Assembly (NCBI GenBank): GCA_964036665.1
Contig: OZ038527.1
Coordinates: forward strand, 15,593,835-15,657,834
Length of the DNA: 64,000 bases
Source of the DNA: Gordius sp. MW1
Taxonomy: Eukaryota > Nematomorpha > Gordioida > Gordea > Gordiidae
Direction of reading: 5' to 3'
In this document: positions 1 through 64,000 of the stretch, piece after piece
Layout of the letters: every line of letters begins with the position of its first letter
Position numbering within the stretch: the stretch's first letter is position 1
Notes under the pieces: generated by a model
What the model was told of the DNA's origin: nothing
Seen by the model: the letters and a program-made list of their open reading frames with translations, nothing else
Databases searched by the model: none
Made by a program: the position numbers and the translations under genes

Positions 1-3
1 TAG

Positions 4-108
4 ATCGATGTCACACTCAATCACCCATTGAGACTCCTTAAAGAAAAATATGCTAGCACTGCTGATTTGGTTATTTTAAGCCCAAAGCACAACACAACTC
101 ACAACTAA
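4..108 (+). CDS. Possible terminal exon of an unidentified upstream gene (partial)
   Basis: Directly after a TAG that could be a splice acceptor, an open frame of 34 codons runs to a TAA at 106-108. The peptide starts IDVTLNHPLRLLKEKY and ends in LVILSPKHNTTHN. The composition (amphipathic, Leu/Lys-rich, few Asn/Ile runs) looks more like coding sequence than the surrounding AT-rich DNA. It would be the last exon of a + strand gene that lies left of the window. I do not recognise the family. A chance open frame cannot be excluded because it is short. Confidence 0.3.
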   Translation: MDVTLNHPLRLLKEKYASTADLVILSPKHNTTHN

Positions 109-248
109 CTGAAAGGTCTTTGAAAATGAGGAGACTGTTATTGACATAAGGCTCCTTTATTAATTCAAAAATCGCTGCTGTCTACTCAGCATCCTTTTAT
201 CGAATGCGTTAATAACAAAACTACTACAGCCATATACATACATACATT
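109..248 (+). promoter_or_regulatory. Presumed original 5' flank and leader of DCAF1
   Basis: This short stretch lies between the possible upstream exon and the duplicated DCAF1 start site. Before the transposon at 254-1565 arrived, it would have directly preceded the DCAF1 initiator codon, so it is the best candidate for the ancestral leader and proximal promoter. It contains a short ATACATAC repeat at about 234-246. No clear TATA box or initiator can be named. Confidence 0.35.
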
Positions 249-362
249 ATGACGGGACCGGGTCAAAACCGCAGAAAAAAAACAGCAGAATTGGTCAGAA
301 CTGATCAAGACTGGTCAGAACTGGTCAAGATTGAACATCTGTTTATTGATATGATGAATTAA
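249..362 (+). other. Duplicated start codon opening a 37-codon upstream ORF
   Basis: The left target-site duplication of the transposon carries a second copy of the DCAF1 ATG (249-251). Reading from it gives 37 codons that run into the transposon end and stop at TAA 360-362. If transcription still starts upstream of 249, this would be an upstream ORF ahead of the true DCAF1 start at 1569. It has no recognisable protein family and is a by-product of the insertion. Confidence 0.6.
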
Positions 363-364
363 AA

Positions 365-765
365 TGTAAGTTTTAACCTATCTTTTATTCATAATTTATA
401 TTATAGATGTTGTATACTAATACTTCCATGGATATCATATTATATTTACAATTTTGGAAATAAAGGAAATAGAATTAAAAGTTTTAACCTAAAATTCTAT
501 TCATAATTTTTATTAAAGATGTTGAATACCAATACTTCCATGGATATGATATTATATTTATAATTTTGGAAATAAAGGAAATAGAATTTAAGTTTTAACC
601 TATCTTTTATTCATAATTTATATTATAGATGTTGAATACTAATACTTCCATGGATATGATATTATTTTTACAATTTTGGAAATAAAGGAAATAGAATTTA
701 AGTTTTAACCTATCTTTTATTCATAGTTTATATTATAGATGTTGAATACTAATATTTCCATCTTA
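365..765. repeat. Tandem array, about 111-bp unit, ~3.5 copies
   Basis: Units begin near 365, 479, 590 and 700 with AGTTTTAACCTATCTTTTA-like sequence and each contains ACTTCCATGGATAT. They differ by a few bases. The array fills the left half of the transposon at 254-1565. Confidence 0.85.
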
Positions 766-780
766 GATTGGTGAGGAGGG

Positions 781-868
781 TTAGTGTTTTAGGTCGGGGT
801 TAGTGTTTTAGGTTGGGGTTAGTGTTTTAGGTTAGGGTTAGTGTTTTAGGTCAGGGTTAGGGTTATAT
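781..868. repeat. 19-bp minisatellite, TTAGTGTTTTAGGTNGGGG
   Basis: Four and a half perfect or near-perfect 19-bp units start at 781, 800, 819 and 838. The unit looks like a degenerate telomeric repeat spaced by GTTTTAGG. It is internal to the transposon, so it is not a chromosome end. Confidence 0.85.
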
Positions 869-1568
869 TGATTATCTAAAAGTCATATTATTCTGCTACT
901 TTTTAATCCTGCTACTTTGACCCTTTAAAATGTTTTGCCTTTACACTCATTTAAGTTTTTTATATAAATATTTACTAGATTATAACAGACCAATTTTATT
1001 AATATTTACTAAATTATAACAGACAAATAATCAAGTGGTAATAATATTTAACATTGCATCTCTTTCTTTATATTTTAGATAACATGTTGTTTTTAGAAAT
1101 TGAGATGGGTCTATTTCACTGTTAGTATAATGTTCTTTTAAATTATTGATACAAGATTCTTTGTTGATTTCTTTCTTAGATTTTGGGTTTATTGTTTTTC
1201 CTTGGTTTATTTTATAGATATTTGAGTTAGTTTCTTTCTTTATCTTTTTGAGATAATCAATAAATTGATAAATATTGGGTCTGATGATTTTTACCCATAT
1301 TAGCTTTGATGTAAGAATATTGACCAAGGGTCAGTACCTGCCCACTTCTTGAAGATTTTTTAAATTCTAACCAAATATGCATTAAAATCTATATTTTGTA
1401 TACTTATTCTCTTCTTGCTCAAAAATGAGACAAATTCTTTAAAATAAGACATGAAAATAACAATGTTTTGTCGTATAATTCTAAAATGTCTATGCGCTTC
1501 GCATTTTCCATCCCCCCGACTTTTTCTGCTATTTTTTCTTAATTCTGCTATTTTGACCCCGATTCATT

Positions 1569-4500
1569 ATGACTTCACCTGTTGAAGTTCTCAATGGAAT
1601 ATTAAATGAATGGCATGAAAAGTCAAGAAACGAAGGCTTTATACCGTTGAAAACTTTAGAGAGGTAGATTTCATAATTAAAATTATAAATTTTAATTAGT
1701 TTATGTGAGGTTGTTGAAGAGCAAACCGATATTTTTTACAAAGGTGATCCTGATCCATTTGATGAAAGACATCCTGGTAAATCAATTTAAAAATTAAATT
1801 AAAAATAATTTTTATTTTGTAAAATGTTTTAATCTTATAGCAAGGATAGACCCAGAAGGTGGATTGGGACTTGTTCTGAAAGCTATTTTGAAACATGATG
1901 ATTTCATGAACAAATTGGTTAATGACTATATGAACTTTAGAAATTACTCACCGCAAGGTGAAAATTCGGTTTTATCAGCATCATGCAGGTTGTTTCTTGA
2001 TATACTGCCTGGAATGGAAACATCTTTTGTTTTATCTGAAGCGGTATATAGATTCTTGATTAATTTATTTTGCCTTATTAGGATGGCTTGTTGAATCGAT
2101 TATATGAATGGGCAGAAAAGGCTGAAGAACCTTTGTCTTCATATGCAATTGGAATTATATCTTCTGCAATGGAAATACAAGAATTAGCTTGTGAATCTAA
2201 AGAAAAAAATGCCAGACTAGTAAAGAAGACTATGTTTCTATATTAAACAAATATGTTTAGGTCCCTATTTTGCTTAAAAAGCTAAAATACCTGTTATCCA
2301 CTGATTCAGATTTTATAGAAAATAATCCTGTTAATAAACCATTTTCAGCTATATTTGGACAAAATTCTAATTTGAATCAAAAGATTATTCATGATGACGT
2401 TAGCCAAGGGTTTAAAAGGAAAAAGTCTAATTCTCCTAGATTTATATCTAACGCTATTCTTAAAGAGAATGACTCTAAAAAACGAATCAAAATTAATGAA
2501 AGTGGTGATCATATTCAAGTAACCTTGCTCTATTTGTAATTTCATAAATTTTATAAGGATAATAATAGTAACTCAAATTGGGCTGATATGCAGCCCCACA
2601 TTATTGGCTCATATAAAATGAGCCCTTTGACTTCAGAAATGAAACAAAGAATTATCTTAAAATACTTAACTGCTTTAGGAGGTTACCAAGAGGTATAACT
2701 AAAATTTTAATACAATCACAATATTTAAGCATGTCCCTGCAATTTTTGAACATGATGCCTTAAATCTCCTGTTTGACTATATTGAAATGGCCTCATCACC
2801 AAATTTTCACGATGCATGTTTAACATTTAAGTCACTTCACTATTTAGCCAGTTTATTTGTACACAAGAAGTTTGCTTTAGCATTTATTAATGCAGGGGGA
2901 CTTCAAAAACTTTTAAATATTTGTCGTCCATCCATGGCTGCCACTGGGGTATCATTATGCCTATATTATCTTGCCTACTATGAGGAAGCTATGGAGAAGG
3001 TAGTGTTTGTGATGCATTTGTTATTAATTATAATTATAATTAGCTATATGTATTATTTATAAAAATATATTTATAGATATGTCAATTGCCCTATTCTACA
3101 ATGCAGAAATTAGTTGAGTAAGACATTATTCTTAACTACCTTAAATTAACCTTTATATTTCTACATATAAATTTATCACAGATATGTTTTATGGCTGTTA
3201 GTTTGCTCACACCAATCTGGACGTACTCATGCAGTTTTATTTTTTTCTGTATCATTCTCATTCAAAGTTATTGTGGATATATTTGATTCCCAAGATGGGT
3301 TAAGGAAACTTTTTAATATAGTAACATACAAATCTTGCATTTTATACATTGATTTAAGTTGAGCACCCTGGATATTTTGAATAATGAAATTGAAACAGCT
3401 TTTATGTCGGAAGATGATCTATTTGTAAAAAGGCAATCTTGTAGATATACTATAATTGCTCTCAAAAAATATTTTGAGACGCACTTTTTGCTTTTATCTT
3501 CACAAAGTTTCAAATATGGCCAAAACAATCATACTGAAATTGCTATGAATCTTACTGACATAGAGATGGAGAACAGCAATCATTCTGGTTCTAATTTTAG
3601 TATACTAACTGTTGACACCCGAAATCAATCTTTGAATGATTCTAAGCCTTTGTCAATCACTTACAAAGTAATAATAATTATTTTTTATGCAATAAACATT
3701 GTTATATTTATGTTTTGTTTAGCCTGTGAAGTCAACACCTCAAATACTATTATCTGCCATGAAAACCATAGCTGATTTATACACGAGCCTTAATGACTGG
3801 AAGCCAATGCAAGAATTTTTGTGCTTGGGAGGCATACCCTTGTTATTAAAGATCATAATGCTTGCTGGTGATTGGATGTTCCATGGACGGTTTGCAACAT
3901 TAATATCATCTAAAATATATCATCAATATGAATTATTCCAATGAATTAATTGACGCATCTCATATTTTTTTGCATTATTCCTTCAGGGCAGAATTAGTGC
4001 GTAATGCACTGGATATCCTAAAGTTTGCAACCTTCATACAGCCGTCGATCCAATTGCAATTGTGCAAATCTCTCAATTTTTCGTTTGGCGACGAATCGCA
4101 TCAGTCCAGTTTGACTGGCATATCTACCATCCTAATGATGGCTGAAGGTACTATCGTCAGTGATCCCGAAGCTCAGAAAAGTGCATTGTCGGTCATTATC
4201 AATTGCGTGTCTGGTCAAGTTAATGGATTAAAGGTATGTGTTTAGAGCTATTATTGCATGTAAACACAAAATTATATTTCGAATAGACTCCTGTTTTAAT
4301 AAATAACAAGCGGCGATCGGCGAAATCTTCCGAAGATGTGCTCCATAAAATGTGGAAATCTATCCGTGATAATAATGGATTAATGGTGAGTAGTACCGTG
4401 TACAACTTTTTATTTCGATGTTTAGTTTAAAATACATGATGCTTGAATGTTTATTTAAATAGGTTTTACTGAATCTTTTGTCTGTCAAGACTCCACTTAC

Positions 4501-7500
4501 AGATGCTGACGAAATACGATACCTGGCATGTAAAGTGAGTATCATTTTAAATGTATATTTCCAAAATTGATACGGATCCCTTTTAAAAGGTCTCCCCCTA
4601 TCAACCCCAAGTCATTTATTAAAATTTTTACGACCTTAATTTTGGAGGAGAGGAGTTTATATTTAATGCTATAATTAATTTTAAACTTGTATATAGGCAT
4701 TGTATGGGTTGATGCGTAGCGAAACTTTGCTTCAAATAGCGTCTAAATTGCCCATATTTAACAACGGCCAATTGCAACACCTAATGAAGGAACCGGTGCT
4801 TCAGGATAATCTAGCCATACACCTTCAATTTTGTCAATACGCTAAGCAACTACTGCAAACAATAAAGGGTCAAAAGTGCGTCGACTTAATAGTCACATAT
4901 AAAATATTTCATTACCATTGCTTTTTTTTAATTTCCTTGCCTAATTTTTGACTCTTAGTGAACTCCTCACCTTTGAGATATTGCATTACTTTGATAAATA
5001 ATGAACTTAGTCAACTAACATTTTAAGTATATGGTGGATTATTATCACACTTTTGAAGCGACAAAATAATACCTCTTCATTTTATGCTGTTCTGTAGATC
5101 ACCTTCCATCGCGCACCTCTCCTTGGACCAAATGCATCGCGCTAACGTGGTAGCCCAGACCAAAATAAATTTCAGCAAGAAAGAGTTGTTGCACCTCATA
5201 TACAAATACCTGCTGGAACAGGGCCTCAAAGCATCCTCTTCTGCCCTAATCGAAGAGGCTTGGGACCTACTCTTTTCTGGCAACCCACACTCCGACGATG
5301 TTACGTCATTAATGCCTTTTGGCATTTCTTTGCCACCTAACAATTACCTTAACGCATTAACCAACTCGCAACAACCGTATGGCGCTATCGCCTTGAGGAA
5401 TGGGACATCGCAAAATGGTCCGAACAATTACATTCACATGAAACCCTTTCCTTCCAGAACGACCGCTTTCAAATGCATCACTAAAAGCCTTTGTGACTCC
5501 GAAAGTTCCAATGCTAACGGTACCCTTAAAAAGAGTAACGAAGAGCGCGATGCTGTTACAGATCTCACTTCACCACAACCTACCCCGGGCAGCATTGATA
5601 CTGTTGACCCCCATCGGCGTAGTAGTAAAAAAAAGGTGGGCCGCATGAAAGGAGATAAAAGTCAGAAAAAAGCCGTAAACGAACCTATCGATCCCCCTTC
5701 CACAAAAATAAGTAAAGGAGAAAAGTTAAAACTTAAATTATCCACTCATACGCCATGTTCTAATCCAAAAGCCAGAATTCTGTATAATACGCCCAAGGCT
5801 ACTCCTTCGTTCAATGGGTCGTTTACAGAAATTTCTGAAGCAACGCCCAATAACAACCTCTCTCTAATATCCACTGGCGCTTCGATCAATGCCAACCAAA
5901 GTGAGGGTAAAAAACCGAATTGGCAAAGGAGTGATAGCATTTTCTATCAACAAAGTCCTGCTTTGAGGTTAGTTTAGCTTTAAGATTTTCATCTCATTTT
6001 TTAAAGTTTTATAGCTTTAAAGCGTTACAAAAAATGAATTGATATTAACTGTTGTGTTTTTGCTTGTAGAAAACTGCATAACATGCAGCGGTTAGGGGAA
6101 ACGAGTATCAAATTGGAGAACATAATTACGGAATATCTCAGGGAACAGCATTCGCATTGTCAAAATCCGATGGGAACTTGTCCCCCATTTTCCCTCCTAG
6201 CTCCTCATCAATGCCCCATCCCACGAAACAGTCGATCAGCATCGCTCAATATCACCAAAAGACATTCTCACATTCCCGTACGAATGATATCTCTTTTTTT
6301 TGACTTTTCTACCCTGATTATATTGTCTGTGCTCTTTTATAGATTTTTCCACTGTACGGAGGCTTGGATGGGAAGTTGCTGGATAAAAAATACGTTTACA
6401 GCCGTTTGAAGGGGAGTAAAGTTATTAAAGATCCCGAAGAAGAAGCGCTATTTACGTGCTGCACATTTCAGAAGGTAAGCTAAAATGCACGTCGTAAAAC
6501 TTACACTTACATTTTCATGTTAAACATTTGACGGCGATTCAAAATATGAAAATCCTGGTCGCACTTAGCATTTTTTTTGAAAAATTATAAATTGTAATTG
6601 TCTAATTGCTTTTAAGAATTGTAGTCTGTTCTGCCGTTAAAGAGTTAATTGATGGTCAAATTTTGTAAAATCCGCATCACCTTTCTTAACTTGATAAATA
6701 ATTTATATTGAGACAGAGTCTCTAAAACTTTTACAAATAGTTACGAACAAATTCAACGAGCGATATTTATAAGTAGAAGATTGAGAGATCAATCTATTTA
6801 GTCTCACCCTTTAGAATCATTAAAACTGTACCTTAATCTCACGTGGCTTAAATTAATTTTTCTGTTTCTGACAGGGAAAAATTTATTAAACTAGAAACAA
6901 AACTAAAGTAATATGCATGTAAAATCCTCCATTGAAAAATGTTTTTAATTAAAATCGTTATAAATCATATTTGCGATTAACCATTCGCGTATTCGCGCGC
7001 GAAGGTAATTATTTTTTTTAACGTTACATTTTTTCGTTCTTAACTATTACTCGGTCCTTCGGCCCTCGTGGGAAGGGGGAGGGGAGAAGGGAAGGGGGGA
7101 CGACTCATCTTTACTTCGCATAAATGTATCATATTTGCTATGCAATTTATGGGCGAGAAAGGTGGGAAGGGGCGAGAATGCCTATAGGGGGGTATTAAAT
7201 GCCTAATGATTAATTAATTATTTATACAAATTTTCCATTTATAGGCAAAATGTAATATAGCAAAATGTAATATAGGCAAGGGTTAGGGTTAGATTTAGTG
7301 TTTGCATCTAGTTGCGTATTACATTAGTTTTTACGGCCTTTAGTGATTATGGGTCTAACAAACATTATATTATAAAACATCACAATGTTAAGAATTTGCA
7401 GAATTGTTGGGAGAAATTTTTGTTGAATTTGAACAATTTTTAATTAAAAAAATCAAAAATTTGGCGAATGGTCATTTTTTCTCCATTGGTCAGTACCAAC

Positions 7501-10500
7501 AGATACTCTATAAGTCAATGAAAGCCAAAAAAACGGAAAAAAAATTTGATGCTCACTTTGGCCAATGGTCATTTTTTTCCATCGGTCAGCAGCCAGCACA
7601 CGGTAAAAATGGATATAAATTCATAAGAGTAAAAAAAACGAAAAAAAATTTTCGAATCACATTTTGGCCAATGATCATTTTATTCCATTGGTCAGCAGCC
7701 AGGACACGGTAAAAGTAGATATAAATTCATAATAGTCAAAAAAAACGAAAAAAAAATTTTCGAATCACATTTTGGCCAATGGTCATTTTATTCCATTGGT
7801 CAGCAGCCAGCGGACGGCCAAAAAGTCATAATAGCAATGGTAGGAACAGGAACAATCATAATAGTCAAAAAAAACGGAAAAAATAATTTCGATTCACATT
7901 TTGGCCAATGGTCATTTTTTCCATCGGTCAGGAGCCAGCGGACGGCCAAAAAGTCATAATAGCAATGGTAGTAACAGGAACAATTATAATAGTCAAAAAA
8001 AAAACGAAAAAATAAACTTGGATTCACATTTTGGCCAATGGTCATTTTTTCTTTGGTCAGCAGCCAGTGGACGGCCGAAAAGTCGTATTGGCAATGGTAG
8101 TAACAGGAACAATCATAATAGTCAAAAAAAAGAAAAAAGAAACTTGGATTCACATTTTGGCCAATGGTCATTTTTTCATTGGTCAGCAGCCAACGGACTG
8201 CCAAAAAGTCTTATTATCAATGATAGTAACAAGAACAATCATAAGAGTAAAAAAAAACTCCGGGATTCTAACCCAAAAACTAGTTAAATTGCATAGCAAT
8301 TAAAAGTAAACAACTTTTATTTATGTTTATTATATAATAGATAATTTAACAAATCTTATATATAACACACCGAGGAAGATAGAGATGAGGGGTGGGGCAC
8401 CTCTTATGCATTAATTCAAAAAATAACACAGCGAGGGAGATAGAGATGAGGGGTGGGGCACCTCTTTCTCATGCATTAATTTAAAAAATCGATAACCTAA
8501 TATACCCAATGCAAATAGATAGGGAGGGTGTATGCGGACGCGGACGTGACAAGACATCGGTAAACAAAATCAAAAGCGAGCCCATAAATTGCATAGCAAT
8601 TAATAAACCTAACCTTAGACCAGCTTGTAAAATTTTTCAACTTTATACCGACTCAACCTTGAATATCAAAGTTCCCGTTCATTTTTTAGGGCAACGCCAA
8701 CGTGATATACATCGGTACGGAAGCGGGTGAAATTAGGACGTATAACGTAGAAACGGGAGCCGAGGACACGACATACGTCCTAGGCAACATTATAAACCCC
8801 ATCCATTGGTGCCGTGTGGCTCCCACCCATTCTACCATTGGTAGCTCTGTCCTGGCAACTGACAAGAATGACTCCATAATTGCCACATACTCCTTCGAGC
8901 AGTGGAGACCTTGTGCTTACGTATGGAATCTTACCGACACCTCCCAGCACAAATACCTGTTCGAGAATTGCCATCACCCCGTCTTTAATAACAGCGGCTT
9001 GACGTCGCGCCTCTTGGCCACTGAAAATGAGAAAGCTCACGTAACTTTACCCTTTAAATATACGCATCTCTAGCTACAGATTTTTATACTTCTGGTTTTG
9101 ACTTATCTAATTTGTGCATGTTTGAGTAAAAATCTGTTTCTTCCGTTCAAACTTGTGTCCGCTTTCATTAATTTTCTACTTAAACATGTTTTTTCTCCCT
9201 GAATCCTATGGACCTGGCTGCTTGTGAATCATTTTAGCATATATTATACATTATCATATATGTGTTTTAGATATATGATTTGTACACGGGGACGAAGATT
9301 GTAACGCTATATGATGCATCTCTCAGCAATATGTATGCCAAAAACAGGGCCGTGTTTAACGTTACGGACGATTACGTTCTCTCCGATGGTATCCTGTGGG
9401 ATTCGGAGAGTGGCCATGCCGTTCACAAGTTTGACAAACTAAATCCCAACATTAGTGGTGTATTTCACCCTAACGGCTTTGAAGTCATCATAAACACCGA
9501 AGTGGTAAACGATATTATTTTTACTTTATTGCAAGACACATTTATAACGTTTTGGGATTTATAGTGGGATATGCGGACTTACAAATTGCTCAACACCGTT
9601 CCCACATTGGATCAATGTCGAATTCATTTTAATCCAACCAACGATATCATATACGCACGTAAGTTTCCAAAGTATTAAATTTAAACTATCACCCGGGAAA
9701 TTTTGGACGGTTACAACTATTTTATCTAGTAGAAACGGTTATTGAAGTCGGGTTTGGATCTTTTGTCAATCAATATATGAATTATTTAGCGTTTATAATT
9801 TAAAATTTAAACCAAATAGGTCACTATTAAAAATTTCTAGCATTGATTTTAACACCTGATCTGGGGAAGAAATTTTTGGCAATGAGTTTAATTTGCGATA
9901 AAGATTCACATTTTAAACCGAGTTGGGGTTAAAAAATTTACTTACGCTGAACTTACACCGCCCCGCCACATTAATCAGGCACCCCCGATATTTATCATTA
10001 AACCTTATTATCTCCCCTTACACCAGTGCTTCACGTGGAAAACGAAGATGAAATAGGTGCCGTCGGGACTGATGACGAATTTGGGATGAAATCCTGTTTC
10101 GATACCTCAGTTAGGGTCGTAGATGCCAACACTTACACCTCGCTCGTTACCGTGGATACCCGCAAGACCATATTTGACCTGTGCCCCGACACTTGCAACA
10201 AGTACGTGGCCATCGTGGAAAGTTGTAGCAAGGATAACGCCCTAGACGCCCTCCTACCCCGACACGACGATGACGACGACCGCTTGTGTAGGCTTTACGA
10301 AATTGGTCGTTCCAAGGACGTGCAACAAGAAGTATTAAAACATCCATATATGGTTTTGTGGAAATTTAATTGAGTTTGATAAAGATGGTTTTTTGGTGGG
10401 GAAAATGCAATTTTATTATATTGGTTGAGGGTCAAATTTTTTAATATTATACATACGTCAATATCAAGTCAATCGTGGTTTGACTAAAAATGTATTTTGC

Positions 10501-12353
10501 ACATTAGCTCTTTGGTTTTGTATTTTATGTATGCTTAAAACTTTAAGGCTGAAGAAGAAGAAACTGAAGGAGAGCATGAACTTGACTCTGATGGTTCGAG
10601 CGACGAAGATGATGAATATGACGATTACACCATTACCGACCCATCCGATTACACATCCAATACAAGTAAAATCATTTGTAATCTCATCACTTTACCTGGG
10701 CTTTTTCGACCACATATTAACTATTATTAAGCAATTCTCGCGCCCTCCTGGGGAAAAAACTTGTTTTTTATGTCCAACGTTACGCCACCTTCCCCCTCCT
10801 TCCCAATAGCAATTGTCTGTGCCGTATTCACTCAACACTGCACTACCATCATCTATGTTTCAACTATTATAGACTTTAATATTTTTCCTCAAAATACATC
10901 GCCAGCCGCCGATAAGATCGATAGGTTATAAAAATTTAGACTTGTTTATCCGTCGTGTATACCAAAATAATTAATACAGTGCACAATCCTTAATGGATAT
11001 ATTTTACATGAAAATGTTTAGAACTTTATATTAGGCTAAGTGTTCCTTAAATATATGCATGATCGATTAATCAATAGATTTTGTATTTGGGAAACATAAC
11101 AATTCCACCATAAATAATAAGAAATTTGAATTTTCACCGCCGCCTCCCGCCCAGAATTGCATAGCAGATAAATACTGCTTTTCTGCGTAGAAAGAGGCTA
11201 GTCCAGGAGCGCAGCCCCTCGCGACGTCTGAACGACTGATTTAATATTAAAATCTATTTGCCTTATTTAAAAGCAAATTTTCACATTTCCGAACTAATAT
11301 AACTGGCATCCACTAGAAATCTACCTCCTTTAATCATTCCTTTACGCGTAATATTTTACTATTGCTATAAATTTAACAGTCTATAAAGAGAAGGTTATGC
11401 TATAGATCACTCATACATTTTTTATAATTACCAATGAGCAATCAAATACATGTTTTTAAGGTAATATTTTAAACTTCTCTTTTTTTATTTATTAGACGAC
11501 GATGAGGATTCATCTTACGAAACCGTCTCATCCGACGAATCAAATGCAAATTCCAGGTCATCGCGAAGACCCCAAAGTAATATGACAACGACTACATCCA
11601 CCAGTAGTACCTTGTACAATTTAAACGATCCCGTCCTTTCTACCGCTACGCGCAGTCGCAATTCTCACAGGAACGCTGGGCGAAGAAATAGAGGAGGTTG
11701 TTTTCATACATTCGTTAGTCAACAACTTTAATTAAATACTTTTTTGAAAAGTTAAGATAGATATCGTTTATTGAATTTAAAATTACTAAATTGAGAGCAT
11801 AAGCGCTGGATTTAATGTTTTTACCGGCATTACAATGTGTGTAAATCCAATCATTTATGCAGGACGGGTTGCTTCTCGCATAGGTCACGGCAGGCCCAAT
11901 GCGCGTAGACCTGTCGAAACGAGCGAGGCTCTGCCTTCAATTTTATCTTCGAATGTCGCCACAACGACCAACACCACCAGCATTATCCATAGTGGTTCGA
12001 ATCAACCGAGCGATGGCTTAAACCAGTTGGAAGTTATACAAGAGGAGCCTGTGGAAGAAATAACCGAGCATCTGCAATCGACCACTACTTCGCATGGCCC
12101 CGTCGAGTCTAACGAGATAACGAATGCTTCCCAACCCCCAGTAGTCTCCTCGAACCCTGCTCCGAGGCAACCAAATCGGCATAGGACCAGGCGTGGCTCA
12201 TCAACAACCCGACCAAATAGGAGACCGGGTAATGGAGCTAGAAGGAGCCAGGGTGTTCAGCGACAGCAAGGTTACAGGGATCGTCGAGATGCATCCTATT
12301 TCGCAGACGAATATGAAGTTGTGGAGGAGGAGGATGATGAAGAACAAAATTAA
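1569..12353 (+). CDS. DCAF1: DDB1- and CUL4-associated factor 1 (VprBP), substrate receptor of CRL4 ubiquitin ligase
   Basis: 25 exons, 1810 aa: 1569-1663, 1700-1776, 1841-2043, 2082-2219, 2261-2518, 2558-2692, 2730-2999, 3077-3117, 3182-3320, 3359-3667, 3723-3889, 3987-4233, 4287-4385, 4463-4534, 4697-4875, 5098-5967, 6070-6277, 6343-6474, 8690-9040, 9271-9504, 9565-9658, 10027-10331, 10548-10665, 11496-11696, 11863-12353. The family recruits substrates to DDB1-CUL4 in the nucleus. Visible parts are the helical N-terminal half (aa 1-800, with [12 protein letters not shown] and [17 protein letters not shown]), a LisH segment (~833-865), a Ser/Lys-rich linker (to ~1100), the EYLREQH segment, a WD40 region (~1170-1541), an acidic stretch (1542-1580) and an Arg-rich tail ending EEEDDEEQN. 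The start aligns with the usual family start (MT...). The family is commonly near 1500 aa; the excess is linker and tail. The first DDB1-binding WDxR motif reads WDSE (W1373); the second is WDMR (1409-1412). Confidence 0.95.
7455..8275. repeat. Minisatellite, 98-129-bp units, 7 copies
   Basis: Seven units each contain TTGGCCAATGGTCATTTTTT and a following CATTGGTCAGCAGCCAG. They start near 7459, 7557, 7662, 7770, 7899, 8027 and 8155. The unit grows from about 100 to 128 bp along the array through an added segment (AGTCATAATAGCAATGGTAG). Open frames across the array are repeat artefacts. Two diverged units in the opposite orientation lie at 36825-36900 and 37150-37225. Confidence 0.85.
8362..8492. 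repeat. Tandem duplication, ~64-bp unit, 2 copies
   Basis: Two adjacent copies share GATAGAGATGAGGGGTGGGG and CACCTCTT followed by ATGCATTAATT. They belong to the right part of the intronic element. Confidence 0.8.
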
Positions 12354-14307
12354 GGACTCAATGAGCGTGCCGAAATTCTCCATAACTTTATATACAATCA
12401 CAACTTTTGAGGCTGTTTATTACGGCACCAATAATAACGAGTGTGTGTTGTGGAAGAACTCACTTCTTAAGCGCGCCTAGCCTAGTCACCCTTTACATTC
12501 ACGACGCTTTATTATTCAATACTTACATGATTGGACCATTTATAACGTCACGTTGCATAATAACGCAGTTTTTAATTAACATACGCCAATGATTGACCTA
12601 CACGTTTAACGTATTAATCTTGAACGCAACGTTCAAAATAAATCAGCTGGTATTGGCATAAAATAATTGAAAGTTATAGGTGTTATTGTATAATAGCAAA
12701 ATCAATTATAGACACATTCCTTATTTTATTTATAAGCACCGTTAAACTCTGTTGCTAATCTATAAATTTCAGAAAGCAACGCGCAAAACGAATAATCAAA
12801 TCTTCTATATAAAATCTCAAAATGCAGCCGGTCTATTTTACTTCTTATTATTACTTGTTTAACTTGTTAATTGATAAAAACCTTCTAAAATTGAATTTAT
12901 TTCTCGAATTAACCATTAAAATTTCTAAGTTGATTTTAATTTCAATTTTATTTATTGTTAAATTTATTAGTTTTTTTTCAACCTCATATTAGACCCATGT
13001 GACAAAAAGCTTCTTACTTATCATAACATCTGCTCTGTTGAACATATAATTTGCACTCATTTCATCGTGATGCTTTATTAAAGGAGCTTGGGAAAAGAGA
13101 ATTACCAACATCGCTCTTTTGCCTCACCCTTTCACATATAATATAAATTCTTGCTTATTTTCTTTGCTATATATCTCACTCCTTAGGACGAGACATCAAT
13201 AAAACCAATCAATTGATATGCAATTTATGGTTTTCTTATACATTGGATTCAACATTTCTTAGTCTATTTAACTAGTTATTTAACTTAATTAAGGGGGGCC
13301 AATCAGTTATGTTGACAGATCAATGAAACCAATTTTCTTAAACAACGGACTTAACATTTGTAAGTATTTTTAAACTTAATTAAGGGAGCCAATCAGTATC
13401 ATTTTATCTCAATTCAAAATTGTTCATACTTGGACATCATTTGTGATATTTTTTTGTGAAACCAATGTTTTATTTTTCCCTATACGTAGAGCCCTGCACT
13501 GGCCTCCGGAGGCCGAACAAAAATTATATTATTAACCGGGGCTCAGGTAGGGCCTGCGACCTCAAGCCAACCAACCATTTTATAATATATTTTACATAAA
13601 TCCGTCTCTATATTAATAAAATATCATATGAATCTTCGTACAGCGTACATAATATAGTTTTAAAACTTCAGCCTCTCCTCCCTGACAAAAATCATTTTTT
13701 AATCAAAATCGTAAATTTAATTATAATATTTTTATATATATCTTACGTAATACGCTACCACAACTTCGAACAATAAATCCTAACCCTAACCGTTAAAAAT
13801 ATTTAGTTTATTAAAATGTAGAAGATTGAACTAACAATTCAAAATTTGTCCAAAAGTTAGAATTAAAAAATGCAAATAAAAACATTCAGGCTTGAACCGA
13901 AGAAAATCCATGGTAGACAAGACAGAACACCCATTTAGAAATTAAAAAATCATAAATTTTAATTTAAAATTGTAATTATATTAAAAGTAGCGAAGTTGAA
14001 TGGCGATTCAATATCGCTGAATACTTGAAATAGGTGGTAAGTTTAGTGTTAAATAACGGTAAATTTTATTTGCAAGTCTTAATCAAACTTTAGCCTTAAC
14101 ACATTAAAAATAACGAAAATGTGTTATAATTGACGATTAAGTAATATTAAATCTTCCAAAATACCATATAAATTCTTTATTAAAAAAGATTTAGTAATAT
14201 AAGGAATCACATTTGTAACAATACACAACAAAAGCCAAGTAAAATAGGAATCACATTTGTAACAATACACAACAAAAGCCAAGTAAATTAGCATGTTATT
14301 TAAAATA
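12354..14307. other. Convergent intergenic region between DCAF1 and YARS1
   Basis: About 1.95 kb between two stop codons. AATAAA at about 12640 is a candidate polyadenylation signal for DCAF1. TTTATT near 14176 is one for YARS1 on the other strand. A 43-bp direct repeat (AGGAATCACATTTGTAACAA...) occurs twice at about 14203-14287. The segment ACTTAATTAAGG followed by GCCAATCAGT occurs twice (about 13283 and 13374). No gene is supported. Confidence 0.6.
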
Positions 14308-21578
<7,271 letters not shown>

Positions 21579-22712
21579 ATTTATTCAATTGATTACAACC
21601 AATTTAGTTCCCTTTAAATCATAGACTAATATTAGTCTATGCTTTAAATCACTAACAAATCGTATTTTTACATCACCTGTCTACAATTGATTTTTAGACA
21701 TTATGTTATTTATGTAGGACTAGAAATTTAGGCTTTTAATTGTTCCTAAAAACGAAGATTTAGGGCGCAAATTTCTTAAGTGATTTAGTATTAAGATAAA
21801 ATTTTAGCATTCGCTTCAGGTCTTGAGCATTTAAAAATGCCACGCTGCATAAATTTCTAATTGCGACAAGTGGATGACATATAAAATTGAACGCCTTATG
21901 TGCAATGGAATCGATGTGCTCCGAATTTTCCAACATCTTATTGCTCTGTGACATTTAACCCAGGCGAGTACTAATTACATCTCTGGCTAGCCTCCCTGTT
22001 CCATATTGAGTCAACTAATCGTTACACCACTCAGTATCCCAATACCTTTGTCGAATATAAGTTAATTTCCCTCAGGGTATGACCTACCATAAAGCTTAAG
22101 CTATGGATAAAACCACAACCTCTAGTAGCGACAAAAGTTTAAAAAAAGTAATGTCCTGTACCGATTTAAAATGAGATGTATGGATTTATAAATAATTTGG
22201 TACACTAAGAGGAGACTTGTGTGGATGAATATGTTAGAATAATATGACATTAGAACAATGACAATCGAATAATCATCTATTTAAGGGTAATTAGACTTTT
22301 TTAAATAGGCCAAGGAATATGATGAGATATTTCTTCCTTCTACTATTTTCATTGCATATCTGAGGACCTTGAACGAGATATCAAACTGACCCGTGCGCAG
22401 GCAGGCCCGCTGATTAGTATGGCTGGCCTATTAATTAGGTTTGTGTGGACAGGAAAATTTTAAAATTAAGCTCAAGCAATCCTTAATTTTTGTAAAGGTC
22501 GTGGAATTAATGATTACAAATGGCGATAAACAGGCTTAAATAAAAATTTTAACAGTTTGAATTTTATGCTATATGCTAAATTACCAATATATGGCGCTAT
22601 CTTTAATTTGAAAACACTTTGCTAATAATATATTTCATAACCTTATTTACATGGTGTATGACGAAACTAAATTCTAATTTAATCAATGCATTGAGCATTT
22701 AAAAAATTAATA
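21579..22712. other. YARS1 upstream region; 65-codon minus-strand ORF of unknown standing
   Basis: This is the 5' flank of YARS1. On the minus strand an ORF at 21954-21760 starts MSQSNKMLENSEHIDSIAHK and ends at TAA. It is not part of TyrRS, because the synthetase N-terminus is already complete at 21578. It could be an upstream ORF, a gene remnant or chance. No promoter motif is clear. The rest is AT-rich with nothing recognised. Confidence 0.4.
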
Positions 22713-22720
22713 TTGAAATG

Positions 22721-24060
22721 TATGGGTAGTGATGCGGAAAAACCGAGAAAAATCTCGGTCTCGTCTCGTCTAATCTCGAAAAACCGAGACGAGACGAGAC
22801 GAGAATTTGAAAAATGGAGTCGAGATCGAGACGAGAATTTTGAGGTTGAGACGAGACGATACGAGATTTTCTCGGCGATATCTCGACTTTTTATTGATCG
22901 TTAGATTTTAGTAAATTATTGTGTATTTTAATTTACATTTAAGGTATTAAGTGTAAATCAATATATATGGAATATATTTGATATTAAAAAAATCCCAAGT
23001 GTAGTTAATATTATATATTTTTGCAAAAAAATTAAAATTTGGCAATCATTTACCTAAGTATGGTTGATTTTTGTCATACATTTAAATACGTACTCATTAA
23101 TTTAGAGTTTAAACCTTATGTTCTTAATTCTATAATAATGCTGCTTTTATTGTTGTTTTTACAACGTTTTAATTTGTGCAACTAACTAGTTATCAATTCT
23201 GTAAATAATAATAACATCATTAAATGTCACTCACACTTTGTGGTTTATAGCGCTATAGTAAACATGCAATAAACACTATGGGTTAAATTAATGATGGTTA
23301 TATTAATGGACTTTTGCCTTAAATATGTTAAGGTCTACTTTGAAGCATTAGCAAAGGTTAATAAAGGGTCTCATTTTGCTCAATTATGCAACTAAATCAA
23401 CTATAAGCGAACTTATAATTTTCGAAGTCCATTTATAGTTGACAGACACAGTGAATTTAATACAAATACTATAATTTGCTAGAACAATAAAATTTAATTT
23501 TTTATATTTCAAATTTATTTATAGTTTTTTTAGTCTGCACTTTTTATAGAAAATGTTATCTTTATGAGTTAATTCATATCTTTATATTGTCAATGAGATG
23601 TCGTGTCCCGCTAAATCTTTAAAAAGTTTGTGTATTAAAGTTTTTCGAAAAATATAAAATTTACCATTTGGATTTTTGAACACTTATTTATATTTTTAAT
23701 AAAACAGGAGAAATTTTTATTCCGAATATATTTTTTTTTAAAAGTCGAGACGAGGCGAGAATTCTTGTCTAGACGAGACGAGACCGAGATTTTTCTAGAC
23801 CGAGAGGAGACGAGATCGAGATTTTCTTAATCGCTCCCGAGACGAGACGAGATTTTGTTTTCGAGACCGAGACGAGATCGAAACACTATGTATGGGCTAG
23901 CCAGGTTTTGGATTAGGGGGGGGGCAAAAATTTTAAAAATTCAATTAGAGGGTGACAAAATATAATTTTTAATTTTCAAAGTTTTTGCATAGAAATTTTT
24001 TTTTCTCGTAAATTAGGGGGGGGGGGGCCGCCCCCTGCCCCCCCCCTGACTACGCCCATG
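22721..24060. mobile_element. CATGGGCGTAGCC-type MITE interrupted by a hAT element
   Basis: The right end reads GACTACGCCCATG at 24060 and the left end TATGGG at 22721-22726, continuing as CTAGCCAGGTTTTGG after the nested insertion. Flanks TTGAAATG (22713-22720) and ATGAAATG (24061-24068) are an 8-bp duplication with one mismatch. The interior has poly-G/poly-C tracts. The same family occurs at 28472, 43315 and 57660. Confidence 0.65.
22727..23888. mobile_element. hAT-like element with GAGACGAGAC arrays
   Basis: The ends are TAGTGATGCGG and CGAAACACTA, flanked by identical TGTATGGG copies (22719-22726 and 23889-23896). Subterminal arrays of GAGACGAGACGAGAC fill 22740-22890 and 23745-23880. 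The interior (22900-23740) is AT-rich and noncoding. It is homologous, in reverse orientation, to sequence at 52100-52380 and 55320-55440, so a second old copy exists at 51983-55560. Confidence 0.85.
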
Positions 24061-24207
24061 ATGAAATGCTATTTAAATCTTAGCCAACCATTAGAGATTT
24101 CTCTATACTATTTAGAAAACTAATTCCGAAACAACCTTCATATTACGAAATGCCTCCTTCTTAATTTGCTTATTACGCCGCTTAATTTGTAATTATTCAC
24201 ACCGCAG

Positions 24208-24300
24208 AGAACGCTGGTTAAAAATGACGTTTATGCAAATGAGTTGGAAGAGACTTCGCGTAAACTGGGTTATAAATTGTGGGAAAACAACGAGAAATGA
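24208..24300 (+). CDS. Possible orphan terminal exon
   Basis: After CACCGCAG, a plausible acceptor, 30 codons run to TGA at 24298-24300. The peptide includes KNDVYANELEETSRKLGYKL and ends LWENNEK. The short C-terminal helix with LWE is reminiscent of short-chain dehydrogenase tails, but this is a weak resemblance only. No partner exons were found upstream, where transposons occupy 22.7-24.06 kb. It may be a relic or chance. Confidence 0.2.
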   Translation, partial: RTLVKNDVYANELEETSRKLGYKLWENNEK

Positions 24301-24564
24301 ATAGCGATATCATCTCCTTATCGCACCTATCAACTTACGTCTGAACATTCTATTTGATTGTCTCTTACCCCCGGTATTTAGCCTGTGCTTATACCTAACG
24401 TTTTGTTCCCCTACCTGATTGATTGCATATGAGTATAACGCGAACATTCCTTTTTTGGAAATACGTTGTTCATTCTAGTGGTCAATAAACTCGTCGTTAA
24501 TTCCCAAGATACAAAATTTATAGCAAGATACGAAAGCGAATAAAAATAATTTAATTGTTGTAGG

Positions 24565-24762
24565 GATGCGAGTGACGTCAATCGAATAGTACTAGACATG
24601 GAAGTGCCGGGAAAAAGAGGAAGAGGTCGACCTCGTGGTACCTGGAAAGGACAAGTGGACAAAGTTATGCTCAATAAGAAGATCGATCCCAATATGGCTC
24701 TAACACGATCTAGACGGAAGAAACTGATAAAAAACCCCACGAATGTGGGACCTACGAATTGA
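24565..24762 (+). pseudogene. C-terminal tail of a non-LTR retrotransposon ORF (5'-truncated fragment)
   Basis: An open stretch of 65 codons contains MEVPGKRGRGRPRGTW and ends at TGA 24760-24762, followed by an AAGAAGAAGAAAAAGG tail (about 24767-24782). The (M)EVPGKRxRGRP motif followed by a Trp is a well-known C-terminal signature of endonuclease/reverse-transcriptase ORFs of animal LINEs. 5' truncation and a simple-repeat 3' tail fit target-primed insertion. No endonuclease or RT core is present. Confidence 0.6.
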
Positions 24763-24782
24763 TAAAGAAGAAGAAAAAGGGA

Positions 24783-25316
24783 TTGATTGCACTTGCACTG
24801 TATTCAACGAACTAATTAATATTAAAAAGATGTAATTAAGATGCCATTCAAAAAAAAATAAGGATTTGAACATATCACAAAAATGCCACGGTATGGCTCC
24901 ATTTAAACAAAGACGGTGGTGAAGAAGTTTATATATAAGAATATAGAAAAAGGGGGTTTGTCTAATAAATAGTACGGATCGTAAATAAATTAGATTATCT
25001 AACATTTAAATTCGACAAACAATTTAGGAAAAAAATTCTAACGCGGTATCTTTCAGTTAAGTGAGTGCATTACAGCTCGTCGAGTACAAAAACGTAATTG
25101 CGCTAGAGTTGAATCAGCTGTGTATATCAGCGATTTGTCCTCATTTGCCCGTATTAATTTTATAATATCTTATGGGTTCCCAATATTTGTTAAAATGTAA
25201 ATTTAATTTATCTATTTTAAATTTTTTTATCATTAGCAATAATTAAGAAGCCGTTTTATCAAACATACTACGGATTATCAAGTATAAAAATTTATAAATA
25301 TATTTAGAGGATTTAA
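24783..25316. other. Upstream flank of the thiolase gene
   Basis: AT-rich sequence leading to the HADHB-like start. A less AT-rich patch at about 25040-25140 could be leader or promoter. No TATA box or other motif can be supported. Confidence 0.4.
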
Positions 25317-28300
25317 ATGCTAAAAATAAGATTTATTAAGTCTAATAACCTCCATACATTTGTTATAGATAAGCCATTAAAAAGCCATCCAAAAAATATT
25401 GTTATTATTGAAGGAGTTAGGACACCTTTTGTTCAATCTGGTACAGTATTTAAAAATGAAACTCAGCATTCTTTAGCCAAGGTTGCTATCAAGTAAAATT
25501 GTGTTGTATTTTGAAATATAATAGTAATTGTCTATGCAACTAAAACATTTTTCATTAGTTTTCATAATTATGTTTTAATTATATTTTTCAAAAATATATA
25601 CAAGTGGCCTTTTGAATCGATCTAATATTCATAAAGATCAAATTGAATACGTTGTTTATGGAAATGTTGTTCAGGAATGCAAAACTACAAATATTGCAAG
25701 AGAAGTATATATCAGTGTTTTAACACTGCTATATTTATTTATTTTTGATAAAGCTTTCTTTTTTTGTTTTTATTTTGTATTGCTATTGACATATTTCAAT
25801 ATAAACCCATACTTTATTCTCTAAGAGAGTAATTATAAATTTCCAATGTTAATAATTGTACATTTAAATTATTAAATTTGGTTTTGTTCTTTCAAGCATT
25901 TACTTAAGGAATTATGTGATTCAATCATTATTTAATTTAATAAATTTTTTGTTATATTTAAATTCAGGCTGCACTTTTAGCAGGCATATCAGATAGGATA
26001 CCAGCTTCAACAGTAAGCATGGCCTGCATATCATCTAATCAAGCCATTACTTCATGTAAACTTTAATTAATATTTAAAAATTTGTTGAAATAGTTGCCTT
26101 TTGTATGGGTCTTTGCAATTGCTAACAACTTTCCATTTCTAACAATTATTGTTCCACATGATTATATGCATGCTCAATCTGAATTTACAAGCAGTCATAT
26201 GACATAGTCTAATGAAAAATTATTTGTTTGCTATAATTAAAAGTTTATATATAAAAGTTAAAATATCTTTATTTTTTGGTTTTTATAGACTTTATTATTA
26301 ACATTAATATTTATATCAGTTTAATTTCAATGCACAATAAAATGAGTTGAATTAAGTTCTAATATTTAGCTCATTGCTAACCATTGGGAAGTTGCAATTA
26401 AAACACCATTTTTTTGTTTTAACAAAAAGCTTGTGGACTATTTTATAACCTGACAGCGTCTTTAAATAGGTTAATTGCTAGGTGTCCGAAAGTTTGAGCT
26501 ATTGGCTATTTTGCGACCCTGTGAGTAGGTTAGGGCTTTATATTTTGGTTAAAGGGGGCGAAAATGTCATGGCGGGCGAATCCCATTTAAGGATTTAACC
26601 ATCTATCCGGTTGATAGTAGAATGTCAGGTCGCGTTCTTCCTATTAAAGAAGGTCCAGACTCTAAAATGGACATTATATCACTTTTAAGGGTGGTATGGG
26701 TGGGGGAATTTATTTTAATGCCTTGTATATTATTTTGCGCCGGACTAGGGCCGGAGCCACATCTTTGGGAAACCTCAAATGATTTTTTTTCTAATATTTA
26801 TTAACTTATAAAAAATCCCCCACCATTCCAAGCCATTAACTCCTTTTCTTAATTTAAAAATATTCCTAGAAGTACCCCTTTAAAAACTGATATATTTAAA
26901 TGGATCGGATTAAAAAAAATAGCCGCAAACTGAACTTTGGTCAATAAGCAGTGGCGTAGCTAGGTGGAGGCCGTGAGGGCCCAGGCCCGCCCTAGAGCAA
27001 AAACCTGGCACCATGGCTTCCCCGAAAAATCTTTGGCCCCCTGGCCCCTTAAGCAATTTTTCATAATTTTTTATAATTAAGATACAATATGACAATTATA
27101 ATTATTTGTTTCTGAATAAAACTTTTAATTCTGAATTTAATAATATTTCAATATATTTTTGAAATTGTTTAAAAAGTTCAGAACGAGTTTCAAAGCCCAA
27201 ATATTTGTTTAATAAATGCAATCTTAACGGTTAATAGCCTTATATTGACTTAAAATGATATTAGAATCACTATCAAATAAGGCGAAATAATTAGATTTTG
27301 AGATTTCATTATTACGTTCGAAACACATTAAAAAATCAAAAAAGTATGTCACTTTTTACTCTTTTGAATTCTTTTATCAGAAGTTACTATTATGAGTTAG
27401 ATCTGCAAAATGCCGAAATGATAATGGCAAAAAATTATGTAATATTTTATAATTCTTTACATTAATAAAATAAAATGTAATGATATTTTTTCACCTATTA
27501 AAATTTCACCCCCTACAGTGTTTCCAAATTTTATTATTTTAATTCAATTTTTTTAACTATACTAATAACTGCGTTTCATTGTATAAATACGGTGGATTTG
27601 GATTGATAGCGTAGGTAGAGGGAAATGGAACGCAATATTTCGGACACTTATGGTCCATCTTCAGGAAAAAAAAGGAGAAGATGAAGTCTCAAAAAATAAA
27701 AATGAAGTAAAGTGATTATTGACTATATAATAACCGCGTGCTCATGCGAAAGTCGCTCTAGTGCTGTTAATATGCTCGAATTGGTTCTGCTTGTATAGTG
27801 CTAAACCTGGCAATAGGCATATATCTCCTACCATTACCATCATCATAACCAGCACCATGCTGCTTAAAACCCGGTTACTAGCCTGGCAGATTAAAGTTGC
27901 CATGGTTGCTGGTTGAGAGAGATGTAAGTAACCGGGCATTTGGCCGATTGGATTGATATAAACCGTGGTATCGAGCAGGCTTGTTTTAAACTAAACATGG
28001 TTTTTAGCAAATTTAATTTTAGCTTACTATTAGAGTTGGCAGCTGCCATATAATGCTAATCAATATTTTTCAATCATATATTAATCCTATAAGGTGATAA
28101 AAAAATTAAAATATATTATAAAGAACTTTGCCCCCCTTCCTTTATTTGTCCCGTTGTTTTGCCCCCCTCCCCCCTATTTTTTACCCTCTTTCTCACCAGA
28201 GGGGAATGGGGGTGTTTTCCGTCCCCCTTATTTTTACCCTATTTCTGCTCAACCAGCAACCATGGCAACTTTAATCTGCCAGGCTAGTAACCTGGTTATT

Positions 28301-31300
28301 AAGCAGCATGGTGCTGGTTATGATAATGGTAATGGTAGGAGATATCTGCCTATTGCCAGGTTATGGTTTTAGCATTTTGGCATATTAACAACACTAAGTC
28401 GCTCTCATTGCTAAAACGGATTGAAACTTATCTCCGTTCCACAATTGGACAAGATAGGTTATCGTCATTAGCATGGGCGTAGCCAGCATTGGAATTAGAG
28501 GGGGGCAATAATAATTAAGGGAGGCGCAATATGATTATTTTTTAGGCAAACCTTTAATAAATTTCAACAAATTTTTAGATTTAGAAAGAGGCAGCCGCTT
28601 TTCCATGCCCCCCCCCCCCACTTGCTTGACTACGCCTATGGTCATTAGCTTTATTGAGCTTAGAATTTGACTTTTTTATATGTTATTCCCCCGGATAATA
28701 TCAAAAATTCATTCGCAACATCGAGGAAAAGGCGCAATGAACTGCTATCATTTAAACTAAAGACTAGTTTTAATATCCAATGAAGAAATATCTGGGCTTT
28801 GTAACTCGTTTTGAGCTTTTTAACATTTTCAAAATATTATTAAATTCACGAAAATCCCATCCTGGATTCAATTTATTTGTCCATCTCACATGCTTATTGT
28901 TTGACAAACATATCTAGCATATTTTTATGTATAAAGCCAATGATTTTAGAAAAATGGCTTGCACACCATTTTTTCCCCTTTGTTAGTGGTACCCCATGAT
29001 AAGTTTGAGCAGCAATCGCTTTTAAATTAATATTAATAAATTCCTGAATTTATAGACAATTGTTAATGCATCCAAACTTTCACAACTAAATGATCAGACA
29101 AGGTCTTAATTAGATAAAACCTTAAGCGAGTGTGATGTTAAAAAATACAAAAAAAGGAGCGGAATTTTAAGTTTGACAAACGTTTATGGGGAAAAAATTT
29201 TCAATTGCTTTTGACCCCTTCCCAATTGTGTAAAATCAAAGCTCGGCCCCCCCAAGGCAAGAAGGCTAGCTACGCCACTAATGAGCAAAGTGTAACGACT
29301 TTTCTTTTTAATAACTTTAAGCAACGGATGTAAGCATAGACATAGCCAGACTCCCGGCCCTTAGGGTCCGTTTCTTTTCACCTGCTCAAATTGCATATCA
29401 AATGAACTGCTTCTTTATGAAGTGTAGAAGAGCCTAGGTTTAAAACTTAACAAAAACAACACCTAGCCCTGGGGCTCTGATGACGTCCAAAAGACTGAAA
29501 ATGGGGTCCAGGGGAAAAGCCCCTGCGTAAAGGACCTAATTTGAATTTGTTAAAAGGTAATGTAGTGGGTGCTTTGATAATACATTCAACTTCTGGGAGT
29601 AATTGCGGTCTCAGGGCTAAAGTTTTTAAGAGTTCTGGGTCCTCCAACATCAACTCGGAAAAAATCAGTTAAGCTTCAAGCCACTCATGACCCAATAAAC
29701 CTAGGACCAAATGAACTAGGGTGAAATTTTTGCCGGCATTGTAGCCCGATAAAAGGTAATAAACGAAGCGCGATAAGAAGCTAGCATCCCAATCCTTTTG
29801 TCCTTAGCCAATTTGAAATAGGGTCCTGGGGTTGACGTTGGTAGACCAGCCATTTGGAACTAGTACCAGGGGTGGGTCATCGTTCGGTGTTTTAAGCCGG
29901 TCGACTAGGTCATCGGCAAATTATAGGAAGTGATAAATGTCGCCGATAATTTTAAGGCAGCTGGGCTTATAGCTAAATCGCCGACGGTTTTTAGTGCATT
30001 GAAGCCAGGACGCATGTCTAATTAAATGTTGAATCTTGTATCCAGGGGGCTTTTTCTAAAACTATCTTAACTTTCTGAAATGTCGTGTAGGATGAATGAA
30101 ACTAGTGAACAATGTTGAATTTCATTTCAGGATGTTGAAATAAATAGTTATTGTTAAAGTTAAAAGCGCGATGTTAGGAAGAGTTTTAAATAGTACCGTT
30201 TTGAACTAGGGATAATCAAGTTATGTAAAAGATCTTATGCCCATTGGCCACCTATTGGAAGCCTAGTGGGTAAATTTATACATTTTAACTTTTGAGTGAA
30301 GTCTAAAAGTGCGGAAGCGTTTATATTCAATTTTAGGCATATAGGTTCAAAATCTCGGATTAAATGTAATGCCTTTAAACTTTCTTCTGGAGGGTCACAT
30401 ATACTAAACATTCCGTGTCAAGGCACTTTAAGTTGATAAATGTAGAGTTGTTAAATTGCTAACATTCTTCAAACTCCAGACGCGAGCACGCACACTGAGT
30501 TGCTTAATATGCGCGTTAGCACAATATGTGCTCGCTGTTAGGTGCACTAGGCAGAACAGTAGCATATAAAAATGCTCGAGGGTCGAGCAGAAACTCGAGC
30601 AGATGGTAGCTGGAGTTGAAGAAAGTTAGCAATTTAACAACTCTAGATAAATGGATTAGGTTTTCTGTACTTAAGAAAAACATGAGTGGACCTAAGGGTC
30701 ACCCTTGGGTAAATGATTCACCCATCTTCAGTCTTGATTTACAGCCTTTACTAATAATGTATTTGAAAATGTCGAGTATTCATCGAGGTAGTTGTTAATA
30801 ATAATCGTTCACTTGCGATTAAATGCATCGCAATGTTCAGAATAACCCTGAAGTGATAGAAGGCGATTTGTTCCAGACAGGCAGCCCCAAAACCGCCTTT
30901 TACCTCAAATCCTACTTGATGAGGAACCAATTTATCGCCTAAACTTGCTCTGATTACTTTGCAGATGAGTTTCAATAGTACGTCGAAAAACATTGTTGAT
31001 AGCAATGGGTCTTACTTATCAGGTTTTTCGATGACAATGAAGTTAGCGTCAGACAAGGAATTTTTCAAGGATTTATTTCCGTTAATAATTAAGTTGCCTT
31101 GGAGGAAAAGATTGATGCGCTTACGCTTTGTAAGTTAATGAGTCTATGAATAGACTGGGCAAAAACTATCACGGTCGACTACAAAATCCACGGGAGATAA
31201 ATTGATGGCTTCACGATCAGGGGTCAGATTTGTTAGGAATTTTCTGCCCGAACCCGGCCCGGTTCAATTCTCAAACCTAATTGCCCGCCCGAGCCCGCCC

Positions 31301-34300
31301 GAAACATTAATGCTGCCCGAAATGCCCTGCCCGAAATATTAAATTTGCCTGTTAGGCTCGAAATTTGCGACCTCAAATTCTTTCAATATTTAAAAGTCGA
31401 ATGATTTTTTCAAATGAAACTTTTGTACTTTAATTTTAATCCTAATTGGTCAAAAACGTAGTATTTGGTCTTTCTAAAATATTTGAGCTTAGCGATAGCG
31501 ATGAGTGATGAGCGAATTGGAGAAGCCTTGTTAAATCATTTGTTTAAAATTAATTAAATGATATTATAATGAAATTTAACACTTTCAGGCGTTGTATCAA
31601 TTTGGCCGTGACGATTTTGTACTATGTAAAGACGGCACATGCGAATTACGAACAATGAAAGGGCTGCATATATATAAATATTTTAATCCTTTCCATAACC
31701 TAGCTAGGGACTTGATGGAAATAAAGGGGTTCTGGCAAAAATTGTAAAAATAACTTGGGGACGGATGGCGATTTTTTAGCATTTTCATATGCAATTTAAT
31801 GAAAAGTAACAAAAAAATACACTATCTAAAAAATCTCATTAAGCCCGAATTGCCCGAATCCTGTGTTCTTCGCGCCCGCCCGAGCCCGCCCTAAAATAAA
31901 AATTTATGACAGTTGCCCCCTGTTCGGGCAGCGGGCCGGGCCGGGCAATCTGATCTCTGTTCACGATTGCCAGGAGTGTATGGTCTTATGTAAGAATGAG
32001 ACGTAGTTGGGAATAGTTTTGCAGAAGACATGGGAAGATGTTTAGATTTTAGTTGTTGGTATGGTTCAAAGTGCAATTGGATTGCTGTAAAATAAGATTT
32101 TAAGACACTTTTGGGATTAGAGTCTTAAGGTTTTTGGCAATTTGTTTGGTTGTGTGCTTGACAGTGGGGGAGATTGAAGGTGTTTTTAAGGGGTACTTTG
32201 AATGTAATTTTCTTTATTAAAGTTTATATTGAGTGTCTTATATGCACAAGTTTTTAGGTATAAAGTATCTCTGAGAATATTTACATGGTTATCCCATTTG
32301 TGAGATTTATAGGTCTATTTGTGATGGGAGAGATTGAATTAATTAACAATTTGACTAACAGGTCGAGCTCATATCTCCTATAATGTTAACTAATTTTTTA
32401 TGTGTATGCACTAACATACCATTGATAAATGTTTTGCATTTTTTACAAATCAGTAAGGTCCACTTTTTAGAGGAAATTTTCACAGCATTTTACATTTTGA
32501 AACTATTATTACAGTATTAACCGTGGATTGTACGATGTCAGCACTATCTTTATTAAATTTTATAAAACATGCCGCCATTTTTGCGCCTAACTTATGGGAT
32601 TTTATTATATTTTTCATTTTTAAATTTAGTAGTTTTTATTTTTTCCAAGGTATGGGATACATAAATTCTGAAAGTTGTGATATTGGCATAGCTGGAGGTG
32701 TAGAACTTTTATCCGATATACCCATACGTTTTAGCCGTAGCTTGAGGCAGGCTATGCTCTCCTTCCCCAAAGCCAAAACATTTGGATCCAAGTTGGCGTT
32801 GTTCGGCAAACTGTCGCCCAAAGCCCTCATACCCGAGGTACCATTGATTAAGTTGTATTTTGCAATATTAATTTTTAATAAACTACCCTATATATTAAGC
32901 TTAGCTTTTTTTGGTTTTATGTAATTTTTGCTGCTAATTTATTATTTTCCTGCGTTAAACGTGAATTTTGTTTCAAATAAGAATTATCATAGAGTCTTTT
33001 TGTTCGCTAGTTGTTGTAAGATCAGACAAACTCTTCGTTTTTACCAAATTGTTGTTGATTATAATGTTTAATACGCTGATAAGTAAGTTAAATAAAAATC
33101 ATTTTATAGTGTTCAAAATTATTAATTTATAAAAAAAAATGTATCGACATGTGAGTTGCTTTACCTGCATTTTTACAAAAGCAGAATATTTAAGTCTAAA
33201 TTCACCAATTTTTAATTTATTTGAGCAGTTGTCGTTATTATAAAAATCTGATGGTTTTTCACATTAAAATTTGTCCCCATGGTATAACGCCAATAAATTT
33301 TTACCCTTGGATATTAAATTTTCATCTTCTTGTCAAGCTACCTGCCGTTGCCGAATTTTCAACGAACGAAGTCATGGGTCACTCCAGTGATCGGTTAGCT
33401 ACGGCTTTTGAAGTATCCCGTCGTGAGCAGGATGAATATGCCATCCGATCCAATACCTTAGCTGAAAAAGCGAGTACCCAAGGTCTCCTATCTGACATAA
33501 TTCCATTTCCAGTACAAGGTGCGTCACTTGTATGTATTCATTGCAGGGCTTTTATCCAATTTGCATTTTAAGATTAATCGTAAATATTAAAGTAACTGCT
33601 CATTTATATTTTTAAAATAAACAACACGCGCGGTTAAATAAGATTATGACTACTCCATGGTAGTCACGCCAAAAATTTGAATTTTTAATTTATTTTTGGA
33701 TGCTAATTGTTTAATGGGAAAGTGCCAAAGTTGCGGCATTTCCTAATTATTTCAACGCTTAATATCTTATGAAAATAATTCAAAGCCACATTTTTATTTT
33801 CAAAATTTTTTAGTAAAACTTTTATTATAAACATCAAAAAAACTTGATTATTATTTTAGGAAAATCGGAGCCCATCATACTAGATAATGGTATCAGAGTA
33901 TCGAACCTCGAGCAAATGAGTAAACTTAAGCCAGCCTTCATTAAACCGTACGGAACTGTGACGGCGGGTAACGCCTCATTTTTAACTGACGGCGCGAGTG
34001 CTTGCCTCATATCTACCGAACAAAAGGCTAAACAATTAGGCTTAAAGCCCAAAGCTTATCTCAGGTAACATCTTTTGCTATTTTTTTGTTTTACGGTTTT
34101 TTTAAATTAAATTATATCCTTTTTTAAAAATTGTGGAAATATTGAATTCCATGAGGATAGTTTGCTATAATTTGTTAATCAAAATAGTTTTTTTTATCTA
34201 AATTTTGCTAATTAAAATTTTCATTGACTGAAGTTTTTTGCCATAAAAAAGATATGATGAACTCCTTGAAGTTAGTCCATCATTTATGTGCAGGGTTATG

Positions 34301-35354
34301 ACTTAAATTATTAGCATTGAATTTTGAATATATTTCAAACGATACATCTGTTAGCTATTTTTAATTGCTATTTGTATAAATTAAGGAAATAGTTTTTGTG
34401 ATTTTAATTAAACCTTTAATAAAAGCAATTTTTATTTAGGGATTTTCAGTATGTGTCGCAAGATCCCAAAGATCAGCTATTACTTGGGTAAGTTTAATTG
34501 AATATGACGATTTATTATGTTCAAAGACCCGCATATGCCATTCCCAAACTACTGGACAGAAACGGATTGACATTGAAAGATATAGACGTTTTTGAACTTC
34601 ACGAAGCATTTGCCGTAAGAATAAATACCTTCACAAAATTACGTAAAATTTTATTAAAGGGGCAAGTTTTGGCTAATCTCAAAGCCTTAGATTCCGACTG
34701 GTTTAATCAAAATTACGTCAAACGAAAAAACAAGGTTACCCATAATTTTTGCACTTGCTACGTGACTTACCATGGATGTCATAATATATATATATATATA
34801 TATAACAAATTTATAAGGTTGGAGAAATTCCAATGGACAAATTAAATTTGTGGGGAGGTTCGCTCTCTATTGGTCACCCTTTTGCCGCTACGGGTGTAAG
34901 GTTGGTGATAACCGCTGCGAATCGATTACACAAGGAAAATGGGCGTATAGCTTTGGTTGCTAGTTGTGCTGCCGGGGGTCAGGTGTGCTATTAGATTTTA
35001 ACAGGATTTTTTATTTCACAATTTATAAGAGGTCCTCCTAACGAGTTAGTCTGTTATAGTGTTCGTAATGTGTAGTCCACACAAATCTGAGGCTTACTCC
35101 ATTTTTTATCTCGTTAAGGATGACATTCTAGGCATACTCATGCTTCTAACTTTTCTTGTAATATATATTCAAGTCATATATAATTTTTTATTATATTTGC
35201 CTAAATTTTCACTCTCTACAATTGATTCGATGTTCACAATTTTCTCTATTAAGTGCCTTTCACGTTGGCAATTATTAAGTGTATATATAGTCTTAAACTC
35301 TTACTCTTTTCATTTTCATTACAGGGTCACGCGATGTTAGTTGAGAGGTATTGA
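25317..35354 (+). CDS. HADHB: Mitochondrial trifunctional enzyme beta subunit (3-ketoacyl-CoA thiolase)
   Basis: 11 exons, 447 aa: 25317-25492, 25605-25704, 25968-26055, 32650-32837, 33338-33518, 33860-34064, 34440-34487, 34527-34614, 34660-34734, 34818-34982, 35325-35354. It catalyses the thiolytic last step of long-chain fatty-acid beta-oxidation and in the family pairs with the alpha subunit (HADHA) at the inner mitochondrial membrane. The Lys/Arg-bearing N-terminus is compatible with a targeting peptide. Thiolase landmarks are all present: nucleophile Cys112 in [13 protein letters not shown] (His354), GHP (His403) and Cys433 in [18 protein letters not shown] and [13 protein letters not shown] match the trifunctional beta branch rather than other thiolases. 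Intron 3 is 6.6 kb and packed with transposons, while intron 8 is 45 bp, a multiple of three and stopless. Confidence 0.95.
26056..26940. other. Start of HADHB intron 3, unassigned
   Basis: AT-rich intronic sequence. The patch at 26440-26800 is less AT-rich and may be an old repeat, but no end structure or coding similarity is visible. Confidence 0.4.
27759..28396. mobile_element. 638-bp palindromic hAT-like element
   Basis: Identical AGTCGCTC duplications lie at 27751-27758 and 28397-28404. The ends are TAGTGCTGTTAATATGC and GCATATTAACAACACTA. The inverted arms are about 160 bp each, with matching segments CAACCAGCAACCATGGCAAC and TAATCTGCCAGGCTAGTAAC. The right-centre (28120-28240) carries a poly-C block related to the minisatellite at 39935-40256. 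There is no transposase. It lies in HADHB intron 3. Confidence 0.85.
28472..28640. mobile_element. CATGGGCGTAGCC-type MITE
   Basis: 169 bp, flanked by identical GTCATTAG at 28464-28471 and 28641-28648. Starts CATGGGCGTAGCCAGC and ends GACTACGCCTATG, with a G-rich left and C-rich right interior. Confidence 0.8.
29280..30600 (-). other. Distal, unreadable part of a decayed retrotransposon region in HADHB intron 3
   Basis: This stretch continues, in minus-strand order, downstream of the reverse-transcriptase remnant. A 68-codon minus ORF (29653-29447) and scattered open stretches are present, but frames are broken and no motif can be named. A 40-bp inverted repeat (AAATTGCTAACATTCTTC / GAAAGTTAGCAATTT) brackets 30450-30640. 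Confidence 0.35.
30600..32080 (-). pseudogene. Decayed non-LTR retrotransposon reverse transcriptase, split by a hAT insertion
   Basis: Minus-strand fragments line up as one ORF. Order: 32076-31960 (pre-RT segment with [20 protein letters not shown]), the hAT at 31959-31218, then 31209-30680. The latter contains [18 protein letters not shown], the [13 protein letters not shown] segment typical of animal LINE RTs (usual form QLGFGVKGG), and TQG-stop-PLGPLMF at 30722-30681, corresponding to the QGDPLGPL motif. Stops and frameshifts make it nonfunctional. It lies antisense in HADHB intron 3. The family is inferred from motif order, without a search. Confidence 0.65.
31218..31959. mobile_element. 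hAT-like element with GCCCG-rich arrays
   Basis: 742 bp with identical TTCACGAT duplications (31210-31217 and 31960-31967). The ends CAGGGGTCAGATTTG and CAATCTGATCTCTG are inverted. Subterminal arrays of GCCCGA and GCCCGCCCGA occupy 31248-31330 and 31840-31945. The interior is AT-rich without a credible ORF. It interrupts the retrotransposon ORF. A larger relative is at 53131-54849 and a short one at 58613-58777. Confidence 0.85.
32081..32649. other. End of HADHB intron 3
   Basis: AT-rich intronic sequence without recognisable repeats, ending in the acceptor TTTTCCAAG before exon 4. Confidence 0.5.
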
Positions 35355-36635
35355 TTGGATAAATGTGATACAATCAATAATAAACGAAGAACCGCAGGAA
35401 CAAATTTTTTGCCTAGCGGAGCACCTATGCTTCTTGATTTGTTTTTGAAGATATAACCAATAATTTAGCAATAAAACATTTTACTGATTTGTCAGCGTCA
35501 AGAAATTTTAGATCAATATCATTGTCAGGAGGGGGAGTTTTTAAACACTGAAAATACTCTAAATTTTTTCTAATTAAATTTCAAACCTCTAAAGGCGACC
35601 TAAGCGCCCTAATAAATCTCTTCATTTTTTTACAATATATCATTTATATCAATCGTTGTTTTTTTACCTAAAACAAGCTTTTTTATATTTGAATTAATTC
35701 ATACCTATAAAACATCTGAAAATCTTTCATATAGTGAAAATACTAAATCCTTAAACAACCTGAAATACGAGGAACAATAGTAGAGAAAATAATTTTAAGT
35801 AAATTAAGAAAGTCTATAAATTCTATTTTTTTGAATCTTTTTTATAAAGCTTTTGTGCCTAATATTTTTGGATTTCAGATTTTCTTGCTAACTTGCTATA
35901 AAAAGATACTTGATTGAGCCCAAATTATTTTAATGTATGATTTTAAACCTTTATATTATGATTAAATATAAAAAATGAGATGCTGTTTTGTTGGAACTGA
36001 TATTGAACATGGAAAAATACTAAGATGGAATAATTAACAACTGTGCACGACAGATTCAGCTTCAAGTTGCTATAGGCCTAAAGCCTAGAGCCCAGCAAAA
36101 AAAAATTTACTGGCCCGTACGAGCCCCGAGCCTGAGATATTTTTTAATTTTCCCCAATCTTTTTTAATAGCAAATTTTACATTTAAAATTTATTTACTAT
36201 ACAATTTTTAATGAGATTGATATAATAAAATAGGTGATTTAAAACAGACAACGACAATTAATGAGTTCATAATTAAAAATTCAGTTAATCTTGTTACAAT
36301 TTAATCACCTTCAAAATTTTCATTCAACAATTAAAAAGATTTTTTGCCCAATAAGCTACTTAATTTTTAAAGTTTAAATACTTCCTTTTTATATATTAAG
36401 GAATGTGTCGTTAAAAAATTAGCAAAAATTAATTTATAATGATAACTTGATTTGTGGTATATTGCATTACTTATAGTCCCGAATCCTTATCATTTTTTAC
36501 ATTTATATTAAAGCAAGTGCGTAATATACCGATATTTTTTGACTTTTTTTTAAATATATTTTGTCCAATAACTATTGTATATGCGCGAATGAGCTTAGTT
36601 TTTTAACGCTCAAGAGACAACATATAGGAATTAGT
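35355..36635. other. Downstream flank of HADHB
   Basis: AT-rich. AATAAA-like signals near 35375-35382 and AATAAAAC at 35470 are candidate polyadenylation signals. A GC-rich patch at about 36068-36130 with GGCCCGTACGAGCCCCGAGC resembles one end of the GCCCG hAT family, but no partner end or duplication is seen. Confidence 0.45.
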
Positions 36636-36640
36636 ATTAA

Positions 36641-37590
36641 TTGCTATGCAATTTATGGGCTCGTTTTTAATTGTCCGTCCGTTGTCCGTCGTTCACCAAG
36701 TTATTGGCGTCAGCTTTATGACCGGGAGGTCTTGAGTTCAAGCCAAGGAGAGGACAATTTTTATTTTTTTTAAATTAAATTAATATTTTGTTCTTGTTAA
36801 TAACATTGATACTATGAATTTTTGACCGTCCGCTGGCTACTGACCAATGAAAAAAATGACCATTGGCCAAATAAATCGAAATTTTATTTTTTCGTCTTTG
36901 AATTGGGTATATTAGGTTAGCATTGATAAATACCCTATGCCCTTTCCTACAAGGGCCTACGCCTCTACTAATATGTGTCCCTATGCCCCTACAAAAGCCT
37001 ATGCCTTTACTAATGTGGATCCCTGTGCCCCTACAAAAACCTATGCCTTTACTAATGTGGGTTCGAATCCCGGAGAGGGCAAAATTTTTATTTTTTTTTT
37101 AAATTAAATTAATAAATTGTTCTTGTTAATACTATTACTTATATGAATTTTTGACCGTCCGCTGGCTACTCACCAATGAAAAAATGACCATTGGCCAAAT
37201 AAATCGAAATTTTATTTTTTCGTTTTTGAATTGGGTATATAGGTTAACATTGATAATTACCCTATGCCCTTTCCTACAAGGGCCTACGCCTCTACTGATA
37301 TGGGTCCCTGTGCCCCTACAAATGACTATGCCTCTACTGATGTGGGTTCGAATCCCGGCGAGGGCAAATATATTGTTCTTGTTAATACCATTTAACTTTT
37401 TAAATATTTGTATAAATTAATAATTAACTAATAATTTTGCATTTAATACCCCCCTATGGGCATTCTCGCCCCTTCCCACCTTTCTCGCCCATAAATTGCA
37501 TAGTACGGAGTATAGATGAGTCGTCCCCCCTTCCCCTCCTCCCCTTCCCCTCCCCTTCCCCCCCTTCCCACGAGGGCCGAAGGCCCGAGT
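36641..37590 (-). mobile_element. Second copy of the TTGCTATGCAATTTATGGGC-ended family, SINE-like
   Basis: Starts with TTGCTATGCAATTTATGGGC (36641-36660) and contains the inverse near 37487-37504. It is followed by a C-rich block with CGAGGGCCGAAGGCCCGAG (37573-37591) that matches 7050-7110 in reverse complement. A tRNA-like segment sits at 36684-36755 and further B-box-like GTGGGTTCGAATCCCGG at 37057-37073 and 37341-37357. These features suggest a tRNA-derived SINE component. Tandem CCTATGCC...CTACAA repeats and two units of the 7.4-8.3-kb minisatellite lie between. Confidence 0.55.
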
Positions 37591-37591
37591 A

Positions 37592-38130
37592 TTATATCAT
37601 ATCAATAAAATTGTCATTTGGCCTTGAATTTTAAGCAATTTATATATATAATATAACTGGGCAAAAAAACGAACGTTTTATAATATGACGATATCTAGTA
37701 GCTCTTATTTTTTTACACAAAATTCGATTTTTATATTTTAAACAAAAAGGTTTAAAAAATTGAAAAATCCTCCTTTTCCTCTCATGAAAATCCTGGCTAA
37801 GCGCCTGTCTCGCGGCTCATAAATTTATTACGAAGACAACGGTATTATAACAAAAGATAAACCAACAAAAAATATTTTAAAGATGATTGTGTGAAAATCA
37901 TGCCTTGAGTCGAGACCATTAGCACTAAAGCACACATAATTGAGAACTTAAGTTAATTAAGTCACTCACTTGACAAAATGCTTGTGCTTCTAGGTCAACC
38001 TGAAATATTCAGAAGCCTTACGGTGTTATAAAATAGTAATTGACCTTTGCTAAATTTGTCATTAAGCACTTTTTGAAGAACATTAATGGATTAAATGTGA
38101 AATCCAAGTTGGACCAAATATAATAGAAAT
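37592..38130. other. Unassigned intergenic sequence
   Basis: AT-rich DNA between two mobile elements. No coding sequence, repeat ends or regulatory motif seen. Confidence 0.5.
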
Positions 38131-38138
38131 CTTATTAT

Positions 38139-39526
38139 TAGAGCTGTTAAAAGTTCCTTTTAAAAAGGAACTTGTCAAGTTCCAGTTCCTTTGCCTAAAA
38201 TGGAACTAGTTCCAGTTCTTAGTTCCTCATTTTAAAAAGGAACTAGTTCCAGTTCCTTTTTTAAATTTTTTTTTAAAATGTACAAACATCTTTTATTAAT
38301 TCATAAAACCAATATATTATATATTACAATTTATAAAAATCATCAGGTAATATGTTTATTTGATTTTAACAAAATATTATTTTCAAAGTTATCGTCTAAA
38401 AGACTTGTTCGCTTGTCTCCAAATAAAATTTTTCCCAAGCTAAATAATCTTTCCACAGGGGCACTTGATGGTAATGGCGTATTATATTTAATAAATAGTT
38501 TTTTTAAATGGGGAAAACTGTCTAAAAGACTTAAATTCCGGTTATTAGAAAGCAAAAAACGTTCAATTGATTCATTCTTTTCATCATTTTTTAATTCAAA
38601 AAAATCCATTTCTGATAAACTAGGTCCAGCCTGTTGAGATTTAGGAACAAGCAAATTGATATCCTCTAAAATATTTGCTTTCATGTTCGCAGCGCATTCT
38701 TTGCGAATCCAATTCCAATCTGTTTTAAAAGCAGGATGGAGAGTAGCCGCCGACAGATTTTGTTTGCTAAAAAGATCCAAAAATCTATTAATTAGCTAGA
38801 TTATCCGTTATAAAAAATATTAAACCTGTTATTAATGCTTTAAGTAATAGCATCTTTTAATGGCTTACACCATTTCAAGGAGCCCATAGATTCAATTTTC
38901 ATCAATATTTGAGTGATTGTCGGGGTATAATATGCAAGATACATGTAGTTTTGCCCTTCCAAAAACTCAATTGCCTTTACAATTGGTTCCATGACTTTTA
39001 AAACCCTTTTAAAATAATGCTAATGTTTAAATTAAAATAAAATTTTACATCGCAATATTCTGCAATAAAATCACATTCATCTAAAGTGAACTTTTGAAGA
39101 TTCAGCTTGTCACATACACTTTGTAACCCATCAAATTTTCCCTTTATAATGGAAGTTATGTGCCTCATAGAAAAGAATTCCATCTTGTAATTACAGGACA
39201 TATAAAATAACAACCAAGTTGTTTTTTAATCAACTCAGCAGCATGGGTTGATCTACCTTGCAAGTTCCACAACTGCTTAACCAATTAAAGGAAATGAACT
39301 TTATATAAATTACCATAGGTCGAAAAATTTATTTAACAAACACTACCGTGAATAAAATACTAAATGATATTTAAATTATAAATTAATTCAAAAATTTTTA
39401 ATGCAAATTGAAATTGGCAAAAGGAACTTAAAAGGAACTAGTTCCTTTTGCGATAAATTCAGAAAAAAAGGAACTATTAGTTCCAGTTCCTAATTTTAAA
39501 AAGGAACAGTTCCTTTAACAGCTCAA
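38139..39526 (-). mobile_element. hAT element with GGAACT arrays and transposase remnant
   Basis: Identical 8-bp duplications CTTATTAT lie at 38131-38138 and 39527-39534. The ends are TAGAGCTGTTAAA and TTTAACAGCTCAA. Both subterminal regions (38150-38265 and 39420-39516) are dense in GGAACT/AGTTCC, such as AAAGGAACTAGTTCC. The interior encodes the C-terminal part of a hAT transposase on the minus strand, so this is an internally deleted element. Confidence 0.9.
38343..39213 (-). pseudogene. hAT transposase, C-terminal fragment with dimerisation domain
   Basis: Three minus-strand fragments in order: 39213-38998 (FDGLQSVCDKLNLQKFTLDE), about 39000-38830 (EPIVKAIEFLEGQNYMYLAY, TPTITQILMKIESMG) and 38780-38343. 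The last contains FIKYNTPLPSSAPVERLFSL and GDKRTSLLDDNFEN, the classic hAT C-terminal dimerisation signature. The N-terminal zinc finger and first catalytic parts are missing, so it cannot be active. It independently confirms the hAT assignment of this element. Confidence 0.85.
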
Positions 39527-39694
39527 CTTATTATGTACAAATTGACCATCGATTTAATAATTTTTTTAAATCTTTTTAAAATAAACATATTGCTACTTGA
39601 GAATTTGGAGTGCTCTATCTGCAAATTATTTTTCTCTATCTGCAACAGCATTACCCAATCCCAAGCGCTTATTTAAACACGTTTATAAAGGATG

Positions 39695-39850
39695 TTATTT
39701 AAATGCTCAGTAATAAATTAAGAAATGCTCTGTAAAATGTGCAAGTGCCCAGTTAAAAATTCAAAATTGCTCAGTAAATTAACTTTAAAATGCTCAGCTT
39801 TAAATTAAAAAATGCGTATTTTTGCTAAAATGCTCAGTAATATAAATTCT
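39695..39850. repeat. ATGCTCAGTAA motif cluster
   Basis: Six to seven degenerate copies of AAATGCTCAGTAA spaced 20-40 bp apart in AT-rich DNA (for example 39700, 39765, 39790, 39830). They are similar in style to the ACTTAGCA cluster at 17615-17790. Function unknown. Confidence 0.5.
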
Positions 39851-39934
39851 TAATTTGTGATATTAATTTATTTTGCGCTTATATTTTATAAATAATATTT
39901 TAATTGGCATACAATTTTATTTAAATAAATTAAG

Positions 39935-40256
39935 AACTTTGCCCCCCCCCTCCCTTATTTTGTCCCGTTGGTCCCCCCCCCCCCTTATTTTTTACCCTCT
40001 TTCTCACCAGAGGGGAGGGGGTGATTTGCTCCCCCCCCCCGTTCTTTTTTACCCTTTTTCCCACCTGGGGGGAGAGAGGTAATTTGACCCCCCCCCCTTC
40101 TTTTTTACCCTCTTTGTAACCAGGGGGGAGGGGTGATTTGACTCCCCCCCCCCCTTTTTACCCCTTTTCTCAACCGAAGAAGGGGGTGATTTACCCCCCC
40201 CCCCCCTCCCCCTTTTTTACCCTCTTTCTCACCGGGAGGGGGGGATGAAGGGTTTA
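39935..40256. repeat. Poly-C minisatellite, ~65-75-bp units, 4-5 copies
   Basis: Units carry a run of 8-13 C, then TTATTTTTTACCCTCTTTCT and CACCAGAGGGGAGGGGGTGA or variants. The same unit appears as one to two copies at 28120-28250 and, in the opposite strand, at 46240-46400, both inside transposons. Confidence 0.85.
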
Positions 40257-41088
40257 CATTTTCAACTTTGAGCTTTATTGAGCTTGAGATAGAAGACTCC
40301 AATTCTCAGTTAGCGATATAGTATGGTATGGTGTTGCATAAGTTTCGACTAAATATAAATTTTTTGATACAAGACAGGTATACTAAAGAGCCATGGCAGG
40401 GGGTACCTTATTTTAAAGACCTATAATTATCAATAATTTTTTTAAATATCATTTATTTGAAAAATTCATGGGATTGAAAGTAAAATCGATTCCTCAAATT
40501 GAAATTGTTTGGCACCAATGCCAATGCCAATATGAAATAGTGGGCACAGGCGTACACGGGTGCGAACACAAGGGTCATGTTTTGCAGCATCAAAAATAAT
40601 AATACTGCTTTTAAATTTGAACAAACGTGAAAGCGATAATAGATATATCAAATAAGTAAAACATATATAAAAATTTATAATGGAATAGTATAACCCACCG
40701 TAATGTAACATTTTTTTTGCTTTAATACAAACTTATTATAGATGTAAATATCTAAAAAATTAGGAAAACTTTAACTTTCACATATTGTTAGAGTATCAAT
40801 ACATGGCATGTTATCGCCCACCTCTCTACCTACCAAAATTTTAATCGCTCTTTGAGAATCACTAGTTAAGAATAAGTTTTTTACATAATCTTTCTAGTAA
40901 AAAATATATTAATTATATGGATAAACTATAACTTTTCACGCACAGCTGTTCTCATTAGGACCCAACCCAATACGTATTAAATAACCTTAATAACCCAAAG
41001 TAAAGACAGCCGAGTCTTTTTTTTCACACTGAACACAACAATAACGTCGCGACAGTTTTTTAATCACACACGTATAGGAAACAATAAT
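40257..41088. other. Convergent intergenic region between HADHB and DRG1
   Basis: DRG1 3' flank on the minus strand and unassigned DNA. A CAATGCCAATGCCAAT short repeat lies near 40515. No gene supported. Confidence 0.5.
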
Positions 41089-42723
41089 CTAAATTCTTTT
41101 AATAATTTGTATAACATCTTCGTCGTACAGCTCGTGTTCGCGCCCCACTTTTTGGGGATTATGCTTTACGGAACTACCCCACACCAAAGCGTGCTTGAAG
41201 TGGGCCAAGATGGTTTTGTGGATGGCGTTACAAAAAGCCTCGACAGTACTACAGCTATGCTTTAGGATGACGGGAGAATCGTAATCGGGCACGCGACCTT
41301 TGGGTTTGGTGTAAACCCGAATGAGATTCATGTAATCCCACATGCTCTCCAGCAACTCGTCGAAATTCCAACGGAGGTGGGCCGAGATGGGAACGCAGTG
41401 GGGAAGTGAAGATATCACATTTAATTCCTCCACCGATATCTCGTCTATTTTGTTGAGCACGTACAAGCAGGGGATGTACACGCGATTCCCTTCAACCACG
41501 TCTATCAAGTCGTCCGCCGTGGCAGAGTCTCCCTTAATCAGGATGTCGGCATTGTGGATCTTGTATTCGGAGAGGATGCTCCGCACGCTATCTAAGTCCA
41601 GTTCGGATTGGCAGGCGCCAGACATGTTGAGATTTATTCCGCCCTTATCCTTCTTCCTAAACAATATCGAGGGTCGTGGCTTATTCAGTCTGATACCAAA
41701 ACTTTCGAGTTCCTTCTCCAACAACGTCTTGTGCTTCAGCGGTTTCATCACGTCCAATACCTAAAATCGCGATAAAGGTTTTAACTGGTCGGTCAAAAGC
41801 GGTGAAACGACTACATTTTTGGGCAAATGGATATCTCTAAAATTTTGAGTCAAAAATCAAAGAATTTGTTAAGGTAATGGCCAATATGGCTATAATACCC
41901 CACGGGCAAAAAACTAGATTGCTCTAACTCTTAAATTTTAGGTCGCGCTTGAAATTTACCATGAGGATCAGATCACAGGTTCTGGCCACGGCTATAACTT
42001 GTCGGCCTCGCCCTTTACCATCTTTAGCACCTTCTATGATACCTGGTAAATCTAGCAACTGAATCCTTGCTCCTTTGTACTTAACAACCCCGGGCACAGT
42101 AGTGAGCGTAGTAAATTCGTAAGCTGCAACTTCAGAGTATACACCAGCCAAGTTCGAGAGTAGGGTACTTTTACCTAGTGTTGGCAAACGACTAAAAAAG
42201 CTAAACTAACATAGAGATTATTTTATGCATACTCAAATTGATTATTTCCTTTGTTCTACAGGGGTAGAATTAAAGATCTGGAACTATATAACTTGACTAA
42301 ATAAGCTGCTAATAATTTAAGCCACATGTTAATTAATACTAGAAGAAATAATGAACTAAACCATGACAATAAAACAAAAATCAATCATAATTTTATTAAA
42401 CTATTTATGTATGTTTTTTAAAGATATAAACAGAGTTATAGAATTTTGTTGTCTTAGGCAGAGGTTAAACTAAGAACAAATTGTATTATATAACACTTAC
42501 CAACAGAAGGAAATCCAACAAATCCTACACGAGAATCCCCAGTTTTGGCCACATCAAATCCCTCCCCAGTTCCACCTCCACTGCCACCTTTAGGGGTAAT
42601 AAGCTCTCGGCGCAACTTGGCCAATCGAGCCTTTAATAAACCCAAATGAGCCATGGTCGCTTTGTTGCGTTGTGTGCGTGCCATTTCTGCCTCTATCTCA
42701 GCTATTCTTTCCAACACACCCAT
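41089..42723 (-). CDS. DRG1: Developmentally regulated GTP-binding protein 1
   Basis: Three exons in transcript order, 369 aa: 42723-42501, 42174-41960, 41760-41089. It is a cytosolic, ribosome-associated GTPase of the OBG/DRG family. In the family it acts with DFRP1/ZC3H15 in translation. Visible motifs: helix-rich start [18 protein letters not shown]1 GFPSVGKST (70-78), G3 DLPG (116-119), the DRG segment [19 protein letters not shown]4 NKID (249-252), G5 region PISAH, and the C-terminal TGS domain with [25 protein letters not shown] and EDVIQI. Length fits the family (~367 aa). An in-frame ATG nine codons upstream (42750) would lie across a probable 5'-UTR acceptor (TTGCAG), so the 42723 start was chosen. 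Very conserved; no defects seen. Confidence 0.96.
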
Positions 42724-43314
42724 TGCCTGCAAATGATGATAAAATTGCAAAATGCTTAATATATTTAATCTTGGGCATATGCAAATTGATACACATTTTA
42801 AATTGCTAACCCCATTTAATCATCAATGCTCATAATTAACACATCATAAAAATGTAATATTAAGGTCACATATTTATATGTAATAAAATGTTTATACATA
42901 AATGCACTTTAATTGCAAAGGTACAGAGAGGGAAGGGAGGGAGGAAAAAGGAGCAACTACACTTTTTGTTATAAACCTTCCCCATAAATTTTAAGAATCA
43001 ATAAGTTAGAAATTGGAAATAAACCTATAGTTTTAAATTATTACCCTTTAATTTTTTTTTGCTTCACTTTGAAATTCTAAACTTCATTAAAAGCTTAAAA
43101 CTATTTGGGCCTATTTTAATAGCAAAAAATTGACCATAATAATAAAAGAAAAAATTATTGCAGATATGCCCAGTATGTTAATGTCTTAATTAATGTAAAG
43201 ACCCTATTTATTGCATAGATTTATCAGCCATAAAGTTTAATATGCAAACAATATGATGTTATAAACATAATATAAAATCTTTAGAACTTTTAATTATTAT
43301 GTTGTAGGGTACGA
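42724..43314. other. DRG1 upstream region
   Basis: AT-rich flank that should contain the DRG1 promoter and possibly a 5'-UTR exon. A G/A-rich patch at 42928-42955 is the only compositional feature. Confidence 0.45.
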
Positions 43315-43489
43315 CATGGGCGTAGCCAGGTTTTGGATTAGGGGGGGGGGCGAAACGCTCAAAAGTTCTAGGGGGGGAGCAAAACATAATTTTAATTTTT
43401 AAGGCTTTTTGCATTGAAAATTTTTTTCTCGCTATTTAGGGGGGGGCGGCCGCCCCCCCCCTCTGCCCCCTCCCCTGGCTACGCCCATG
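43315..43489. mobile_element. CATGGGCGTAGCC-type MITE
   Basis: 175 bp, from CATGGGCGTAGCCAGG to GGCTACGCCCATG. Flanks GGGTACGA (43307-43314) and GAGTACGA (43490-43497) differ by one base. Long G and C runs lie at 43340-43350 and 43438-43475. Confidence 0.8.
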
Positions 43490-44618
43490 GAGTACGATTA
43501 TATCTATATACTACACTATTACTTTTTTTAAACTGAATTCCGGTTAAAAGCTAAAAAATCAGCAGTGTAAACATGCTATCTAACAACTCGTCAATTTATC
43601 AAATGATTTAGAAACAGGGTCATAAAACGTATATACGAATGCACATTTTTCTAATAAGTGTGAAACACCATCAATGCCAGTCTCTATTGCTTTAAAGACG
43701 TAGCTTGGAATAGGAAAAATTTTGCGTTGAACTTATTGCTGTAGGCTATAATTATATAATAATTGTGCTTTAAGATTAGTTTTTTTATAAATATTTTACT
43801 AATTATATATTGAGAAACCTTTTTGTTATATAAATCTTAACGATCGTATGATCAATCAATTATTCTAAATAACTAAATCTTTGCAGATAATTGCACAGGC
43901 ATGTCGTTCAATATGAATTGCAGTTATCACCAATATATACTATTCCTTGTATTGATGAAATTAACATGAATCCTTTGTGGGTTATGCTTGAGCGGACGAT
44001 CAGCCTACATATTTGGACGGCTAAATTTTATACACCGCACTTCCGACAGGGCGTGCCTCGCAATCTTGAGGCCCCAATTAAATAGTCTAACGTGGTAGAT
44101 TTGATCCATAGATGAATGCCTCTGCTCGACCCAAGCCCGTCCCGATATTGAACTGAAGCAAACTAGTCGGTTTTGGCTGGCCTTGGCAGGCAATTTAGTT
44201 GACTGAATTACAATATTAAACCATATTATTATAGTAATAATATGATATATCAAAAATATTATACTAATTATACAAAATTAACCTCGCGTATTATTATATA
44301 CGACATACGAAAAATTTTGAAGTCTCTTTCTCTTTAAATCGTGTGGTCTTCTCCTTTGAAGAATTAGATTGTTCATGGCAAACGGGATGTATTTATAAAC
44401 ACCTCATTTATGGCTTGTGGTAATAATCCTGGAATAATCCTATCTTCCCCGCACTTTAAATGAATCCCTGCTCTGTGAATTACCTATTTCTTATCCCTAA
44501 GAACTTTTCTTTCATATGGTGCGTATTGCCATTTATCTGATACTCTTGTCCTACGATCCATCTTAAATCAGGAATTCTCAGCATTTTTATTTGCCTTTAC
44601 CTCCATACTAGTGTTGTA
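43490..44618. other. Unassigned intergenic sequence
   Basis: No supported gene. A less AT-rich patch at 43990-44200 ends in TTTTGGCTGGCCTTGGCAGG (44171-44190), part of a 30-bp match to 48810-48839. It may be a fragment of the element that also entered the Helitron. Confidence 0.4.
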
Positions 44619-45087
44619 AAAACGGCTGGCTGGTTTTTCCCAGCGTATTGCTAAGCTTAGTTGTTGACGTTTATTTTCACCCAGCCTTATCAGTGTTAGG
44701 TGAATTTTCTTGGGAGAGCTTTGGCGTTTGGCGTTTTTGTAAAAAAGACCTATAGCGTTTTGGGTGAATGTTTCGGGGTGACCTTTGGCGTTTAGGTTTG
44801 GGTGTATTAAACACCTAAAGGGTGTGGGTGGATAATATTATTAACCTTTTGGTTTGGTTTTGGTCGTTTGGGGTGGGGCATGCAAATATATCAATTTTAG
44901 GTAATAAACTTTTAATTTAAGAAAATAAAAATAGTTATAACATGACGTCACTGAGTTTAAACTTTTCCCATTGTGACGTCATAATGAAAAGTATTATAAT
45001 TTATAATCTAATCTCTAGTAAATTATAGTTAATTATTATGCTTTGCTTATGCTGCATTATAGAAGGAATGTTTTATTTATGAAAAAA

Positions 45088-45790
45088 AGATGGCTAAAAT
45101 CTGTTAAATGATTTCAAAAATTATTTTTTAGACATGCCAGAAATTTTATAAAAATTTATAAAAGGTGGGAAATTTCGCTTTGTAGAATCTTCTATATAGA
45201 TGGCTAAAATCTGTTTAATGATTTCAAAATTTATTTTTTAGACATGCCAAAAATTTTATAAAAATCTATAAAAGGTGGGAAATTCCGCTTTATAGAATAT
45301 TCTATAAAGATGGCTAAAATCTGCCTAATGATTTCAAAATTTATTTTTAGACATGCCAAAAATTTTATAAAAATTTATAAAAGGTGGGAAATTTCGCTTT
45401 GTAGAATCTTCTATATAGATGGCTAAAATCTGTTTAATGAATTCAAAATTTATTTTTTAGACATGCCAAAAATTTTATAAAAATTTATAAAAGGTGGGAA
45501 ATTTCGCTTTATAGAATATTCTATAAAGATTGCTAAAATCTGTTTAATGATTTCAAAATTTATTTTTTAGACATGCCAAAAATTTTATAAAAATTTATAA
45601 AAGGTGGGAAATTTCGCTTTGTAGAATCTTCTATATAGATGGCTAAAATCTGTTTAATGATTTCAAAATTTATTTTTTAGACATGCCAAAAATTTTATAA
45701 AAATTTATAAAAGGTGGGAAATTTCGCTTTATAGAATATTCTATAAAGATGGCTAAAATCTGTTTAATGATTTCAAAATTTATTTTTTAG
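45088..45790. repeat. 110-bp tandem array, left arm
   Basis: Units start with GATGGCTAAAATCTGTTTAA at about 45088, 45198, 45307, 45417, 45527, 45638 and 45748. Each contains GACATGCCAAAAATTTTATA and AAAGGTGGGAAATTTCGCTT. Neighbouring units alternate between CTTTGTAGAATCTTCTATAT and CTTTATAGAATATTCTATAA, so the higher-order unit is about 220 bp. Confidence 0.9.
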
Positions 45791-46549
45791 ACGGGAGTTG
45801 AAGTTCTAGGTTCATCTATTATCCTCTTTATAAATAAATTACAAATTTCGTGAAAAATTGTATACCTCATAATTTTGGTCATAACCATAAGAAAAGGCAT
45901 CACTTTCATTTTCATCCATTAGAGTCGAAATCGTAACAATTATTATTAGACATGTTGTACGTTAAAAAAGAAATGATATAATAAAGCCTAGCCAGCCCAC
46001 GCCACACCATGCTGCCTTGTTGTGTCATGTTTATCTGGTATTGCACACAGTGTGTTGTGTGCCACACACACACATTGCAACGAGTAACAGATGTTAAGTT
46101 GCTATGCTATTATGCTCTAACTTGGACGGAGCCCAAAAGTTATAAAATTTTCCTCAAACTTAGTTCTTGGTAAAATATTAGGCTACTGAAAAGGCCAGAT
46201 CAATTCGCTTTTAAATACGTTTTATATTTATTGTCATTTAAAATGATAAAAAAGGGGCGGGATGAGAATGAGGGTCATAAATAAAAGGGGGTGGGGGGCA
46301 AAACACCCCCTGCCCTCCCTCTTCCCCGCATTAGAAAGAGGGTAAAAAATAAGGGGGGGGGGGAGGCAAAACACCCCACCTGCCCGCCGTTCCTCCCCGA
46401 ATTCAAAATATATTTGAAATTAAATTTTGTGATTAATCGCAATTAATCTGCTTAGCAAATGTGTAAATTATAAAGTTAAACCATATTAAAATGTTCAAAA
46501 AAATTGTTACCACCTGGCTGAGGCAGAAAATTCAAAAATATATATTTAA

Positions 46550-46945
46550 ATAAATTTTCATAAAATTTTTGGCATGTCTAAAAAATAAATTTTGAATTCA
46601 TTAAACAGATTTTAGCCATCTATATAGAAGATTCTACAAAGCGAAATTTCCCACCTTTTATAAATTTTTATAAAATTTTTGGCATGTCTAAAAAATAAAT
46701 TTTGAAATCATTAGACAGATTTTAGCCATCTTTATAGAATATTCTATAAAGCGAAATTTCCCACCTTTTATAGATTTTTATAAAATTTTTGGCATGTCTA
46801 AAAAATAAATTTTGAAATCATGAAACAGATTTTAGCCATCTATATAGAAGATTCTACAAAGCGAAATTTCCCACGTTTTATAAATTTTTATAAAATTTTT
46901 GGCATGTCTAAAAAATAATTTTTGAAATCATTAAACAGATTTTAG
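46550..46945. repeat. 110-bp tandem array, right arm (inverted)
   Basis: Reverse-complement copies of the left-arm unit, registered by CAGATTTTAGCCATC at about 46606, 46716, 46826 and 46936. They can pair with the left array to form a long hairpin. The same alternation of two unit types is visible. Confidence 0.9.
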
Positions 46946-47423
46946 CCATCTTTTTTTCATAAATAAAACATTACTTCTATAATGCAGCATAAGCAAAGCA
47001 TAATAATTAACTATAATTTACTAGAGATTAGATTATAAATTATAATACTTTTCATTATGACGTCACAATGGGAAAAGTTTAAACTCAGTGACGTCATGAT
47101 ATAACTATTTTTATTTTCTTAAATTAAAAGTTTATTACCTAAAATTGATATATTTGCATGCCCCACCACAAACGACCAAAACCAAATCAAAAGGTTAATA
47201 ATATTATCCACCCACACCCTTTAGGTGTTTAATACACCCAAACCTAAACGCCAAAGGTCACCCCGAAACATTCACCCAAAACGCTTTAGGTCTTTTTTAC
47301 AAAAACGCCAAACGCCAAAGCTCTCCCAAGGAAATTCACCTAACACTGATAAGGCTGGGTGAAAATAAACGTCAACGCTTGCAGGCGACCAATAGAAACC
47401 CTTGGTTTTTTACTACTCCATAC

Positions 47424-48286
47424 ATGAGGAACTGGTCTCATTATTTGAAACCTTGCACTCATCTGAAATTAAGGAGACACCCGCTTCCTTAACAATTATG
47501 GTCATAGGCACAGATCCGACCTTATTTATAGCTTTATTAGCACTAATATGGCTGACGCTTGAGCACGATTTAGTTTTCCCTTAGTTTTGAAGCAATCAGG
47601 TGATAATAAGGCATTGTACTTGATAATAATTTTATTTCCATAATATGATTCATTATTCAGAAGAAGGGGGATTTGAATTTCAAATTAATTTTCCCGTTTT
47701 AATTAATAATTCCTATTTTCTTCCTTCGGGCGTGAGTAGAATATCTGACACCAATATCACATCCCTAAGGATATGAATTAAGAATTTGAAGGAAGGATAG
47801 GGGCCTATGTTGGGATACTATAGTCGGACAGCCGAGTGGATGGCAGGGAAAAAAATGTGAAGGACTTCCCCAGCCACAACATACTTTTAATTCTTTCACT
47901 ACATGGTATTTTAACTAATTTATTTATATCCGAGAATTAAATAATGAATGAATAAAATCACACAACCCTCGATACAATATGTTGTGTATTTAAATCAATG
48001 ATGCGTAATGATGTTGATCAATAGGGGAAGAAATAACAAATACGTATAAGCGCGTGGGGGGGGGGGGGGGTAAAGTAACACACGTACTGAAATTAAATGG
48101 AAAGGAAACGTACTTACAGGAACAGGGGTTACTAAGTGAGTATACTTCTGATAGGCAGATGTTATAAGATCAAAAGACCCGACAATGTTAAGAAATCTCT
48201 CAATCAATGAACTTTTGCAATTAATCGAATGAAATACACTGTTTTACAAGGGGTTGGGGGAAATCCTTAACTTTGTATAAGGGTAC
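47424..48286. other. Unassigned intergenic sequence
   Basis: Between the fold-back element and the Helitron remnant. A 60-codon open frame at 47402-47584 shows no recognised family. A run of about 14 G lies near 48058-48071. The Helitron 5' end is presumably in this stretch or just after it but cannot be defined. Confidence 0.4.
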
Positions 48287-48289
48287 ATG

Positions 48290-51001
48290 GGGGGGGGGGA
48301 ATTATACGCGTATCAAGGGATACGACACCAATATCCGATAATTTTTTGGGAAGGACAAGATGGATATTGCATAAACATTAAACAACGAGATCCCCTAACA
48401 GGTACTTTATTCATTATTAAATACATGATTACTCATTTTCAATCAATTGGAATACACATTATTACAGGAGCCGAAACAAACAAGAAGGTTAGCTCGAAGG
48501 ATTATTATGCATATCGTTTGATGATTAGACGCGTCAAGACAACGTCATACTACGATGTCGTGAGCTTTGCCAACAATTCATGGTCGACATGTATGTAAGA
48601 TAAAGAGCGAACGTCTACGATACTTAAGATATAACCAGCAGAAAATCGTGCGGAAGAATACATTCACTTAAGAGACGCTATTGCGAACAACGCCAACACT
48701 GCCAAAATTGTAACTCTATTAGTCTATCATCATCGTACGTAGGTAGTCCACGTCACATGCAAGAATACATACAGGATGCTGTGGCGTTCGTAGGCGAATA
48801 CGGAAAGGGTTTTGGCTGGCCTTGGCAGGCAATTTAGTTATCAAACCGTGATGGGTTCTAGCAGAAAATTTTAGACAAATATGATAAATGATAAAAGTAT
48901 TAATATTATATAGAATGATGAACATTATAATAATCGCTTAGTTATCTACTTCCTGGGGCGGTCTGGTGTATTCACGGGAAATAAATGTTCAAACAATTTT
49001 TTTTCATAGCAATTTTCAGAATCATAGGAAATTTTACAATGCATTTTATCAAAAATTAAATCAAAAAAATTAAATATATATACTTTGTTTCAAGGTTTTT
49101 ATAAGTGTCTTAAAGTCTATGATGTAATAATATTTTAACCCATTTAATTTAGTTATTAATCGAAAAACTTTTCAAATTTTTGCCCGGGGGGGGGGAATTT
49201 CATATTCCCCCCCCTTATTTACGCCATGGATGGGGAAAAAAATCGCAAAAGGAAAACAACAATAATAGTTAATAGTCTTTTTGTCGATTTTGATTCAAAA
49301 ATAAAAAAAAGTATATATCTGTACATATTTAATAAATTGCATTGCATAGCAATTAATAAGTGTCTTACTTGGTCAGTTACGTTGCACAACTATAAAATAT
49401 AAACATTAGATCAATAATTTTTTTTTATAAAAAATACCGGGGGGGATTTCCCGTCCCCCCCCCTCCGTATTTACGCCACTGCTATTGTGCAAAACATTCA
49501 ATGCTCATATTATTGTTGAGTTCTGCAGTTCGGTGAAGAGCATCAAATATATATGCAAGTATGTGAATAAAGGAAGTGATATGGCTGTATTTAGAATTGA
49601 TAACACCAATGTGAATGCTCCTCCATTGAATAACAACGATGAAATAACGAACTCCCACAAATTGGCCGGTACATCAGCTCCAATAAAGCTGTTTGGCGGA
49701 TCTTTGCTTTCCCAAATCATGAACGGGATCCAGCAGTTGTCCATTTAACTGTCTATCTTGAAAACGGCCAGCGTGTATTTTTCACGAACGAGACCGCGAT
49801 TGATCGTGCTATAAATCCATCAAAAACTACACTCACCAATTTTTTTGAATTGTGTAATCGTGCCGATGCTTTTGGTGCATTCGTGCGAACACTACTCTAT
49901 TCAAAAGTACCCCGCTATTTTACGTGGACTGCCCCACAAGCAAGGCACACCAGTTAATGCATGCCCCGGTTATTCAAATCAAACATTTTGGGTTGTGTTA
50001 CAGTGAATTCTAGGCAGACTGAGTGCTTTTATTGCGACTGTTGTTGGTAAATCTCACTGGTCTATTGTCATTTCATGATATACGTAAAGTAAGTGGACAT
50101 CAGTATTCAACGTATAAGGATGCATGCCTTGCACTAGGCTTGCTAGAAGATGACAACCATTGGGACAGTATGCTAACTGAAGCAGCATTAAACTGTACTT
50201 TGCACAATCATCGACTCGCAAATACTCTCATCGACCACATATTTCCTATATACACAATACAAAATCTTGCCTGGATGTCCGGAAGAGCAATATTGTCAGC
50301 AAAAAATGTGGACATGGTTTAAATTCCAAGATACAACAGTTGTTGCCAGGTGATTGGTGTCATACAAATCTATCGATACAGTTTGCGATGCAAACGAAGC
50401 TGTAAATTATCCAATGCGTTTTTGAATTCATTAGATTTGTCAGGCAGAAGTCACCATTTTGAATGGCAAGTTCCGAGGTGAAAATGTATTGCTACCACGA
50501 ATCCCTATGATTCCCACAGATGTGCCGATTTAATTCAAACGTATTCAATTTCCAATTAGATTGGCATCCGCAATGACAATCAATAAGGCTCAAGGTCAAA
50601 CGATGTCTATTTGTGGCTTAGTTGGGCACATCGTGCTTTTCCCACGGACAGCTATACGTGGCATGTTCTCGCGTGGGTAAACCATCCTGTTTGTTTGTGT
50701 TGGCTAAAGATGGACTAAACAAAAATATTGTATACTCCATCGCACTTAGAGATTGATGATGAATTATTTTTTAATCGTCATTATTTGATGTATATATAGG
50801 TATCAAAAATGATTTAATAAAGTATAAAGAATAAAATAAATAAATGATTAGTGTATTGTCATTTTATAGGCTAACATTGTCACAACGCTTCATTCTTATT
50901 TCGATTATAACCGCATACCCATACACTTATAGTACTTTCTAGTAATACTGTATAATAGTACTATGTGTATATAGCAAAACAACGTTTGTCGGGTCAGCTA
51001 G
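48290..51001 (+). pseudogene. Decayed Helitron (RepHel) remnant with intact 3' terminus
   Basis: Helitron-like fragments in order: Rep N-part ETNKKVSSKDYYAYRLMIRR (48476-48530) and RAEEYIHLRDAI (48646-48685). Then Rep C-part VEFCSSVKSIKYICKYVNKG (49515-49575), which keeps both candidate Tyr residues of the KYxxKY motif. Then FTNETAIDRAINPSKTTLTN, LLEDDNHWDSMLTEAAL (50140-50190), and helicase end FPIRLASAMTINKAQGQTMS (50552-50610) with LYVACSR-like sequence. Multiple stops and frameshifts. The 3' end AACGTTTGTCGGGTCAGCTAG at 50981-51001 is followed by T, matching Helitron CTRR-T termini. A foreign insertion occupies about 48808-49486. Rolling-circle transposition is family knowledge; this copy is dead. 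Confidence 0.85.
48808..49486. mobile_element. Probable insertion inside the Helitron Rep region
   Basis: Helitron coding stops abruptly after YANTE-like sequence near 48805 and resumes near 49484. The intervening DNA starts with a 30-bp sequence shared with 44171-44200. It contains two G-run/C-run pairs (49184-49214 and 49438-49464), each followed by TTTACGCCA. It includes a TTGCATAGCAATTAATAA segment (49343-49360) like the ends of the 7-kb family. No clean duplication was found, so several insertions or a deletion may be involved. Confidence 0.45.
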
Positions 51002-51057
51002 TTATAATATAATTGACCTGAATTGCAAATTATTTTGTTGTGATTAAATTCATAGTA

Positions 51058-51862
51058 GCTGTTAGAACTTAAGAAATAAGGTAGATATATATTTAGAAAA
51101 AATTTATATGGAACTGTTAAATAAAATATATTTTTTTAAGTTATGTTTTTAGTTTTAAAGCTAAATTTTTTTATTTTAAACTTATCCTAGTTGTAAATTA
51201 CGAGTAATAACAATCTACTGCATTTTATATTTAAATAATGAAATAATTTTCAAAATAAAATTTTTCTAAAGATTCATTTGAAAGAAGAAGTCGGGCTGGG
51301 ACAGAAGAAATTTTATTTTAGTGTAGTTACATGTAACTTGTTCCTTTTCTTCAGAAAAATAAATGTTAACAGTCAGAGGAACTTTATCTATAGTTAGTTA
51401 CATTAATTCAGTAACTATTCAACTAAAGTTACAGTTGCTTTTTATAATATTTAAAACATCAAATTAAACTAAATAAAGTTACACAACTAGTTTGTGTTCA
51501 TCTTTAAATTTATATTTCCTTCGCGGATTAAATTTAAATATTTAAATTCTATTTCGGATAGATAATCCATCCTATTAGAAAATTTAAAATATGATAAATT
51601 ATTATTTTTGTAAATGAATTTATTGATGATTTTTCTAATTTGAAAAACTTTTAATAAAATTCAATGAATCACCATATATTACCTTGTGATTTTAATTCTA
51701 ATATGCGAATACCCGAGTAACTTTTAATGTAACCAGTTCCACCAGGTAAGTAATTGGAACTGTTTCCAATTACTTTGAAAAAATGTGACTGAAAATAGTT
51801 TAAAAAATTAAAGTAACTGTAATTTAATTAGTTACAGTGGAAAAGTAACTTTAACAGCTCTA
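51058..51862. mobile_element. Possible hAT-like element with AGTTAC/GTAACT arrays
   Basis: The right end TTTAACAGCTCTA (51850-51862) resembles the end of the GGAACT element at 38139-39526. The left CTGTTAGAACTT near 51061 may be its partner. GTAACT/AGTTAC motifs are dense at 51320-51440 and 51715-51850. No target duplication was found, so the left boundary is uncertain. Confidence 0.4.
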
Positions 51863-52416
51863 TAAAAGAGATAGAATAAATTAAATATAATTTTACAACT
51901 TAAGATTTACAGATCTGCATAAAAATATAAACTAACAGAAGGTAAAGTAGGCCTTTTAAGTGGCCGGCAGGATTAAAGAATATAGTTTTGATCTCGTCTC
52001 TTCTTTGTCCCGATCTCATCTTGTTTCGTGTGAGAGTATGAGAATCTCGTCTCGTTCTTGTCTCGACGAGAAATTTCGATTTGTCTCAACTTTTAAAAAA
52101 TTGGTATACTAAATAATTTATCTTGATTTATTAAGAATTAAAATAAAAAAATTTAAATGGCAAACCATTTTTTTATTTAGAAGGCTTCAAAACACAAGCT
52201 TGATAAAGATTTAGTGCCACATAAAGATAGAAACCACTTATTAAAAATAAAAGTTTTAGTAGGAAGTGCAAATCAAAAAAACTATAAATTATTATATTTT
52301 ATGGTTATATCAAATTATTAAATATGTATTAAACCACTGTGTCTGTCAAATATAACAAGCCAAACAATTTATATGTTTACCTTTATTTGACTTGGTTACA
52401 AATTTGTGCTAGTTGA

Positions 52417-52741
52417 TTGAGGACCAATGTTACACGATCCAAATTCTTGTACTGTATAGGCGATCTCATATTCCATTTACTTATTCGATCCAAAAAATAA
52501 CAAAGCGCCGATTTGTGTTTTTCGCATTCGGAAAAACACAAATTGTAAGAAATAAACAAAATTTCTTACTCACGTTTTCATATTGTGATTTCGGTCTCGC
52601 AAGGGCAGGTTTTGTAGGGTTAGGGTTAGGGTTAAGTCATTTTAGGTTCAAGATACATAATTACTTTCTTTGGATCGAATAAGAAAATGGAATGTCAGAT
52701 CGCTTATACAGTACAAGAATTTGGATCGTGTAACATTGGCC
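52417..52741. mobile_element. 325-bp MITE with ~70-bp inverted ends
   Basis: Long inverted ends include CCAATGTTACACGATCCAAA, TTCTTGTACTGTATAGGCGA and TTCCATTTACTTATTCGATC on the left, with matching complements on the right. CTAGTTGA occurs on both sides (52409-52416 and 52742-52749) and may be the 8-bp duplication. The centre has a hairpin TTTGTGTTTTTCGCATTCGG continuing to its complement, and a short GGGTTAGGGTTAGGGTTA run (52618-52635). Confidence 0.75.
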
Positions 52742-52749
52742 CTAGTTGA

Positions 52750-53130
52750 GACTCTTTATTAACATTGGTTAAAGCTCCCAGTGACATAGGGTGGATTGCC
52801 TAAAGGGGGGTGGGGATGGTTTTAAAATTTTTTGATAAATAATAATATTAAATAGAAATGTATGATATCATAAATACAGTGTTATAGGCAAAATTGCTCA
52901 AGGGGGGAGGGGGTTAATTTTGTATCAAAAAATTGCAATTAAACAAGAATTAATCAAATTAATATACATAAAATGAATCTGCATGGGAATTTGATAAAAA
53001 ATACATTGATAATATCTTCACGTGTTAATTTTGCGACTCAATTCCGGCTGTATTCCTTATCCAAGGAGGCAATTTGCATTGAGCTCCTTTCAACTTTTCA
53101 TAGTATGCTAACCAGGGCCATTGTTTGAAC
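52750..53130. other. Unassigned sequence between nested elements
   Basis: AT-rich with two G-runs (52804-52815 and 52898-52913). Probably repeat-derived; nothing specific can be supported. Confidence 0.4.
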
Positions 53131-54849
53131 TAGAGATATGCACGGGCATTTAGGCTTATTTGGGGCATCAGTACAAAAAATAAAAAATACCGGGCATGCT
53201 AAGTTTTAACCATAGGCCTGAGCCCTGCCCGCTAAATATTTGTAAAGCGCGGGCCCATTTAAGACATTTCCCAAAAAAATTCTTTAATTTTGCTGCTTTT
53301 TAAATTAAATTTTTTTGTCAATATTAAAACAATCATTATTTTGTAAGTTAAAAATGTTCAAAATTAATCATGTTAAAATAGCATCATTCTCAAACAGATT
53401 TTTCTTTCTTCTAACAAGCGATCCGCCGTTTTACTTCCACTAGTAGGACTTGTAGCTGCATGAAACCATTCATGTCAAGTATAATTAATAGCTCTATGCA
53501 AAATTAATTTAATGTAGCAAAAACAACCTAATTTTGTTACAGTCTTATTAAAAATTAAACATTCGAAAACTATTTAATTAAAAAACCACAAGTTTTATGA
53601 ATAAATGATTAGGAAAAATTAAAATTGATTTAATCATTATTGTAAAAATGAAATAATAAAATATGATAAACGTAATGAAAAGCACACCATATCTTAAATA
53701 TCAAATTCAAAGATATATGCAATATTTAAATGGCTCTGCTGACCGTAACCGGGCCTGATTATAGCCTGTTTGGTTACTTAAAGCCCGTCCAAGCCCGGCC
53801 AGTAATTTTTTAAACAAAAAGCCCACCCATGCCCGGCACGTTTATAAGCCATCAATTTTATAATTTGAAATGTCAATCATATTTGCCTGATATTTAGCTA
53901 TGTCAAAATCATCTAAATATAGACTTTGAAAAGCAATTTTCTAAACCATAAGGATAGTTTAGTTGAATTGGATCAATAATCTCTATTATAATTTAGAACA
54001 TTCAGTTTCTAAAGAAAAGATATTGAAGTAGGTTAGCATGCATGAATGATGCGTGCATAACTAAAATTATCATTTTGTATATTAATTATTTGTATCTTAT
54101 TAATATGCTCTTGTCTAATAGTATTAACACTCGCAATTTCTAAAACAAGTAATCTAAAGCAAAAGCATATTAAACAATTACTAATTATCTTTATTACTAT
54201 AATTTGGCTTGTATTAGCTTCTCCCTCTTCTATTATAGAAGATAAGATAGTCTTTTAGGGAAATAATTGAAAATTAAATTTTTTCATTTTAAAACACGTT
54301 TGGCACTGAAAATGTTTGTATAAATAGTCAAAAATTAGTAAATTTTCATCTAAACGAAACTTAAATTAGTTAAGGTAATCAATAACAAGGTACAATAAGA
54401 AAAATCAATCGGCAAGCTTTTTTGCTAGTAGAATTTTTGCGGTGAACACGAATATATTTTAATTCTTTCCCCATATGTCAAGTTTTTGAAATATTTGCTA
54501 TCAAAGTTGCTAAAAACAGCAATTTTGTCTTTTTCAAACGTCAATGACTAGCAAATTAATCGGTAAAATTCTATTTAATAAATTAAATTTATAATTTAAA
54601 AAGAGATTAATCCATAAACCTTGTTATTAAAAACATCAAATCATTAGAAATTGGAACATTATAAAAACAAATCTTTTCTTATACTTTATAAAATACAAGT
54701 AAAAATAGAATTGATTTTTAGCGGGCTTTAAGCGGGCCTTACGTATTTCTAAGCCTGATACGAGCCCGTTAGGTTATATTACGGCCCGTCTATTTTAGAG
54801 CAAAATCCATCCAAGCGTATGCGAGCCGGCCGGGCCATGCGGGTCTCTA
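53131..54849. mobile_element. GCCCG-family hAT-like element, 1.7 kb
   Basis: Starts TAGAGATATGCACGGGC and ends GCCATGCGGGTCTCTA (inverted match TAGAGA..GCA.GGC). GCCCG/CGGGC motifs cluster at 53140-53250, 53740-53840 and 54720-54845. The middle cluster suggests a further nested end. No transposase and no clear target duplication. Confidence 0.6.
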
Positions 54850-55560
54850 GTAGTAGTAGATAAACAACAACACGCAAATCCCGTTTTATTTCCAATAAAG
54901 TAATTTCAACCAATTTTGCCATTAAATAGTTAATTTTTACTACAGCATATCATACATAAGTGTGTTGCACAATTGCCACATTTTTACATGATTTAGTAAA
55001 CTCGAATGCACCTGCCATTCCCAGTTTATAATGTTAATAATAATGTAGATCCCAAAACAAATGTAATTACATGTCTTTTTGAAGTTTTAAAATTTAGGAG
55101 GTGGACCATGAGTTCAAGCATGACTCCTAAAAAACTTATGATTACTACTTGGTCAGAAATCATTCTAAGTCTTAAATTTTTTTTGTATACAATATAGTTG
55201 TGGATTTCAATTTGTGATGAGGATATTATAGAATTATTGGAATACCTTAGGGGTCATCCATTTTGGGATGAATAAGTTAAAATTATCAGAATTTGAATTT
55301 TGCGCAAATATATTAAATAAGTACAACACTTAGGTGTGTAACTTTTTATTACAAATATATTCTCACTTTAATTTACATTTAACACCATAAATTTGTATCA
55401 TACAAAATAAAAACAATAAGTAAATTTACAATAATTTGAGCTAAGAGAAAAAGTTTTCGTTTCGCCTCGTCTCGATATATAACTCCACTTCTCAACCTCG
55501 GATCAGTTTTTTAAATTCTCGTCTCGCGAGGCGATACTTTTCTACGATTTTCCGCATCAA

Positions 55561-56144
55561 ACATAGGTCAGGCGGACTCTGCAAAAACAGATTTTAAATA
55601 TATAATTAAAATAAAGGATAAATCGAGAAATTTATCTGCCTCAGCGTACGCATCAGATTGAGATATGTGTAACTTCCTTTGAAATATCTTATTTTATTAC
55701 AATTCAATAGTTTCCGATTTTGATGATATTTAACCCTTAGATTTAACGATTATGTTAATTTCGCTGTTGATTAAAAATTTTAAAAAACCCATATATTGCA
55801 TTGCAATTAACACTAAAAACTTAATCAAGTCGGTTAAATTAAAGACATATAAAAATTTGAAGTTGGATTGGGCAATGCTCGAGTAAGGCCTGAAAGATCT
55901 TTGTGGATTTAACGGTTGAAAATTTACGCCATTCCACCAAATATTAGCATCTAGCAGCTCTATACCGCATTCTATACAATAATATAGGCATGGATTTACT
56001 TATCATAAATATTGGGCAATTGTATATCACTCACCTCATTCCAAAAATTTTAATAATAGAGTAAAATTGTGATAATTTGACCCTATGCTAGCTACAGCTG
56101 GTATGAAATTCAAAAACGTGATTGTATGATAAATTTGTGGAAAT
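55561..56144. other. Upstream flank of symplekin
   Basis: AT-rich DNA that should contain the symplekin promoter and leader. Nothing else recognised. Confidence 0.45.
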
Positions 56145-59100
56145 ATGCTTGACGTTACTGATTTTCCAGAGCAACTATCGCAAAGCACTACTGAAGAAAA
56201 AGTTATATATTTACTCTAAGCTATAATTTATAAGGTAATATATTTGATTAACCATGCCGCATTGTTGAGCGATGAACCTCCAAAACTTGTCGCCCTTAAA
56301 CAAGTGATAAATTTATAAATAGGTTTTTTAAACACATTAATGATTGAGCTTTAATTATATGTGTGTCTTTATTAAATTCTTTATAAATTAGGTACAGGAA
56401 TTGATTGTGCACAAAGAACCTCAATTATTAGATAGATATGTCAATGTAATTAATAAATATTAATTATTATTTACAGCCATTGATAGGATATTTTGGCATT
56501 TTTAAATGATAGATCACTAGCTGTAAAAAAAGCTGTTCTAGATTTTATTGAAGAAATATGGTATCCAATTATTATTTATATTTAAACTTATTAAAGTAGA
56601 AAAAATCCAGAAAATTTGTCAAAAGTATTGGGTCATATTAATATTATGTTAAGAGATAGCAATGCGATATTGCAGAAAAGAGTAATTCAAATATCAACAA
56701 CTTTTTACAAAATGTTTTTGGAGGTAAGTTTGTTAATAAATTGTTAGAAGATATCATTACTAAACATTTGTTAAAATTTGCATAGCCTAATTATATATTT
56801 AATAGTGGGTCACAAAATCCAATCAAAATTACATCTCAGATATGACTCATCAAATATGGATTTTTATGAAAAATATTAAGAGCTTTATACTTAACTTGCA
56901 AGAATCAGAAAATGATGGTATAAGAACACAAGTTATGAAATTTATGGAAATGATAGTTCTCTGTCAAAGCTGTAAATCTGCTGTAAACTTTATTTTTCTT
57001 TATAAACCTCTAGTATCTTCTAGGATTCCTACCATGCTAAAATGACGCCATTTTCCTTAGATGATATACCAGAAAGACATAAATTTTTAAGATATTTGCA
57101 ATTAGAAGAAGAAAGCAAACAAATATTTTCTAACATGATTTCCCTTTGTGGTTCTAACACAATATCTCATTCTAACCTTAATACATTACTTGGCTCCTTG
57201 ACAGATATTGCTTTGCAAAGGCCTCAATATATGGCAAAGGTGATATCATCATTTGAGTCTCTATATAGTAAGCAGAATATTTTTGTAACTTATCTAATAT
57301 TTACAAATATTTGATTCTCTATGAAGAATATTATAGGGACAATAATTTAGATTAATAAAACAAATCATTTACTAATAAATAATTATAAAATATTCTGTCA
57401 TTCAATTACTCATCATATTTTTTTTAATTTTTAACAAGCTGTCAAAGACTCCAAATGATTTTTCCCAATTATTTTTCTTTATCTTTGTGACAGTAACCTA
57501 TTGAAGGAAAATTTTAGACATTTTCTGATAATATTCCTCATCTAATTCTATAAATTTAACATAGCTATGTTATATTCATAGACTGGATAGACTGCTTATT
57601 AACTCTAAATAAGTTCACCATTTTTTGACCAAATTGCAATGTGCACAATTAAGGGAAGGCATGGGCGTAGCCAGGAGGCCCCCCCCCTTAAAAAATTTTC
57701 AATACAAAAACCCTTAAAAATTGAAAAAAAATTATATTTGCTCCCCCCCCCCCCAAATCCAAAACTTGGCTACACCCATGAGGGAAGGACATATAGATTA
57801 TAGCAGGGTAATTAAAGTGTTTTTAAAGCGTAATAAAAAATATATGTAATTAGTTAAACATTAAAAACAGCATTTTATATATATCATTTACAAATTATAT
57901 AAAAATAAAAAATTAAAATAATGTGATGATGTGATGTTAAAGCAATTAAGTGCCCTCTGCATTTTTTAAAATAATCATTTATTAACATTCGTTTTTATTT
58001 ATTCACTAATGAGGAAAATTAGGAAGGTAGATTCATTTTTTCTTTTAACAATGGAATACACTTAAAGATGGGAGATAGTTAAATTCAAGATGGTGGATTT
58101 AGTGGTCCACATTTTACCATATGAAACATATGACATGAACAGTCTCTATAGTCATTGGTTAATTATTTTACTATTTAATATCTATGAAGATTTTTAAAGA
58201 ATAAAAATTTAGCAGTTAATATCTTAAATTAGCCAATTTTTTAAAAAGTTAAAGTGTAAATTGGTAATTGTAGACATTAATTTTTGTGCAACTTTTTTTA
58301 GACAACATTCCGCCCACCTTAGCCAAGTCTCAAGTTAGTTCTATCAAGAAGGGGCTCAAAAATAGATTTTTAAGCTTGATAAAGCATCCCTCCTCCGTAG
58401 AGCACCAAGATCGGATGATAAATATATTATTGGAGATGGGAATTCAACAGCACGAAATTACGAAGCTGTTGCCAAAAGTTTCTAAAATGAATCATGCACT
58501 TACGGACACTACCAAAAAAGGGCGATTACAAAGGAAACAAGATCAAGCACAAGTTATCGTACCACAAGACACTACAAAGGTAAGAAAATAAGTTGCGTAG
58601 ATATGTTGTGATCAGAGACCTGCAAACTATTTTTCTAAGGTCCAGGTCGCGCTTAAATTTTAAATTAAAAAATAGGGGGGGGGGCGGCCCGGATTTTGAA
58701 GCCTCTGATATAATTAAAGCCCGAGTGCCTGCACTGAATCCTCGGGCCGGGCCTTGAGCCGTCCATGCAGGTTTGTAGTAGTGATGGAGTCTCGCAACAT
58801 TGCCTGCAGGGGCTCAAACACTAATTTGAAGCGTATCAAATATATACTCTATCCCTCCCACTCTAAGAATTATCAAATGCATGTGCTTGTTCTAAGTACT
58901 AACTAAATGTTCTTTTTAAAATAAGTGCTAAATGAAAAAAGTGTGAGAACGTTTGAATACTTTAAAGCATTAATTTTGGGGTGTTATTTTGGCATTTAAT
59001 AATATTAGAATGGGTAAAAGGTGTACTTGTGATGTAATAACGGCTGGGTTTTGTTTGTTCGACTTTTGGTTCAACTAAACTAATGATCGACTCACGTCTC

Positions 59101-62100
59101 TTTTCCAAACTTAGACTAAGCTTAGAAGTCGTCATAAAATAGACCAACTTGGTCTGTTTAAGTTTAGTCGACTAAAATCAAAGGTCGACCAACCAAAACC
59201 CATCCGTTTTACAACACTAAGGTGTACTTACTGCTATTTACAAAAGTTTTTTCAAATAGTTTTGTGATGTAAAATGATTGATTGGTATGTGTCATATATT
59301 AATAATTAAAACTAGCATTACGTTAATGGTAGATACGTTTTATGAAGATGCTAAAATTAGCGTCCTGCATGTCCACATGGTCCTTGGCCGATAAGATGGG
59401 TTAAAAAGATCTCGTTTAGGCTGGGCAGCTAGGTGAAAAAATAATTATAATTGCATTGTTACCGGACTTTGATTTGAGGGTTATTTTTATTTAAATGGGA
59501 TTTTGATATAATTACCTTGACGCTAATAGAAAAAGCAACCTCTTCATTATTTGCATAGCAAGATGTGCAAATTTTTTGTTACCTGGGCATATATTTGCAG
59601 TCTGTAAAAAACGCTTAAAATGCATGGCAAATCTGTATGTTCTACTATTTAAAGTTAATTATTAAAAAACACATGTATACTGTTTCTAATATCTTCTGAA
59701 GATATCTATTTAAACATACCTAAAATGACCTTAGCTAATTTTTAAATTTGCATATTTTAAATCAACATGACTTTAATTTTCATGCTTAGAACCCTGGAAA
59801 TGTAAAAGGGCTCTGTTATGTCGATGATAATCTATATGTAGTAAATTTATGCCTATTTATTAGGTTGGCCTTAAATCTGAACCTGGTGCAGAATTAAAGC
59901 GAATGCAAGAGGAGTTGTATCAAATGCTGAACCCGGAAAATGTTACCCAACTAGTCATGCGTTTTATGGTAAATTAACTTTAATCCATTCTGTCACAAGT
60001 GAAAAATCAAATATTTTTTTTGTGAAGAAATTATGCTATAAATTATTTTATTCTTTAAATTTTAGCCCAATCTGCCAGACCTAATTCCTCATCATTTTAT
60101 CAACCATTACCAACCCATCACACAAGCCGGTTCTCGTTCACACATTATGAAGCTGGCTGATATATTAGCTCAAAAAGCTATGGGTCCAGTCGTAGACAAT
60201 GAAATTATCGTGGTACATTTTTACCAAATATGTCTTATATTTCCAGAAAAAAAATATAATTTAACTTTGGAAATCTATAAAATTTTTTGATAATTGGTTT
60301 TGTTGAGTTGATTAATTGTTAGCTAGCTTATCAATTGTTTATAAGCATTTTTAAAGGTAATACAACTCTAATTTTTTTTTTTTTTTGGGGATGAAGTATA
60401 CTTGGCCTTCTATACCTTAAAGATGGCTTATTGTATTATATTAAACTAAAGAAATTTTAATTGCCTATTTGAAACTTAATCAGACCTAATAAAGTTCAAC
60501 AACGATTAATTAATGCTCTGAACAAATCTTTGCTTGACTGGGTGGCATAATGAAAAATTCAAATGTGTGCGTTCATGTACAAAAATATAATAATACCACC
60601 ATAGCCCTTATGCTTTTTGCAAAGCTAATTTACATTATTAACAGAAGTTATAATGTCTCACACAAATTCTGTTTTATTTTATTGATTAACAATACTTTAG
60701 TTTTTTGAATAACCTGTGATGTAGTTCCAACCCTTATAATGGCCTAATGTAATTTTTACAACCATTCTTAAAAAATTTGATTCAATTTCTATAAGATAAC
60801 ATAAACCTATATGAATATGTTATTAAAAAGTGAAACGGCACTCAAATAGTTTATTCTGATAGCATTAATCCCTAATATTTGTCCAAATTATGCAGAGGAC
60901 AGTTGAGCAGGATATTGATACTACAAAACGTGAACAAGCTACGAAATGGAAAAACGAAAAAGACATAGCACAATCAAGTTAGCAGGCATTTTTGATTAAT
61001 TTATAAATCCTCTTAATATTTTGTAACTCGATTGAATATATTTTACTAAGCATCCCTGTTAACATACTTTAAAAAGGTCATTGTTTTCCAACTTTCGATT
61101 AGATCAGCAAATTTCCACTTCGCCAGCAAAATCTTCCTTACCATTTTCGCACTTGCTAAAGAAAGCTTTCTTAGCGCAAAAAACACCGCACACGTACGAT
61201 TTAATACAAAGATCCGTGAAACTCAGGGACATTTTGGGAAAAATAGAGGCTTCGGACGAAAAAGATGAGAGCTTGATGGAACCTCTAATGGGAAATTTCA
61301 ATAAATTGGAACATTGCCGCGACGCAGTTATGAGAATATTGGAACTGGATTCTTGGTTGCCTTTTGGACAAAATTCTGCCAACGCCAACCCTAATTTAAA
61401 TGACCCATTTTTAAATGACCCCCTTTCTAAACAAAGCAATCGAAAGGAGCGTATATCCATCGTAACGAAATTAGCTAACACCCAAATAAGCGGCGCCCAG
61501 AATGGCAAATTAGAAGGTTCTAGCAAAAATGTGTACGGAGAATGTCTTAGAGAAGGTAATCAATACACATTTATTATGTAACACCAAAAAGTTCTGCAAA
61601 AAAAGCAATTTCGCACTACACACAAAAACTCATCTTACAATTTTATATTTACTCGATTTTAGGCTATTAAGGCGCAAAAACCATTTTTTGATTTTAACAG
61701 AATGTAGTTAACTTTTTTAATCGATAGGAGTTTATTTCCAAATAATTGTGTATGTTACATGCTAAAATATATTAAATTAATGAGCTGGCATCATGGATTG
61801 AGATTGTATTAAATTCTACAATTTCCATGGTGATTTTCTGCTTGATGTAAAAGACTTCTTTGGGATCGTGTGTAATGGAGGTTATATATTTTGACATTTG
61901 TTTGAGGAATTGGCTGCCCTCGGGACCTAAATTACCGAGGGTCGTGGCCACTACTGGTAATTAAGTTTGACTTGTTTCTGCAAGCCTTTGACTAACTATC
62001 TTCATTTTGTTACAGTAATCGTCGATTATCTCTTGGAAGACTTGAAAGGTCAATACGATTTAGCGATCGCCCTTTTGTACGAAGAATACGTGCAATTCGT

Positions 62101-64000
62101 TAGCGCTGGTAGTCATGGTCATAAACGGGAGTGCGGTTATAATAAATTTATCTCTCTCCTAATTGAAACCGTCATCGAAAAGAGCGACTGCAAAGAGGAG
62201 TAAATTAATATCTCTTGAATAGTCATGATAAAAATGCGCCATTCCTCTTAGGTTATTACCGCGGTTACTCATTGAAGCGCCTTTGATAACTTTGGAGGTC
62301 ATCGATATCCTGAGAATTTTTTGTGCCAAGGGGAATGATACCGAATTTTACTTTAGCACCGTTTTGCGGTTAGCCGATCTAAGGCCCAAAATGCGGGACA
62401 CATTATTCACGCGCTTGATACTAGATTTTGTGTCTCATCCAACTAACCAGGAAATTCGTAAAAACACCATTTCCATCATCTACGACGTGTACGAAACGAA
62501 AGATTATAGCACAATCATCGATGTAAACTTGACAAATGTGTTGTGTTATTTTTAAGTGCATTCCTCATTTTTTGACAAATGTTAAATTTCTACATCATTA
62601 TCATTTAAATTTTACCGGCTGCAGTTATCTAAAACACGCGTTTAAATTGAGGCTATGATCTTAACAACAAAATTAGATAAGTTCGCGCTTTTTTGTTTGA
62701 ACTTAACTTACAATTGCTTATGATTTCAAAATAGCCTTAATTTACTTGTTATGATCGTTGGTATTTGCGAACTAAATTGGCATAATTAACTAATTTTAAG
62801 CTGATTGTTACAAGACGTTCTCGTTATTAGAGCTTATCAGTATGCCATTGGTATTTTCTAAGTTACTAACGATGAAAAAAACGTCACATCATAAATTTGG
62901 TAACGTATTTAGTTTAAATATTTATTCAATGAATGTATATCAGAATCACGCCATAAAGCAGTTGAGCTATCTCACACTTAAATCTCCACCCGACGATATA
63001 TGCAACAATTTACAATTAATGAAAAATGGAATCGTATCCGCACCCGAGACTGCTGATGTACAATGGACGGAAGAAAGTATTAAAATTTGCCTCCAGCTCT
63101 TCCTCTCCATCCTGCCCATTAACCATAAATTGATTCAAAATCTCTTCAACATTTACATCGAAGCCTCTCCCGAGATTAAACGTGTCATTTTGCGATCCAT
63201 AGAAGTGCCAGTAAGTATAATATAACAGTGCTGAAGGATATTTTGACAAAAGTAGAAAAAAAACATTTTTAATTGTGGCTAGAGTATAAATCATAGTTCA
63301 ACTTTCCCCCCAAATTTTTTACAACTTTTAAATGAAGCTTTTATAACGTTTGACCGATAACATAGAAGTAGTGTCGATTCTCTTTTTATTAATTAGAGGT
63401 AAAGATATTTTCAAAAGAAACACACGCTAAATTTTGGGTGTCTAAAAACGAATTATGAGCATTAATTTTGCCTAAATGCCGATTTACATTTAATCTTTTA
63501 GATACGAACGATGGGGGTCGATTCGGTAGAACTCATCAGCGCCATTAAAAAGTGTCCGAAAGGAGCCGAAACTCTTGTCACTCGCGTAGTGCACATATTA
63601 ACGGGGCGCGGAGGGAGCAAGCCAAATTCATCCCTCGTCAGGGTAGTGCGTTGGCTTTACGAATCGGGTCGAGTACCCGACGTGCGTCTCCTAATCCCTG
63701 TCATACACGGGTTGTCGCGAGACGAAATCCTAACTCTCTTACCCAAATTTATAGGGCTCAGTAGCGTACCTTTAATTAAAGAAGTTTTAACGCGCATTAT
63801 TACCATCCCCGACGACCGAGATCGTAGTATACTGACGCCCTCGGAGCTTTTGGTCGCCTTTCACATGATACCTATAAGCCCAGCGTCCACCTTAATACAG
63901 CAACCACAACAAAATTCAAAGGAACCCACTCCCGTTGCTGTTATAACGGCGACTAGTGCAGATGATAAGACCTTGAGCGGCAGTAGCGTTCCTGGACAGG
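56145..64000 (+). CDS. SYMPK: Symplekin, scaffold of the mRNA 3'-end processing complex (runs off window)
   Basis: 16 exons, 1029 codons to the edge: 56145-56201, 56235-56303, 56392-56445, 56487-56560, 56597-56723, 56806-56982, 57024-57267, 58302-58579, 59864-59968, 60066-60212, 60896-60977, 61103-61555, 62016-62199, 62252-62522, 62944-63210, 63502 onward. In the family it scaffolds CPSF/CstF and the histone pre-mRNA cleavage factor in the nucleus. The N-terminal HEAT-like half shows DIAL-like repeats with LQESENDGIRTQVMKFME, the symplekin signature PPTLAKSQVSSIKKGLK (exon 8), then a diverged linker. The C-terminal conserved part shows LIEAPLIT, WTEESIKICLQLFLSILPIN, CPKGAETLVTR and LTPSELLVAFHMI. 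Exon 12 uses the acceptor at 61102; the one at 61076 would break the frame. Intron 1 is 33 bp. Three MITEs and a LINE tail lie in introns. Confidence 0.93.
57660..57780. mobile_element. CATGGGCGTAGCC-type MITE in symplekin intron 7
   Basis: 121 bp, CATGGGCGTAGCCAGG to GGCTACACCCATG, with identical AGGGAAGG at 57652-57659 and 57781-57788. C-runs lie at both inner edges. It is the shortest copy of the family in the window. Confidence 0.85.
58613..58777. mobile_element. Small GCCCG-family MITE in symplekin intron 8
   Basis: 165 bp. Starts CAGAGACCTGCAAACTA and ends CATGCAGGTTTGTA, an imperfect inverted match. Flanks GTTGTGAT (58605-58612) and GTAGTGAT (58778-58785) differ by one base. The interior has GGCGGCCCGG and CTCGGGCCGGGCC. 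Confidence 0.65.
59027..59219. mobile_element. 193-bp hAT-like MITE with GTCGAC motifs in symplekin intron 8
   Basis: Identical AGGTGTAC at 59019-59026 and 59220-59227. The ends TTGTGATGTAATAACGGCTG and (inverted) TAGTGTTGTAAAACGGATGG are close to the end of the fold-back element at 44619, so both may have used the same transposase. Subterminal motifs are GGTCGACCAACC and TTAGTCGACTAAA. Confidence 0.85.
61772..61960 (-). pseudogene. C-terminal tail of a non-LTR retrotransposon ORF in symplekin intron 12
   Basis: A minus-strand open stretch of 62 codons ends at TAA (61774-61772). It contains VVATTLGNLGPEGSQFLKQM followed by SITHDPKEVFYIKQKITMEI. The pattern LGxLGPEGxxFLxxM...DPxE...QKI resembles the C-terminal tail of some LINE ORFs, so this is probably a 5'-truncated copy. 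It is too short to be certain, and a minus-strand gene exon is the alternative. Confidence 0.45.

What the first reader, a model, noticed from the sequence alone, without database searches (positions are those of the whole stretch)
246..1573. Transposon inserted exactly on the DCAF1 initiator codon, duplicating it
The 8-bp target duplication ATTATGAC flanking the element at 254-1565 contains the ATG. The right copy is the true DCAF1 start (its N-terminus aligns with the family); the left copy (249-251) opens a 37-codon uORF. The original leader is now 1.3 kb from the coding sequence. Either the element supplies a new promoter, it is spliced out or transcribed as leader, or the gene is silenced on this allele.
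Basis: partly seen in the sequence, partly recalled or inferred. Interest (0 to 1): 0.85.

Follow-up and report, generated by a model that had tools for sequence, protein, structure and literature searches.

The report
Transposon inserted at DCAF1 start codon
A 1.3-kb mobile DNA element appears to have landed on the start codon of a DCAF1 gene, duplicating that codon so that the protein-coding sequence stays whole while its old leader is pushed 1.3 kb away; it is a neat but ordinary kind of insertion whose effect on the gene needs RNA data.

Summary
The right copy carries the DCAF1 ATG (1569-1571). My hand-made gene model is open for 1,544 residues and matches human DCAF1 near both ends. No transposase was found, so it looks nonautonomous; its superfamily is open.

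A read-through leader meets 24 ATGs, and the 1451-1585 uORF overlaps the DCAF1 start. Clean splicing-out is poorly supported: any AG at or before 1448 keeps that uORF, and the next AG, 1587, scores badly. Without splicing, only a start in the last 76 bp (1493-1568) gives a leader free of ATGs. So either the element's end supplies the transcription start, as published for a rice MITE, or this allele is weak or null and polymorphic. No reads, relatives or genome were available to decide. Ordinary in kind.

The parts
1..244 (+). presumed original DCAF1 leader/promoter side, now cut off from the coding sequence; holds an acceptor-like AG at 229
   Evidence: acceptor score 7.0, exceeded by 3.2% of + strand AGs in the window; identity as leader is inferred
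245..253 (+). left copy of the target-site duplication CATTATGAC, with duplicate ATG at 249-251
249..362 (+). 37-codon upstream ORF started by the duplicated ATG
254..1565 (.). nonautonomous DNA transposon, 1312 bp (254-1564 if the duplication is 9 bp)
   Evidence: the one ORF of 60 aa or more lying inside it (1031-1327, -) has no Pfam match above cut-off
254..292 (.). left terminal region, GGGACCGGGTCAAAACCGCAGAA plus a second GCAGAA motif
1521..1565 (.). right terminal region (inverted match to the left end)
888..924 (.). internal partial copy of the right end (82% over 39 aligned columns)
356..761 (+). 3.7 tandem copies of a 110-bp unit
777..864 (+). 4.6 tandem copies of a 19-bp unit (AGGGTTAGTGTTTTAGGTC)
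1451..1585 (+). 44-codon upstream ORF in the element that overlaps the DCAF1 start out of frame
1493..1568 (+). upstream-ATG-free stretch before the DCAF1 start; 1497-1568 is 78% pyrimidine; candidate region for a new transcription start
   Evidence: function inferred
1565..1573 (+). right copy of the duplication, CATTATGAC; ATG at 1569-1571 is taken as the DCAF1 start
1569..1663 (+). DCAF1 exon 1 ([31 protein letters not shown]...)
1569..10340 (+). DCAF1 gene as modelled by hand, 22 exons, 1544 residues without a stop; the gene probably runs on to about 12350 with an acidic tail
   Evidence: the part past 10340 was read from ORFs and sequence only

Best explanation
A nonautonomous DNA transposon of 1.31 kb inserted through an 8-9-bp staggered cut spanning the DCAF1 initiation codon. 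Repair copied the cut site, so the ATG and its nearest context (C ATT ATG AC, -4 to +5) now exist on both sides and the protein is unchanged. (Shown: the repeat, the ends, the open gene. Inferred: that it moved here by transposition.) An unspliced message from the old promoter would meet the left ATG and 24 ATGs in the element, and no splice site I could find removes them all: any acceptor at or before 1448 keeps the uORF that overlaps the start. The allele can therefore be expressed efficiently, as far as the sequence shows, only if transcription starts inside the element's last 76 bp, which hold no upstream ATG. I take such an element-end start site as the most likely way the allele works. 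(Inferred; no promoter was shown.)
For: Repeat plus inverted ends; 2 of 300 shuffles reach the composition-weighted score. DCAF1 identity and open frame. ATG and splice survey. 1497-1568 is 78% pyrimidine, reached by 0.1% of 72-bp stretches of the window. Precedent for the geometry: in rice OsPT1 a MITE in the 5' UTR moved the start site, so that the new 5' UTR is 54 bp of the MITE plus 354 bp of the old 5' UTR (PMC12902297, passages). Precedent for an outward promoter near a transposon end: Barkan and Martienssen 1991 on Mu1 (title seen in another paper's reference list; paper not held). Homozygous fly mahjong (DCAF1) mutants die at a late pupal stage (PMC2903597, passages), so a fixed null seems unlikely.
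Against: No RNA evidence. No convincing core promoter: TATAAW at 1474 is a motif found 3.4 times per kb in the window, and the YYANWYY matches at 1531, 1541 and 1550 one found 15.7 times per kb; no eukaryotic promoter predictor was run. A 76-bp ATG-free stretch is not unusual: at least six longer gaps between ATGs, 83 to 191 bp, lie in the element itself. Only one copy of the element is known, so its ends are not confirmed by a second (none in the window; none by exact patterns).
Confidence: 0.42

Rival explanations
1. The insertion is as described, but this allele is a strong hypomorph or null that is heterozygous or rare; the assembly happened to keep it, and the empty allele supplies DCAF1.
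For: 24 ATGs, a uORF overlapping the start, a stop in frame at 1554 and no acceptor that would bypass that uORF except the poor 1587; DCAF1 loss is lethal in flies, so a null would persist only beside a working copy. The perfect duplication fits a young insertion, though 9 identical bases bound the age only loosely.
Against: No second haplotype or reads to test it; the coding sequence is open over 1,544 modelled residues, as expected either way.
Confidence: 0.36
2. The element is removed from the message as an intron, or its tail is joined to an upstream or trans-spliced leader, so that transcripts from outside the element survive.
For: A GTAAGT donor at 366 (score 5.2), good acceptors inside the element (for example 1096, 1179, 1217, 1252) and a possible one at 1448 (-1.4, inside the range of true sites). 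A donor at 262 with the AG at 1587 would, read directly, keep the frame and give MTGPVLNG.
Against: Splicing to 1448 or earlier keeps the ATG at 1451 and its overlapping uORF; 1587 scores -6.8 against -2.5 to 11.1 for the 17 true sites; the 262 donor scores -0.7, near the worst true donor (-0.8). The matrix rests on 17 introns of one gene, so it is rough.
Confidence: 0.1
3. The ATG hit by the insertion was not the original start: an upstream coding exon was spliced to the AG at 229 and read on in frame (230-248 is open), so the insertion removed a longer N-terminus.
For: Acceptor-like AG at 229 scoring 7.0. The frame is open from 216 to the ATG, with TAA at 213 (read). Human DCAF1 has 13 residues before the aligned part, this protein has 7.
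Against: 3.2% of + strand AGs in the window score higher, so one such site in 245 bp is unremarkable; a short N-terminal difference between distant orthologues is not surprising.
Confidence: 0.08
4. The repeat and inverted ends are chance or an assembly fault, and no transposon inserted here.
For: Only one copy is known; the ends are imperfect; two weaker statistics are not significant, and the significant one was devised after them.
Against: 2 of 300 shuffles; 0.24% chance of the flanking repeat given the ends; a second GCAGAA-type motif next to each end.
Confidence: 0.04

Closest known systems
Rice OsPT1 with a Harbinger-type MITE in the 5' UTR (PMC12902297; search listing and passages)
   Same: Nonautonomous element between promoter and coding sequence; in the paper transcription starts inside the element, 54 bp of which begin the new 5' UTR.
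   Different: There 354 bp of the old 5' UTR remain before the start codon, which the insertion leaves untouched; it is a Harbinger-type element in a plant, and the start site was mapped by RACE.
Maize Mu1 outward promoter (Barkan and Martienssen 1991; title seen in a reference list; the link to hcf106 is recalled)
   Same: Transposon at a gene with a promoter reading outward near the element end.
   Different: Mu elements share similar inverted repeats of about 215 bp and make 9-bp duplications (PMC2774946); here the ends match over about 25-40 bp and no outward transcript is shown.
Merlin superfamily (PMC8101967; passages)
   Same: 8- or 9-bp duplication; left end begins GG; highly imperfect ends and internal tandem repeats are described in some Merlin families.
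   Different: The right end does not begin GG; no transposase here.
hAT-like elements in the same window (27759-28396, 30443-30645, 38139-39526)
   Same: 8-bp duplication next to inverted ends.
   Different: Five of their six ends begin TAGAG or TAGTG and one TTGAG, each followed by NTGTTAA; this element's ends read GGGACCGGGTCAAAA and GAATCGGGGTCAAAA.

Membership tests
Nonautonomous DNA transposon with terminal inverted repeats (general) | direct target-site duplication immediately outside the ends | tested here: met
   9 bp; for chance
Nonautonomous DNA transposon with terminal inverted repeats (general) | terminal inverted repeats | tested here: met
   imperfect: 17 of 25 in register; (not significant alone)
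Nonautonomous DNA transposon with terminal inverted repeats (general) | more than one copy in the genome | not testable with these tools
   no genome held; no second copy in the 64-kb window
Merlin | 8- or 9-bp duplication | tested here: met
   criterion from PMC8101967
Merlin | conserved terminal 5'-GG | tested here: not met
   left GGG; right GA (8-bp reading) or AA (9-bp reading); criterion from PMC8101967
Merlin | related to a DDE_Tnp_IS1595 transposase | not testable with these tools
   no transposase found inside; no autonomous partner known
Mutator-like (MULE) | 9-bp duplication | tested here: inconclusive
   9 bp fits, but the 8-bp reading gives more symmetric ends
Mutator-like (MULE) | target consensus SW-SWNNNNNWS-WS of maize Mu (a preference, not a rule) | tested here: inconclusive
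   CATTATGAC fits the inner SWNNNNNWS; the outer pairs TA and TT each miss one base (read; consensus from PMC2774946)
Mutator-like (MULE) | mudrA-type transposase in the autonomous partner | not testable with these tools
   no genome held
hAT | 8-bp duplication | tested here: met
   an 8-bp match is contained in the 9 bp
hAT | ends of the TAG/CAG type (recalled; seen in the local hAT-like elements) | tested here: not met
Outward-promoter insertion allele | transcripts starting inside the element end | not testable with these tools
   no RNA data; only the ATG-free stretch 1493-1568 is shown
DCAF1 (VprBP/Mahjong) | N-terminal and propeller sequence match to human DCAF1 | tested here: met
   E 2.3e-41 and 8e-81; Pfam gave no family for the N-terminal 182 residues

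The most novel reading that the evidence does not exclude
The target duplication regenerated a start codon with its core context and the element's pyrimidine-rich, ATG-free tail became the promoter and leader of an essential ubiquitin-ligase gene in one step: a transposon that rewired DCAF1 without changing a single residue, now fixed in the species.
Probability: 0.25. Interest if true: 0.45.

Novelty: new member of a known kind. Interest (0 to 1): 0.28.

Why it matters
If the allele works, it is a compact natural example of a gene's promoter and leader being replaced while the start codon is copied intact. That is testable by mapping 5' ends in carriers and non-carriers. If it does not work, it is a marker of a segregating lethal or weak allele of a gene whose loss is lethal in flies. 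Either way the class of event is known; the exact overlap of duplication and start codon is a curiosity.

Tried and rejected
Looked for relatives of the gene or element and found none: DCAF1 N-terminus in viral contigs (one pattern match, no relative); exact patterns from the element in viral contigs (0 each) and from two other repeats of the window, in the hope of finding the same organism (0 each); one exact 35-base element-end pattern in genome contigs, a bacterial and archaeal collection (0). Exact patterns are insensitive and these collections hold few eukaryotes, so this says little. The genome of the window is not held. Rfam found nothing at its gathering scores and ARAGORN no tRNA. The organism was not identified; introns as short as 36-41 bp and 26-41% G+C in 2-kb bins were noted but not used to name it.

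Considered and dropped: CATTATGAC as a common word. It occurs 4 times in the window against 0.5 expected, but the other two copies are mirror positions in the arms of one foldback element, so they count as one further occurrence. Considered and dropped: a separate element at 254-924 made by the internal end copy; no repeat of the left flank follows 924 (read). Poly(A) signals in the element: 4 AATAAA against 2.9 expected and 4 ATTAAA against 3.6, unremarkable.

Literature: eight searches. Searches found no paper. The others listed 10 of 10, 12 of 414, 15 of 24 and 15 of 16 papers; no title or abstract start among those listed reports an insertion at a DCAF1 start codon. This does not show that such cases are absent from print: only part of two lists was seen and most subscription journals are not in the library. 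The torenia paper (PMC4234012, passages) concerns an upstream retrotransposon and was not a close match.

Full report
What is there. The window begins with 244 bp of sequence, then CATTATGAC (245-253), an A+T-rich block of 1,312 bp (254-1565, or 1,311 bp if the duplication is 9 bp), and CATTATGAC again (1565-1573). The block's ends are imperfect inverted repeats: GGGACCGGGTCAAAACCGCAGAA on the left, GAATCGGGGTCAAAATAGCAGAA on the right read inward, each followed by a second GCAGAA-type motif. The 8-bp reading makes the ends more symmetric (17 of 25 in register against 7 of 25); the 9-bp reading uses the full match. I cannot choose between them from one copy.

Is it more than chance? Three statistics were run in turn and they differ. 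A loose local-alignment score is matched by some 8-mer pair in 9 of 40 shuffled windows. Raw in-register matches of at least 17 of 25 occur 127 times in 300 shuffles. A composition-weighted in-register score, which gives more credit to matched G and C, is reached in 2 of 300 shuffles; 17 matches with at least 9 on G or C occurred in 0 of 300. Given ends at these places, a flanking repeat of 8 or 9 bp within 12 bases of them occurs in 2,474 of 1,030,250 random placements, or 0.24%. In the real window, with two tandem/foldback regions left out, the two pairs that outrank this one, 30435/30646 and 27751/28397, look like hAT-type MITEs (label recalled from their ends and 8-bp duplications), and two ranks below it 38131/39527 encloses an ORF with a weak hAT dimerisation match; the pair between them, 39993/40218, lies in a C-rich tandem array. 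The scan therefore picks up what look like real transposons. I treat the insertion as real at about 95%.

The gene. Exons that I joined by hand, guided by open frames, GT-AG and likeness to DCAF1, give 1,544 residues from the ATG at 1569 without a stop to position 10340, with 17 introns up to 6342 and 4 more up to 10026. The first 182 residues match human DCAF1 at E 2.3e-41, starting at residue 8 here and residue 14 in human; 375 residues of the propeller part match at 8e-81. Pfam gave no family for the N-terminal 182 residues or for the ORF at 5057-5974, and only a weak propeller match (E 0.053) for 8690-9070. ORFs and sequence beyond 10340 suggest the acidic tail up to about 12350, but I did not model them. 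The ATG sits where the family's N-terminus begins, though residues 1-7 are not aligned. An in-frame TGA at 1554-1556 inside the element means no start further upstream can be used in frame on an unspliced message.

What the insertion does to the message. On the + strand the element holds 24 ATGs; the left copy of the duplication adds a 37-codon ORF at 249-362; and a 44-codon ORF from 1451 runs to 1585, past the DCAF1 start in another frame. I built donor and acceptor matrices from 17 DCAF1 introns (36-222 bp long). Leave-one-out scores were -0.8 to 7.7 for donors and -2.5 to 11.1 for acceptors. The element has good acceptors up to 1252 (score 5.2); between 1440 and 1600 the only AGs are 1448 (-1.4, within the range of true sites but below 16 of 17) and 1587 (-6.8, outside it). 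Splicing to 1448 or earlier keeps the overlapping uORF from 1451. A donor at 262 joined to 1587 would keep the frame (read) but both sites score poorly. Hence a message from the old promoter is unlikely to make DCAF1 efficiently. Without splicing, the only start region that gives a leader free of upstream ATGs is 1493-1568. Its last 72 bp are 78% pyrimidine, a level reached by 0.1% of 72-bp stretches, but neither this nor the length of the ATG-free stretch is proof of a promoter, and the TATA-like and initiator-like words there are common in this window.

Most likely working. Two readings are close: the element's end supplies the transcription start (0.42), or the allele is weak or null and not fixed (0.36). 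I put the first slightly ahead because the coding region is open and the gene is needed in flies (homozygous mahjong mutants die at a late pupal stage; PMC2903597, passages), and because a published MITE did something very like it: in rice OsPT1 the new 5' UTR is 54 bp of the MITE followed by 354 bp of the old 5' UTR (PMC12902297, passages). Splicing (0.10), an originally longer N-terminus from an upstream exon joined at the AG at 229 (0.08) and chance or assembly error (0.04) are less likely.

What family. The one ORF of 60 aa or more inside the element has no Pfam match above cut-off, so the element looks nonautonomous. It does not share the ends of the local hAT-like elements. Merlin elements have 8-9-bp duplications and ends starting GG (PMC8101967, passages); only the left end does here. 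Maize Mu makes 9-bp duplications and prefers the 5' ends of genes (PMC2774946, abstract and passages); CATTATGAC fits the inner part of the Mu target consensus, weakly. I leave the superfamily open. No relative of the element or gene was found in the collections that could be searched, which hold few eukaryotes.

Verdict. The finding is correct in its anatomy and can be narrowed in its consequences. It is a new instance of a known kind of event, pleasing because the duplication copies a start codon, and its functional meaning rests on RNA and population data that are not available here.

Noticed in passing
38139-39526: A hAT-like element: TIRs TAGAGCTGTTAAA / TTGAGCTGTTAAA, 8-bp duplication CTTATTAT at 38131 and 39527, with a weak hAT dimerisation-domain match (E 0.0098, below cut-off) in the ORF 38346-38795 (-) inside.
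   Followed up: partly
30435-30653 and 27751-28404: Two short hAT-like MITEs with 8-bp duplications GATAAATG and AGTCGCTC and ends TAGAGTTGTTAA and TAGTGNTGTTAA.
   Followed up: partly
44663-47376: A large foldback element with arms of at least 686 nt, 98% complementary, built partly of 110-bp tandem repeats; its arms happen to contain CATTATGAC.
   Followed up: partly
16416-18215: Two inverted arrays of a 32-bp repeat (GCTATAGGAGATGGGAG type) on either side of about three copies of a 234-bp unit; perhaps another foldback-type repeat.
   Followed up: no
888-924: An internal partial copy of the element's right end, 82% over 39 columns, of unknown origin.
   Followed up: partly
1664-2729: Very short DCAF1 introns (36-41 bp in 5 of the first 6), a possible clue to the organism.
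   Followed up: no
41092-41760 (-), 63502-63999 (+), 34498-34842 (+): Other genes by Pfam: a GTPase with MMR_HSR1_Xtn and TGS domains (DRG-like, name recalled), a symplekin C-terminal domain, and a thiolase C-terminal domain.
   Followed up: no
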